Assembly (NCBI GenBank): GCA_018806915.1
Contig: JAGKQI010000091.1
Span: 3,224,001-3,288,000, forward strand
Length of the DNA stretch: 64,000 nucleotides
Direction of reading: 5' to 3'
Source: Phytophthora colocasiae
Lineage: Eukaryota; Oomycota; Peronosporomycetes; Peronosporales; Peronosporaceae
The notes under the pieces were generated by a model, which was not told where the DNA came from, did not search any database, and saw only the letters and a program-made list of their open reading frames with translations. Made by a program: the position numbers and the translations under genes. Numbering within the stretch: position 1 is the stretch's first letter; every line of letters starts with the position of its first letter. This document shows, in pieces, positions 1-64,000 of the stretch.

Positions 1-95
1 TGGTCGTGCAAAGACGCCCCACCTGACGGCGGTTGTCCGAAGGTCGTTCGATCACAAACGCGCCGCACTACCCCCAACGATAGTTCTTCGAACTA

Positions 96-124
96 CAGCG
101 GGTAGATTAAATGAGCGCCCACCC
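96..124 (+). repeat. Left terminal inverted repeat of the Tc1 element
   Basis: This 29-bp segment is the exact reverse complement of 1542-1570. It is preceded by the TA target site. Confidence 0.95.
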
Positions 125-211
125 GAAAATTCATTTGATTCTGTATTGATTTTATGTTCCATACAAAAATGCAGTCAAACTAAATGTTGAAGTTCATCTT
201 GAAGCACCTTT

Positions 212-1243
212 TCAATACTTGGTGTGGCCCCCAATGCTGTCACGCACAGCTTGAAGACGCTTAGGCATAGACAAAACTGCATTAGCCACTACGCCGTCGT
301 CAATGTTGGCCCAAATGCTGCGCAGTTTCACTTTCAGATCCTCAATCGAGGTCGCAGGGGATTTGTTCAGTTCCCGCTTCATGATGTACCAAATGTTTTC
401 AATCGGGTTCAAGTCTGGGCTCTGTGGAGGGTGTCCTAGGGAAATTAAACGTAGCTCACGAAGACAGCTACTTGTCATTTTGGCTCGATGCGCTGGTGCA
501 TTGTCTTGAACGAACAGAGTCTCTCCCTTTAGCCCTAAAAATTGCTTTGTCAGTGGAATCTCATAGCGGAGTAACCGTCGATAGTAGTCACCCGTTACAG
601 ATTCGTTACAGAAGTGCAAAAGCCCCACGCCATCTGCGGTGATAGAGCTCCAGACCATGAGGGACTTCCGGCTTGATTTAAACGTGGGAACCACGCACCT
701 TGTATCGAAAGCCTCATGAGGCCGTCTCCAAACCGAAACCCGACCTGACGTGCCGTGCAACTCAACACAAGCCTCATCGCTGAACAAAACCCTCCTCCAG
801 AAGAGCGGCGACACCGTGCCGAACCTCTTTGCGTAGGCCAGCCGCTGGCGGCGATGCATAGGACTCAGGTACGGTTTTTTTCGGGCAGAGCGTCCATGAA
901 GCCCAACTTCGCGAATTCGATCTCGGACGAGATCGGTAGACACCGGTTGACCAATGTCCTCGGACACTTGGGCAGCAATCACTGCAGCACTGACGAAGCG
1001 GTTCTTCTCAACTTCTCTAATGATACGTCGGTCTTGACGAGAGTCGGTAAGGCGAGGTCTGCCTGGGCGTGGAATCAGCTTTGAGCGACCATGCTTCTTC
1101 GTGTAGGCGATGATGGTGCGAACACTTCGCCTTGGCATTACAAGATGCGAACTAATCTTTCTTGAACTGCATCCTTGCTTCCACTTGATAATAACCCGTC
1201 TGCGGAGGTCTTCAGAGTACTGCCGCCTTCGAATTGGCGCCAT
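212..1243 (-). CDS. Tc1-like DD34E transposase
   Basis: About 343 residues, the usual size for Tc1 transposases. The N-terminus (RRRQYSEDLRRRVI and following) reads as paired helix-turn-helix domains. The RNase H-like catalytic core has Asp in FSDEAC, Asp in QDNAPAHR and Glu in DLNPIENIW. Exactly 34 residues separate the second Asp from the Glu, which fits DD34E. The reading frame stays open upstream to 1276 but begins there without an ATG. I chose the ATG at 1243 because it gives the sequence MAPIRRRQYSEDLR expected at a Tc1 N-terminus. The protein would cut and paste the element that contains it. No frameshift or stop is visible. Confidence 0.93.
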   Translation of the reverse strand: MAPIRRRQYSEDLRRRVIIKWKQGCSSRKISSHLVMPRRSVRTIIAYTKKHGRSKLIPRPGRPRLTDSRQDRRIIREVEKNRFVSAAVIAAQVSEDIGQPVSTDLVRDRIREVGLHGRSARKKPYLSPMHRRQRLAYAKRFGTVSPLFWRRVLFSDEACVELHGTSGRVSVWRRPHEAFDTRCVVPTFKSSRKSLMVWSSITADGVGLLHFCNESVTGDYYRRLLRYEIPLTKQFLGLKGETLFVQDNAPAHRAKMTSSCLRELRLISLGHPPQSPDLNPIENIWYIMKRELNKSPATSIEDLKVKLRSIWANIDDGVVANAVLSMPKRLQAVRDSIGGHTKY

Positions 1244-1541
1244 TGCAGGCAAATTGAGAAGTGAGAGGCATGACACTCAAAAAGTTAGTTTTTCGGGTAA
1301 CATTCGTGTAACATTCGGGATTTGTTACAAAAGCTAAGTATAAAACCTAACTGCATTATAGCCATTGCCTCACGATTAGCTGCTGAGATTATTGGCGGAA
1401 CCGTAGCGCAGTCCACCAATCAAATTAAAGCGAATCCGTTGGGGAAAACGATCCCGTGTTGTTTGCGCATCCAATGTCGTTTGTTTCGTTTCAATCGAAG
1501 CAATATTGAAGTCGCTATGATTGAAAATGTGCTTCAGTTTG

Positions 1542-1570
1542 GGGTGGGCGCTCATTTAATCTACCCGCTG
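1542..1570 (-). repeat. Right terminal inverted repeat of the Tc1 element
   Basis: This 29-bp segment is the exact reverse complement of 96-124. It is followed by the TA target site at 1571-1572. Confidence 0.95.
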
Positions 1571-1813
1571 TACGAATAACATATAAATTGTTCGTCCTCC
1601 AGCCAGATCACTCCGAGTTTATCAAGGTGAAATCGAGAATTTAGGTGAGGATCCAGCGTCCATTGTTGCTCTAGGGACAAATGCGTGTTTCGACACGTGA
1701 GCTTCTGGTCTTGGAACCAGGTCTCCAAAAACACTTCTCACAAGGATAAACTACATACATATATGTATTCGTGTTTAAAAACAATGTCTGCGCACGGGAA
1801 TCGTAGGGTTTCT

Positions 1814-3775
1814 CTACCCAACAGGCGAACGATTCACCGGAGATCCGCCCACTGGCGAAGAGTCTGGTTCTGTTTCATTTGTACGCTTCCGTAGTAATCG
1901 AAAGAACGCTCGAGCCACTGCAAAAGGTACGCGAGCCACCGGTGATACTGGCTGCGAGGATGTCATTGGTGGTGAAGGAAGGACATTTTTTAGTGGTTCA
2001 GTGTCGCTGCTGCCGCTGGTCTTTCGCAATGAAAATCCTTGGAAAGCGCCACCAAAGCCTTTGGACGAGGATGAAGGTGGTTGAGGCACCTCATTCTCAT
2101 CTTGTACAGACGCAGCCACTTCACTGATTCGATTAATCAGCCACGAGTGCCACTGAAGGAACGGAATTTCCTTTGCGACAATCTCACGGTACCACATATC
2201 GATCGTGAGCCGACTTGATGAACTAAAACAGCGCTCGTGTAAATTGTTTTCGTTGATGATGCTCAGTGCTGTGAGGTGGAAGTAATGATGCAACTTTTTG
2301 TGAGTTTCCATCTCCGACTCGGACACTTTCACCTGCGTGCCATCTTCTGCCACAGTTGAGCTCGGGAACGGGGAGTACGGCGTAGCAGTCGCCACGAGAA
2401 ATGAGCGCCTCCTCCTAATCCGTAATGGGGAAGGCATCGCTGGGTCCAGAGCATCATTCACAGTTGTTGTGGTGTCAATAGTTTTAGCGAGAGACTTCTC
2501 ATCGGACGCAACGACAGTTTGGAGGTCTTTTACTTCGACGATTTCATCATCCGAGTCACTTTCCTCATCGTCGCGATCCATAATAGCCTGGGAGAAGTAA
2601 GACACATGCTCCAGCAGCTCCAATTCGCGTTGAAACCGCTTACATCGCGCCTTAGATGACAACAGCTCCTCACTGAGTTCATTACTATGAACTTGTGTGT
2701 CATATCTTGCTTCCTCTGCCAGACGAAGTTGCTTCTTCAGCGCTTTCATTTCTTCATCGAACCGTATTACCGCCTTGCGAAGCTGATCCTTTTCGTTTTT
2801 CAGCTCATTCATCGTGCGCTGAGTTGCAGCACGCTCCGTCTCCATTTTCTTTCTGTACGAAACTTCGCTCTGAGCAGCTAAAACTTCACATTCTAGCGCT
2901 TCTTGTTGCTGTTGCTCTGCCAGCTCTTTCCACTGCCTCAGTGAAGTCAACTCGGCTTCATTTGACCGTTCTACAGCTTGAAGATCCTGCAACTCTGTCT
3001 GAAGCTGTGCAATAGTATCCAAATGGTGAGAAAATCTCCTCCCCGTACTCGACGTAGGAACCTCAGCAACGTCAGTATCCGGTCCACGGCACTCGCACCG
3101 GTCCACAAACTGTTCGAATTCCTCAGCTAAATCCGCTTTTTCCTCCTCCACACGCGCAAACTTGCGTTTCCATTGCGCTGTCTCCTGCAGCGCGTGTTCC
3201 GTGCGACGTTGCCACATATCTCGCTCAACTGAGAGCTCCTCAGTCTCCGCTTCCAGTTGGATCTTCAGCGTCGCCACCTGCATCTGCATCTCTTCGTTGG
3301 CTTCCAGCAGACCTAATCCATACTCTGCTGCTTGGCGAAGTTCCTGGAATAATAACCTAATAAGAAATCCTTCAAAAAGTAGATTGTCAGCCTAGAAGCA
3401 ACGCACTTGCTCGCGACGTTCTAGCTGCGCCTTGTATTTATCCAGCAGACTTTTGTCATCCATCGGCGACACAGCGATAAGGCCGTCCTCACTGAATTAG
3501 CATAAAATAATACAAAAGAAAATATAGTCAGAATCAAAGCTGATAACGGCTCATGGGACAGCGTAAGACTGCTGCAACTCGCACCCCACGTAGAGTTCCT
3601 CATCCGCTTCTTTCCTGTTAAAAGACTGGCGTTTATCCTGGTTGGGATGGTCGTCCATGTCCAGCGTAGCGTCCGAGGGGAGACGCATCGTGCAATGATC
3701 AAGAGAACGGGAAGGTCTCCGGTGCTTTACTTGCTCCGGGTTTTTATCAGTGAGTCGGAGGAACCCAAAGTACAT
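1814..3775 (-). CDS. Coiled-coil protein with a CC1-box (candidate dynein adaptor)
   Basis: I read three exons on the minus strand: 3775 to about 3570 (donor uncertain), about 3492-3407, and 3343-1814. Introns are about 60-80 nt. Across the second splice the reading is QAAEYGLGLLEANEEM. This matches the AAxxG 'CC1 box' by which BICD, Spindly, TRAK and HAP1 bind the dynein light intermediate chain. A long coiled coil of roughly 300 residues follows, then an acidic segment (DRDDEESDSDDEIVE). A C-terminal folded part contains FLQWHSWLINRISEV, and the tail is Ser/Pro-rich. It is a paralogue in layout of the gene at 20294-22066. The adaptor role is inference from the motif and the coil. Exon 1 is the least certain part. 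Confidence 0.75.
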
Positions 3776-4705
3776 CGTGTGATTCGGTTAAGTACGATTT
3801 AGGTAGGCTGAATATGGTGATTTGGGATTTCTGTGAAGCCATGTGGGAACAATGCGTGTCATGTCAAACTTCTGCTGGTTATCCATAACGCAATGGTATT
3901 ATTTGGTCGATGGTTTTAAAGTTAAAGGAGTCAAAAAGGGGGGATGGATTGTGGGTAGACCGAAATACTTGTAAATAAGCTACATGAATTAATACTTGTA
4001 TTAAAAAGGTTGGAAATATCCAAGGGTAAACGCTCCCGGATAGACAAAGGATTGTAAATACATCAGGTATTACCACGAAACTCGTTTTCGTCGTCGTGCA
4101 TTAATCTTTTGGGCAGTACAACCGAAAATGCTCCGGTCTAGGATGGAATAACCTTATCACTACAATACACCGAAAACTACGTGGTGTTTGCACGTACTAG
4201 TAAATAATCTGAGAACAAGCACTCCAAAACTTCAACACTGATGATAGAGATTGCTCACGTAGAAACGGATAACAAAGCAAAAAATATTGCTTTGCACATG
4301 GTAATCAAACTTAGTACTTCGAAGTAGTTGCAAGCGTCCATCCAGATTACAGTACACCAAGACTATGAAAGATATCTGAAATTCCATTAGAAAGCACATC
4401 GAGCGAAAATTCAGGTGTACATTGATAGTTGATCAAAAAATTGACGATGAACAGCCAACTACACTACATTGAAGTTTCCAAAACGTTACATGTAGATCGT
4501 CATACAAACTTCTATACGTTTTCCTCGCCACTCATTTCTCGTCATCGACGTCGCCTGCGTCAGAATTTTCCTCCCGAAACTCTAAATTTCATCTTTATAA
4601 ACCTAAATTTCAACAAAAGCATTAAAATAGACATTTCAGCCAATCATCAATCATATCGTTCATTTACTCAGCACAACTGTACTGAAGGCGGGGTAGTCGA
4701 CCACC
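3776..4705. other. Intergenic, nothing recognised
   Basis: AT-rich stretch between two divergently transcribed genes. It presumably contains both promoters. Only short, low-quality ORFs occur and no repeat or RNA gene is apparent. Confidence 0.6.
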
Positions 4706-7700
4706 ATGGTGCGTCTTGTCCTCCTCCTCCTCCAAGACTCTTTATGTAGATTTATGCAGGCAAAAATCATGTACTCATTTAACCTTGTGCTGTACCCATT
4801 TTCCTGTATAGTCCTCAAGCAGACCAGGCAATAACGTGGTGTCTGCAATCGAGTTGTCGACTTCTAGTTCCGAGAGCGAAGCGACTGTGGGCGACGCAAC
4901 AGTGAAGCCAAGGCCTAAGCTGCGTACCAGACGGACTAAAGTGTTGGAGCAGATCGAGGATCATGCGTTAGACTCGCCTGAGGTTGAACGCCCAGTTAAG
5001 AGGCGACGCGAGAGCAAGCAGATCCAGGTATTTTTTTTATTTTATTTATTGTCATAGTGGGACTTCCTTAAAGTTTTTTTATATCTGACTTTTTTTCTTC
5101 AATATTTGATATTTTTAATGAATAGTACGTTGAAGAAGAAGATGAAAGAGATGATAATGAAGAAGAAGAAGGCGATGATGATACGACGGAAGATTACGTG
5201 GATCAAGTGGAGACTCCATCGGAAGAAGAAAAGGCGGCAAATGAAGATTCTAATCGACGTCGCAGTGGACGCAAACGCAAGCCAACGCGGACCATGATCG
5301 ACCTATCTGATGACGACTTTATCATGAGCAGTAGTGAGGAGGAGGAAGAAAAACCTAAGCCCAAGGCCAAACCGAAGAAAAAACCAGTAGCAAAAAGCAA
5401 GGCCAAGGGCAAGAGGAAACGGAAAAGCTCTTCGTCGGACTCTAGTGAGGAAGATTTTGCGGACGACAGCGAAGTGGAAATTGTGGAGAGAGTGAAACCA
5501 GAATCGGATGGGTTTATTATTGACAAAGTGATTGCCCGAGAAGTCCACACTCTGAAGGAATGGAAGAGAATTTGCTGGAACAAGAATACGCGCTTCTTGA
5601 CGCATTGCTCTATTTTCCTTCCAGAGGAAGAAGACGATAAGGGTGAAAAACAGGAGGGACAGGAGCAAAAAGATTGCGAAAATTCTACAACCGAGAAGGA
5701 AACACCATCAACGCCAAAGGAAAACACAGATGATGACGATGGCGAAGTTGCTGGTGAGGAGCGTTTCTTGATTAAGTGGAAGATGCTGTCATACCTTCAC
5801 ACCAGTTGGCAAACCGAAGATGAATTATTGGATACCGACAAAAATGCGAAGGGCAAGATTCAACGCTTTCGCGAAAAGGAACACCGTGCTCTCTACACCC
5901 AGGAGGTCCAAGGTGACGAGTATTTTAACCCGGAGTTTCGTAGCGTTGATCGTATTCTTGAAATTCGAGACAAACCGCTGGACGACTTCGCTCCGGATGA
6001 TGCTGCAGACGGCGAAAGCAAGTTCCAGTACTTCTTGGTGAAATGGAATGCCCTTTCTTATGACGAGATTACGTGGGAGCGGGAAGACGACGTTGGTGAT
6101 GATGCAGCTCTGGAGCAATACAATGAGCGCATTATTCGAGCTGCTAAGCGTTTCAAGAAAATTGCTCTGGCTAAGCACACGCCGCACAACAAGCCGAAAA
6201 TCTTCAGAAATTATACCGCTGAGTCTCCACCACCTCGTAGGAAAGAGCAAAGTTTCCAGCTGCGGGATTATCAGCTTACGGGTGTCAACTGGATGCTTTT
6301 TAACTGGTATCAGAAGCGTAACTCCATGCTCGCAGATGAAATGGGTCTTGGCAAAACTGTGCAGACCGTCATGTACATCAACCATCTTGCGGTGGTAGAG
6401 CGTACGCCGCAGCCATTCATTATCGTGGCACCACTTTCGACCTTGGGCCACTGGCAGCGCGAATTCAACAGCTGGACCAATCTTAATGCCATCGTTTACC
6501 ACGGGTCAGCTGCTGCGCGAAATGTTCTGCAAAACTATGAGTTCTTCATGTCGGAGGACGAGTTGCTGCGCGCTGATGAGCTCCAGGGGAAAAACAAGAA
6601 TGGTAAGCGGGCTGCCCCTCGACCAAAGCGAAACTGCTACCGCTTTGATGTGCTGATTACCACGTATGAAATGGCCTCCGCTACTGATCTGTACAAGCTG
6701 GCGCAGATCGATTGGCAGTTAATGGTGGTCGATGAAGCTCATAGACTAAAGAACCGGAACTCCAAGCTGTCGAACATCCTTCACACGAGATTTACGTATG
6801 AAAACATGTTGCTGCTAACTGGAACACCACTTCAAAATAACGTGGAAGAGCTCTGGGTGCTTCTCAACTTTTTGGACACCAAAAAGTTTGCCTCGAAAGA
6901 AGACTTTCTCGACAGCTTTGGAGAGTTGACAGATTCTGCACAAGTTGAACGCTTGCACTCGGAGTTAAAGCCGTATTTGCTCCGACGTATGAAGGAAGAT
7001 GTGGAAAAATCGCTTGCTCCGAAGGAAGAAACGATCATTGAGGTGGAGCTCACTGTGCTTCAAAAGCAATATTATCGCGCTATTTACGAGAAGAACACTG
7101 AGTTTCTTTCGAGGGGCGGTAGAAAAGGTGACACTCCCAGCTTGATGAACGTTTTGATGGAGCTCCGCAAGTGCTGCAACCATCCCTTCCTCGTAAAAGG
7201 TGTGGAGGAGCGCGAGGTAAAGCGATTGGCAAAACAACCAAAAGTTGCAAAAGAAGAGATCCAGCGGCAAATTAGCGAGAGTCTCGTGAATACATCTGGC
7301 AAATTGGTTCTCTTGGATAAATTGCTGCCCCGCCTGAAGGAAACTGGCCATCGCGTGCTGATTTTTTCGCAGTTCAAGATTATGCTGGATATCATTCAGG
7401 ACTATTTGGCTCTCCGTCGCTATAATTGCGAACGTATCGATGGAAACATTACAGGCAACGAGAGGCAGTCAGCAATTGATCGGTTCTGTCGGGAAGGTAG
7501 CAATTCGTTTATCATGCTGTTGAGCACTCGTGCTGGTGGTGTGGGCATTAACTTGACAGCAGCCGACACCGTGATTATTTATGACAGCGACTGGAACCCG
7601 CAAAACGATCTACAGGCGCAAGCACGTTGTCATCGCATTGGTCAGAAGAAAAGTGTTAAGATTTATCGTTTGCTGACTTCAAAAACGTATGAGTTGCATA

Positions 7701-10700
7701 TGTTTCACAAGGCATCGTTGAAACTCGGACTCGATCAAGCAGTGCTGGGAGGCATTAAGAATGAAGACCCTGTTGGAAAACTCAAAGGGGCGACCAAGAA
7801 GAGCAAGCCCAATGAGCGTATGTCAAAAGAGGAAATCGAGAACCTGCTGAAACATGGCGCTTATGAAATGTTCAAGGAGCAGGAGAGTGAAGCCGAAGCA
7901 GCGAGCAAAAAGTTTGGAGAGGAAAGCATCGATCAAATTCTTAGCCGCAGTACCACAATCGTGCACGATCCAACCAAAGATGCAGATGGAAACGAGAAGA
8001 AAAATGTAATGTCCTCGTTCTCGAAGGCAACCTTTGTGAGCTCAGCCAATCCGGATGAAGAAGTGGATATTGACGACCCGAACTTCTGGACAAAGGTGAT
8101 TGGACTGAATGGAGTTGAGGAGCAGAAAAAGGTGGAACCGTCTCCCCTGCAAAAGAGACGTTGCCGAAGAAAGGTGAAATCGTACTTACTTGATGACGAC
8201 AAGGCTTTCATGATGGAAGATAGTGGCGATGAGTCGTCTTCCTCAAAGAAGAAGATATTCCGGGAGCTAGGCGTTCAAAAGGATGAAGAATTTGTGGTTT
8301 CTGATGACGACGATGATGACGAAGACTCCAGCGATACGCCATATGCCAAGGACGATTTATTAGACGGTACTGCTAAGGGCAAACGAAAACGATCGAAGCC
8401 GCCGCAGGCTCCAATTTACGTATACACAGAGGCTATCGTTGATCTTCTGAGCACTTTCGGCTACGGACGATGGGATGACATGAGGCGCAATGCCAGGGTG
8501 TTGCAAGGATACTCAGATGCAGAGCTGAGCAAATTTGTCCAAGAGTATATTATTGGCATGGTGCGTGTGACAACAGCAATGACGAGTTTCCCACGTATTG
8601 GATTGGATCTTGACCCCAGTCGCGTCTATATCATCTCGAATACAGCACTTCCACAGTTTATGGGAAATGCGTCACCTATTGAAAGGTATGCCCATGAATT
8701 GAACAACTCAGTCCGCCGTTTCCGTTTCCTGGTGCCAATGCTCAATGATATGCGGATTATGAACCCGTTGGCCGCCGCAGTACCGCCTCGAATGTGGATT
8801 ACAGACTTTAAGAGCCGAGCTGCGCGTGGCTGTCGCGGGAAACTACAACAGATTGACACTATGTCTAACTTGAGTGAGTTTGTGCGACTGAAATTTGTGC
8901 CAGTGGCACCGCTTGTTGCTCTAATCAAAGATCTGCAAAAAGTTGGGAACGAAGCTGAGGTCCAAGAAATGATCGCGTTGGGCACAATTCCAGAACCAGT
9001 CAGTGCGGTTCCATTGGGAAAGAAAGAAGAACCCACTCCTGCAGAAGAGAAATCCGAGGAGAAAACTGGTAATGCTGAAAATGCTTTCGTAAAGCAGAGT
9101 AATGAGAAGGCAGAAACGAATGAAGGTGCCGCGGTGACAGGTGAAACTTTACAAGAACCGGCAGCTGGTGCTCCAACGAGCGATGCCAAGTCAGAGAAAA
9201 CTCAGCCTTCCGTTCCCAAAACATCAGAAGATCCCACGAGCAAGGAGGAAGCGTTAGATGAGCCCTCCGTAGACACATTATCTACGGAAGCATCTACAAC
9301 GGAGACTCCTTCGGAAGTAAAGACTGCAGCATCGGACAACAAGGACGATGACTTTCAAGCTAAAGAGCCATCACCCCTGACAGATTCCAATGATGATAAG
9401 GAAAAACACGTCACTGAAGCGAAAAGTGGAGACAAAGCTTCACAAAGAAACCCGGACACAAGTGATGACAAGGTATCTTCAGAGAAATCCGAAACTCCTC
9501 CCAGTAATATGTCTGCTGTTCCAATGCCGACGCAACGAGAAGCGGTACCACAGATGTTGCAGAATGTCCAAGATGTCGAAAAGATGAAAGCTGAGCGTAG
9601 ACAAGCAATGCACATCCTCCGGGCGTTGCAACCTGTAAACTCCCCTGAGCCAGTTGCCCCGTGGTGGATCTCTCGTGTTGACGATGTGATGCTCATGATG
9701 TATGTGTATCGTGACGGATGGATAAAGGGGCGAACATTACCAGCCCGGATGGTGGATTCGACGACTTTGTTTGGGGACCGTGCTAAGCGCTGTCCAGTAG
9801 AAATGTGGCCGACGCTGTCCAATCTTAATCGACGCATTAAAGTACTGCTGCATTTGTGGACAACGGTGAAGAAGGTGAAACCAACTCCACCTCCAGCTTC
9901 AATTACATATTCTTTGAACTTAACCTCCGCCAAGCACCAACAGCAGCACCAACACGATATCCAGAAGCAATTGAAACGCCACGAGCTAGAGAGAATTCAG
10001 CAAGCGCGTCAACAAGCTAGATCGTCGGTCCACGGGACTCGTCACAATCAGTTTGCGAAGCTCATTTTCTCTTACGGCATTCCGGACGTCAGCACTTGTC
10101 GTGACGATCGAGAACGCAACGAGAAATGGCGTTATTTCCTGCAGGATAGTCTTCTCGGTGTTGGACATGTCCCGCTCGAACAGCTTCTTGCCGAGGCGCT
10201 TGATTTGGAGCGCGTTTGTCGCCAACGCCTGCGCAAGGACATCGATGTCGAGCCTAGTGAAGAAAAGTCGATCCTTGGCGGGGAACGGGGTTTGTGGTTG
10301 CTTACTACGACACAGTGTCGCCGACTGCTACACCGTGTTGATCTATTTCGACTGCTACGCACGCAGATTCTCGTTCTACCTCCTGCTCAACTCGTGGAAT
10401 TGGTTAGTCGAGTGGTTCGAGCTCAATCTACGTCTACGGACTACCCGTCTTGGTGGAGCTGTCCACGTCACGACATTCTTCTGCTTCAAGGTGTGGAGTG
10501 CTATGGTCTTGATGAACATTTGGCGTCAGTGTGGAAATTACCGCTATTCAACTCGGCCAACAAATTGAGTGCATTCCCGAGCTCCAGTTGGGTGGAAAAT
10601 TACGTCACGGCGCTTGCTCTCGCATGCCGCAACTTGATTGTAAAGACACAATCGTATCGTTCAGACAGCGACTACATTGATGCAAGCAGTGGCGACGTGA

Positions 10701-11284
10701 GAGATGTCCATTCAAATGACAGACATCCTGTTCAAGCTGGGCGAACAAACCTAGAGGCAGAAACAAGACGTCGAATTCGGGATGTTCGTGGGATGCGGGA
10801 GGAGGATCCGTACTACAATTCGTCGGTGCGTTTGAGGCATGTGATTGAAAGTACCGCAGAGCGAGAGGAGGCAGCGGGAAAAAAGCATGCTGAAGAAGCC
10901 CAATCTTTAAAGGCCAAGGAAGAGCCGCTATCAGGTGTAAAGACCGGTCTGATAAAGAAAGCTGATCATCAAAATGGCACTCGATCTACGAAGTCAAGCG
11001 ATGATAACGCTGACGACACCGAGGAGAAAGTGAAGGCGGACAGCAGCAACAGTGAGAAGTCTGATGTGGTTCACCTTGGCGACGATGGCGACAGCAGTGA
11101 AGAAGAGGAGAAGAAGAGCTCACGGCCGCCACCAGTACGACGCCCAGCTGCTGCTGCTGTTAGAGCTGCAAAAGCTGCCAGAGACAGCAATGACGCTGCT
11201 GTGGCAGCAGCTAAAGCTGAGCACGAACAGGCAGCAGCGCGTGCGTGGGATGTGATTGTGATCGACTCCTCTGACTCTGAGTAG
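4706..11284 (+). CDS. CHD-family chromatin-remodelling ATPase
   Basis: Main exon 5126-11284 continues exon ...-5027 across a 98-nt intron. Counting from 5198, tandem chromodomains lie near residues 187-215 and 274-300. A SNF2 ATPase follows with DEMGLGKT near 379 and DEAH near 511. The helicase C half ends with QARCHRIGQ near 810. A SANT/SLIDE-like segment (STFGYGRWDDMRRNA) begins near 1073. Long acidic disordered regions and a final VIVIDSSDSE follow. No PHD finger is present, so it resembles the CHD1 or CHD6-9 groups rather than Mi-2. It should slide nucleosomes using ATP in the nucleus. The upstream exon lacks an ATG in frame (stop at 4809). A possible start is ATG 4706 spliced from 4712 to 4828, which keeps frame but is tentative. 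Confidence 0.93.
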
Positions 11285-11679
11285 ATTGAGTGTACAGGAG
11301 TGGTGCCAGCTAATAGCTAATAATCCACATGAGTTGCATGCAAAGGTTTAAGGATGACTGACCATTTTGTATGACTTCTCGACTCAGATACCAGTCACTT
11401 CAACAAGGCACTTCCGTCTAATAGCGTATCGGTTTACCACATATCCAAGCGCCCGTCACAACCTGAAGTTAAATGGGTACTTAATGGTTCAAAAGTACTT
11501 CGTATCATGCAATGTCGGACAGGGGCAGCAATTTCTTTGTGGCGTTAATCCTTATGTCGCATCATTTGCCAGCACTTTTTGCTGTCTAAAGGTACACTGC
11601 CTCATAACGCTATCATTTTCCTACCTTTCCAGCCTTTAGCTCTCTAGGATGGTCTCACTATTCAATTTCTCTCCACAGG
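11285..11679. other. Intergenic, nothing recognised
   Basis: Separates the CHD gene from the M96-like gene. A pyrimidine tract and AG (TCTCTCCACAG) end one base before the next ATG, so a 5'-UTR intron is possible. No other feature is evident. Confidence 0.5.
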
Positions 11680-12346
11680 ATGGAATCACCAGCTTCTGCG
11701 ATCGTCGACGACGGATTCCTCAATGAAGCTCTCGCGATCCTCGATAGTTTGGCTGATGATCATTTTTCGTTGAAGTTTGAAGAAGACTCGGATGTTACTG
11801 CTGTTGCTGTTGGAGACTTCCTCGACGCAGCAATCGAAACATTGAACGGCGATGGTTATCCAGAAGACACTTTGAAACTCGCTACAGCCCACGGGAAACC
11901 GACAAGTCAACCTGGAAATCAGTGCAAGGGCAATATCCTGATGAATGCCGACGCTGCTTCTGCAACTCAACCGCAAGGTCGTCGTCGTATTCGAATGCGA
12001 GAGCAATTGATTCAACTCCGCTCAGTGGTGAAGAAGATGGAAACCCACCTAGAAACTTTGAAGCGTCCTGATTTGCCTCGCTCTGAGGGCGATATACAAA
12101 GTGAAAAGGATACTCTTACGTGGCGAAATATTGCATTGAAGCAGTTCCAAGCTCGTCGTGAAGCCGAACTTCAGAATGTGCAGCTTCGAGACAACTTGTT
12201 GGCGAGTATTCAATTGTCGGAGCGAGTGAAGAACCTGCTGAACCTGCAACATTCGGTAAGTACAGCTACTTCTTCTTCCATGTTGACCTTTGCTAAGGCT
12301 TACACAATGTGTGTTGTAGCCGAAATTCCAGACTGAAAGCTCGTAA
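11680..12346 (+). CDS. M96-like coiled-coil protein, copy 1
   Basis: Exon 11680-12255 is spliced with phase 0 (GTAAGT donor, TTGTAG acceptor) to 12320-12346, giving about 200 residues. The sequence has MREQLIQLRSVVKKMETHLE followed by a WRNIALKQFQARREAE block and a leucine-rich coil. This layout is typical of the large oomycete family annotated as M96 mating-specific proteins. Family members I know of usually continue into a longer C-terminal, START-like domain. That domain is absent here, so this is a short form. It is in tandem with a close relative at 12824-13601 that has the same gene structure. Biochemical function is unknown. Confidence 0.75.
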
Positions 12347-12823
12347 ACAGAATTGCGGGATCAGCGACAAACTACTTCTGGTTGGAAGAATATCCAACGG
12401 AGCCAGACAACATGCAGAATTCATCGAAGTAGCAATGGTGTTGGCATTTAGCGTAACTGATTGAGAATTTACCTGGGTACTCATTTCACGTTGCAAGCTC
12501 GCTGGAAATTTAGGTCGGACAGTTAATTCGGAGACAAGTGATTACTTTATGCTTCTTGATGACTCCGAGTCTCCTGTCACAACCAAGTGAACACTTCTTA
12601 CTTTGAACACGTCAATAACTTCATATCATTTCTGCTTCGAGCGCTGAGGGTAGCTGCGTCGTCATTGTGGTCCTGTTCAAACAGACTTGGTGGTAGAATG
12701 AATGCATCGAGCAAGGGACAGTAGTGGTAGTGTCACACTGCCGTTCCAGAGCTTGATCGCGTCAGCAACTGCAAGTCCTTTGACGATCGGCCTCACTCCT
12801 CATTTCCGCCTCAAGAGCGCAAT
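12347..12823. other. Spacer between tandem M96-like copies
   Basis: No coding or structural feature is recognised in this spacer. It holds the promoter of the second copy. Confidence 0.5.
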
Positions 12824-13601
12824 ATGGAATCGCTCGTCTTCGACGTGGTTGATAACGACGAGCTTCTCGCTGAAGGTTGGTGATCCTCGACAGTATTGAT
12901 GTTGACCGCCTTGGTACTGATACTCCAGAATCGACACACGTTGATTTAGACGAGAGTGCTGCTGCAGCTGATCTACTTAACACTGCGATTGAAGCTGTTC
13001 ATGCTGCGTTTCCAGACAAAGACAAGCGACCAGTGAAGTTAGCGCAAAAAGCTGGGAAGGAGGAGGAACTTGTGCTACTTGGGCGGCGTCACAGCAATCA
13101 GAAACTACCAAGAGATCCACTGTTTGTACTCACAACGACCGAAAGTACAGAGTACACCAGTCCAAGAAGACCAAGAAGTGGTGGAGGTCGCACTCGAATG
13201 CGAGAGCAGTTGATCCAGTTGCGTTCAGTGGTGCAGAAGATGGAAGCTCATCTGGAAACTCTGAGAAGTCCACGCTCGCCTAGATTCGAAGATTGCAGAG
13301 AATATGTCGATGAAGAAGCTGCACAAACTCAAGAAGGTTGCAAAGAGATGTCTGATGAAGCCGCTGTGTGGCGGAACATTGCAATGCAGCAATTCCGAGC
13401 GCGTCGCAAGGCAGAACAACAGAATAGCGAGTTGCGGGAAAGTCTGGCAGCTCTTATCCAAACAAGTCGAAACCCTTCTCCAAGCGCAGCCACCGCACCC
13501 CGTGAGTCCCTTTATTTGATAGCTAGCTTGATCAAGCTAACTTGTATTTGTTTGTGATGACAGAATTTACTTCTAGCAGACCAATCTGGGCATCCAGATG
13601 A
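12824..13601 (+). pseudogene. M96-like coiled-coil protein, copy 2 (frameshifted)
   Basis: The reading starts at ATG 12824 (MESLVFDVVDNDELLAE), aligned with the start of copy 1 (MESPASAIVDDGFLNEA). It runs into TGA at about 12881. The homologous continuation (LVILDSIDVDRL) lies in another frame from 12877, consistent with loss of one base. The rest is open: MREQLIQLRSVVQKMEAHLE, WRNIAMQQFRARRKAE and a coil. A GTGAGT intron at 13502-13563 leads to a short last exon ending at 13601, in the same place as the intron of copy 1. It is either a young pseudogene or a one-base sequence error. A downstream non-ATG start is unlikely. Function is unknown, as for copy 1. Confidence 0.65.
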
Positions 13602-13723
13602 TCACCTCGGTTCGTAGATATAATAAGGCATAGCAGATTTGTCTACACCGAAAAACCCTAGAATATCCACAAACACCTGTATAACCTTATATATCGCCTT
13701 CGAATCTTCTCGATCAATCCTCA

Positions 13724-13730
13724 TCACTCC
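13724..13730 (+). promoter_or_regulatory. Initiator-like motif TCACTCC
   Basis: Fits the oomycete initiator consensus YCAYTYY and lies 9 nt before the ATG at 13739. This implies a very short 5' UTR. Confidence 0.4.
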
Positions 13731-13738
13731 GATTTAAC

Positions 13739-14998
13739 ATGGCTGCCGACCAAGCAAAAGACCGCGGGAACCGCGCCTTCTCCGCGGGTCTCTATGCCGA
13801 CGCTGTGGCCTGCTTCTCCGAGGCTTTGGCCATCGCCCCTTCCGCCCCCAACGCGCACGTCTTCTACAGTAATCGCTCGGCCGCGCAGCTCAAGCTCAAC
13901 AAGGCCGACGAGGCGCTGAAGGACGCAGACCAGTGCATTGCTCTGAAACCCAATTGGCCCAAAGGATACTCGCGCCGTGGCTCCGCTCTGTACGCTCTGG
14001 GACGTTATGCAGATGCTTATCGTGCTTATAAAGACGGTCTGAATCACGAGGCGTCGAATGCAGGTCTTCTGGAAGGTCTGCGACTGGTGGAAGCCAAGTT
14101 AATGACCCAGAGAGCTGGTACTTCTTCAGGATCGTCTTCTTTCACTTCTACGCCACCCTCAGCCGCTAGTTTGAAGGGATTCCTGGTCGGTAGCAAGAAG
14201 AGCATGTTCCAGTTGTTCCAGTTCGTTCTGCGCACTCTCATGCTGCTCTGCTTCGTGAATTTCTGGATTCCTGTGCTGATTTCCAGTTATGCAGCTTACG
14301 CCAACTTCTTCAAGCTGGCCCTAGTTAACCATGCCAGTTACTTGGCCTTCACCCACGGTGCACCCAAGTGGAACGCTGCCTACGCGCAACGTCTGCTGCT
14401 GGACCCTGCAGCGCAGATTTTCTTCTTCTGCCTGGTGTTCTGGGTCTCTGCTCCTCATGGAATGGCTTTAATGCCTGTTTTCCTGCTGGAAATGGTGCAC
14501 TACTTCTCCTACATGCAATCGCTGCTGCAGATGATCGGACTGGCCGATTCCTCATTGGTAACACTGGTGAGCAGCAAGGCGTTGGTGCCCCTCACTGCTC
14601 TCATTATCAGCGACCCAAGCTTCCCGGCTCTCGCCACGCGTGCCAAGTGGGCCAAGCTGTACACGCGCATGCCGCAGGTTGCAGCCAATCTGGATGTGGC
14701 AATTGGTGTTGCTCTCATCTTGGAGATGCTCACGCCGGCGCGCAACTTCCTGCTGCTTGTGCTGTACTGGCAAGTGCTTCGTGTGCGCTACATGATCTCG
14801 CCGCAGCTGCAGGAGGCCTTCCGTTCTCTTCACGCTACGATTCTTACGCTTGTGAATCATCCGCGCTGTCCCGCTGTGGTCGGATCTGTGTACGGTAAGA
14901 TCCATGCGTTCGCTGTCAAGATGGGCGACGCAGCGGCGCAACAGCAACAGGCTGCGTCTGGCGCTGGAGGTCTGGCCTCGCGCTGCAACATCATGTAG
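13739..14998 (+). CDS. TPR domain fused to a TMEM33/Pom33-like membrane domain
   Basis: A single exon of 419 residues. Residues 1-120 form three TPR repeats of the STI1 type (KDRGNRAFSAGLYADAVACF; NRSAAQLKLNKADEALKDAD; YSRRGSALYALGRYADAYRA). After a Ser-rich linker, residues from about 155 contain several hydrophobic segments that resemble TMEM33/Pom33/Tts1 proteins of the ER and nuclear envelope (for example FVNFWIPVLISSYAAYANFF and LLEMVHYFSYMQSLLQMIG). The C-terminus ends in ASRCNIM. The predicted protein is an ER membrane protein with a cytosolic TPR that could bind chaperone tails. The TPR region and the membrane region are in one open frame with no splice signal needed. The initiator motif just upstream supports this start. 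Confidence 0.85.
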   Translation: MAADQAKDRGNRAFSAGLYADAVACFSEALAIAPSAPNAHVFYSNRSAAQLKLNKADEALKDADQCIALKPNWPKGYSRRGSALYALGRYADAYRAYKDGLNHEASNAGLLEGLRLVEAKLMTQRAGTSSGSSSFTSTPPSAASLKGFLVGSKKSMFQLFQFVLRTLMLLCFVNFWIPVLISSYAAYANFFKLALVNHASYLAFTHGAPKWNAAYAQRLLLDPAAQIFFFCLVFWVSAPHGMALMPVFLLEMVHYFSYMQSLLQMIGLADSSLVTLVSSKALVPLTALIISDPSFPALATRAKWAKLYTRMPQVAANLDVAIGVALILEMLTPARNFLLLVLYWQVLRVRYMISPQLQEAFRSLHATILTLVNHPRCPAVVGSVYGKIHAFAVKMGDAAAQQQQAASGAGGLASRCNIM

Positions 14999-15918
14999 AC
15001 GACGGAAGCGAACCCACGTCGAACAGATAGACAGGTGTATGAACGGGTCACGAGTCGTGACCCACGACTAGCGAGATAATTTGTCCAGTGGACTCCACAG
15101 TGTTGAATTGACAGCATTTCCCCAGACTTACAGTCTGGCTGCGTCCTGCAGCTCACTAGTCGCTGCGAATTTGTAGAACTCTTTCATTTGATGAGCAAGT
15201 GACCTACTTCGAAGTACATGTACTATAATAAGCATCTCATCGATCAAGTGAAGTTGGTAGTCGAGTGGGAAGTCATCGTACTGCCTTGAACTCGCACATC
15301 TTTGATAGCATCTTGTCTTGTACAAATAGGGTTGTTGCCAACAACAACTTGTTGGCAATAACTTGTTGCTACCAGCACCACCATGCGAAGTTGACATCGT
15401 GGAAAATGTGACGGAGCCGGTTAGCATGCGATTCTTGCAGCAAATCAGCGCCACATCCTGTTTGCAGTGCACTTCAACCAGCACTTCCCGCTGATCGACA
15501 CCTTCAACGTGGAGCGCCACGTGTAAGTGTAAAGCGTGCTCGGCTCTCAATTTGTGAATCATCTCTCAGCAGCTGCGCTGGCCAGCACTCTATGCGGAAT
15601 CTGCATTGCGGATCACAGCAAGTTGCTGCTGTCAGCAATGTTGTGACAACCAAGAGATCTCGTTGCCTGATTGTTGCTTAGTTCTTGAAGGACTGAAACT
15701 TGTCGCGAGTTCTGGCTCCCCTGCTTTTCTACACGTAGTGTGCCTGAACTTTTGTGAATAGATGTTCGTGTAGCATATGTAGCAGGCAGGCGTATTGGCG
15801 TGAGGTTCATATCATTCTTATGTTCTTGTTATGTAGATAGCAAAGCTCGACAAAATGGCTAAAAATTTCCTACCATCTAAGACTATCCTAAAGTTCTCTC
15901 CTTCTTCAAGGGTGTGGC
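14999..15918. other. Intergenic, one hairpin
   Basis: A 920-bp region between convergent genes. Apart from the perfect 10-bp hairpin at 15335-15358 and a GTACATGTAC palindrome near 15217, I see no gene or RNA. Confidence 0.5.
15335..15358. repeat. Perfect 10-bp inverted repeat with 4-nt loop
   Basis: The arms TTGCCAACAA and TTGTTGGCAA are perfectly complementary around the loop CAAC. Function is unknown. Confidence 0.7.
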
Positions 15919-17202
15919 CTATGCGGCTGTGACGGTGGAGAACGAGCCGATACGGGAGCGTTTAGCAGCCGCTGGATCTACGTATCCACTGACTGAAAGT
16001 GCCCGCATGCGCTTCGTCGGGGAGCAAATTACTGCGTCATTCTCGCTGTTGGTTGGGGTCGACACGGGTGACGATGGCGCAGAGATCTCTGTCGGCTCCT
16101 GCTTGATTTGTTCTTCTGCGACGGCTTCCTTCTTGTCGTCGTCGTTCTTGGTAGTTGCAGGAGAAGATTCACTCTCTTTGGCTGCCTTCTTGGACTTGCC
16201 ACCCTTCTTCTCGTTTCGGTTGGCCTTGTAGAAGAAGTCCAACAGCAGACCTACAGCGTTTGCATCGTCCACCTCTCCATCTTTTTCATCGTCACCAGAA
16301 TTGTAGCGGGGCTTTAGCGGTACGGGGCGTGACCTGTGGCTCGAAGAAGAGCGCACGTCGAACTCGTCTGTCGGAACTGGTGGATCCTCGCGGTTCTCTT
16401 TGAGTCGCTTGATGAAGGCGGCTTCAAGTGCCACCAGCTCGAGTTGCGCTTGCATGATCCGTACCCGAGATTCCGGCGTGGGACTGCAAGGTCGGAAAAC
16501 CTGTTTGCCGATGCACTCGCCGCCAGTGAACTTCTTTGTGATGCGCATTGGCTCACAGTTGAGCTTCTGCGAGAGATACAGACGTAGCATAGTGCCTCTT
16601 TCCAGTGGCAGTAGCCCTTCTTTGAAGTAGTTAGTCAGTTGGGCGGCGTAGCGGCTCTCTTCCTCAGTCCACTTGCCCTTACGGAGGCCTGGACGTGCCT
16701 TACTCTTGGTAGACCGGTTGGAGAGCTTGGGTGTACGTGCGCGCTTGGGTGTGATTTTCTTAGGCAGCTTGAGATCATCAAGCATGTTGTCGCTCGTAGG
16801 TGAGAACTGTTGCTGCTCCGTCTTGATAGTGTAGCGGTCCTCCGGGTACAACATCGAGTGTTGCGGTTGCGGTTCACGTTCAGGCTCGCTTATAGAGCTG
16901 TACTGAGTGCTTGACGATGCCGGTACAGAAGCTGTAAGACCAGAACCGCCAAAGGTGTTGCTCGTGCGTGAGCTGGGGATAATGAAGCGGAGCGGAGCCA
17001 GCGTTGGCGCTTGTGGGGCGGAGCTCGCAGCCGGTGCGCGCTGGAAGATCGTGGGCTGCGGTCGCATGGCGGGGAAGGGCGGCACATGCAGCCCCGAGGA
17101 TGTCGGGAAGCTACTGTTGGCGCTGGTGGTGACAGGTGCAGATGCTGCGGCGCTGGTATTGCTTGGGGACAGGCCCTGGTGGATTAACGAGCGCATGTCC
17201 AT
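15919..17202 (-). CDS. Stramenopile Myb-like 'GKW' domain protein
   Basis: A single exon of 427 residues starting MDMRSLIHQG. The N-terminal 150 residues are Ser/Pro/Ala-rich and look disordered. Residues about 172-238 hold a conserved block (RKGKWTEEESRYAAQLTNYF, LLPLERGTMLRLYLSQKLNC, EPMRITKKFTGGECIGKQVF). This block is seen in many diatom and oomycete proteins and is often labelled Myb-like. A helix (MQAQLELVALEAAFIKRLKE) and a basic, acidic low-complexity tail with nuclear-localisation-like clusters follow. The block may bind DNA or chromatin, but I know of no proven function. The protein is probably nuclear. Confidence in the gene is high and in its role low. Confidence 0.8.
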   Translation of the reverse strand: MDMRSLIHQGLSPSNTSAAASAPVTTSANSSFPTSSGLHVPPFPAMRPQPTIFQRAPAASSAPQAPTLAPLRFIIPSSRTSNTFGGSGLTASVPASSSTQYSSISEPEREPQPQHSMLYPEDRYTIKTEQQQFSPTSDNMLDDLKLPKKITPKRARTPKLSNRSTKSKARPGLRKGKWTEEESRYAAQLTNYFKEGLLPLERGTMLRLYLSQKLNCEPMRITKKFTGGECIGKQVFRPCSPTPESRVRIMQAQLELVALEAAFIKRLKENREDPPVPTDEFDVRSSSSHRSRPVPLKPRYNSGDDEKDGEVDDANAVGLLLDFFYKANRNEKKGGKSKKAAKESESSPATTKNDDDKKEAVAEEQIKQEPTEISAPSSPVSTPTNSENDAVICSPTKRMRALSVSGYVDPAAAKRSRIGSFSTVTAA

Positions 17203-18924
17203 GGTAATCTATAGAGTTGAATGTATATCGCTGTTGCCTGTCTGATACGCAGGCGCGGTCTTGACTTGAGTGATCCGAATTGCAAAGTGGGGTGAGTGAA
17301 CCTCGAAGTGGCCACACCACCGGCTGGGAAACGCACATTTCTCCCTCCCAAAGCTTGCTCCACCCCAACGAGACGATTTTCATCCAATCGTCGAGGCGAC
17401 GAGTCTCAATTGACGAATTTTTCAATGCCACGCACAAACTTACCGGCAAGCTGAACAGAAGTGAAATGCAATATTAGAGGGATTCTATCTATTCTTTTAG
17501 TTTCTTTAAACCAATTTAAACAGTATATCAATATATACAGGGGGAAAGTTTCTGCGTAGAAATGGCCCGGATTAACGTGTATTGAAGTGAAAGATCGCCG
17601 CTTCTGATTGGCTAAGCGGAAAACAGAAGATCCCCGGCTCTGACTACGTGCAACTTCAACAAAAAAGAAGCGTGCGTGGCAGCGCGTTCTCGTTGACGAG
17701 AAATCGACATGCAAGGTACTAGTAGTACTACTACGTAGTCTCCTAGGAGCTCTTCATGTTATGGTAAGCGCCGCTCGCCCTTGACGCTGTCTGTGCTGCG
17801 GCCTGAAGCCGATCTTGCTCCAGTTGAAGCGCAAATCCCGCCTGGATTGTTGAAGAAAGATGCGAGAGGGACGGCCCATATTGAAGCGGACCGCGCTTGA
17901 GACAGATCTTTGTCATAATTTCAGCCAATGGTGTACGACTTGACTGGGCTGCGCGCTGGTCTCCACCCATTTAAATAACATGTATGGAGAGCTTGATGAG
18001 AAGGCAGAGCGGCCTTCCTAGAAACGGGTCGCGATCAGCGCGACGATGGGGATCCGTGCCTGCGGACACGTGCGTGTAAAGTTCCAGGCAATTGGACTTC
18101 GCCTCCTCTTGACATCGTGCTAGACCGCAGCGGCGAGCCTCGTACTGATGCGTGCGCGGGAGCGCGGGCCTCAAGTGGCTCGGCAGAGACCTCCTTCTCG
18201 GCGGCGACGAGCAGACCCCGCGGCCGACTTCAACAGCCTGCTCTTGCACGGCGTCACCAAACGCGTTTTCTGAAAAAAGTTGGGTCCGAGGTTCAGCTGG
18301 GCCGCGCAGCCCGCAGTGCAGCGGATCTCGTCTTCGCCTTCGCCTTCGGAGCTCTGCGAGCATGGGTCAAATCCGCTGACTTCAACGTCGCCGTATGTCG
18401 CTTGCGTACTGTAGATTCGCTGCGAACTGTGCCTTTCGCGACGGCATGCCGTCCATTCAAATCAACTTCGACATGGTCGAAGTGGGAAAGTTGAAGCAGA
18501 GGAGGACGTTTTGTGTCCCCATTCCCTCGCCTACCCCTTCTCACCTCGCCAGTTGCGGTCGCGGCATTGCGTGGTTCAGTCTTGAAGGTGTTGAAGCAGT
18601 CGACGACCTGCAGCCTGCAGGTCTGGTCGACTTGAGTCCCGCATCGAGAGTCGATCGACCTCGGACCTTCTTCAGAAACGATTTGCATTCTGCTTAGCAA
18701 GCTTTCGTGGCACAGATCCACGGCGGGTCCGCTGATGCTGCGTCAACCCTGGATCGCTGCTTCAACATGGGAGGACCCCAAGCAGAGCGCAACTTCAATT
18801 CTATGCATCACAAACTGTGATTAACAGCCCACTTACAGTATGGGCAACGTCAGCTTCAGCGCTCAAAATCCGCGCGGAACGCGGTGTATTTAACTTATAA
18901 ACGGACTAAGCATGACCACACTGT
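17203..18924. other. Gene-poor stretch with one short ORF
   Basis: No confident gene. The best small minus-strand frame is 17743-17970 (75 residues, MGGDQRAAQSSRTPLAEIMT start). It could be a last exon of a gene running through 18363, but no family is recognised. The other frames look like random GC-rich ORFs. Confidence 0.35.
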
Positions 18925-19434
18925 TTAGTTGACGCCTTCGATGCGAGGCATGTTGATCACTGGCACTCGTGACGAGACTCGTCGTCGCTGCTGTTGTTGC
19001 TGCTGGTATGGCGAATAGCGGTACTGGCGCAAGAAGTTCCCATTCATGGCCCTCCGTGAACACTGAGCGCATGAGCAAACCACTTCCCCCGTCGAGGCGT
19101 TGCCCAGCCAGAAGACGAGGTCGGGCCACGGGATATCATCCGTGCATGGCTCACGCGAAGGCTCTAGCCAGCAGTTGTTTGCAGTCCGGGGCGAAGGAGT
19201 CCGGCCGAATCCGGATGATACGCAACTTCCTTTGGTTGCGCTGCTGCTGCTGTTGCTGTGTGTGAAGAACCCAGCAGGGTCAAGCTCCAGGAACGTCTCG
19301 GGCGCTGTGGACTCCAAGAAGTTGGTGTGGAAAAGGAGCGTTGACACGTCGCTGCTGTCGGTATTCCAGATCGAAGCACCCCTACTCGAACTCGGACTGC
19401 TGAACGATTGCAGCTGCTGCTTATTGGTGAGCAT
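18925..19434 (-). CDS. Hypothetical 169-residue protein
   Basis: An open minus-strand frame starts MLTNKQQLQSFSSPSSSRG and ends RVPVINMPRIEGVN. It has a Ser/Thr-rich N-terminal half and a CSCAQCSRR cysteine cluster. A basic Gln-rich tail (YSPYQQQQQQRRRVSSRVP) follows. There is no signal peptide or membrane segment. I do not recognise a family. Plausibility rests on the complete frame and the ordered arrangement of low-complexity and cysteine segments. It could be spurious. Confidence 0.4.
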   Translation of the reverse strand: MLTNKQQLQSFSSPSSSRGASIWNTDSSDVSTLLFHTNFLESTAPETFLELDPAGFFTHSNSSSSATKGSCVSSGFGRTPSPRTANNCWLEPSREPCTDDIPWPDLVFWLGNASTGEVVCSCAQCSRRAMNGNFLRQYRYSPYQQQQQQRRRVSSRVPVINMPRIEGVN

Positions 19435-20293
19435 CGTTTTAAGGTGGCCCTGTGTTGCTGTTGCTGTGGATTAAGCTATGTTGTGTACGCGTTCGTCAGC
19501 GTAGGTCGTCCCTGTCGGTCGGGCAACGATGACAGACTCGGTTTCTGACCTCGAGGGGGAATTCGGGAGTGACGGAGGGGGACCAGAGGCGCCGCACCAA
19601 GCGTCGCGTTCTGCGGCTTTCCGGGTTGCTGCGCAACGTTGTGTTGATCCGAACAAAATCTAGGCTGAACGTAACGTTGGGTGTTTCAAGCTTCACGTGG
19701 CAGTGCCAAGGAATCTCTGTAACATCCCAGAGTCGAAACCCCCTTATCAGGCGTCGAGTATGAACCTACAGCGGAGAAAAGCGAGCCGTCCAGCTGTCAG
19801 CTTCGAGAGACTAAATTTGTGGGCTGTCCGATATATCACTCGGCGCTGGGTTGTTGGGGTCAGATATCTCGTGAGATGTGTGATTCTTGCAAACCAAGCT
19901 TGACGCAAGTCACTCCAACAGGCGATATGCATGCCAGTGTTTTCTCTATATGACATCAAAAGTACTCTCCGGAAAAGGAAACGGATATTACAAGACTCTA
20001 TGGTGCCATATTGCATACAGCCCACTTCAACATCAACAACTTCAACGTCGAAGTACAAGTATTTAGCTTTGCAGTATTAATCCTATACACGCAACACGCG
20101 AAACTCTGCTGGTCAAGCGCTTGAGATGCAGATTTAGGCGCTACACACGCAGCCCACCGAGCTGTCGATAGGATGGACCATGACATTTTCCAAACTCGAA
20201 GCATGAAGCCTTCGGTCACCGGCTTAACCCTGAAGCACGGCTTACATTTACGCTTGCCAGAAGCCAACTCGCACAAATTTACCGTTCATCAAC
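19435..20293. other. Intergenic, nothing recognised
   Basis: Only short unconvincing frames. No repeat, RNA gene or transposon end is seen. Confidence 0.5.
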
Positions 20294-22066
20294 TCACCCA
20301 TACAGGAACTGCGCCTCGCCCTTCATCAAGATGCTATCGCCAGAGCTTCCTCGAGTTCGGCACGAACCTGAGTCCAGCTCGGATTCGCTGCATTCTTCTG
20401 GGTCTTGAGGATGCGTCGGCACGCCTTTGTCTTTAGATGCAGCTGTAGAGAAGGACTGCACCGTCACGCTGGGGTGGTTGGTCTGAAGTACCAGGTCCGA
20501 CAATACGTGCACGCTGTCTCGACGGTATATACTCACGGAAACTCCGTGTCGCTCTCGCATAATGGGGACCAAAAGCTGTGTAAAACCTGCTGCGATTTCA
20601 CTGCTCAAATTGACCAGACGCAGTGGCGTCGCTCTACCCGTGCCTCGGATCGAATTGTGTAGCCAATCTGTCAATCCCATAACCTTGGATTTGTCAGTGG
20701 ACCAATGGTCCAGCAAGCACCTGATCAGCGGTGAGTTCAAGTCCCCTGGTGGTGCTGGGAACGGCGCAGTCTCCTCCGTCCACTTGCTACTTTCATCATC
20801 ATCGACCAGAGCTCTAATCTGTTTTTCTTTCTTGTCGACATCCATGCCAGCGAGAGCTTCAACGTGGTAATCCAATTGATGCGTTAGTCGAGAAATTTCT
20901 TCTTGAGCAGACACGTTGCATTCCTCCAGTGCCTTCTGCGAGGCAACGGCAGCACACCACTGAACCTTCGTATGGCGTAACATCTCTTTCGACAAATTGT
21001 ACTTCTCAGTGATGATCTGTAACTTGCGAGTCAACCGTTCAATCACCGACTCCATCGATTCTCCACTGCTGATTGTAGTGTCCGACCCTGCTGAACCATT
21101 GCTGCTGTTACTACCCACTCGCTTAAGTGCTTGTTCAAGTACTTCTTCTTCAGCGTTCTCTGAGAGATGTGGCAAGTTCATAGTTGCTCGCAGTTCCCGT
21201 AGGTCACTCTCAAGTTTCATGTTCGTTTCAATCAGCACGTCACGCACAGTCACTCCAAGTATCTGTGGGTCTGACTCCTCTGGTTGCTGCGCGCACGTGC
21301 AGTCAGCTGCAAACGGACGTGATTCAGCGATCTTCTTGTACACCAGATTCATCGATCGAAGACTGTCCAGCACAGCCTGCTCCTCCATACGCTCTTCACG
21401 CAACGTATCGTTGGTGCTCTGCAACTTTTCATTTCGTTTCTCAAGTCGTTCAATGTGTGCAATGCATTCGGGCAGTTTAGCCACTTTACGACGCAAAGTA
21501 TCGACTTCCTTGCGCAAACTTTTAACTTCCAACGTGTGCGCTTCGTTCTCTTCCAGTGTGGTGTGAAGTCGGTGTTGTAGCTCCTCATAATCTGCATAGG
21601 TGAAGACACTGGCCTGGTTCGAGTCGTACGTCGCTGCTGGATTCACCACGGCATAATTCTGCTCAGCTGCTTCAGCTTTAGCAGTGTCTGCTTTAAGCTG
21701 ACCTAATTCCAGCTGCAAAATCGTGATCTGATTGTCTGCCAGTGTTTTGGCGGCCTCAGCCTCCACCACCTGTTGCTTAAGTAGATCCTCCTTCTCTAAT
21801 AGATCCGTCACTAGTGCCGACTTGGCCTTCAGCTCATTGTGTAGCATACTTGCCTCCATGAGCAGATCCTTCCGGTTCTCCGTCACACTAGCCAGCTCCT
21901 GCTCGCGAGCTTTCAAGTGTGAGTTTAGCTTGGGTCGTTCATGCTCCAGCACCGCCACCTGCTCCCGCAAAGCCGTGACTTCCTCGTTCAACGCTTTGTT
22001 AGCCTCCAGTAGTTGGATACCGGCACGTGCAGCCTTACGGAGCGCTTCTTCTTCGTCCATATCCAT
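20294..22066 (-). CDS. Coiled-coil protein with N-terminal CC1-box (candidate dynein adaptor)
   Basis: A single exon of 590 residues. Residues about 8-24 read LRKAARAGIQLLEANKAL. This contains the AAxxG pattern of CC1 boxes in BICD, Spindly, HAP1 and TRAK adaptors. A nearly continuous coiled coil follows to about residue 415. It includes a cysteine pair (DCTCAQQPEESD) and a Ser/Gly linker (GSNSSNGSAGSDTTISSGES). The C-terminal part (LIRCLLDHWSTDKSKVMGL) resembles the position and pattern of the C-terminal segment in the gene at 1814-3775. Both genes share the order CC1 box, coil, acidic linker, small C-terminal domain. The protein probably links a cargo to cytoplasmic dynein. That role is inference and no cargo is suggested by context. 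Confidence 0.8.
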   Translation of the reverse strand: MDMDEEEALRKAARAGIQLLEANKALNEEVTALREQVAVLEHERPKLNSHLKAREQELASVTENRKDLLMEASMLHNELKAKSALVTDLLEKEDLLKQQVVEAEAAKTLADNQITILQLELGQLKADTAKAEAAEQNYAVVNPAATYDSNQASVFTYADYEELQHRLHTTLEENEAHTLEVKSLRKEVDTLRRKVAKLPECIAHIERLEKRNEKLQSTNDTLREERMEEQAVLDSLRSMNLVYKKIAESRPFAADCTCAQQPEESDPQILGVTVRDVLIETNMKLESDLRELRATMNLPHLSENAEEEVLEQALKRVGSNSSNGSAGSDTTISSGESMESVIERLTRKLQIITEKYNLSKEMLRHTKVQWCAAVASQKALEECNVSAQEEISRLTHQLDYHVEALAGMDVDKKEKQIRALVDDDESSKWTEETAPFPAPPGDLNSPLIRCLLDHWSTDKSKVMGLTDWLHNSIRGTGRATPLRLVNLSSEIAAGFTQLLVPIMRERHGVSVSIYRRDSVHVLSDLVLQTNHPSVTVQSFSTAASKDKGVPTHPQDPEECSESELDSGSCRTRGSSGDSILMKGEAQFLYG

Positions 22067-22584
22067 GTCGAAACACTCGGAGCCTCGAGCTATTGTCCGT
22101 TATGGCAGATAGGGCAATTGAATATGGTACAAGTAAGCAATTGGAACATAATTCTATGTATACGTTTGCAACGAAGACTTACAAGTGCAGGAGTATGGAG
22201 CGTCATCGTCCAGTGCTGAGCTCGAGGACAATGCCCTCTCCAGGCGGTTCATGGTCGTCCTGTACTACGCAGATGCAAAGCAGTTATGGCATATGGCAAT
22301 GGTTTGTACAGGCGTTTTCTTGACGTTGGCCTGCACGTCCCGTTCGAAGGAAGAAATTGCAACATCTGCTAAACTTGATATGTATCCATCTTGTTGTAGA
22401 AACATCTAAAAATACTTTTTTCTTCACGCACAATAATTTATCCAACGAATAATGTTCATGTTAGGAAGTCATATCAGATCAGCTTCGAGAGGTGTACCTT
22501 TCTCTCCCGTCGAATTATTCTCAGGTTCATACAAAATTCCAGTGAAATCTAGGTAGCAAATTGGTCAGACCAATTTTAGTCCTC
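22067..22584. other. Divergent promoter region
   Basis: Lies between the divergent CC1-box gene and the cyclo-ligase gene. No further feature is recognised. Confidence 0.5.
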
Positions 22585-23466
22585 ATGATGGCATCGAGCA
22601 GTGTCTTAGGGTCAGCGAGCAGTTCCGAGGACATGGCCGCGTCACTCAAGAAGGAGCTGCGCCGCCGTATTGGGGCGACGCTCAAGGCGTTGCCGGACGC
22701 CGAAGTGACGGAGCAAAGCTGCCAGCTGGCTGAGCGAATCTGTGCGCTCCCTGAGTTCATAAGTGCCCGTGGAGTCAGCGTTTATCTGGAGATGCCTAAA
22801 GAGGCAGTGACGGCGAAGCTATTGGAGGCCGCTTTCGCTGCGAACAAGAAGGTGTTCGTGCCTAAAATCACGGGGCGATCAGCCGAGGACTTAAAGATGC
22901 TGCATGCCACGTCGATGGACGATATCCACGGTTTCCCCAAGGTCGGATTGACTTGTTTTGAATGAGAAGAGGGCTAGTCAGTGATCTGATCGGACTGCAA
23001 TGCAATGGAAACTGTACAGGACAAGTGGCAGATCCCCGACCCGCCTCTGCTTTTGCATGATGGAGTAAAACGTGACGATGCCGTGCAAGGAAACGAGTTG
23101 GAGCTCGTGCTACTTCCTGGAGTGGCTTTTGACCGTCGAGGAGGACGACTGGGTCATGGCAAAGGATACTACGGTAATGTTGTTTGTTTTTTTCAGTTGT
23201 TATGGTCGGTTATTAACTGATGCTGGTGGTGCAGACTCGTTCCTCCGTCGTTTGACCGAGCACTACGATGCAATTGGTCACCCTCATCCGACCACGATTG
23301 TACGTATCATTGTGCGCTGGAAGTTTGATATGGCACAGTTCTAATGATTTATATGCAGGGTCTTTGCCTAACGCCTCAACTCGTTGAGCAAGTTCCGCTG
23401 GCTGCTCACGATAAAATGCTCGACTTGGTAGTGACTCCTGAAGAAGTGATCCGTGTCAAGCACTAG
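22585..23466 (+). CDS. MTHFS: 5-formyltetrahydrofolate cyclo-ligase (MTHFS)
   Basis: Four exons give about 227 residues: 22585-22941, 23020-23173, 23235-23299 and 23359-23466. All introns are GT-AG and 59-78 nt, and the joins keep frame. The enzyme converts 5-formyl-THF to 5,10-methenyl-THF using ATP. Family marks are the N-terminal basic helix (SLKKELRRRIGATLKALPD), GFPK joined to DKWQIPDP, LLPGVAFDRRGGRLGHGKGY joined to YDSFL, and VVTPEEVIRV near the end. Two ATGs lie at 22585 and 22588, with a third at 22633. The length fits the family with any of them. It is upstream of, and on the same strand as, the DnaJ gene. Confidence 0.92.
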
Positions 23467-23575
23467 AAATATTCGCTATCGATTGGCCAAAAAGATCGTA
23501 TAAAAGATATGAGTGGTAGAAAATATGCTCAATGTGCGCTGGCCGCGTAGAGCTCGCATTTGGGAATTGAGCATC

Positions 23576-24309
23576 ATGATGGGGAAGCGGGTGTTCTTGG
23601 GCGCGTTGTGTTTGCTGTTGTGCGCCAGTATGGCCCTCGGTCAGGATCTGTACGAGCTTCTTGGTGTGTCTTCGTCAGCCACTTCGTCCCAGATGAAGCG
23701 CGCGTACGTATTAGCTGAGAAAATAGCATTATTTATACTGCTATCCTAATTGGTTCCTGTTTGTATCTACTGGTAGCTACCGTAAGCTGTCGCTCAAGTA
23801 TCATCCGGACAAGCAAACGGAAGAGACGCGTGAGGCTATGAAGGAGGAGTTCGTTAAGATCACCAACGGTATAGCAGTAAGATGTGGTACAGTGGAAGAT
23901 TTTGTGCTTATACTGTTTGTGTGATAGCATACCGCGTGCTGTCGGACCCGGAACGTCGTGAGAAGTATGATGCCTACGGAATTGCTGATGACCAAGGATT
24001 CGAGTACGTAAAATGCGCAATAAGGTAGATATCGAGGTGGCGTTTTAATGTTTTTTTATGGTTCTGCAGGAACTTCGATGAAGCCACTCGCTTTGCGGAA
24101 GATGGCGTGGAAGACTCGCTGATGAACTGGGTGGGCCTCATAGCTGTATTGGCTGTGGGTGTGATCCCCATTGTCGTGATGCAGCGCAACCGTACCAAGC
24201 CGCTGAAAAAGAGACGTGAGGTAGACTGTTGTTGCAGTTTTGACATAGCATTGTGGCTAATGAATGTGTGTATCTTGGTTCAGGTCCTACGAAGCCTAGC
24301 AAAAAATAG
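23576..24309 (+). CDS. ER DnaJ-domain membrane protein
   Basis: Five exons: 23576-23703, 23777-23868, 23928-24003, 24070-24215 and 24284-24309. The frame is kept at each GT-AG intron. A signal peptide (MMGKRVFLGALCLLLCASMA) is followed directly by a J domain: DLYELLGVSSSATSSQMKRA, then YRKLSLKYHPDKQ with the HPD that stimulates Hsp70, then AYRVLSDPERREKYDAYG. A single membrane span (LIAVLAVGVIPIVVM) and a basic tail ending KKRRPTKPSKK complete about 155 residues. The J domain should face the ER lumen and recruit BiP, with the basic tail cytosolic. The frame extends upstream of 23576, but the signal peptide supports the start used. Confidence 0.88.
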
Positions 24310-24814
24310 ACTCACCAAGTCGGGCGACAAATCGTTCTCTAAGACTTTTACGAAAACGCGCAGACAATACGTGGAGGACCCAACCCGTGCTCGTGAGTTG
24401 AACTGTAATGCTAGTTGGTGATATACAATCAATGCTGACTCGCTTGCTGCTATGGTTGCTGGCAGACCAAGACTAGAGATGGGGCTGTAGATTTTCAGGA
24501 CGTCGTTGCAAAATGAATTCCAGTACTCCAATACTATTCATTTCTTGAAACCCAGTTAAACTTTTACCGCGTTAAGCAGTTCTCCATCCCAATTGGTGGT
24601 AAATGATTATCCTAAAGATTAGATGGCTCTGGAGTTTGGATGACTTCCTGTACAACTCAACAATGCCCGAGCTCTCTTGGCCTTGGAGATGAGTCTGTGG
24701 CGGGCAATGCTCACTGCTCTTGTAATTAATTGCTCCATGGCTTGTGCACTTCACCCCCGTAGGTTCATTTTCGAATCCTCCACCCGTCGCAAGGAACCCA
24801 CCAAAGACACGTAA
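24310..24814. other. Intergenic, nothing recognised
   Basis: Roughly 500 bp between two plus-strand genes without a convincing frame or repeat. Confidence 0.5.
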
Positions 24815-25381
24815 ATGCTGCCAAGTCTCTCGGATCGATGGGGCGCTACGCTCCAAGTTCTGCTGCCTTCCTCGTCGGAGTCTACCAACGTGTCAACTCG
24901 ACGAGATGCACTTGTTGAGCTCAAGAAGATCAATGCAATTCGCATTTCAAGCTCTGGGAAGGGAAGCCAGACTCGCTACGAAGTTGAAGTGACGATGGCC
25001 AGTTCCAGTCCAACTGCTTGCTCAGTGACACCCACGGAGCACGCGACACGAACTGAACGAGAGCAATCAGATTTCAAGGAGGTTGCGGATGAACTCCATG
25101 ACATCGTGAACTCGGCGCACTCCGGCAAGCGCTGCAACCTCTGTTCTGCGATTCTGACGTGGTACGTGTTTGGAGAGAATCCGGATGGAGTGAGGATGCT
25201 GTTCATCAGCAAAGAGCGGATAGCTCGTAAATTCACAACGTTCCTGGAAGATCTGCTAGCAACGACGATCAAATTCACGTCGGATGAAATCTCCTCAAGC
25301 TGTTGCTCCGGTCAAACTCTCATCCCAATTGCTGTGCACAAGTTCATGCTCAACCCCCGCGTGACGTGCGATGCTGCATGA
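24815..25381 (+). CDS. PX-like domain protein, small
   Basis: 188 residues in one exon. The middle (TRYEVEVTM ... DFKEVADELHDIVNSAHSGK ... CNLC ... ISKERIARKFTTFLEDLLAT) resembles short oomycete PX-domain proteins. These combine a beta strand start, a 'dF..L' helix, a CxxC pair and an 'R...L..FL..L' helix. PX domains bind phosphoinositides on endosomal membranes. The basic residues that normally contact the lipid are not clearly conserved, so this could be a divergent or non-binding member. It ends 74 bp before the stop codon of the convergent helicase gene. Confidence 0.55.
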   Translation: MLPSLSDRWGATLQVLLPSSSESTNVSTRRDALVELKKINAIRISSSGKGSQTRYEVEVTMASSSPTACSVTPTEHATRTEREQSDFKEVADELHDIVNSAHSGKRCNLCSAILTWYVFGENPDGVRMLFISKERIARKFTTFLEDLLATTIKFTSDEISSSCCSGQTLIPIAVHKFMLNPRVTCDAA

Positions 25382-25455
25382 GAGAATGTCGTCGAGTATT
25401 ACGTCAATTCCACCCAGCGCTTGAATATCTGCTTAATTAATGCAATCACTTACCT

Positions 25456-28194
25456 TTAAGGAACTGTTTGAGGCTCTACCTTGAGTGGAACATCCTCCTC
25501 ATACTCCAATACTATCGGTCCATTTCGCACAGGTGCTGCGGGAGCTGGAGCGGGTGCAGGTTCGGGTTCTGGTGCTAGTGCTACTGGCAACTCCACTTGG
25601 TTCCGCTGGTAGAACTCGGCGAAGAGATGCGTGCAATCCTCTGAGGACCGAAACTCCTGTACATGAGGTCTCATCCACTTCGAGAGAGAATTCCCATGCA
25701 TGTTATTCCGGTGTCGAGAGTCTAACAGAAGAACTGCACCGTAGTCACGGCGATGGCGAATGCATCGGCCTAGAGCTTGATTCAGAGCCCGGAACGCTTG
25801 AAGCTTGTACCACCACGAACCATTCACAAGTCGCCTATCCTCTCGAGACTTTTTATCCTGATACTCGCGCTTCAATGACACTTTGAGATCCTTGAAATTA
25901 GGAAACGGGATCCCAACAGCGAGAACTGCCCTCGCATTGTCATCGGAAAAATCAATACCTTCGCTTACTTTTCCACGATACACAGCAAGGAAGATCGCCC
26001 CCGTTTTTTTCGGTTCTGTTTGATTACCACTCCATCCACTCGGTTTTTCGTGCGTATCTGCATATTGAGCAATAGTATTCTTGTACTTGTCAAGAAGCTC
26101 GTCAAAATCTTTTCCCCCCTGGCGTGGCTCGCTAAATATTTTCTTGTGCAATTTGATCTTGTCCCAGATTCCAGATCGCTTCCAGCGTGCCTTCAGAATG
26201 CTCATAAGTGCGTACGAAGGAAAGAACATCAGGATTCCACCTGGAATCATCTGCGCGCACTGCAAAAGCAGGTATCCCATCGAATCTTGGTACTTGAAAT
26301 TCTGCTGGTTTTTGTAGGTTGACAATAAATCGACACTTCCAGGGCCGTTCATCAGCGCGCCGACAAACACTTGCTTCCGCATGTTCACCACGTGATTAGC
26401 CTCTAAACGGATCGGGAAATCTACACCTAATTCTCCAGCGAATGAATCCATAGGACTCAGTGTACCAGACGCAAGAATCACGCTGTGCGAGTCGCGCGCT
26501 ACTTCAGAGAACACCACAGCTGCACTTAGGCACCAGATACACAACTTCGTATCAATCACTTCTTCACCTTCGTCATTTAACCGCATTTTCTTGGTGATCA
26601 GCAGTGTGAAGTCATCTGCGTTCTTGCAATTGAAGCTAAACATGTACTTTGCGACTGAAATCAATCTGGTAGCGAGGTTCAAGGCACGATTATTCAGCAT
26701 AACCTTCTTCCCTGGCGTTGCCAACTTCGATTGCTCGTGCTGAGCAATTTCCATAATGTCAGCATTGCCAACCTCCAAGAGTTTGCACTCTCGCAGCATC
26801 TCCAAGGTATCTTCCGTGCTCCATAGCAAGTGACAATCGTCGTCATCAACATCTTCTGGATCTCTCACCAATTCCTGGTTGGCTTTGTACCACCTTTCCA
26901 CGCAACTTAACATATTTCGGACTGCATCGTACGCTGCAGGCTGGTAACTATCATCTTCTTGCCAGATAACGTCATCAAAAGACTTGATAGCACTTTCCAG
27001 TGCCCTCTCAGTGAGTTCGAGACTAGCGCCTTCGCGGCAAGTGTCCTCGACGTTATGGGCTTCGTCCAGCACCACGGTCGAGTTTTCCAACTTAATACCA
27101 ACTGCGTTCCGGATGGACGGATCCAAGATGTAATTGTAGGGGCAGAAAACAACATGTGCAGTCTCCAATTCGCTCTTGGAGAAGAAATATGCGCACTCTT
27201 CGCAATTTGAAGCCAGCTTTTTGATATCTTCAATATCCCATACGTGTGGGGCTCGAGCACGCAACCCGCCGAAGCTTGTTTGATTGTACTTGCATCCTCC
27301 TTCTTCCTCTTCTTCGCCAGCCATGCGTCGCCGTTCCTTCTCCATTCTCAGCTCCTGACACTTCTCGTTCACTAGCATTGGATCTGTATTCACATCCTCG
27401 TTCACACACAGCATCCTCTTTGAAGCTAAAACGCATGATTTAAGCTCCGTCGATCCAGGTATAGCCTCCATGTAAGAGTCTGGACAATTTTTCAGCTCGT
27501 TCACTGCCTGTGTCAATTGCGAGTGCGTTCTTGAACAAAAGAAGATCTTAGGGACGTGTGGTTTATCTTCCACTACAAAAGCATCCCCAATTTCCGTCTC
27601 GTCCTTTATTTCCTGTTGTTGCTCCTGTTCCTGCGCTTGTTGCTGATTCTCCTGGTTCAGTTCTTCACGTGGAATTAATTGTGGAAGATTAGCAAAGCTA
27701 TTGTCTGGAGCTGTGCCATCTTCCCTTTTAAACCTCTTGATACTGCGTTGGAATAGCCCAAGAGCGTCATCGTCCCAGCCTGCAGTATGATCAAATGGAT
27801 TTAAACCATGAGCTTCATTTGGCTGCTGTTCTTGTTGCTGTCGAGCTCTCAATTGATCTCTCAACTGCTGCAATTGCTCTCTTGCTTGGTCCCTTTGTTG
27901 TTGCACCCGTTGCCTATGCTGTTGCTGTTGTATTTGTTGCTGCATCTTCTTTTGCTGATATTCAGACATGGCCTGTGTCATATAATCTCGCTGGAACGTG
28001 AGGCAGGAGCTCAACAGCGCCAAAGTCTTTCCAGAACCTGTGGGCGACTCCACCAATGCGTGTTGCTTGCGCTTCAGCGCTGACAAAGTGCTGCTCATCA
28101 CAGCCAGCTGCGCTGGGAACGGAGTTTTACCAGCAGGAAAAGCCACGCGGTGCCCCATGATGAGGACGGAGGTCTCATCCGCCATCGCCTCCAT
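25456..28194 (-). CDS. FANCJ/BRIP1-like DEAH DNA helicase (Fe-S, XPD family)
   Basis: A single exon of about 912 residues. The frame continues to 28221 without an ATG, so MEAMADETS at 28194 is the first Met. Motif I is ESPTGSGKTL, motif Ia is FFCSRTHSQL, and motif II is VVLDEAHNVED. Between I and II lie spaced cysteines (NEKC, GGCKYN, NCEEC) that would hold the 4Fe-4S cluster. C-terminal motifs include LASGTLSPMDSF, FPIRLEANHVVN, GKVSEGIDFSD and QALGRCIRHRRDYGA. The segments around the cluster and FPIRLEANHV fit FANCJ better than RTEL1, DDX11 or XPD. It should unwind G-quadruplex and interstrand-crosslink intermediates in the nucleus. A Gln-rich insertion follows motif I. Confidence 0.9.
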   Translation of the reverse strand: MEAMADETSVLIMGHRVAFPAGKTPFPAQLAVMSSTLSALKRKQHALVESPTGSGKTLALLSSCLTFQRDYMTQAMSEYQQKKMQQQIQQQQHRQRVQQQRDQAREQLQQLRDQLRARQQQEQQPNEAHGLNPFDHTAGWDDDALGLFQRSIKRFKREDGTAPDNSFANLPQLIPREELNQENQQQAQEQEQQQEIKDETEIGDAFVVEDKPHVPKIFFCSRTHSQLTQAVNELKNCPDSYMEAIPGSTELKSCVLASKRMLCVNEDVNTDPMLVNEKCQELRMEKERRRMAGEEEEEGGCKYNQTSFGGLRARAPHVWDIEDIKKLASNCEECAYFFSKSELETAHVVFCPYNYILDPSIRNAVGIKLENSTVVLDEAHNVEDTCREGASLELTERALESAIKSFDDVIWQEDDSYQPAAYDAVRNMLSCVERWYKANQELVRDPEDVDDDDCHLLWSTEDTLEMLRECKLLEVGNADIMEIAQHEQSKLATPGKKVMLNNRALNLATRLISVAKYMFSFNCKNADDFTLLITKKMRLNDEGEEVIDTKLCIWCLSAAVVFSEVARDSHSVILASGTLSPMDSFAGELGVDFPIRLEANHVVNMRKQVFVGALMNGPGSVDLLSTYKNQQNFKYQDSMGYLLLQCAQMIPGGILMFFPSYALMSILKARWKRSGIWDKIKLHKKIFSEPRQGGKDFDELLDKYKNTIAQYADTHEKPSGWSGNQTEPKKTGAIFLAVYRGKVSEGIDFSDDNARAVLAVGIPFPNFKDLKVSLKREYQDKKSREDRRLVNGSWWYKLQAFRALNQALGRCIRHRRDYGAVLLLDSRHRNNMHGNSLSKWMRPHVQEFRSSEDCTHLFAEFYQRNQVELPVALAPEPEPAPAPAPAAPVRNGPIVLEYEEDVPLKVEPQTVP

Positions 28195-28308
28195 CTTCTT
28201 GATTGAGAGTAAATTTAACAATATGATGTATCATGAAACTCAAATGTTGCGATAAAAAATGGCGGGAAATCTCAAAACGTGAAATTTTGTTGAAGTGTCA
28301 ATTGTCAC

Positions 28309-28866
28309 TTAGTTGGTCTGCTTCTTCGCCTCGTCGAGGATGGAAAAGTAGATCTGCGGCTTTTTCTGCGTCTTGGCGTGCAAATTTTCCGTGGTGTGAG
28401 CGAGTCGCAGAATCATGTCTTCCTTCCAGTGAGCAGTTTGGAATTGCACCGACATTGGCAAACCCTTCGAGTCGTAGCCGATCGGCACTGCAACGCCCGG
28501 CACGCCAATGAGGTTTCCGTATACGCTGAAGCGGAAGATGTTCCCAAGTTGAGCTGCGTTTAGCTCGCCTGCTGCAAAAGCCTCGGGCGGGATTTCGGGA
28601 GCTGTGATGCCGGTTGATGGTGTCACGAAAGCGTCCACCTTGCTCAGTACATTTTCTTGGAACTGACGCAGTGCAAATGCACGAATGCGCTGAGCAGCAA
28701 GGAAGTCCATTGCAGTGAAGCTACGACCGAATGTCAGGATGAGTTGCACTTCAGGAGACATCTCGCTAAAGCGCTCGTAGTACTTGTCCAGGTTCTGAGC
28801 GAATTCGCTCGTGATGGTGATCGAATGGGCAACGTGAATGGCCGTCAGGTGGTGAAGTGGGGTCTC
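28309..28866 (-). pseudogene. Amidase, 3' part, cut off by a Copia insertion
   Basis: Encodes the C-terminal ~185 residues of the amidase whose 5' part is at 34244-35535. It runs from PLHHLTAIHVAHS to KKPQIYFSILDEAKKQTN, including the region FVTPSTGITAPEIPPEAF and GNLIGVPGVAVPIG typical of amidase C-termini. The 5-bp target duplication GTCTC lies at the junction. Without the element the two parts join in frame within a codon for Thr, so the gene was intact until the insertion. Its stop lies 114 bp upstream of the helicase start, on the same strand. Confidence 0.9.
28862..28866. other. Target-site duplication of the Copia element (left)
   Basis: GTCTC directly precedes the 5' LTR and is repeated at 34244-34248 after the 3' LTR. 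Confidence 0.93.
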
Positions 28867-29045
28867 TGTTGGAAACGGCATCCGTGTTGAAAGACTGAGC
28901 AATCGCAGCAGTTAAAAGATCTACCGTAGGTAAAAAGATCCTCCGCTCAAGAGTCACAGGGCAGGAAGCCTCAGTCCAAGATTTCCCTTCTTATCAACAA
29001 GTTGTATATCTTTGCGTGTGAAGATCTAGTGTACACATTCTGTTA
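28867..29045 (+). repeat. Copia 5' LTR
   Basis: 179 bp, begins TGTTGGAAAC and ends ATTCTGTTA. Identical to 34065-34243. Confidence 0.95.
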
Positions 29046-29099
29046 GGGTTATGAGCCCAAACCTTACACTACCTCTAGAACCGTGAAAGTGAAAGCAAT

Positions 29100-30014
29100 A
29101 TGTCATCGTCGTCCGACTCGGATGGTAGCAAGCGCAGCAGTGGCTACAAGGGCTTCAGATCGGTTCGTCGAACTCCTGTCCGGTGGGATGGTGAGACTGG
29201 ACCTTCTACAAGCGCGCTTATGCTAAACGCTTTCGAGGAGGGTTTGCTCGACGAAATCTGCCCTCGGCACCGAAGGAAGGCTCGACCGAAGAAGATAAGA
29301 AGGAATACAAGAAGAAGCAGGCCAAGGTGAAGATTTTGATCCAAGGCTCGCTTACAAAGAGGCTTGCCAAGCAAGTGATGTCAAAGAAGACCGGTACGGA
29401 GATGTGGGAGGAGCTGTGCTCCATCTACGAAAAGGCAAAACCACTCCAGCAGTCACAGCACAGAAGGTGTATCGCTTGCAGGGCGAGCTACACAGAACGA
29501 ATCTGCGCGGCAAAGATGACGTGCGTGGGCACCTGCAATACAAGCTCTTCGACATCAAGGACCAGCTTGAGGATCTTGGTGCGCCAGTGAATGACTTGCA
29601 GATGGTGGATCGAATGTTGCGGAGCCTCGCCGGTGCAGACCTGCTACGACGAACTACGAAGAAAATTCTATTCAGCCTGAATATGAACAAGTACACCCCA
29701 GACAAAGTTCGAGAAATGATCCTGACAGCAGAAGCAAGGAGCAAGGACTGGGACAACAACGCCTTTTGGTAACAGGCAGGGCAACCAGTCGAATCGAGGT
29801 GGCGGCAAGCCACGAAACAAGAAGCCCACTGGAGACTCCAGCAAGAAAGCAGGGAAAGCCACAAGCTAACGTGAAGTGCTTTCAGTGTGGTGAAATGGGC
29901 CACTACAAGAGTGACTGCCCAGAGCTCGAGGGGATAAATCGAGCGGCAAGAAGGCAGAGAGGCCAAGTTGCGCGCGCTCAGGCAAGGCTGCCGAGGCAGA
30001 AGCGCAACCTGTGA
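29100..30014 (+). pseudogene. Copia gag (frameshifted)
   Basis: Successive frames carry a gag of the UBN2 type. The first starts MSSSSDSDGSKRSSGYKGF. The second covers 29327-29460 (LAKQVMSKKTGTEMWEELCS). The third covers about 29460-29772 (LQMVDRMLRSLAGADLLRRT). The zinc knuckle KCFQCGEMGHYKSDCPE lies near 29875-29925. At least three frame changes interrupt it, so no full capsid protein can be made from this copy. Confidence 0.85.
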
Positions 30015-30056
30015 TGACAGAAGTAGCTGCACCAGATCACAAACGTGACGTCGTGG

Positions 30057-33000
30057 TCGGCGAAGTTGTCAAGAAGCTCGCGAAGAACTATGAGCCGAGC
30101 TTGTGGTACTTTTGATACCGGAAGCAAACACACACATTACGGCGTGCAAAAGTATTTCACTACGCTACAGAGCATTGAAGACAGCGATTGGAACTCCAAC
30201 GATCTCCGGGTTTGCTGATTTGCGCGTTAATGCCAAAGCAGAGGGCTTTGGAACCATCATGATAGCCGTGATGATTGACGAAGTGATGGTGTTTGTGTAT
30301 GTGGAGGACGTGCTGTACGTGCCTGATGCTGGATGTAACCTGTTTCTCGCCTGGTTTGGCGATAGAGCAGGTTATGTGATGACGTACGAGTCCGAGTCAG
30401 ATCTTCTGGACTGACGAAGGACAGCACGGAGGTGGTTCGTACGGAGTTTACGAATCGACTGTGGACGTTCAATGCTCAGCAACATAGGGAGCATTATACA
30501 CAAAAAGAAACGTGAGTTGCGGTTAAGAAGACGGTGTTCAGCGAACTTTGCGGTCACGGATGGAGTTGAGGACATCGACGTGTGGCACGAGAGGCTCGGA
30601 CACACCTGCCCTGGAATACATCAGACTAATGGTTGATCGTGGATTAGCCTGAAGGCATTGCATATGCCAAAGCGCCGCGGTAAGATTGACTGTTGCGATT
30701 GCCATCTAGGCAAACAGCGTCGAAAGACATTCCGTAGAAACTCGACAGACCGATTGAGGGTGTTAACGACATGGTGTTTGCAGACCTATTGATACCTGGA
30801 GCCTCAAATGGCTCGCTGTACTCCGCCGTACTGGTAGTGATGGATGGCTACTCTCGCTTTGTCAGGACGTTCTGTTGAAAACAAAGTCAGAGGCTGAGGT
30901 GAACATGTACATGAAGGAGTACATTGCGTGGGCAGAGCGCCAGAATGGCAAAAGAGTTAGAGCAGTGAGTGAGTCGCGGACTAAGTGCTGATGAATCGAG
31001 AAATGGTCTCGTGAAACAAGTACTCACCGATAAAGGCCAGGAGCACCCAATGGCACAACAGGGAGAACTGGTACAAAAGCGAAGGGTATTGTGCACACGA
31101 AAGTCGGCCCAAAAGCGTCCGCAACTGAACCTGGTGGAGCGCACGCACCAGACACTAATCGGGATGGTCAAGACTATGATGCATCAGTCGGGGCTTCCTA
31201 AGTCGTTTTGGACTCACGCTCTAGAGACCGCTGTGTACCTGAAAGAATCGCGTGTTTTGCAAGGGTGCAGGACGCACAACCCTACGAGGTGATGTTTGGT
31301 TCCTAAGCCAGACATTCATCACGTGCGAGCTTTGGATCGCTCGCGTACTGCCATACACCGAAGTCGAAGAGGAAGAAACTGAACATGAACTGCAGGGTTG
31401 GGTTCCTGCTAGGTTACCGTGAAGATGTGGTCGGTTGTCACGTGTACTTCCCGACAGAACACAAGAAAGGCTTCTGTGTCAGACGAAAATTAACGAAAAG
31501 CTTAGTACAAGGACCGCTATGAGCGCGGGATACAATGCGAATGTCAAACGCTGGCTCCATACCTTTGATGAGTTTGTTGAGGAGGGCGAGCTTGGTAGAA
31601 TTTGCTGAAGATGATGGTCAACCTGACAGACTATCACAGATCGCAGAGTGCGATGATGAATCTGAGCAAGCGAGAGATTGACGTGGAGATGGAAACTGCA
31701 GCATCTAAGAGTGATGAACTAGACGCTGAAGGTCAGACTATTTGGGATGCCATGGTACGAAACAGCTCGCTGCCAAACCCTGATGCGTTTACTGAAACGC
31801 AGGAGGGCGAGAATGAGGAGAATGACCAGGATGAGGTTACAGGGATCCAGGCTCAACCGGCAGACTACCAAGTACAGGAATTACTAGTGATGTTTATGAG
31901 GAGCTTGCTGTTGTAAGTGCTTTTGGTGACGATGATTCTGCTGCAAATAACAATGGCGAGACATCTGAGGATGAGAGCGAGGACGAGTATGACACATACT
32001 CCGTCAATGATGAAATTGTACCTGAAACCGATCTGAGTGATAATGGAGATGACGACGAGTTTGATGACTCCTTCCAGTCACGTGTCTGATCTTTCAGCAG
32101 TGCAATGATGCTGAAGGTTATTCGGAAGATTATGACTGTCTCTTTTGATCCACCTGTGATGAACGTGAGGCCGAAGCTTACGATTGAAGTAGCGACGGTA
32201 GATGATCGCATAACCGGTCAGCGCCGACCAAGAGAAGAAAGTTCGGCGCACAGGAGAGCGCAAAGCGACTAAAGTGGATTCGAATCACGCCGACCAGGTC
32301 TTCGTGAGGCACACGAGAGACGTCCACCTGGGCACGATACGAAGACTATACTGTAGACTCTGCATTCCGAGCCTTCATGCAAACCGACGTGGAACTGGCG
32401 GAGTCCTCGCTAAGAACGTGAAGATCCCCAGAAATTACCGTGAGGCGATGAGGTCGAAATTTGCGAGGCAATGGCAGGAGGCTATGGATGCCTGAAATAG
32501 CAGCACTGAAAGACAAAGGAGGCTGGGGCATGATCGCTAGGAGCAAGAGATTCTGAGAAAGAAAGGCCATCAAGACGATGTGGGTGTACGACATAAAGTC
32601 GGACCATCTTAGCTACATCGTGAGATTCCGTGCCTAGAATTGTTGCTCGTGGTGACAAGCAGATACCCGGTATTGATTTTGTTGAGACGTTCAGCCCTGT
32701 AGCAAGAATGGCTACTTTCCGTTTGTTTGTGGCTGTGTGCATCATTTTGGGTCTGCTGATTTATCAAGGTGACATCAATACTGCCTACTTGAACGCATGG
32801 CTCGCCATCAAACAGTACCTGGAGTCGCTCGAAGGGTATCCATGCGAGACCAATGGGATGGTCTATGTGATTAACAAGGCGTTATACGGGCTCCCTGGAC
32901 TAATGAGCGGTCGTGAGTGGAACACTGAAGTGAACGGCTGGTTCATTTCGATACGGCTTTAAGCAATGCAGCACGGAGCCATGCCTGTACTACTACGATC

Positions 33001-33996
33001 ACGATGGCGTATTTGCAATTGTTTTGCTGTATGTCGATGATATCTGTGTGCAACGAAAGATATCGCATTTAAAAAGACGATGTTCAGTCAGCTTGATAGT
33101 GACTACGGACTAAAAGACCAGGGACTGTTAAGCACGTACTTGGGAGTTGAGGTTGAGCAAAACGAGGACTCGATTAAACCTCACCAGACGCGATACTGTG
33201 GAAGAGATTATTGAGCGCGCTTCAACTTCAGCGATGCACATCCCGGCAGGATCCCAATGGAAACTAATATGAGACTTACTGTGAATACGTGGACACTGTC
33301 CCCAAAGAAGAAAGCACCGGGACCGCTTGGCAAGGTGTTTCCGTACAGAGAGCTTATCGGATCACTGATGTATCTTGCGTTGACGTGCACCAGGCCAGAT
33401 CTAGCGTACGTGATTGGACAGTTGAGCAGATTCGTGCAGAACCCAAACGCAGCAGCACATTGAGTATTGGCAGCAAAACGTGCTGCGGTACCTTGTCGGA
33501 AATCCAAGAGCCAAGGTGTGTATTCGTCCGGCAAGGCGGCAGCGCAAGAGGACGAGCTCGTCATTGACGGTTTCTTGTGATTCCGGACTGGGCAATGACC
33601 CCGATACGAGGAAGAGTGTAACTGGATTTACGTTCACTGCATGGCGGTGGAGCCATCATGGGCCTCTCGACGTCAGAGCATCGTGGCGCAATCTACAGCC
33701 GAAGCGGAGTATGTGGCAGCTTGTGGAGTCTTGCATGGAAGGGCAAGGTCTTCGAAATGTGTTGATCAGAAGTTTTCCAGAAGTTGCAGATCAAATTTCG
33801 TCTAGGCATCGACAATCAAGCGGCGTTTGTCATGGCTACAAACCCGACCTACAGTCGCCGAACGCGACATATCGAATTAAGGTGGCACTACGTCCGAGAT
33901 CAGGTTGCTAAAAGGACGGTCGACCTATGGAAGGTAAAGACCAACGATAATCCTTCTGACCTGATGACTAAACCCCTTGCAGGTGATCGTTTCTGA
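30057..33996 (+). pseudogene. Copia pol: protease, integrase, RT, RNase H (multiply broken)
   Basis: Protease Asp-Thr-Gly (FDTGS) is near 30108. Integrase remnants run from about 30570 to 31260, with a zinc-binding RLGH...CHLGKQRR region and NLVERTHQTLIGMVKT. Reverse transcriptase is at about 32630-33050 (GIDFVETFSPVARMATFRLF; YVDDIC). RNase H ends near 33990 (TNPTYSRRTRHIELRWHYVR; DLMTKPLAG). Frames change repeatedly and stops are frequent. The copy is non-autonomous although its LTRs are identical. Confidence 0.88.
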
Positions 33997-34064
33997 GGAT
34001 GCTGGTGACATGATCGGCATGACCAAGGACCATCTTCCGAAGATGCTGTCTTCGGAGGAGGGCG

Positions 34065-34243
34065 TGTTGGAAACGGCATCCGTGTTGAAAGACTGAGCAA
34101 TCGCAGCAGTTAAAAGATCTACCGTAGGTAAAAAGATCCTCCGCTCAAGAGTCACAGGGCAGGAAGCCTCAGTCCAAGATTTCCCTTCTTATCAACAAGT
34201 TGTATATCTTTGCGTGTGAAGATCTAGTGTACACATTCTGTTA
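34065..34243 (+). repeat. Copia 3' LTR
   Basis: 179 bp, identical to the 5' LTR, followed by the GTCTC duplication at 34244-34248. Confidence 0.95.
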
Positions 34244-35535
34244 GTCTCCACCAACTCCGCACCACGAGACTGAAGTTCCTTCAATGTCTTAGTGACTGCC
34301 TCGGCAATTTCAGGCGATGAATGGTTCGTGTAATCGCTGAAGTACCCGATGCGAACACCCTTGAGCGAAGTCACGTCCTCGAACGAATGAAGATCCACAG
34401 GTGGCTGCGTCATACCGCGAGGGAAGCTAGTTTCGTCTCCACCACTCATGATAGCATAGCCGATAGCAGCATCACGAACAGAGCCAGCAATTGGACCAAC
34501 GTGAGCAACTGATGGGCAATCGGCTGCAGCGGGAGGAACTCGTTGAAACGTTGGCTTGATACCGACAACACCGCACATCGAAGAAGGGATACGGATCGAA
34601 CCTCCTCCATCCAGACCCAACGCCAACGGTACCAGACCAGAAGCTACGGCTGCAGCTGAACCGCTGGATGAACCACCAGTGTAGCATTTCGGGTTGTAAG
34701 GGTTGCGAACTGTGTAATGCATGTTGTAACCCGTGACACCCGATCCAATCTCGTGCATGTTGGTAGTTCCAAGGATAATCGCTCCAGCAGCGCGAAGTCT
34801 AGCCACCGGAGGGTCATCCTCAGTCGCAGGTTCCTCTTCGTATCCTAGAAACGAAGTACCGGTAAACATGCGGTGGCCTTTGATACGCACTTCATCCTTA
34901 ATAGCAACCGGCACGCCATCCAGCACTCCCAGTGGTTTCCCCGTTGCATATCGTTCTGCTGACGCCTTAGCGGCCGCCAAAATCTCCTCGTCATGCTTCT
35001 CCACGAACAAATTGAGCGGGAATTCGCTCTGTTGGTTCTGTTCAACTGCAGCCAATAAAGCCTTAGCCACTTGTACAGGCGTCACCTCACCCGAAGCATA
35101 GCGCGATGTATAGTCAGCAATACTCCAGTGTTTGAAGGAGGATGCATCAGTCTTTACTCCTTTCTTGCTGAACTCGTCGAGGGATAACACTTCTCCCTGT
35201 CTGAAATCGCTCTTCTTGGGCTCCAGATACGGGTAATACAACGGCAAGTCCGGGATGGAAGCTGCAAACTTGCGGGCCTCGATGATCTTGTTATCCTTGG
35301 CCAATTGGTTGCACAGGATGCGCCCTAGAACAGGCATGCGGGCGATGTACGCGAGTGCCAGTAGCGGTTGTCCGTAAAGCACTGGAGCCGACAGATCCGT
35401 CAGATCGTACCCTCCACTATTCGCCCATTGCTGCTTGAGTGTATCAAGCGGGGGCAAGTCCACACGGTCCCCCAGCATCAGCAGAGCGCTAGACAGCAGC
35501 ACCACAGCAGCCACAGCCACAGATGTCGACACCAT
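34244..35535 (-). pseudogene. Amidase (FAAH-like), 5' part, cut off by a Copia insertion
   Basis: Starts MVSTSVAVAAVVLLSSALLM, a signal-anchor-like membrane segment. The amidase fold follows. Visible catalytic elements are the Lys in VPVAIKDE, the Ser-rich loop TGGSSSGSAAAVASG and the nucleophile loop DGGGSIRIPSSMCG, a complete Ser-Ser-Lys triad. The order and anchor resemble fatty-acid amide hydrolases. It stops being homologous at ELVET where the Copia LTR begins, and the remainder is at 28309-28866. A truncated product of about 430 residues plus a few LTR-encoded ones could be made, but it would lack the C-terminal part of the fold. Confidence 0.9.
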
Positions 35536-35781
35536 GGCAGAAAGATTGACGATTAAACAATCTTTAAGAAGATGACTGTGAACTATGATATGAACCTTCA
35601 ATAACATATAAATCGACATAAACATAAACTTATTTTGACAGTTTATGTGTGGTGTACATCAATATGAAACTATCATTTCGCATTTACTTATCACGTGGCC
35701 GATTCAACTGGTGCACTTGCACTTCCCAAGAGACTGAACGTTGAGTCAAATAGAAGTCTCACTTAATCCAGTACTACGTGC

Positions 35782-36989
35782 ATGATGCCGTCGCTGGCGC
35801 CGCCTTCTTCGTCGCTCTTCAGCTCCGTCGTCTCGCAGGCCACTGGCGTCCAGTCTGTGCGTGCGCGTCTGCTGTCGACTGCGCCATCAATCGGAGAAGT
35901 GGACGACGCGGACGACGTGGAGACGGCGGACCTGCGCTCACTGTCGTCGTCCTCAAGTCATGCAGCCTCCTCCACTGCGCATTCTCATTCGACGTGTGAT
36001 TCATGTGCGCAGCTAGAGACGGACTTTGCTGGTGCTGTGCTTTTCGTTGAGAGTTATCAGGGCCCACATCGCATACTGAAGCAGGAGAACTCGTCGCCTA
36101 AGAAGGACTTTTATGCTTATTACCAACAGGCTACAGTGGGGCCATGCCCGACGACAGCACCGCCCACTGGACTCAGTAAACTGGAGCTATCCAAATGGTA
36201 TGGTAGACTAAGGACACAATTCTATAGAAGTTCGGATACTAATGCACTATGAACAGGGAGAAATGGAGAAACCTGGGCAACATGACACGACAGGAAGCTA
36301 TGAAGCGCTATACGACGGCACTGGACAATCTGGTGGATGATTGGCGTCGTAGTGCAAATCTACGCAGCGCTGTAGATCCTAGAAGCAGTTCACTAGCAGC
36401 GAGTGATGCTTCCATTGATCAAACACCGTCAGAGGCAGGTTCTGCAACTCCGAACCGAGTCAAGAGATCTACCAGCATGTTCGAACGTCTTCCACGGATT
36501 TATGACGAGCTGGGTGGGCTTCAAGACCGCATTGACGACGAGTCTAAAAAACGCGAGGAACTGGAGGCTCACTTACTCCACTTCACCCGCGATAACCGCT
36601 CCATGTTCAACGAGCAGTTGGAGCAAATGGAACTGATCCGCAACAGTCTGGTGTCTCTGGTGAAGAACCTAGAGGATGACGTCGCCCAACACTCAACTGA
36701 GCTGCAGAGATTGGCACTGCGTCAACAGGAATTGGCGTCCCATGCTGAAAACTCGCTGTTGCTCGCAGTGGAGACCCGCGTGTATCAGGTTTTCCGCATT
36801 GTGAGGCGCTGGGTGCAGAATCGCACGTTCCGCGCGGCGCTTGTCGTTCTCTTTGGTCTGCGCATGTGGCAGTTCCTGCGACGTCGCCGCCTGCCGCAGT
36901 TCCTGGCGCAAATCCTCATCCGCTGGCTTGCCAAAGTGTCGTCAATGGACAGCACTACTCCTCCACAATTGGCTGCCCCTCGACGCTGA
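35782..36989 (+). CDS. Acyl-CoA-binding domain protein, ACBD4/5-like
   Basis: Two exons, 35782-36197 and 36257-36989, joined across a 59-nt intron, give 382 residues. The splice (TG|GTATGG ... GAACAG|G) restores KLELSKW-EKWRNLGNMTRQEA, the conserved ACBP core. Before it lies FYAYYQQATVGPCPT. The acyl-CoA-binding domain spans about residues 75-170. A coiled coil (about 235-315) and a hydrophobic C-terminal segment (AALVVLFGLRMWQFL) flanked by arginines follow. This order of ACBP, coil and tail anchor matches ACBD4/ACBD5, which tether peroxisomes to the ER and deliver very-long-chain acyl-CoA. The peroxisomal site is inference. I did not find a clear FFAT motif. Confidence 0.85.
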
Positions 36990-37176
36990 CTTAGCGTAGT
37001 TTTATCTCCCGTATTTCCATGTCCTCCGTTGGACATATCTATCTCTTCTGCATGTTTTGCCAAATCCCAAAGTGAAGTTTTGCCAGGTTGAAGCCGTCAT
37101 CTGGTTCAGTTTTTGCTCGATTTTGAACTGTCCCAAAATTCCCATACTTAGATCAAGTGAGACTTCCCCTTCAGCC

Positions 37177-37183
37177 TCATTTC
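37177..37183 (+). promoter_or_regulatory. Initiator-like motif TCATTTC
   Basis: Matches YCAYTYY in the context GCCTCATTTCTAGATT, 24 bp upstream of the ATG at 37208. Confidence 0.45.
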
Positions 37184-37207
37184 TAGATTATCCCCATCAT
37201 CGACACG

Positions 37208-40200
37208 ATGTTCTGTGGGGAGTGCGGACACCGTTGGGAGCCCGACGAGATCGCTAGCGCGCGCTTCTGCGCCGAGTGTGGCGCCCCCCGTGAGGACGTC
37301 CCTCCTGCTGCTGCGCCTACACCTACACCTGCACCTGCAGCCCCCGCACCTGCGTCCTCGTTCTCTGGATCGTCCAGCTCGACTGGGTTCAGCTCTTCGT
37401 CGTACGTTGCGCCCACGTCAACTGCTACCTCCAGCTCCAGTTCCTTCAGCTTTACGCATAGCTACAATTCAGCTGCGCCTTCTACCACGTCGTACTCGAC
37501 ACCTTCGACTGCGTCATATTCGACGCCTGCAGCTGCATCCTATTCGGCGCCTTCGACCACGTCCTATTCGACTCCTGCAGCCACATCGTATTCGACACCT
37601 GTGACCACTGTGGTGCCTTCATCTGATGCCAAGTGCACGCAATGTGGTGAGCCTTTCGGTGACTTGACGGCCCTCTTTTGTGGGGAATGTGGTGCTCACC
37701 GTCCTGCGGCAACGACACCGGCCCCGGCAGCTGCTGCTCCATCTCCGACTGTGGCTAATGACGACGGTGGAGACCTGTTCGGGGTGGCCTCCACGTCCTA
37801 TTCGGCTCCGTCTTCAACTTCAGCCACTACGTCACAGCCGTCAGGATATAGCGCAGGCTCCAGCTTTGAATCGTCGGCAAGCGTAAGCTACAACCCTCCG
37901 TACGCGGCGGCGTCTACTCCTGCTGCACCAACTCCTGCAGCTGCCCCGACGTACGACCCGTACGCACCTCCTGCTTCTTCCCCTACGTACGATCCGTACG
38001 CTCCGCCACAAACGCCCGCTGCTCCCGTTGAGCCACCAGCTTCAGTGAATTTGGAAGCTGCAGCGCCGTCTGGAAGCAGTATCAGTTCGTTGCTGGCAAA
38101 TCTGTCGGTGAGCAAGCCTGAAGGCGAGAGGGATGAACCGGATGGAAAGGGCGTCGGTGTGAGCATCCGACAGGTTGTTCGAGCACGTAACATGGACTCG
38201 CTGTCCACGAAACTGGAGATATCCAATGCAGTGGAGCGCAATCGCACCGACCCGCAGGAGCGTAGTGAAGGTTACAACATAACGAAGGTGAATGACACGA
38301 TCACGGTGGTGCAGAACGAGCGTGCCGACCCTGTTGAAGAGCGCTATTACAACCAACGCACGCTACCGGACAACGGCGAGTGGCTGCAGATCCTTCGCAA
38401 GAACCGACAAGCTGGGTCCAAGTTCACGGACCCGCAGTTCCCGCCTGATGCATCGTCAATCTTCCGTGACGCCACCAACCCGAAGTACCCACATTTGCAG
38501 GAGTACATCTGGAAGTGGAAGCGCGTGACGGACTTTTTCAATGAGACGGCGTACGTAGAGATCACGATGTTGGATGACGACAAGAAACTCGTATGCAGTA
38601 TGTCCATAAAGAATCCCGCCGAGGCTGAAAGCATTTTGGAAGTGATCCGACAGAACCCCACGCCAGTCGATGGGCAGTTTTTAAAGATTGCCAAGGATGC
38701 AGTGACTACGGGCGTCACCAAGCGCAAGCGAGACCACCTCCTGCTGCTCACGAAGAACATGATCGTCCACATGAGCGAGTTCGTGCAGGATGGACTGCAG
38801 CGCTTCGAGCTCATGTGGGAGAAGAGTTTGCTGGACCACTACAAGCCTCTTGCGTTTGCTAGCGTTGGCGAAGGCTCGGGCTATCGTGTTGATGGATCCG
38901 AGTCTGGAGTCGTGTCACGCGTCTCTGTTTTGGTGCCAGTATACTTCCATGCCCAAGGAACGTGTCTGTTTGATCGCTCACGTGAATCCAAGGCTGCTAG
39001 TCGTATCTCGGGTGTTGGCATCAGCCCTGGTGATATGCGCGTAGGAAGACTTGCGGATGCGTACGTGTTTGGAGCTCTATCGATTCTATCTACATCGCAG
39101 CTAGCACTGTCACAAACGTTCCCTGAGCTGAGCGATGACTTGGTTCGTCCTGATCGCGTTGAGGTCGGCACTGCATTCCCGAAAGAGCAGCAGTACAACG
39201 AAGAGGGCGTGTATGCTGTGCGCTTTTGGCGTAACAATCGCAGCCGCGTGGTTGTCATCGATGACTACATCCCATGCAGCCAGTACGGCAAGCCTGTTTT
39301 CGGATCGTTTACAGGTAGTAACGAGAAGTTTGAGATCTGGTCGCTGCTGGTAGAGAAGGCTTACGCAAAGCTCCACGGTGGATACGAGGCGATCGTCGGG
39401 GGCCAAGAAGGCTATGCTTTGCAAGATCTATTCGGTGGTGTCCCTACTCGCTACAAGTTGCAGGAGAAGTGTCCAAATGAAGAAGTCGCGTGGCAGGCGA
39501 TCTGTACTGCCCTTCAGTCGGGCTCCCTTCTGGGTTGCAGTAATGAAGATATGGCAGCTGAGCTGCCCACAGGCCTGCGCAAGACCGACGCTTATGGCAT
39601 CATGAAACTTGTGGAGTTGGACTATCAGGGTGAACATACTCGCTTGATCCAGTTGCGCAACAGTTGGGGCATTGGAACGCACGGACAACCGGAGAAGTGG
39701 AAGGGTTCATGGTCCAACGATGACCCGAGATGGCACAATTTCTCCCGTATGCAGAAGGTGGAATGCGGCTTTCAGTTCCGGGAAGACTTTACCTACTGGA
39801 TGGATTTCAGCGCCTTTTACTGCTTCTTCACGACTGTCATCGAGTCTCGCAACCTGTACAATTTTCGTTCCCTTCCGGACGGTCTTGGCAACCCAGTTAG
39901 TCCCAGTCTGAGCGTCCACATTGTATCAGGTGAATGGAACGGCATCACAAGCGGTGGTCGTGACGCTATGCACTTGAACCCACAGGTGCAGCTCTTTTCG
40001 CCAGCTACCAATGGCTGCAACCTTGTAGTCCACCTCGAACAGCCTTCGCGCCGGGTGAAGATGGAGACTGAGTACACTTCGTATATTGCGCCAGTTGTCG
40101 TCAAGAATGGCGAACGTCAACAGCGCAAGATTGATCTATCTCAGGATGTGGTGGCCACAGGCACTTTCATTTCAAACCGCAGTTGCGTTCTAGAAGTTCC

Positions 40201-41005
40201 GTTGATGCCGGCTGAAGGCGGAAAGCCTTTCGTGATCATTCCGGCGACGTACGATGGCCACCTGCCGTACCAATTAGGCTTCTCAATGACGCTGTTTACG
40301 TCCAAGCCGACCGCAGTGGTTCCCGTTTCAGACACAGGATCCCTTCCCGTATGCTGCATCTGCCAAAAGGCTTTGTCAGGCACGTTCCGCACGTTCACAC
40401 ACGAGCAGGACGGACAAAGGAAGGTGGATCGCGTGTGTCAGGGTGCTTGTGTGGACGCCTACCGTGAGCGTAACACGCCGGTCTGCGTGGACTGCCACCA
40501 ACGGATCGAAGTGGTGGAAGGCCGTTTTTCGGGCCGAATGTTTACTCTACCCGACGGTTCCAGTGTGCATGCCGAATGTATTGACGCGTACCAGATCCGC
40601 ACGTCCGAGAAGTGCATCCATTGCGGCCACGCGATTGCTGCCATTCCTGGCCGGTTCGACGGCAAATACTTCCAGGTGAATGGCGGTAAGTGCCACGGCG
40701 AGTGTATGGAGGCATACCAGTTAGCAACTGCTCAACGCTGTGTGCACTGCAGTGAACCCGTGATCAAGCTTGCGGGTAAGTTTGACGGCCGCTTTTACAA
40801 AATCGAAGGCGATCGCCTTGTGCACTTCGAGTGCTGGGAGCAGTACCAGCAGTCGGTGGCGCCTAAGTGCGTGCACTGTGCGCAGCCAATTTTGCAGATC
40901 CCTGGGCGATTTGATGGTCGTTTTTACGAATTGGCCAGTGGCATTGGCAAGGTTCACTTCGAGTGCTGGAACGCCTACCAGACACTTGCAAACGCGCCTA
41001 AATAA
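37208..41005 (+). CDS. Calpain-like pseudoprotease with zinc ribbons and LIM-like repeats
   Basis: A single exon of 1,265 residues. Two zinc ribbons (CGEC...CAEC at the N-terminus and TQCGEP...CGECGA near 142-160) flank a Ser/Thr/Ala-rich region with YSTP repeats. The calpain domain starts near 406 (DPQFPPDASSIFRD). Where calpains have GDCWFL, this protein reads ADAYVF, with Ala near 618 in place of the catalytic Cys. Where calpains have GHAY, it reads TDAY, with Asp near 794 in place of His. RNSWG near 818 keeps the Asn. The C-terminus, from about 1047, has five tandem LIM-like modules of the form CxxC...GRFxGxxY...HxEC. It is probably a catalytically dead scaffold in the cytosol. An initiator motif supports the start. 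Confidence 0.9.
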   Translation: MFCGECGHRWEPDEIASARFCAECGAPREDVPPAAAPTPTPAPAAPAPASSFSGSSSSTGFSSSSYVAPTSTATSSSSSFSFTHSYNSAAPSTTSYSTPSTASYSTPAAASYSAPSTTSYSTPAATSYSTPVTTVVPSSDAKCTQCGEPFGDLTALFCGECGAHRPAATTPAPAAAAPSPTVANDDGGDLFGVASTSYSAPSSTSATTSQPSGYSAGSSFESSASVSYNPPYAAASTPAAPTPAAAPTYDPYAPPASSPTYDPYAPPQTPAAPVEPPASVNLEAAAPSGSSISSLLANLSVSKPEGERDEPDGKGVGVSIRQVVRARNMDSLSTKLEISNAVERNRTDPQERSEGYNITKVNDTITVVQNERADPVEERYYNQRTLPDNGEWLQILRKNRQAGSKFTDPQFPPDASSIFRDATNPKYPHLQEYIWKWKRVTDFFNETAYVEITMLDDDKKLVCSMSIKNPAEAESILEVIRQNPTPVDGQFLKIAKDAVTTGVTKRKRDHLLLLTKNMIVHMSEFVQDGLQRFELMWEKSLLDHYKPLAFASVGEGSGYRVDGSESGVVSRVSVLVPVYFHAQGTCLFDRSRESKAASRISGVGISPGDMRVGRLADAYVFGALSILSTSQLALSQTFPELSDDLVRPDRVEVGTAFPKEQQYNEEGVYAVRFWRNNRSRVVVIDDYIPCSQYGKPVFGSFTGSNEKFEIWSLLVEKAYAKLHGGYEAIVGGQEGYALQDLFGGVPTRYKLQEKCPNEEVAWQAICTALQSGSLLGCSNEDMAAELPTGLRKTDAYGIMKLVELDYQGEHTRLIQLRNSWGIGTHGQPEKWKGSWSNDDPRWHNFSRMQKVECGFQFREDFTYWMDFSAFYCFFTTVIESRNLYNFRSLPDGLGNPVSPSLSVHIVSGEWNGITSGGRDAMHLNPQVQLFSPATNGCNLVVHLEQPSRRVKMETEYTSYIAPVVVKNGERQQRKIDLSQDVVATGTFISNRSCVLEVPLMPAEGGKPFVIIPATYDGHLPYQLGFSMTLFTSKPTAVVPVSDTGSLPVCCICQKALSGTFRTFTHEQDGQRKVDRVCQGACVDAYRERNTPVCVDCHQRIEVVEGRFSGRMFTLPDGSSVHAECIDAYQIRTSEKCIHCGHAIAAIPGRFDGKYFQVNGGKCHGECMEAYQLATAQRCVHCSEPVIKLAGKFDGRFYKIEGDRLVHFECWEQYQQSVAPKCVHCAQPILQIPGRFDGRFYELASGIGKVHFECWNAYQTLANAPK

Positions 41006-41284
41006 GGGGTACGTCAGAGAGGAATACCATGGCTTGAAGTGAAGAGCCTAAGACTCCAACATGGACATACGTTAGCTGCCAGAAGTGTACAAGTAGGTAG
41101 ATGCGGCTATCTTTTGAATTGACCCCTCCCCCCTGAACTACATCACTTCTTCAAGTCTTGTTCTTCTTTTTAAATATTTAAAAAAGGTGTTATCAAACAA
41201 TACAAGAAGGAGAAAAAATGTTTTACTAGTAGTAGCTTGCAAAATTTATTTAAGAACGCGCTATCCTGCAGAAACACGAATAAC

Positions 41285-41583
41285 CTAGCATCCACTGCCA
41301 CCAGCAATGCGCAGGCAGCTCGTCGAGTCGAACAGACTCAGGATGTTAGTCATGAGGGACCAGGCGAGAGCGAAGATGAGAACAGCAATCGTCACGATAC
41401 CCGCGATTTTGTTCTTGGCACCGTCGCGCTGCATGCGGTGGAGCTCTTCCTTCTGACGCGGAAGCAGTACGACGAAAGCAATGGCGAGCAAGTTGATCGC
41501 GTAGGCAATTAGGTAAGCGTACGTGACCTCCGAGCGTACGTGGTGGTCATCCTGCTGGGGTGCGCTTTTAATCAGATCATATT
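41285..41583 (-). pseudogene. Folate-biopterin transporter, last exon
   Basis: Encodes the C-terminal helices of the transporter at 43627-44997: DDHHVRSEVTYAYLIAYAIN, LLPRQKEEL, and an end at STSCLRIAGGSGC. The acceptor CTGTACAG (41584-41591 on the minus strand) joins in phase to the donor at 43626. This gives FDIE-Q-YDLIK across the junction. The separating intron now holds a MULE, so splicing would need removal of 2,043 nt. Confidence 0.82.
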
Positions 41584-41635
41584 CTGTACAGATCAATTAC
41601 AGATCAGCTGATCAAACAGCGGGATCTGATCAAAA

Positions 41636-43524
41636 CATCATCGCAATCAACTACTCTTGTGGTGTTGCGTCACGTTGACAACTTTATATGCTTGGAACAT
41701 TGATATCTATCACTACAGTCTTACACTGTATCATTGTCACTACTCGTCTCCGCGGCTTCTCCATTGTCAACTGCATCTTCCTCGTCACTCGACAGTTCGA
41801 CATCATCAGGAGGTAGCAAGACTCTGGTGTGGCGCCGCCGCTTTGCTGACCGCAACTTCGACGTGTCCTCAAGCCGCTGAGCGTAACGGGTTGATAGACC
41901 ATCTATCGCACTGACGAATCGTGGCAAGCTCGGATGTGGATTACCAACAGCAGCGTTAATTTCGCGGTTAAAACGCTCCAAAGGGTTGTTAGTGCGGCTG
42001 ACCAGTGGTTTTATCGATATCGTGTACATTCCAAAGTCCTGCGGTTTGTACTTGAAACCATGTTTTCCTAAAATAGCGCCAGAACTTCTCCCACTTCATT
42101 TTGGAGTACACAACCGATAGCTCAAAGCACTGGCTTCAATCTTTCGCGTAACACACCGAACCCCGGGTCCACCAATCTTGCGTTGTGGAATTACAGTTAG
42201 AAGGTCGAGGAAACCCGGCACCATCGCAATCTTAACTGCATCGCTCGCAATCATTACCTTTGTTTCCATGTACCTCTTGCACGCTTGTTTGAAGTGGAAG
42301 TAACACCCGACAACACGGGCGTCTTTGAGCTGAACGCTCACTGCATCAATCAAAGCACTTTCAAAGTCGCATACAACTGTTTCAGGCAGGAGCTTTTTGT
42401 TACAGGCAATGGCGACAGCGTTGATCACGTTCCAGTACATGTCTTGGGTCTTCGACGTACACAGCACGAAAGACAGGCAAGAACAAGTCCGTAGCAAAGT
42501 CATGTATCATAAAGATAATACACTGATAGAATCCATGCGGCACGCATCGAAATGTTCCATCTATAAACAGCGAGCTGTTCTTGTACTTCAGTCGTTCATG
42601 AAGAACTGGATGAGCCCAGCCAATAACCCTCTCAAGTTCACACCATCCATATAAACCTGATGAAACTTGAAAAGGGGAATCCACCGACCGACGTCAGTGA
42701 CAGTGGAGGTACTTCGACAACGCCATGATAATTGCCCCCATAATGCGTGTGTCGCACATGATGTACACGCCGCTTGACTTGTTCGCGCGTTAACCCAAGT
42801 AGCACCTCGTCATTGTTGCCCAGATAAGAACGCTCTCTCACCAGACGCCAAATCTCTTCAGGAGGCATGCTCATGTCTGTCACGCCAGCCTGTCGGTGAA
42901 ATCACGCATACCAGCGCTGACATCCATGACTGGTGACCTTGCGTCGAACCTTGCACTGCATGTGTGCTCACCAACTAAGTCGTATCTAGACGCCCGTACG
43001 TAAAAATACACCTTAGCCTTGCACTTTGAGGTTCTAAATGAACTGCAACGGAATGAGAGCTTGATGCTAGACTTATGGTAGCGCGTGAAGGGGTAACCGT
43101 TCACAGTGATTACTGTCTTTGCGTTGTGACACGAGCAACCTGATGCTCCAGTGGATTCAGGTCTCCGTCAGGCGGTGGTAAATCCGCCATAGCCGCATCT
43201 TCCATAGCTGTAGCATCGTCCGGCGCCCTCAGCCACTCTTCCATGGCTACTGTTGAGGCTGGGCTTGGAGGTTGCATTTGCTCTGACTGGAGTGGGTTCG
43301 GCAGACTTGCCACCATCGTTGGAACGTCTACCGCAGCAGAAGAAATCGAGTGACGTGGCTCAGGTGTGCTCATCGATGTATTAGATTGGATAGTCATACA
43401 GGCCGCCATCACCTTGGCGGTAATTGAGCGCGTGCGGGGATGGTCGTTGGACATTGTAGTAGTCAAGTGGGCAGTGCGCAGAGCTTGGTCGATAGCTAAA
43501 TGAAGTGCATGCAATGGTTGGCCT
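41636..43524 (-). mobile_element. Decayed Mutator-like element in a transporter intron
   Basis: A broken minus-strand MULE transposase is readable in successive frames. An N-terminal Pro/Ser-rich part (from about 43514) is followed by a FLYWCH-like zinc segment (SFRCSSFRTSKCKAKVYFYV, GEHTCSARF; 42880-43104). The transposase core follows: FIDGTFRCVP near 42550, VVCDFESALIDAV and GCYFHFKQACKRY near 42300-42400, and RTNNPLERFNREIN near 42000. At least three frame changes occur. Imperfect direct repeats of about 28 bp (41609-41637 and 43525-43553) flank it. The exact ends are uncertain and no terminal inverted repeat is evident. Confidence 0.75.
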
Positions 43525-43626
43525 TGATCAAATCACGGGATCCGGAGCAAACCGTACTGTTGTACAGAAGCTGATCTGTACCGTATATGATCACAGAAAA
43601 ATTCTTCGCCTGCTGGATGTACTCAC

Positions 43627-44997
43627 GCTCGATGTCGAAGTATCCGTCCACCGTCTTCGTAAGCACAGTCGCGAACGGAATACCAACACGCTGCGACGTC
43701 ACAGCCAGACCGAACAGAGTAGCCTCGAAGTCCTCGCTGTCAACCTCAAGCATGAACAGTGCACCAACAAAGTCGGTGGCAGCGAACGGGATCTTCTCGA
43801 GAAGCGGGACACCAAGCCAGAACCACTGGCTGCGGACCACATCCCAGATCGTGAACATCGTCGGGATGATGTCGATGCACACGACAAGGACCTGGGCGAA
43901 GATGATAATGGTGCGCCAGTTCCAAGCAAGACCGTACTTCTTGATCAAGTACGTTCCGAGCATGGTCAAGAAGGCAGCAAGCATCGTCGCGATACCGTTG
44001 TTGATCGGCTCGACACCAGCCCATGTGCTTTGAATCGCACTTGACGAAGTCACGGAAATCATAGCGAGCACGTTGTAGAAGAAACGGAAGGCGATGTAGC
44101 GGTAGATGGTCTTGCGCTGAAGCAGCTCGTACAAGAAGACGTACACAGACTTGGACGGACCCGACGTGACACGCTCTTCCTGGATACAGAACCAGCAGAA
44201 CGGCAGCACAATGAGCGACATGCCGGCGCAGACGCCCATGATGGCGTTGAAGCCGATCGACCAGGAGAAGGTGCCACCGTAATCCTCGCTGTTGAGTCCG
44301 AGGCCGGTGAAGAAAGCGGAGACAATCGCAAACCAGTAGAAACAACATCACAGTCACCCATAGCAGTACCGCGAAGGTGTGAAGGCTCCTGCTGAGAGAT
44401 TTCAATCATCGTGCCATTGAAGCCGCTGTAAGCGAGCACAGTGCCGAAGTTGGCAATCATCATGAGAATGATCATCTTGATACCGCGGTTGGGTGCGTCC
44501 GTGTCGATCGTGGCGAGCTGTTCGGCCGTGAGTTCACTGGTATCCAGCTCGGCAATGGACTGGTCACTGTAGTACGGGTCTCCAAGAGGAAGCACGGCCA
44601 TGAGGAAACACGCCAAGAAAGTCATACCCCAACCGATCACGATGTACGGGCGACGACGGTAGCCGAAAATCGGAACAGTGTCCGTCAGCATTCCGGTGAA
44701 CACACGAAGACTACGCGGGAACTGGATAAGGGCAACAGCCGTAGCAACCAGCGTCGCGGACATGCGAAGGTAGTTGTTGAGCACTGCGTAGACGACACCA
44801 CTGATGGTGCTGTTGACGACGCCGACACCTGCCGAGTGGGCTGCCATACCGAAGTTCTCCCACGAGTACACTGATACGGAGCCACGGGCGGCACGTAGAG
44901 CGCCATTCTCGTGCTCACCAATCGACATGCCGTTCTCCACATAGGGAGACTTGGCTTCCGCGTAGGAATCTTGCTTGAGTTGCTCTGGAGCCTGCAT
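43627..44997 (-). pseudogene. Folate-biopterin transporter (FBT family), first exon, frameshifted
   Basis: A multi-pass FBT/MFS-type membrane transporter. The frame starting MQAPEQLKQDSYAEAKSPYV holds helices such as SLRVFTGMLTDTVPIFGYRR and the family loop after RRRPYIVIGWG. It reads to GDCDVVS near 44345, where a one-base shift moves the coding to the frame WFAIVSAFFTGLGLNS. That frame continues through IQEERVTSGPSKSVYVFLY to FDIE at a GTGAGT donor (43626-43621). The last exon is at 41285-41583. It would import folates or pterins at the plasma membrane. The frameshift and the MULE in the intron make it a probable pseudogene. The single-base shift could instead be a sequence error. Confidence 0.82.
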
Positions 44998-45006
44998 TGC
45001 GCTCAG

Positions 45007-45023
45007 AAGATTGAAAAGTGAGC
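45007..45023 (-). promoter_or_regulatory. Initiator plus flanking motif of the transporter gene
   Basis: On the minus strand this reads GCTCACTTTTCAATCTT. It closely follows the oomycete core promoter pattern GCTCAYTYYNCAWTTT and lies about 10 bp upstream of the ATG at 44997. Confidence 0.5.
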
Positions 45024-46612
45024 TCCGAGAAGAGATTTACAGCGTTGAGCCCCATTCAAGACGAAGGAGTTCGTGTGGATGACTGGACCTGCTCGCATTG
45101 CAAACGACAACAGGCAAAGAGCTCAAACAAGATGGTGATCTCAGCGCGCGGTGACCTGCATCGAGTGCAATGCACCGTACATGTATCCGAGGCCGCAAAC
45201 TGTATCCGAAAAAGCTCTGATTAACCCTCTAATCTCCACAGAGAGGGACTCGCTGCCGAAACTGTGACATACCAAGTTGTAGTTGTCGGTCTGGTTTTGC
45301 AAAATGGACGGAGATCATGAGATTTGGCCCCGCTCCAAGCTCCGTACAGTCAGCAAAAAAGCACAGACACCATTATGCTAGTCGCGGGGAAGTAAATGTG
45401 CATGTACATGCATGAACTTTGCAGAAACCTGTTGGTGCTGGTGTATTGGAGCATTAGAAGTTGAACACCAATGTACCGGACCGGTACTCCGGTGGTCTTA
45501 GTTGCTGCCAACGTGGTGATGATCACGTGGTTGTGGTAATGTCCTGGTTTTACTGTCCGACTAAAAACTGTACGTTGAAGGGCGCGCACGCGAATACCTA
45601 TGAGTCCCATTGGGCCGAGGCACGCGTCCAAGTTCCGTCTCTCGTAGACTACGAGTCGTAGTGGCGTTCAGGAAAACGCGGAGGGATTTCCTCCGGTGCG
45701 GCTGTACCGTCGGTCTGACAGCGTCCGATGTTGTGACAGCAATGCTGTTACCTGTACATCGAAGCACATTCGTATTCGTGCAAAACGTGTCGTGAAACTC
45801 AGTTTGAGTTTGTGTAGCCGTACGTGCACACTCCAGCACAGGTAGATGATACCATTGCTATGGTACATGTACTGTATGTGCTCTATCCGCTATCCATCTC
45901 GTTTCCAAGTGGCACACGCCTTGTCACCAGCTGAGAGAACTCAATTTTTTTCTGGCTGGCTCTCGAACCCATAGTACTGTACTGGATGTGTACATGTACG
46001 CTGCATGCCTTCAACTTGTACATGTACTGCTGAGCTTACACTTGTTGCAGCCATTCGTGTTTGCCTTCGCAAAAAATGAAATAACTCCCTTCAGCTACAG
46101 TACACACAGACTCAGGTAAGTTCTCATCTTGTTATACGGGCGGTGCATGGCGATGCGCCGTCAAATGTGATAACAAACAGGTTATGTCCGAAGGCGGTTG
46201 CGGGCACATCGGCACTGTACAGTATGTACACAAGACCAGTATTTCATCCCTGTAAGCTTACAAACGTTTAGCTAGTCGAGTTCATTAGCGCCGGTGCTTC
46301 CATCGTGGCAGTCTGCTAAGGGCTTCGCAACCACCGACATTTTTAACCACGAGTTCCGAAACCAAAAAAAACACAATGCAAGCATTTCTATCAGTCCTGC
46401 TGCCTGTAGTGTAGAAGGTTTCACCTAACACGGTTGTGGTAGTGATCAATTTGATAGCTCTGCATATACGTGTGCAAATGAACTTAAGAATTCGAGCTGC
46501 ATCTAGGCTTGGGAAATGGATTGAATCGGATCAATCGATATGTCTCGTCTGACTAATCCGATCGAGGTTGAATTCGTTTCGATCTTATTCGATTGAATCC
46601 GATTGATCGATC
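45024..46612. other. Gene-free stretch rich in TACATGTA palindromes
   Basis: No gene is recognised. Copies of TACATGTA or GTACATGTAC recur (near 45178, 45404, 45862, 45988, 46018). The right end (46528-46612) is rich in GATC/AATC words and is the target region of the Gypsy element. Confidence 0.5.
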
Positions 46613-46950
46613 TGTAATGGGCTCCAACTTTCCAGCACAAACGTCGGACGGGCGGTGGTTGAAGTGACGGAGATACCGCCACGCGGTAACATGCGTGCTC
46701 AGCGAAGACGGCTGAGGATAGGACGCACGGCACTTCAGGATCGTTGCGACGAGTTGGATCTGGACCGGGACTGCGAGCAAGGGCTCACTTACGAATTGGC
46801 AGCGAAGAGCGCATACCGATTCTGCAACCCGGGATTCAGGAGTGGACCCATACGCGACAGAGGAACGGTGAACGGTGGACGGACTGGTGCTTCGGACACG
46901 ACGGTGGACGAACGCTGGAACTTGGACGAACGGACGGACGAGCACGAGTG
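46613..46950 (+). repeat. Gypsy 5' LTR, left part
   Basis: 338 bp, identical to 59308-59645. Its last ten bases are the target site duplicated by the MULE. Confidence 0.95.
46941..46950. other. Target-site duplication of the nested MULE (left)
   Basis: AGCACGAGTG occurs here and again at 51002-51011. The undisturbed 3' LTR has it once (59636-59645). Confidence 0.95.
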
Positions 46951-47209
46951 AGGAAATATAACTTTCACATGTCAGAATCTGAAAAACACAGTAGCCCATC
47001 TCCACAATACGCACGGACAGGCCAGGCTCCATACCTGGCTGCGCACATCGCGATAGGAGTGACGGGATGAGCACGCTGGATGAACTTCTGGGCCGGCAGT
47101 GCTGTGGTACACACCGGATTGGGGTACTGTATATTCACACGCAATCTACGGTCGAAGCAGCATCCGCCGAAGAAGCGCTGCACGGGCGTCCAGCACTCAG
47201 ACCAAGACC

Positions 47210-48818
47210 ATGCCGGGCCTCAGCGCGTCGGAGCTGGCACCGGAAGAGCTCCGCGCAGGGGAAGTAATCGAGTATTATTCGCGCGCGTTCGTGTGTGGCG
47301 ACCGCCGAGGGTATCGTCGCGCTGTCGTCACCCGAGTCGATGGCGACGCGGACGTCGACTTTCCGATCAGGGTGGACACGGAGGAGGTGATCCCGCCGGA
47401 CATGATGCTTAAGCGGGTCGCAGACCGCTTCAGTATCCCCCTCAAGGCTGGGGTATCCAAGTGGCGCAAGCTCCGGACTTTTGATTTGGTGACGGGAACT
47501 TTCTCGGCGGAAATACGTTCCAGCGCACTCAATAAAGCGCTCGAAAAAGCAGTTTCAGATGCATTCGACGCCGTACGTGACGAATATCGCGATGCACGCG
47601 AGGAAATAGTTCCGGAAACGCCGCAAACCAGTGCCTGCAACTCTTCAGACGCGGAATCCAATGCGGACCACATGCGGTCACCCACCACACCGATGCGAGG
47701 CAGTACCCCGACTCCGAGCATTGCGGGAGGCCTCTATACGGTCTAAGGAGTGCCAGCAAGCGAGGGAATCGGCTTCGACTCATCTCTGGAAGCAGATTAT
47801 CGACTTAGTGTCGCCTGGAGAGGAGAGCGGATCGCAATCTAGTGCTGAATCAGGTCGACTTGGGCAAAGCAGAGGCGGCTGCTTACCTCAAGCCATACCG
47901 AACCGCCACGCCCGCGCGAAGATACGCCACCAAGCCAAGAAGAAGAGGGCGCAGTGGCACGTGCCCGATCGAGCGAAACGACGACACTGGCCGTGCGCCA
48001 TAACCAAGAGCGGGAACGCGATCTACCACGCTAAAACATTTAAGGCTGCAATATTCAAGAATTTGCAGAGCAGCCCGGAGGTGCAGGAGCACCTGGAGAA
48101 CTTGCACACTCGGCGTACTATCTACCCGGATCCCGCAAAAGGCGAGCCGCAACCTGCTCCGTGCTGTCCCATGGCCTGCCGAAATTCGACGCATTACCGG
48201 CTGCCAACGGAATGGCGTGAGATTTCCGGACATTGGGTCCTTCGACCCGTGCCAGTGCATGGGGGACTGCTTCTGGGACTCTTGCTCAAACGTGGCGTCG
48301 GCATCGTTTTGCACCCCGAAGTACTGCAACCTCGGAGCGAGGTGCAGCAACGCACCCCCCACACTGAGCACCCTGCAGTTGTTCGAGACTGGCCGTGTAG
48401 GCCTTGGGTGTACACCACAACTGATCTCGACGTCCGCGACGTAATGGGTGAGTAAAGCGGCGAGCTCACAGAGTTCCTGCAGTAGTTGAGGGTCAGCCGC
48501 CTGTTGCTGTGAAGGAGAACAGCGGGTACACGCTCCTGTATAATGCCAAGTCGGTGAACAAGAACTACGTATACGTAGACGCCTTGAGTGCGGCTCTATT
48601 GCGAGATTTCTTTCGCACTCCTGCGACCCCAACGCAGCCTTCGTGGAGCAGCAGACACGTGCACGAGTGCGTGTACTCGTCAAAATGATCAAGAACGTGA
48701 AGGCGGGCGCCCAGGTGACCAGTTCACTACGGTAATGAGCGATGGTTTAAAATGCGCATGTGATCGGTGCTGGCCGCCGCGTGTTGTAGAGGACATTAAC
48801 AGCGAAGAAGAGAAGTAG
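47210..48818 (+). pseudogene. AWS-SET-post-SET methyltransferase gene (degenerate, MULE-borne)
   Basis: The first frame, ATG 47210 to 47746, is an open 178-residue N-terminal part (ELRAGEVIEYYSRAFVCGDR...). The next frame carries a middle part to about 48215. Then an AWS-like cysteine block is readable (CQCMGDCFWDSCSN, FCTPKYCNLGARCSN; 48237-48345). SET motifs follow in further frames: a GE-GEL start near 48450, NSGYTLLYNA near 48520 and SHSCDPNAAFVEQQ near 48613. A post-SET motif CACDRC lies before the stop at 48818. At least five frame changes break it. The family writes lysine methylation on histone H3 in eukaryotes. Here it is cargo or a component of a transposon. The specificity is unknown. 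Confidence 0.8.
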
Positions 48819-48844
48819 GAGGTATTTCCTCGCATCTAATGCTA

Positions 48845-50816
48845 TCACCTAGTGCTCCCTCGATTAAATGAACTCACTGAGCAACCATTTCCTTCCACGT
48901 ATGAGTGCAGGAGACGAATCGACTTGCTTGAGTGCTGGGTCACTGAAAACTCAACGCTGGGCCGTTCGCTCGGCGACCAAGATTCGGAAGAGCGGCAACT
49001 TCCACACGTTTGCGCTCGACGATTTATCAGCACTTCATTTCCGCTGCTGTCTACATGCGCAGTCACGCGCAACGCAAACAGCACGTGGATGCACGCGCCG
49101 AATGCGAAATTGTAGTCGCAAGGACACCATTGGCGAAGAACATCCACAGGCCACCCGTCGAACGGCTCCTTTTCGACCTCCTTCCGCGCATAGTTGTCGC
49201 CCATTTGGGCTGTAACCGCGATATCCTCTTCGCTTCTCTTGTTGGGCGCCACAGGAACTAGGCGTGCACGCCGGGAAATGACTCGAAGAACGGAACAACT
49301 TCCAGAACGCACAGAATCGACGTCCTGGCCATCCGCCACGCCTAATAAGGACTGGCGAACCATCTCCGACACCCTCCGTGCGAGGGTTTGTGCAGGGCAT
49401 ACCGAGAACTCGAATGAACGGGCGCTAGACGACTGGTCTTGACAGCAGTTGCTCAACTCGCGCAGCAGAGTGCCCATCTTCAGCCTCCGACGCAGGGTAT
49501 AATCGCGCTTCAACAGCGCGTTGAAGGTTTCCGCCGGGTTGTTTGTGGACGCAAACCCGCTCGGTGTGGCGAAACCTGCCATCTTGTGAAGGAGCCCAGA
49601 CAGCCATTGTCCGATGGAAATACACCGCAAAGTGAACAAGCGTGGGTTCGGCCATCCAACGCTTCCAAATGCCACGCAGCATCTCGAAATAGTGTTCGTA
49701 GCTGCGCGCGAAGTGCAGATCGTACAGTTCGCTTAGCACCCGAGCTCGTGAACCCGAGGAGAGTAGTTTAATACGCTCCTGGATGTGCTTCATCACGTGG
49801 AAGAAGCACATCAGGAATTGGAACTTCTGATTGTCCCCAAACACTGCGTGGAGGGCATTGCACTGCGCTCTGTCGCCGTCGGCCATGGCGTACTGAACGG
49901 TCAGGTGCTTGTCGGCGATCCAGAGGTAGAGGCGCCGATGGGCCAGCAGCGCCGCATGGAAAATTGGCTGAGTCTCTTGAGAAATCACAAAGAGAGCCAC
50001 TAAGTGTAATCTCCGCGAGCGGTCGGACACCCCAACTACCAGGACAGGGTAGTCAAAGCTGATTTGTCTTGTAGGTGCCATCCAGATGCAGAATAAAGCT
50101 CTCTGGTGGCACCATGAGCTCATCATTAGGGCCTTCGTCGTGATGCCGACGAGGAACGGCTTCTCGTCCGAGCCGTTTCCGACTACGGGCAGGCCGGCGT
50201 TGTCCAAATGCCACGAGAACGTGAAGGGCTGCGTCATGCTCTCCGGAGCCGTCGTAAGCGTGCTCCTGATCCACCTGGTCAGGTCGCGGACGCGGTCGTG
50301 GTTCTCCATCCGCGTCCTGCCGTAGTGGTTAACGAAGTTCTGTACCGTCTTGAGCGGGGGGAGATCCTCGAGCGGAGTGGAGAACTTCCGCGAGAGCGCG
50401 CGGTGGATGCGCATGGTCCGGAGGTGGTTCTCGGACAACACCTGGCAGTAGGCTTTGTGGGCGAAGCTCAGCTTCTTACGCCCCGGTGACATGGTGGCCG
50501 AGGTGTGCTCTCCGACGACGTAGATAGACACGCGCTCGGTGTCCAAGCACGTAAGCATCTTGCCCCTCCACGGGCACTTCGCTGGGCTCGCCTCAGCGCA
50601 CGATTTGGAGCTGCATTCCAGCAGCCGATAGCGCATTTTGTGGTTGTTGTCGGTGCCCAGACAGATAGTGCACACCATCGCTTGGCTCTTGTCGATGTCG
50701 AACGACTTGAGCCGAGCCACCACCGCTTCAGCTTCGTCGTCGTCGACATCGACAGCCACCTCTCTCCAGCTAACCCGCCTCGGCATGCGCCGTCCGATTT
50801 GAATGATGTAGGCCAC
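48845..50816 (-). pseudogene. MULE transposase with SWIM zinc finger (degenerate)
   Basis: The long minus-strand frame 49425-50816 begins MAYIIQIGRRMPRRVSWREV. It has a zinc-binding N-terminus (KCPWRGKMLTCLDTE, VVGEHT) and the MULE core (MADGDRAQCNALHAVFG, FFHVMKHIQERIK). The first catalytic motif, LDGTYKTN, is readable only in another frame near 50060, so two shifts surround it. The end (NNPAETFNALLKRDYT and the SWIM finger CPCDYNFAFGACIH) lies in the frame 48845-49675. The protein would catalyse movement of the MULE. This copy cannot make a complete one. Confidence 0.85.
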
Positions 50817-51001
50817 ACTACAGTTTGCTCGAGCGTCCAGCAGCCCTAGCCGCGCCCCTTTTGCGCGAGTCTCGCATCGTGAGCTTGTACTGTGCTGCGA
50901 ATTGTGCTGACGCGAAAACTATTGTGCTGACCAGTTTCTATGGTGCCCACACAGACTTATTGTGCTCTTACAGCACTGTTGTGTGTCCGTAAGGCGTTCT
51001 C

Positions 51002-51333
51002 AGCACGAGTGGAGGACAACGGTCTTCACGCTTTCGGCGGCTGCGACGAGTAGGGCAACGCACAACGGTGTGGAGTCCGAGTGGTCGACGGCGGCAACTC
51101 GATCTTGGACGACAACGGAACGGACGAACGGTGTTAGTCTATTGACGGGCTTAGAGTAGCTAGTCGTAGTCTACCTAGAACGAACGGAAACACAAATACA
51201 AATAGGTCGTGTGTCAGTACGATACACACCGGCGGGGTAGTGGAAGTTCCTCTACCGACAGCCAACGGACGCTTGGACCATCAGCACTGGGCGACCAAAG
51301 CTCGGCGTGCAGAGCTAGACTAGACACGTTACA
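51002..51333 (+). repeat. Gypsy 5' LTR, right part
   Basis: Begins with the second copy of the duplicated AGCACGAGTG, then matches 59646-59968 except for one missing C. A primer-binding region TGGTGGTCATACAGG follows at 51334. Confidence 0.95.
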
Positions 51334-51378
51334 TGGTGGTCATACAGGGGCCTTCTGGAACAAGTAAACAAGAACGAA

Positions 51379-53280
51379 ATGGCACGTACGAAGGTGATCA
51401 CTGTTCCGGCCTCCCAAGCAGCAAAGAAGCAGAAGAAAACAGCGACGGCAACACCTATGAGCTTACTGGCACCGGGCATCGGTCAGAGCATGACGTCCCC
51501 AGCCAGCGACGACACGGACGACGAACAACGCACGATCAATCCTGGAAACGAGGAATCCAAGAATGAGGACGAAGAGCCAGATGTGCAGCCGAATCCGGAT
51601 AACGACCAGGCCATTGACACGGTTTCGGATACTGGACCTACTGCTGAACAGTCGCCGGCGGGCACGGACGCAGCCACGGGCGCGGCGGCGGCGGCACCAG
51701 CAACGACGGGCGAGATGCCGGCGCTCTCGGCAGTGCTCCTTCAGCTGTCGGAGACGATGAACAGGATGACGGCGCGGCTTGACAATCTGGAGGTGGCGGT
51801 GGCGACATCGATGAGCAGCCAAGCGACGGCGACGCACGGGACGGCGGCAGCAACCGGCGCCACACACACGCCCACACCAGCAGCAACTACGGTGGATACA
51901 CGACATGTTACGTACGTACGAGAACCCGACGGTGGTGACGGAGATGATAGCAGCTCCAGCGGTGATTCGAGTAGCGGTGACGACGGCGACGATCACGGCG
52001 ACTCACCAAGCGGCTCTGATGACGGTGGCGCAGGACGAGGACGACGGGAACGGCACGCGGCACCAGCACCACGACACGGACGCCGGAAGAACATCAGGGA
52101 TCTGGAGCTTACGCCGTTTCAGCCATCGCCTAACAACTCGGTGTCGACTTGGATCAAGAAGGTGGATCTGGCTCTGGAGGGTGCACGTATTTCGGGACGT
52201 GGTGGTTGGACGGACGGTGAACTGTACTACATTGTCGGCAACAAGTTGCAGGACGACGCGGCACGCTTCTGGGTGCAGGTGGATCAAGGCATGCGACCGG
52301 AGATGAGGACGTGGTCATACCTGAAGGCGGCATTGAAACGACGTTATGGTGAGCGACCAGACAAATCCCAAGCCGAGCTACGAGTGAATCAACGATACCT
52401 TATGCCGGGTGAGACGTTCGCCGATTTCGCTGCGGGACTTCGTGATGCGCGTGGGGAAAACAAAGTGAGCGAACGCGTGCTGCTCGCGCAATTCATCCGC
52501 AACCTGCCCAAGACGACGAGGCAGCTGGTCCGCGAGAGCAAGCCCAAAACTCTGGACAAGGCGGTGGATAAGGCGACTGAAGTGGATGACCCCTTTGACA
52601 ACGTGGCGCAGGGGATGAAGAACATCGGCCAGGAATGGATCACTGCTCAGATGGCGTACCCGGTGACAGTTGGCACGGCGTCTGGACACGCGATGGTGGT
52701 CCCAGGTGTTGGAGTGCGGGCGGTGACGGCAACGACGCTGACGGCGCCTACAGACCCGGACTGGGCGATATTTTCGAACCCGCAAGGCGTGTGGAATAAG
52801 TTCACGGGCATCTGGGATATACCCGAAGGACGTGTGTGGAATGGGCGCTACTGGGCTGTTCGGCAAAACCGCAAGCGCACCGCGAAGCCAACTGCTGAAG
52901 AACCAGGGAAGAAGACTGCGACGGCGCCAAAGGCGGACAAGAAGGTCATCGCCAAGGTCAAGATGGTCAGGGCCGAGGACAGCGACGATGACGACGTGAG
53001 CGAGGACGAGACGCTGGCTACGCCACCCGTAAAGCGTCGGAGAGCGAAGCAAACGAAGGCTACGACCCGGGCGACACGAGGAGCGGAACAACCTCGGCGG
53101 CAGTCAGAAACGCAACCAGCGGCACGACCCATTGGGCAACTTTCGTGTTACGCGTGTGGCAGGGCCGGTCATTTTGCGAAGGAGTGTCCGGACACAGAGG
53201 CGAAGGCTCGGAACGACGCCTACTTAGCTACGCGTGCTCAGAAGGATCCGGTGAAGGAAAACGAGGAGCGGGAGCCGTAG
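51379..53280 (+). CDS. gag: Gypsy gag polyprotein
   Basis: An intact frame of 633 residues from ATG 51379. The N-terminus is acidic and Thr/Ala-rich. The retrotransposon gag core covers about residues 235-420 (ELTPFQPSPNNSVSTWIKKV; AALKRRYGERPDKSQAELRV; LLAQFIRNLPKTTRQLV). A basic acidic-patch region and one CCHC knuckle (CYACGRAGHFAKECPD, about 590-605) follow. It forms the particle and binds the element's RNA. Its end overlaps the pol frame by about 135 nt, and pol lies in the -1 frame. Confidence 0.93.
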   Translation: MARTKVITVPASQAAKKQKKTATATPMSLLAPGIGQSMTSPASDDTDDEQRTINPGNEESKNEDEEPDVQPNPDNDQAIDTVSDTGPTAEQSPAGTDAATGAAAAAPATTGEMPALSAVLLQLSETMNRMTARLDNLEVAVATSMSSQATATHGTAAATGATHTPTPAATTVDTRHVTYVREPDGGDGDDSSSSGDSSSGDDGDDHGDSPSGSDDGGAGRGRRERHAAPAPRHGRRKNIRDLELTPFQPSPNNSVSTWIKKVDLALEGARISGRGGWTDGELYYIVGNKLQDDAARFWVQVDQGMRPEMRTWSYLKAALKRRYGERPDKSQAELRVNQRYLMPGETFADFAAGLRDARGENKVSERVLLAQFIRNLPKTTRQLVRESKPKTLDKAVDKATEVDDPFDNVAQGMKNIGQEWITAQMAYPVTVGTASGHAMVVPGVGVRAVTATTLTAPTDPDWAIFSNPQGVWNKFTGIWDIPEGRVWNGRYWAVRQNRKRTAKPTAEEPGKKTATAPKADKKVIAKVKMVRAEDSDDDDVSEDETLATPPVKRRRAKQTKATTRATRGAEQPRRQSETQPAARPIGQLSCYACGRAGHFAKECPDTEAKARNDAYLATRAQKDPVKENEEREP

Positions 53281-56200
53281 GGGGAGTACGGTGTCCGGGT
53301 AAATGGCAGAGACCCCAGCGACCGACGGTGGTGGCAGACGACGGCAAGGACGAGAAGGCGGTGCAATTGTCGGTGGCCAGCGACGCAAAGGTCAAGAGTG
53401 TGAGGACGGTGGAAAAAGCGACAACGGACGGGAGTACGAGAACAGTGCGGGCGGCTGTGAGTGCTCAGTTGAATGATGAGATCGACGCGCGTGACAAGAT
53501 ACGAGCGGCGAGATACGTGGCGACGGTGAGGCCGGCAATGGCGGCATTACGCTACGGACGAGGACGGAAAACGGAAACAGAGAAGAGAGTGCGTACAGCT
53601 GAGGAAGGCGACGGCGTACTAAACGACGAGCGTCCAGCTGAGGAAGGCGACGGCGCACCGGATGACAAACGACCGGCTGAGGAAGGCGACGGTGTACCGG
53701 ACGACGGACGTCCAGCTGAGGAAGGCGCGACGGCGAGTAACGACGGAAACGCGAATGGCGGAACGACTACGAGAAGCGAGTCGGTTGAGGATTTGGCGGG
53801 GGAGTTACCGGACGACGCGACGGAACCCACCAGGACCAGGGCCCCGGCCCGGAAGGCGGCGAAGCAGAGACGCAAGGAAGCGAAGCGTCGACGAGTACGG
53901 CGTGCACTGGAGAAGGCCGCAGCCGTCATAGAGGCCGATGACGTGGAACGGGTAGTCGCGGAGTTGGCAGCTGAAGAACAGGCGCGTCGTCGGCAGCAGA
54001 TAGCCGATGCGCGACAGGAACTGAAGGAACGATGGCAGCGTGGTGGTGGCAGTGCGGCTCGGGACGACGCGGACAAGGCCCACGTCAACCTGGTGCGCAC
54101 CACAGAAGTGATGGTGGCTGCGGATGGAAATCACGGTCTTGTAGACAACGCGGAAGCGAGTGACGGCCTGCCGACGGCGACTATGATGGTCGACGGTGAG
54201 CGGATGGCGGTGAAGATTGACAGCGGCGCCAGGTACTCGGTAGCCGGCACGGACTGGATGATGAGAGGTGAGCGAGTGAAGCGACCGGCTCCGGTTGACT
54301 GTGTCGAAGGCATTGGTGGATTCCTGCTGGACGTCCTAGGGCTATGGACATTTCGCATGCAGAACGTATTTGGACAGACTGTGGAGGTGACGGCATGTAT
54401 TATCGAAGGCTGCACCAGTGAGTTCCTGGTCGGAGTGGATTTTTTGGAGAAGCACCGTGCGGTGTTGGATTTTGAAGGTGGTGAGCTGCGCTACGATGAG
54501 CGAGGTAGGGAAGTGGTCATCCCATTCCACACGGACAATGACGGCGACGAGCGCAAGGCAGCGAGTGTGCGACTAGTTGGTGCTGCGAACTTGGAGCGAC
54601 GCGCGGTGCAGCCGGTGGAAGTGGCGGTAGCGGCCCCGGAAGGTGAAGAAGGCGTCTTCATCCCGACGTGCGAGACTGGTGCAGTATTGTTAGCCCCGGC
54701 GGTGACGAAGGTTCGCAATGGGAAAGCTCTGGTGCCGGCTGTGAATGCGTACGGTGGACGAACAAAGCTGCCTAACCGTAAGGAACTTGGTGCATGGATT
54801 CCCCTTAAGGCAGACATGGACGTGTTGGCAATGAACGGTGAACTCAGGACGGATCGACTGGAGAAGTGGCTTGGCGAGCTTGGTGACACGGAAACGCCCC
54901 TGCAGAACGAAGACGATGTGCAGATTGGAGTGAAGGACGAACACGCACGGAAACTCGTGCTGAAGCTATTGCGGTCGTACAGGAAGCTGACGGAGGCACC
55001 GAAAGATTGCCCACCGGCTACGACTCTGAATGTGGAGCACCATATCGACACTGGAAACGCTGCCCCTATTTTGATGAAGCGACGACGGCAGGCGCAGACA
55101 GAGGACGCCACCATCGAGGAGAACGTCGATACGATGTTGAAAGCGGGCGTCATCGAGGAAAGCGACGGTGCATGGGGATTCCCCGTAGTATTGGTCAAGA
55201 AGAAGGACGGCTCTGTCCGTTTCTGCGTTGATTATCGGGCGTTGAACAGGATAACGAAGAAGGACGTTTACCCACTTCCGAGGATAGATGAAACGTTGGA
55301 GGCGTTGGGCGGCGCACGGCGGTTTACTACACTGGACCTACAGGCAGGTTACTGGCAGATCAAGGTAGCGCGTGGCGATCGTGACAAGACCGCGTTCCTT
55401 ACCAAGCGCGGGCTCTACAGATTCACGCGAATGCCCTTCGGCCTTACCAATGCGCCAGCTACGTTTCAACGGTTAATGAATGGAGTGCTACGAGGGTTGA
55501 CATGGACTACTTGCCTAGTGTATCTGGATGATATTGTCGTGTTTACCAAGGGCAACGTCGAGCGACACGTGGTCGAGGTGGCTAATGTGCTGGAACGACT
55601 GGCGAGCGCCGGCTTGAGCCTCAAACTCAAGAAGTGCAGCTTCGTGTCGGAGTCGATGGAGTATCTGGGGCACACGTTGAGCAACAAGGGCGTGCAGCCG
55701 ACGGAGCGACTCGTGAAAGCGGTGACCGACTTTCCAAGACCGGTGGACGCTACAGAGGTGAAGAGGTTCGTACACCTGGCGGGCTACTATCGGAAATTTA
55801 TCGCAGCGTTTGGGTCTATTGCGGAGCCGATGACGAGGTTGCTGAAGAAGGATTGTCCCTGGGAATGGACTGAGGACCAGGAGCAGGCGTTCGAGAGGAT
55901 TAAGACGCTGCTAACTACGCGTCCGTTGCTGAGTTATCCAGACTTTGGGCGGGCATTTCGATTGGTGACAGACGCCAGTAAAACTGGGCTGGGCGCCTGC
56001 CTCATGCAAGACTTTGGACGTGGATGGCAGCCGGTGGCTTACGCTTCGAAGGTGAATAGTGCGGCGGAGGCTAACTACGCGATTACGGAGCTCGAGTGTT
56101 TGGCGGTGGTCTGGTCGGTGAAGCTTTTTCGCCCGTACCTGTACGGCAGGACATTTAGCATCGTCACTGACCACGCCGCATTGAAGTGGCTGATGACGCG

Positions 56201-59200
56201 ACCGAACCTGGCGGGACGACTTCACCGTTGGTCCCTTACTCTACAAGAATACGACTTTAGCATCGAGTACAGGCCTGGCTCGACGAATGTGATGGCGGAC
56301 GCTTTGTCCCGTGCTCCGGCGGCGGTACGAGCGGTGGTGCGACCTCAAGATGGACGGCTGGTACCCCGAGAGAGCGATGTCGGTGTACAGATAGCAAGTA
56401 CGGACGATGATACGGTGGTGACTCGGCCTACGCACGATGAGACGATGGTGACGCAGACTGTGGACAACGAGGCGATGGCGATGACTATGATGGGCGGTGA
56501 GGCGTCGAACGTGGTTGGTACGGCTACCGGTATCAATGCGGTGGCTACTGGTGAGGATGTGGTGGACACGGCGGCGGCCGAAGCGACGGTAACTACCGGA
56601 GAGGCAGCAACCGGCGGTGTGACGGAGACTCCGTTAATCTGCGCATCGACGAGTGCGGCCACGAGTGAGGCGGGTACGAATGAGGCGGCTACGATGACGG
56701 CAGCAACGTGCACGGTGACGGCTGCGACTGACGCGACCATGGCGGCGAGTATGGCGGGCGACCCCACGCTGGAGACAACAGGGACGGCCTCTTCAACGGA
56801 GATGGCAGTGACGGTTGCGCCACGCGAGGGACCAACGATGGACAGTACGGTGGCCGAGAACGCGGGCACGACGGCGTCGGTGACAGAGAATGCGGGCACG
56901 ACGGCACTGAGCCCCATGGTCGGCAACACGACGAACGAGACGCACCTGGCAACTGACCGGACGTCGAAGAAACGGGCGAGGCGTAAAAGGACGGCGCCAG
57001 AACCGGCGACGCGGAGGAGTACTCGTATTCGCGAACAAGAACAGAGGCGCGTACGCTTCAGAGACGACCAGGCACCGGTAGTTACGGGGGACGCGACGGC
57101 AGCAGATGACGCGGCGACGACAGCTATTGCGGACGAACGGCAGGCATTGCAAGGCGAGACCGACGGCGGCGGCACGAGGTGTGAGGAGACCTTGGCCACG
57201 GTGGCAGCTCCCGTGTCGATACCGACAAAGACCCGAGGCTCGAGTAGCAGTACGGCAACGAGCGGCGGCGGATCAGGTAACGGGCAGCAGGCAGCAGAGG
57301 ACGATTCCGCGGTGACACTAACGACGGCTGCTACGGCGGCGCCGCGCACGACAACGAGGACTGCAGCGACGGATGCAGCGATGAGCTGTGCACCTACGGT
57401 ACGCCACAGGACGCGGACGGGAAGCGGCATTAGCAAGGACGACGAGCGAGGTCGACGAGTACCAGCAACGGGTATGGCGACGCGAGCGGAACGGGCGACG
57501 ACGAGCCCACCCGGAACGGCTACACCTGGGGATGGACGGCGAGCATCCAAGAGAATAGCCCCTGCAGTGCTGCCTACAATCCCAGCCCCTGCGATGACAA
57601 CGGCGGTGACTATGGACAACTTGGAAGGCGAGAACGACGTACCGGCGATGGAGACCTTGCAGTTGGACGATACGGAGATCGTTGCAGCTCAACACGAGAG
57701 CAAATTTGTAAAGAAGGCGACGGACGCTGGAGCGTATCGAGGCATGAAGGTGGACGTGAAGTTCGGGTTGGCGGTGATCGACACCAAGAACGGCTGGAGA
57801 GTGTTGTTACCACCGACATTGTGGGCACAAGTCTTCAAGGAGATGCACGGTTCGGTATGGTCTGGACATTTACGAGGCCCACACACTTACGGACGCGTCG
57901 CACAATTATACTGGTGGCCGAAGTTACGACGGGAGGTGAATCGCTGGGTACGAGGCTGCCCGGAATGTGGAAGCAGGAAGGCACGTCCGCGAGAAGTTAT
58001 CCCGCCCCTACGCAGTATACGAGGTGGAGGTGTTGGCGATCGATGGGCGCTCGACGTGGCTGGACCTTTTCCTCTGGCAGACGGGGGTGAACGATACGTG
58101 ATTGCGGCTCTGGAATACGTAACACGATACGCAGTGGCGTGTTGTGTAGTACAGCACACGGCGGAGGACATCGCGAAGTTTCTCATGGAAGAAGTTGTAC
58201 TCAAGTTTGGCGTTTTTCGAGAGTTGCTGACGGATGGAGCTCCAGAGCTCACGGGCAGCGTGATCGACGAACTAGTGAATATGCTACAGGCGAAACAGAT
58301 CAATCCGGTTCCGTACAGACCGCAGATGGTTGGCTTGGTGGAGCGTTTCCACAGGACCTGGAAGGACTGTGTCGCAGTCTTCATGCAGGACGAGCAACAG
58401 AGAGACTGGAACCTGTGGGTGAAGTTCGCAGCGTATGCGTACAACTCCGCGCAGCATTCAACCGTGAAGCTCTCCCCGAACGAATTGATGATGGGCCGCA
58501 AGTTGCGAGCCCCTAACGAACTTCTACGACGAACCGAGGTGGCGGAGGCGGGCGAGTTGTCGATGTACCATGAACGGTTGCTGCAAGCCATGAAACGGAG
58601 CAGTGAGTGCGCTGAGATCGCACGCGTACGTGAACAGGAGCGGCAAGCGAAGTTCTATAACCGGAATGTCAGGAACAAACGGGAGTTTCACATTGGCGAC
58701 AGGGTCTGGCTGTACAACCCACCGCGAGGGCCAAGGGCGACCAAGTTTGTACATCAGTGGATGGGGCCCCTGCGCATTTTGGAACCAGCCGGGTACGAGA
58801 ACTTCCTGTTGAAGCGTGAAGACGGACTGGGCAAGGAAGAGACGATCATCGCACACGTTTCCTTCTTAGTGAGTTACTACGAGCCTACGAGTCCACTTTC
58901 TCAAGCGGCAGACAACATTGACGCTGAACTCCGCGATGAAGACGACGGATGGAATGGCGAGGCGCCAGCGGCGGCTGTACGAACAGCGACGGCAGCTACT
59001 GGGCGAACGGCGACAGAGGAACGAACGAAACGAAATAGGACAGCAATGGGCGGAGCGACGAGCAGTGACGACACGCGTGGACTCCTGGTGGAGCAACGGC
59101 GACGCAGACGGCGGAACCGAGCAGGCCACTACACGCTGGAGTACGAGCTCTGCCCAGTTGGCGACATTGGACGGTGGACAACCGGCGACGGTGAACAGTG

Positions 59201-59312
59201 GACGACGAGGGACGGACGACCGCGGGGCAGATGGGTCTCGGTTGCTGAGTACGAGCAGCTCTACTGCACCGGGCGGGTCGTGGAAGACCCTTGGAGAGAG
59301 GAAGTCGTGTAA
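53145..59312 (+). CDS. pol: Gypsy pol polyprotein (protease-RT-RNase H-integrase)
   Basis: An intact 2,055-residue frame without its own ATG at the start, so it is probably expressed as a Gag-Pol fusion by -1 frameshifting. The protease motif DSGA is near residue 358. Reverse transcriptase runs from about 660 to 880 with YLDD near 792. RNase H is near 942 (TDASKTGLGAC). The integrase zinc domain is at about 1570-1610, with catalytic Asp near 1636 (LDVAGPF), Asp near 1696 (LLTDGAPE) and Glu near 1731 (LVERFHRTW). A ~420-residue Thr/Ala-rich spacer separates RNase H from integrase. The 13-residue repeat RPAEEGDGxPDDx occurs near 150-200. The stop codon lies in the first bases of the 3' LTR. I see no classical chromodomain. 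Confidence 0.93.
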   Translation: MLRVWQGRSFCEGVSGHRGEGSERRLLSYACSEGSGEGKRGAGAVGGVRCPGKWQRPQRPTVVADDGKDEKAVQLSVASDAKVKSVRTVEKATTDGSTRTVRAAVSAQLNDEIDARDKIRAARYVATVRPAMAALRYGRGRKTETEKRVRTAEEGDGVLNDERPAEEGDGAPDDKRPAEEGDGVPDDGRPAEEGATASNDGNANGGTTTRSESVEDLAGELPDDATEPTRTRAPARKAAKQRRKEAKRRRVRRALEKAAAVIEADDVERVVAELAAEEQARRRQQIADARQELKERWQRGGGSAARDDADKAHVNLVRTTEVMVAADGNHGLVDNAEASDGLPTATMMVDGERMAVKIDSGARYSVAGTDWMMRGERVKRPAPVDCVEGIGGFLLDVLGLWTFRMQNVFGQTVEVTACIIEGCTSEFLVGVDFLEKHRAVLDFEGGELRYDERGREVVIPFHTDNDGDERKAASVRLVGAANLERRAVQPVEVAVAAPEGEEGVFIPTCETGAVLLAPAVTKVRNGKALVPAVNAYGGRTKLPNRKELGAWIPLKADMDVLAMNGELRTDRLEKWLGELGDTETPLQNEDDVQIGVKDEHARKLVLKLLRSYRKLTEAPKDCPPATTLNVEHHIDTGNAAPILMKRRRQAQTEDATIEENVDTMLKAGVIEESDGAWGFPVVLVKKKDGSVRFCVDYRALNRITKKDVYPLPRIDETLEALGGARRFTTLDLQAGYWQIKVARGDRDKTAFLTKRGLYRFTRMPFGLTNAPATFQRLMNGVLRGLTWTTCLVYLDDIVVFTKGNVERHVVEVANVLERLASAGLSLKLKKCSFVSESMEYLGHTLSNKGVQPTERLVKAVTDFPRPVDATEVKRFVHLAGYYRKFIAAFGSIAEPMTRLLKKDCPWEWTEDQEQAFERIKTLLTTRPLLSYPDFGRAFRLVTDASKTGLGACLMQDFGRGWQPVAYASKVNSAAEANYAITELECLAVVWSVKLFRPYLYGRTFSIVTDHAALKWLMTRPNLAGRLHRWSLTLQEYDFSIEYRPGSTNVMADALSRAPAAVRAVVRPQDGRLVPRESDVGVQIASTDDDTVVTRPTHDETMVTQTVDNEAMAMTMMGGEASNVVGTATGINAVATGEDVVDTAAAEATVTTGEAATGGVTETPLICASTSAATSEAGTNEAATMTAATCTVTAATDATMAASMAGDPTLETTGTASSTEMAVTVAPREGPTMDSTVAENAGTTASVTENAGTTALSPMVGNTTNETHLATDRTSKKRARRKRTAPEPATRRSTRIREQEQRRVRFRDDQAPVVTGDATAADDAATTAIADERQALQGETDGGGTRCEETLATVAAPVSIPTKTRGSSSSTATSGGGSGNGQQAAEDDSAVTLTTAATAAPRTTTRTAATDAAMSCAPTVRHRTRTGSGISKDDERGRRVPATGMATRAERATTSPPGTATPGDGRRASKRIAPAVLPTIPAPAMTTAVTMDNLEGENDVPAMETLQLDDTEIVAAQHESKFVKKATDAGAYRGMKVDVKFGLAVIDTKNGWRVLLPPTLWAQVFKEMHGSVWSGHLRGPHTYGRVAQLYWWPKLRREVNRWVRGCPECGSRKARPREVIPPLRSIRGGGVGDRWALDVAGPFPLADGGERYVIAALEYVTRYAVACCVVQHTAEDIAKFLMEEVVLKFGVFRELLTDGAPELTGSVIDELVNMLQAKQINPVPYRPQMVGLVERFHRTWKDCVAVFMQDEQQRDWNLWVKFAAYAYNSAQHSTVKLSPNELMMGRKLRAPNELLRRTEVAEAGELSMYHERLLQAMKRSSECAEIARVREQERQAKFYNRNVRNKREFHIGDRVWLYNPPRGPRATKFVHQWMGPLRILEPAGYENFLLKREDGLGKEETIIAHVSFLVSYYEPTSPLSQAADNIDAELRDEDDGWNGEAPAAAVRTATAATGRTATEERTKRNRTAMGGATSSDDTRGLLVEQRRRRRRNRAGHYTLEYELCPVGDIGRWTTGDGEQWTTRDGRPRGRWVSVAEYEQLYCTGRVVEDPWREEVV
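59293..59304 (+). promoter_or_regulatory. Polypurine tract of the Gypsy element
   Basis: GGAGAGAGGAAG ends three bases before the 3' LTR and would prime plus-strand DNA synthesis. It is also coding, for the last residues of pol. Confidence 0.75.
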
Positions 59313-59968
59313 TGGGCTCCAACTTTCCAGCACAAACGTCGGACGGGCGGTGGTTGAAGTGACGGAGATACCGCCACGCGGTAACATGCGTGCTCAGCGA
59401 AGACGGCTGAGGATAGGACGCACGGCACTTCAGGATCGTTGCGACGAGTTGGATCTGGACCGGGACTGCGAGCAAGGGCTCACTTACGAATTGGCAGCGA
59501 AGAGCGCATACCGATTCTGCAACCCGGGATTCAGGAGTGGACCCATACGCGACAGAGGAACGGTGAACGGTGGACGGACTGGTGCTTCGGACACGACGGT
59601 GGACGAACGCTGGAACTTGGACGAACGGACGGACGAGCACGAGTGGAGGACAACGGTCTTCACGCTTTCGGCGGCTGCGACGAGTAGGGCAACGCACAAC
59701 GGTGTGGAGTCCGAGTGGTCGACGGCGGCAACTCGATCTTGGACGACAACGGAACGGACGAACGGTGTTAGTCTATTGACGGGCTTAGAGTAGCTAGTCG
59801 TAGTCTACCTAGAACGAACGGAAACACAAATACAAATAGGTCGTGTGTCAGTACGATACACACCGGCGGGGTAGTGGAAGTTCCTCTACCGACAGCCAAC
59901 GGACGCTTGGACCCATCAGCACTGGGCGACCAAAGCTCGGCGTGCAGAGCTAGACTAGACACGTTACA
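59308..59968 (+). repeat. Gypsy 3' LTR
   Basis: 661 bp, uninterrupted, TGTAA...TTACA. It serves as the reference that defines the MULE insertion in the 5' LTR. Confidence 0.96.
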
Positions 59969-61064
59969 GATCGATCGGATCCAATCAAAAATGTATAAAA
60001 TTCTAGGAGAAACACAAAAAATGATATAGACCCTAGTGTTGGGATTCACAAGAAATACGTTCTTGTAGGTATAGAGTCTACCCAATGACATTTAGAACCT
60101 TTACGATTCTATGAAGCGATTAAGACATTCTGCATTAAATATTTGAGGTCATATTGTCGTTGTTGTTCGTCTCCAGGATGAGTTTTTTTGCAGCAGGAGT
60201 CCTAGCAAGAAGTTTTCTGTTAGGAAATGTTTTTCGTAGGAGCCTAAGGCAGAAGAAAGTGACGAATTTTATTGTGTGTGGCTCTACGCTACCCGTCGGG
60301 ACGCCGTCATGAAATCGTCAGCAGACGCACCTTCCGTATATTCAATGCAGCATCTCGCTTTTCGCGGAATACCAGCAATAGAGACTCCCGGAACACATCC
60401 GAAAACTACGCCACCGATTACGCCTGCGGCTAGCCCACTGCAGACTCCGGCGGAAAATTAATGAGCATATATCCAACAGCGTCGGCGACACGCCTGCAAC
60501 GCTGTAGCCAAGTCGTACCAGCACTTCTGCCTGCTTGTTGTTGAGCACCACCCAGCTCATCGATGTGCCCGGGAACTTCCACGTCCCGTTGTGAAGCTGT
60601 CCATGGCGAGCCGAACATGTACAAGTCGCTCATCAAGAGTCTTGATTGGCGACTTGTACATGTACTTGATTCAAGATCATTGCCGCGCTGTCCGTCGTGG
60701 TACGCCCCACCGCTTACCACTTCACCCGAACACGAAGCTCAAGTCCAAGTGTGATACCTCTCCCTGGCAGTGTCTACCAGCACATCACGGCATTGGCTCG
60801 CCACTTCTGGGACCGAACTTTCCTTCGTTGAGGTAGGAATTTTGCGCCATGATCTGTGTGTGATTGAAGTTTTTATACTTGGAATTTGTATGGGTTGATT
60901 CGATCCAATCGATCCGATCGGATCGGATCGGATCGGATCGGTAGTTGCACCTGCACCAAATTCCTCCGTGGGACAGACTAAGGCTGCACGCCGAACGGTA
61001 ATGAGCTGACTTCACTTCTCTACTTTGGCTTTACTACGTAGGCAAGATACCACAAGTAGAATCA
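59969..61064. other. Intergenic, simple repeat, no confident gene
   Basis: A minus-strand frame near 60342-60560 (SWVVLNNKQAEVLVRLGYSV) looks faintly protein-like but lacks a gene context. The (GATCG)n tract at 60911-60941 and two GTACATG-type words near 60615 and 60655 are the only other structures. Confidence 0.4.
60911..60941. repeat. (GATCG)n microsatellite
   Basis: Four to five copies of the pentamer GATCG in a wider tract of GATCC/GATCG words. It resembles the GATC-rich target flanks of the Gypsy element. Confidence 0.8.
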
Positions 61065-63111
61065 ATGGACGCTCATGACGAGTCGAGCACAAACATTTCG
61101 TCGAACGCAAACACTTCATCGAGTGGATATCGGCGATCTCACAGTCACAAGCGTTCCGACATTTGGTCTTTCATTCGTGAGAACGATGAAGGTTCCTATA
61201 CCTGCTTGCTGTGCCCTACAGACTCAGCTTGTCGATGGTCATCAATTGCACACACCACTTTTCGCCGCCATCTTAAACGGTACCATCGTGACGAATATTC
61301 CGGAGGAGACGACGAGGCTTCAGAGGCTGCAATGGATTCCAAGCAAACAAAGTTACTTGCGTTTGGTTTTGAACGTTTTGTAAAGCAGCGCACTTTTGAC
61401 AAAGCTGCGGCCGATGATCAGCTTGTGGACTTGATCGTGATGAACTCACTTCCGTTTAATTTGGTGGAAAAGAAAGAGTTTCGATCATTTTGTAAGATTC
61501 TTGAAGCCGATTATACGCCTCCAACTCGTAAAACGGTGCGCAAGAAGGTCATACAACGCTGGACATGTGAAAAGGAACTGGCCCGGCACACAATGCTCCA
61601 AGAAATTGCGTCGTGTCGTGTGTCTGCCACAACCGACATGTGGACGTCGGCGGCTCAAAAGGGTATATGGTCGTGACGTTACACTGGATCAATGACGAAT
61701 GGGCTATCAAGTCCGTAGTGGTTGGATTCACACGGGTGGAGTATCCTCATAGTGGCGTCCGGCTTGCCGATCATTTAATGGATACACTGAGGGCAATGGA
61801 TGAATCTCTTATCTCGAAGCTGTGGGCAATTACTGCAGATAATGCGACTAACAATGGGACCATGGTAAGAAAAATTAACGAGACACTTGCTGACGAGGTG
61901 TTTACCAACGAACAAACAACCGCGGCTTCTACCACGACGGGGGTACATATAGCTGGTGAGGAAGGCAGAAGTTCTCAGCCGAAGGTGATACAAGTTCGTT
62001 GTCTCGCTCATGTGCTTCAACTTGCTGTGAGAGAAGGAATGAAAGCGTGCCCCTTAATGGATGATAGCGTTGGAACTATTCGCGACATTTTGAAGAAGAT
62101 ATCGGACTCACCGTCTTTGCTAGAAGCTTTGCAAGAAGTGTGTGCCGCTGTTTCACAAGATGGAACAGCACTTTGACTATGCTGGCTTCAGCTCGTGCAT
62201 TACAAAAGGCGATCGAAGAACTGCTGCGTAGAATCCGCGAGCGCCATGAAGGATACAGAGACTTGTCAATTGGTCATACACATCGTCTTGCCTCCCCCAT
62301 TTCGGAGACTATGTGGAGTTACTTGACCGAGTTTACGGCGTTCTTGAAGCCGATCAAAGCAGCAACTACTATGATGTCTGGAAAAAATTACCCCACATTC
62401 GGTGTAACACTTGTTGTCTTCCATTTGATCTCGAAGCATGCGTCAAAGATAATGCAGAATGCTGAGTCGTGGTACACTAGGGACTTTGCACGTGCCTTTA
62501 AAACGAAGTTGGATGAGTACCTCCCGTTGGTGAAGACTCGCGAGGCAAGGATTGCTGCCGTTCTTGATCCTTGAGCTAAGGAACACATTGTGATGATCGA
62601 CGGTGATATCGAGCAGGCCAAGCGCCTTGTTGAGAACGAATATGAATCTGTGTATCGCAGTAAATACGAACGAACTGTGGGCATCGCCGTAGCTGAGAGA
62701 ACGCAGGAGGAGAAAGAAGAAGACGATGACGAAGAAGCATTATATGGTCTCATTGATGAGCATTTGGATTTACACGAACCGGTCAACAACACAAATGAGT
62801 CGTTCGTGTCGGAGCTACAGCGGTGGTTGGAACACAAGGACAGATCCATGAACCTGAAGACAGGAAGTCGAGCTGTTCGCAACTGGATGAAGAATGAAGC
62901 CGCTTCATTTCCGCGGATTCAGATGATGGCGCGCGATTATTTGGCAATTATGGCAACATCAGTCCCAAGTGAAGAGGCATTCTCTGCGTCGGGTGCAACT
63001 ATTAGTTCTCGTCGTGCCAGGCTTGGAGATGATGCTGTGACAGCGATATCGGAGCTACAAGCGTTTCTGGATTTCAACAAGACATCAGGCAATGTTCATG
63101 CTCATCTTTAG
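61065..63111 (+). pseudogene. hAT transposase (degenerate)
   Basis: The first frame (61065-61676) has a BED zinc-finger-like region (SDIWSFIRENDEGSYTCLLC ... FRRHLKRYH). The coding then shifts to another frame at about 61660 (YMVVTLHWINDEWAIKSVVV; ADNATNN). It shifts again near 62150 (FTRWNSTLTMLASARAL). An in-frame TGA at 62572-62574 follows LDP. The last part (62590-63111) ends with the hAT dimerisation motif (FPRIQMMARDYLAIMATSVP, SEEAFSASGATISSRRARL). A complete element would cut and paste with 8-bp duplications. I could not identify its ends. Confidence 0.88.
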
Positions 63112-63272
63112 TTCACTGACTAGTTCAGTACAGTGAACCATTGACCCCATCAGAATCGAACGCCCAGGCAACGCGCATTAATCTCTCGCGGAGATATGGT
63201 TGGAAAAATGTTGTTTTGTGTTTGTCTTCTATCACTTTGGTAGTGGTATGTTAATCAGAAGAGTCTCGGCAC

Positions 63273-63640
63273 ATGACTCTGAATGACACATACGAGCGGA
63301 ACTGCAAGACACGCAATAGTTCCCAGTGGAGTCGCATTCAATATATCGCTCGTAGACGTGAAAGTATCATGAACCCGAAGCTATACACGTCCTGAACGTC
63401 TCTCCGTCAATTTGAAAGGGCAGTTCGTCGTCGTCGCTTTGGTTTCCAAACATTCATCTACTTCCCTATGGGGTACGACGATCCGGCATTACAGGTACAA
63501 CTGCATGTCCAAAGTCTCCTTCGTTGTCAAACACACATGTGTCACCACGGTGTACGCATTGTAGACATTATCCATTGCATCGAGGCTCCCCCCATGCGAG
63601 CTTCCACCTCGTACATTTGGGAGTAATCTCCACACACCAT
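63273..63640 (+). pseudogene. Unrecognised gene remnant with an in-frame stop
   Basis: A plus-strand frame from ATG 63273 reads MTLNDTYERNCKTRNSSQW and continues through TGA at 63393-63395 to a coherent stretch (FGFQTFIYFPMGYDDPALQV; HHGVRIVDIIHCIEAPP). It ends at TAA near 63632. Amino-acid composition on both sides of the TGA looks coding-like, and a single change from a Trp codon would explain it. I do not recognise the family. It may belong to the partial frame at the window edge. Confidence 0.35.
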
Positions 63641-63770
63641 GTTACCACACAAATGCCAGAAGAAGTCGCAACGGAATAAGCGGTAGCGGTTGGAATAGAT
63701 CGAGCACAATGACGCATTGTGATGCAACGATGACAAGTTCCACGTGGATGTGGATGGAGATACAGCTTTA

Positions 63771-64000
63771 ATGACTTCTGACTCGAGCTGGGTGGAGGAG
63801 TTCACGGACCAATTGTATTTAGATGACCCTAGTAAACATGCTCCGGAATCCCTTTGTCAGTTGGTGAACCCAGTACCTTTGTACAAGTACGAGTTCGTGG
63901 ATCCTGCAACAAGTGACTATAGCGCTATCCGACGCTCGGATCGGGAAACCAGCGTAGAACCGGGCATCTGTTTAATTGACGACGCCCATGTGGCTGAAAC
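63771..64000 (+). CDS. Partial unrecognised protein, runs off the window
   Basis: A frame open from about 63723, with ATG at 63771, continues to the last base of the window (MTSDSSWVEEFTDQLYLDDP; LYKYEFVDPATSDYSAIRRS). It is acidic and free of low complexity, which favours real coding sequence. No family is recognised. The start may be an internal Met, because the preceding 350 bp look like an eroded part of the same gene. Confidence 0.4.
   Translation, partial: MTSDSSWVEEFTDQLYLDDPSKHAPESLCQLVNPVPLYKYEFVDPATSDYSAIRRSDRETSVEPGICLIDDAHVAE

What the first reader, a model, noticed from the sequence alone, without database searches (positions are those of the whole stretch)
46951..51001. A Mutator-like transposon that carries a SET-domain methyltransferase gene
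The insertion limits are exact, because the same LTR is present uninterrupted at 59308-59968 and the 10-bp AGCACGAGTG is duplicated at the junctions. Inside are only two genes, facing each other: a MULE transposase and an AWS-SET-post-SET gene that fill almost the whole element. A histone-methyltransferase-type gene travelling as a fixed component of a DNA transposon would be notable. It could mark chromatin at donor or target sites, or counter silencing. What I see is the domain set and the boundaries; the role is inference.
Basis: partly seen in the sequence, partly recalled or inferred. Interest (0 to 1): 0.88.

Follow-up and report, generated by a model that had tools for sequence, protein, structure and literature searches.

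The report
Transposon carrying a histone-methyltransferase-type gene
A jumping gene in a water mould of the Phytophthora kind carries, as a lasting second gene, an enzyme of the sort that marks chromatin; such pairings were already catalogued, but here the pair is shown to be old, precisely mobile and kept by natural selection.

Summary
Observation confirmed with corrections. The insert is 46950-51001 (4,052 bp) with a 9-bp (not 10-bp) target duplication; ends GAG...CTC. Both genes are frame-broken in this copy, but relatives in the same genome have both open. It is not a one-off capture: of 20 listed transposase places at least 50% identical, 18 have SET tail-to-tail; of 26 at 40-49%, none. 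SET and transposase distances agree over 12 elements (r 0.75, 0 of 10,000 permutations). SET is under purifying selection near that of the transposase. Some transposase-deleted copies with their own 9-bp duplications kept SET, fully open in one.

Prior art: Dupeyron 2019 lists "SET for 14 members" of MULE-Phytophthora_1; Kojima 2025 mentions it. Known kind, new detail. Likely role (inferred): an element-encoded chromatin writer countering histone-based silencing in a host reported to lack 5mC. Substrate untested; a SAM-site Asn is Ser in 37 of 48 homologues scored.

The parts
46950..51001 (.). Mutator-like element of the SET-bearing clade (4,052 bp), ends GAGGAAATATAA ... GCGTTCTC; short imperfect inverted ends, no long TIR found
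   Evidence: same ends in close copies with different 9-bp duplications
46941..46949 (+). left copy of the 9-bp target-site duplication AGCACGAGT
51002..51010 (+). right copy of the 9-bp target-site duplication AGCACGAGT
47210..48815 (+). SET-domain gene, frame-broken in this copy (pieces in three frames); relatives have open frames of 569-658 aa
   Evidence: open relatives; Pfam SET 2e-14 in L002
48943..50786 (-). MULE transposase gene, frame-broken in this copy (pieces in three frames)
   Evidence: Pfam MULE 6e-12 (window ORF), 1.7e-19 (L002)
46613..46949 (+). first part of the 5' LTR that the element split (includes the left 9 bp)
51002..51333 (+). remainder of the split 5' LTR (starts with the right 9 bp)
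59308..59968 (+). uninterrupted 3' LTR of the same retrotransposon: serves as the empty site (the 9 bp at 59636-59644 present once)

Best explanation
A two-gene Mutator-like DNA transposon. SHOWN: it inserts with 9-bp duplications; a clade of such elements in this genome, with relatives in other Phytophthora and Nothophytophthora, carries a SET gene tail-to-tail with the transposase as a fixed, co-inherited and selectively maintained component. INFERRED: the transposase (MULE domain) does cut-and-integration. The SET protein acts on the chromatin of the element, or of its target site, as an element-encoded histone lysine methyltransferase, most likely of the H3K36 (NSD/ASH1/SETD2) type. There it opposes histone-based repression (H3K27me3/H3K9me3) in a host reported to lack 5mC, so that element genes stay expressed. 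It can act in trans, which would let transposase-deleted SET copies persist. My confidence in 'fixed component under selection' is 0.95, and in the anti-silencing step about 0.4; the score below is for the whole chain.
For: Precise mobility: 9 of 14 copies read at both ends have perfect 9-bp duplications, each different; 3 more have 8 bp, 1 has 9 bp with a mismatch, and 1 (L005) has none at its left end, being apparently a segmental duplicate of L004. Fixed component: 18 of 20 transposase places at >=50% identity have SET convergent within 128-813 bp; 0 of 26 at 40-49%; 1 of 22 below 40%, that one a second SET-MULE lineage (71 of 574 candidates scored). Of 21 SET-MULE domain pairs within 6 kb, 15 share one spacing, 1.34-1.53 kb, all convergent (the other 6 have other spacings, 2 of them divergent). 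Other species: consecutive locus tags in P. rubi (PR001_g27627/8) and Nothophytophthora (BBJ28_00023856/7); equal contig lengths in P. megakarya (two) and P. palmivora; P0002 and P0054 are truncated SET proteins. Co-descent: Mantel r 0.75 over 66 pairs, 0 of 10,000. Selection: SET omega 0.20 (0.15-0.27) for L073/L075 and 0.14 (0.11-0.20) for L072/L074; transposase 0.25 (0.18-0.41) and 0.10 (0.07-0.13) for the same pairs. Enzyme class: best solved relatives by single sequence NSD1 1.3e-12, NSD3 4e-11, ASH1L 4e-10; by alignment profile NSD1 1.5e-15. Host setting: effector-gene silencing by H3K27me3 and small RNA and no detectable 5mC in Phytophthora (PMC12781887, abstract start and passages); H3K9me3 and H3K27me3 coincident in P. 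sojae (PMC7082073, passages).
Against: No activity, expression or chromatin data exist here. The Asn of the SAM-site NHxC motif is Ser in 37 of the 48 homologues where a loose pattern found the motif, Asn in 3, other in 8 (11 of 59 without the motif), so catalysis may be weakened or lost. The substrate call rests on sequence ranking only; EHMT2 (H3K9) is close behind at 1.1e-11, ahead of ASH1L and SETD2 in the profile search, and the sister lineage MULE-B ranks EHMT1 first. None of 26 related MULE places at 40-49% has SET, so it is not required for MULE mobility in general. Two close transposase places (C10:1555199, C58:3149718) have no convergent SET within 4 kb. SET is somewhat less conserved than the transposase in most pairs compared. 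The paper evidence on H3K27me3 concerns effector genes, not these elements. The structure prediction could not be run.
Confidence: 0.45

Rival explanations
1. SET is a restraint or targeting factor: it writes a repressive mark (H3K9-like) at element copies or at insertion sites, limiting damage to the host or steering insertion into safe chromatin.
For: G9a/EHMT-type SETs come soon after NSD1-3 for the MULE-A profile and first for the sister lineage MULE-B; the window copy sits in a retrotransposon LTR.
Against: The AWS-type Cys pattern and the best ranks favour NSD; insertion preference was not surveyed.
Confidence: 0.2
2. SET methylates a non-histone partner (such as the transposase), or has lost catalysis and works as a binding or scaffold protein.
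For: NHxC Asn replaced by Ser in 37 of 48 homologues with the motif found; a long N-terminal half without any Pfam family over its cut-off.
Against: Tyr-Gly of the active site and the post-SET cysteines (Y509, G510, C517, C519, C522) are kept in at least 90% of 32 aligned proteins; purifying selection over the frame.
Confidence: 0.25
3. One-off gene capture (Pack-MULE passenger) with no role for the transposon.
For: MULEs are known to pick up host gene fragments (PMC6446971, start of abstract and passages).
Against: Shared layout across lineages down to about 50% protein identity and across species, co-descent and purifying selection.
Confidence: 0.03
4. Boundary or gene content is an assembly artefact.
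For: The window copy has 24 indel events against L002 (20 of 1 bp, 15 in homopolymers) and few transitions (8 of 29 substitutions), a pattern that could be consensus error; L002 and L003 differ by 6 substitutions and 3 indels.
Against: Copies on other contigs have the same ends with different 9-bp duplications; proteins of other species' assemblies show the pair. At most the frame breaks of this copy are artefact.
Confidence: 0.02

Closest known systems
MULE-Phytophthora_1, group 16 of Dupeyron et al. 2019 (PMC6446971, passages seen); Repbase MuDR families of oomycetes (Kojima & Jurka 2014, cited in PMC12730594, not seen)
   Same: Oomycete MULE, TIRs 'None, except one with 71 bp', 1 or 2 ORFs, 'SET for 14 members' (table row)
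   Different: The row says of target duplications 'Not indicated in RepBase'; I saw no layout, selection or clade-wide count in the passages; no sequence was available to place this family on their tree
HarbingerS (Kojima & Jurka 2014, not seen; named in PMC12730594)
   Same: DNA transposon with a SET gene in Phytophthora
   Different: Harbinger transposase, not MULE
proto-Helentron-Pi (Thomas et al. 2014, PMC4067079, passages seen)
   Same: Phytophthora infestans rolling-circle element with a SET ORF
   Different: Rep/helicase element; SET similar to Clr4 by their account
VANDAL MULEs of Arabidopsis with VANC (recalled; Hosaka 2017 is cited in PMC12730594, not seen)
   Same: MULE with an extra gene that acts on its own epigenetic state
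   Different: VANC acts against DNA methylation in a sequence-specific manner and is not a SET protein (recalled)
TET/JBP-bearing fungal DNA transposons (PMC12730594, passages seen)
   Same: Epigenetic enzyme as a recurrent transposon gene, found in several superfamilies
   Different: Acts on 5mC in DNA
SETMAR/Metnase
   Same: SET plus transposase
   Different: One domesticated primate fusion gene, not a mobile two-gene element (recalled; title and abstract starts)

Membership tests
Mutator-like elements (MULE/MuDR) | MULE transposase domain | tested here: met
   PF10551 1.7e-19 in L002, 6e-12 in a window ORF
Mutator-like elements (MULE/MuDR) | 8-11 bp target duplication | tested here: met
   9 bp perfect in 9 of 14 copies read at both ends; 8 bp in 3, 9 bp with one mismatch in 1; none in 1
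Mutator-like elements (MULE/MuDR) | long TIRs (absent in non-TIR MULEs) | tested here: not met
   no inverted repeat of 40 bp or more in 44000-64000; only short imperfect ends GAG...CTC. Families without TIRs are accepted as MULEs (PMC6446971 passage), so this does not exclude membership
Mutator-like elements (MULE/MuDR) | DDE catalytic triad in place | not tested
   only loose motif scans were run
MULE-Phytophthora_1 (Dupeyron group 16) | no long TIR, second ORF with SET, oomycete host | tested here: met
   host inferred from the best protein relatives; the group's row
MULE-Phytophthora_1 (Dupeyron group 16) | position in their transposase tree | not testable with these tools
   Repbase sequences not held
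SET-domain proteins | SET domain over curated cut-off | tested here: met
   54.3 bits against 22.4
AWS-SET-post-SET H3K36 methyltransferases | AWS Cys pattern | tested here: inconclusive
   pattern present in 9 of 9 MULE-A copies scanned; Pfam AWS below cut-off, E 0.37; only one Cys of that region (C349) is kept in 90% of the 32 aligned proteins, several of which lack the region
AWS-SET-post-SET H3K36 methyltransferases | post-SET CxCxxC | tested here: met
   found in 44 of 59 homologues; the 15 misses include truncated proteins
AWS-SET-post-SET H3K36 methyltransferases | NHxC SAM-site Asn (its role is recalled) | tested here: not met
   Ser in 37 of 48 with the motif found, Asn in 3, other in 8; 11 of 59 without the motif. 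Hence not filed as a proven enzyme of this class
AWS-SET-post-SET H3K36 methyltransferases | H3K36 methylation activity | not testable with these tools
   needs bench assay
Transposon anti-silencing factors (VANC-like role) | restores expression of silenced element copies | not testable with these tools
   no expression or ChIP data held

The most novel reading that the evidence does not exclude
In Phytophthora, which is reported to lack 5mC, SET proteins are the transposon counterpart of VANC and TET: diffusible, element-encoded chromatin writers (H3K36-type) that antagonise PRC2/H3K9 silencing. They were recruited by MULE, Harbinger and Helitron lineages, and sustain both full and transposase-deleted SET-only copies.
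Probability: 0.3. Interest if true: 0.78.

Novelty: new member of a known kind. Interest (0 to 1): 0.45.

Why it matters
It shows that a chromatin-modifying gene is a durable, selected part of a transposon clade rather than a passenger. That makes a clear question testable: does a transposon-encoded histone methyltransferase defeat host silencing in an organism said to have no DNA cytosine methylation? It also warns annotators that many SET-domain hits in a Phytophthora genome belong to transposons or other repeats, not to host regulators.

Tried and rejected
Rejected: one-off capture; assembly artefact as the source of the boundaries; the 10-bp duplication (9 bp plus the element's G); SET as a general MULE feature (20 of the 150 MULE hits scored lie within 6 kb of a SET hit). 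Long TIRs were looked for in the window copy and not found. Led nowhere: structure prediction (never started); the position of MULE-A against SET-less MULE transposases on a tree (DNA not obtained). Paper searches gave nothing that I used beyond what was already found; one search gave one paper, whose only relevant mention is in its reference list; the Ectocarpus paper has no SET-domain mention. Search 16 first listed PMC4067079, read in passages.

Limits: MULE and transposase lists are lower bounds (150 of 645 and 71 of 574 candidates scored; 70 of 614); SET lists 150 of 157, 81 of 213, 98 of 171. The first SET tree had three truncated rows and is superseded, in which I left out seven rows of the first (L035, L036's near-copies aside, L040, L050, L054, L058, L060 among them) and added L077 and P0050; rows taken as host genes were judged so only by frame length and single copy. 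The Mantel set includes partial SET sequences (C74; P0002; P0054, which lacks the SET domain proper). Of the SET places without a listed transposase only 10 were held as DNA. dN/dS is saturated for many pairs; only pairs with finite dS are quoted. The chance figure (2.9) assumes uniform placement.
Full report
WHAT IS THERE. The 661-bp LTR of a retrotransposon (46613-59968) is split by a 4,052-bp insert; the partner LTR at 59308-59968 is uninterrupted, with no substitution and one 1-bp length difference against it. The insert begins GAGGAAATATAA and ends GCGTTCTC. So the duplication is 9 bp. Since the LTR pair shows no substitution, the retrotransposon, and the insertion into it, are probably recent (gene conversion not excluded). 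The insert nevertheless differs from L002 by 29 substitutions and 24 indel events (20 of 1 bp, 15 in homopolymers), so those differences were brought along by a damaged donor or are consensus errors; I cannot tell which.

THE GENES. In this copy the SET gene (47210-48815, +) is spread over three frames and the transposase (50786-48943, -) over three frames. In the same genome L002 has both genes open (transposase frame 660 aa, SET frame 579 aa), and so have the distant relatives L072 (638/602) and L074 (626/658). Pfam on L002: MULE 1.7e-19; SET 2e-14 over the whole model; AWS not significant. Against solved structures the SET half is closest to NSD1 (1.3e-12), then NSD3 and ASH1L; with the 32-sequence alignment NSD1 1.5e-15, NSD3, NSD2, then EHMT2 1.1e-11 and ASH1L 3.5e-11. 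The active-site Tyr-Gly and post-SET cysteines are kept in at least 90% of 32 aligned proteins; the NHxC Asn is Ser in 37 of 48 homologues where the motif was found.

IS SET A FIXED COMPONENT? The genome search with the L002 transposase (71 of 574 candidates scored) gave 68 places. At 50% identity or more, 18 of 20 have SET tail-to-tail within 128-813 bp; at 40-49%, 0 of 26; below 40%, 1 of 22. Of the two exceptions, C10:1555199 has a family SET in the right orientation 8.75 kb further on, which may be a nested insertion (not read); C58:3149718 has none listed. In a separate look with Pfam models, 21 SET-MULE pairs lie within 6 kb (2.9 expected if both were placed uniformly); 15 share one spacing (1.34-1.53 kb) and all 15 are convergent. 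Of 10 family SET places without a listed transposase that I hold as DNA, 9 have a convergent transposase remnant; the tenth (L017) is a short fragment. Three of these are compact derivatives: L076 lost 1.4 kb of transposase, kept a 569-aa open SET frame and has its own perfect 9-bp duplication; L006 and L022 also have perfect 9-bp duplications with most of the transposase gone, their SET frames not whole.

OTHER SPECIES. The hits of the SET protein whose names show a species are from Phytophthora (ramorum, rubi, nicotianae, fragariae, palmivora, cinnamomi, megakarya, citrophthora, cactorum, fragariaefolia; capsici by my reading of the label Phyca11) or Nothophytophthora (59 hits, 66, some without a species; only the best 7,993 and 8,000 candidates were scored). 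Over 12 elements (7 own, 5 foreign) the SET and transposase distance matrices agree: r 0.75, 0 of 10,000 permutations. So the pair appears to have descended together since before these lineages split.

SELECTION. For pairs with unsaturated dS, SET omega is 0.20 (bootstrap 0.15-0.27, L073/L075), 0.22 (0.15-0.29, L073/L076) and 0.11 (0.04-0.21, L075/L076); transposase 0.25 (0.18-0.41, L073/L075). For more diverged pairs SET is 0.14 and transposase 0.10 (L072/L074); SET against L002, where dS is near 2, gives 0.26-0.27. The young pair L002/L005 gives 0.40 with a wide interval (0.15-1.37). SET is thus constrained, somewhat less than or about as much as the transposase.

A SECOND LINEAGE AND OTHER CARRIERS. 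A more distant SET-MULE lineage (MULE-B: L077 on C57, C100, C92) has SET convergent with its transposase in 3 of 3 places listed at 74% identity or more. Its SET groups with MULE-A SETs (100/99) apart from six SETs taken as host genes and from the other amplified SETs (the program warns of long branches, and MULE-A alone has only 92/83). Its transposase is no closer to MULE-A (39%) than the SET-less MULEs are (37-45%). So SET was either gained before the split and lost often, or moved between MULE lineages; this is not resolved. A Helitron-like repeat (SET ORF between RPA-OB and DUF6570 ORFs) carries an ASH1L-like SET.

KNOWN OR NEW. The kind is in print. Dupeyron et al. 2019 list group 16 MULE-Phytophthora_1 as Oomycota, TIRs 'None, except one with 71 bp', 1 or 2 ORFs, 'SET for 14 members' (table passage). 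[quoted passage not shown] Thomas et al. 2014 describe a SET ORF in a P. infestans proto-Helentron. In the passages of these papers that I read I saw no target-duplication length, co-descent, selection analysis or SET-retaining deletion derivatives for the MULE group; searches are the searches behind that statement, and no paper was read whole. Whether this very family is in Repbase could not be tested.

HOW IT LIKELY WORKS. Shown: mobility with 9-bp duplications, fixed pairing, co-descent, constraint. Inferred: SET is a chromatin writer for the element. Phytophthora is reported to silence effector genes by H3K27me3 and small RNA and to lack detectable 5mC (PMC12781887, abstract start and passages), with H3K9me3 and H3K27me3 coincident in P. 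sojae (PMC7082073, passages). In such a host a histone enzyme is a natural tool for escape, and H3K36 methylation is known to hinder PRC2 (recalled, no call). Against this stand the Ser at the SAM site, the uncertain substrate class, and the SET-less relatives that do without it. A restraint or targeting role, and a scaffold role, remain open.

Noticed in passing
L038-L041, L045, L057 (C41, C100, C22, C32, C93, C53 of the own genome): A Helitron-like repeat (copies mostly 98-99% alike over 1.8-3.3 kb) with an ASH1L-like SET ORF (249-267 aa, 217 in L045) next to RPA-OB (PF16900) and DUF6570 ORFs (Pfam run on L039 only); resembles the proto-Helentron SET of P. infestans in print.
   Followed up: partly
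L042, L043, L046-L050, L055 and L035-L037, L044; cluster at C6:1128191-1142685: Two further amplified SET families (182-aa ORF and relatives), four copies clustered on C6; the three flanking ORFs tested by Pfam had no hit, so the carrier is unknown.
   Followed up: partly
L077:822-5343, C100:165895-170417, C92:521679-526185: Second SET-MULE lineage (MULE-B); L077 has a canonical RFINHSCDPN motif. SET copies without a listed transposase at C84 (two) and C52.
   Followed up: partly
L076 (C46:52600-56300), L006 (C49), L022 (C100): Transposase-deleted derivatives that retain SET sequence and have their own perfect 9-bp duplications; SET fully open in L076.
   Followed up: yes
L004/L005 (C83:1622682-1632122): Two copies 1.3 kb apart with the same right flank; looks like a segmental tandem duplication rather than two insertions.
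   Followed up: partly
window 46950-51001: Excess of 1-bp, homopolymer indels and few transitions in this copy against L002-L005: real decay or consensus error.
   Followed up: partly
window 46613-59968: LTR retrotransposon with a 661-bp LTR pair at 0 substitutions and a 633-aa open frame at 51379-53280 that looks gag-like by eye (not tested); GATCGATC on both sides in a near-palindromic target.
   Followed up: no
P0016, P0058 (P. nicotianae): Proteins named DNA polymerase delta small subunit and voltage-gated potassium channel subunit beta match this SET family: probably misnamed or fused gene models.
   Followed up: no
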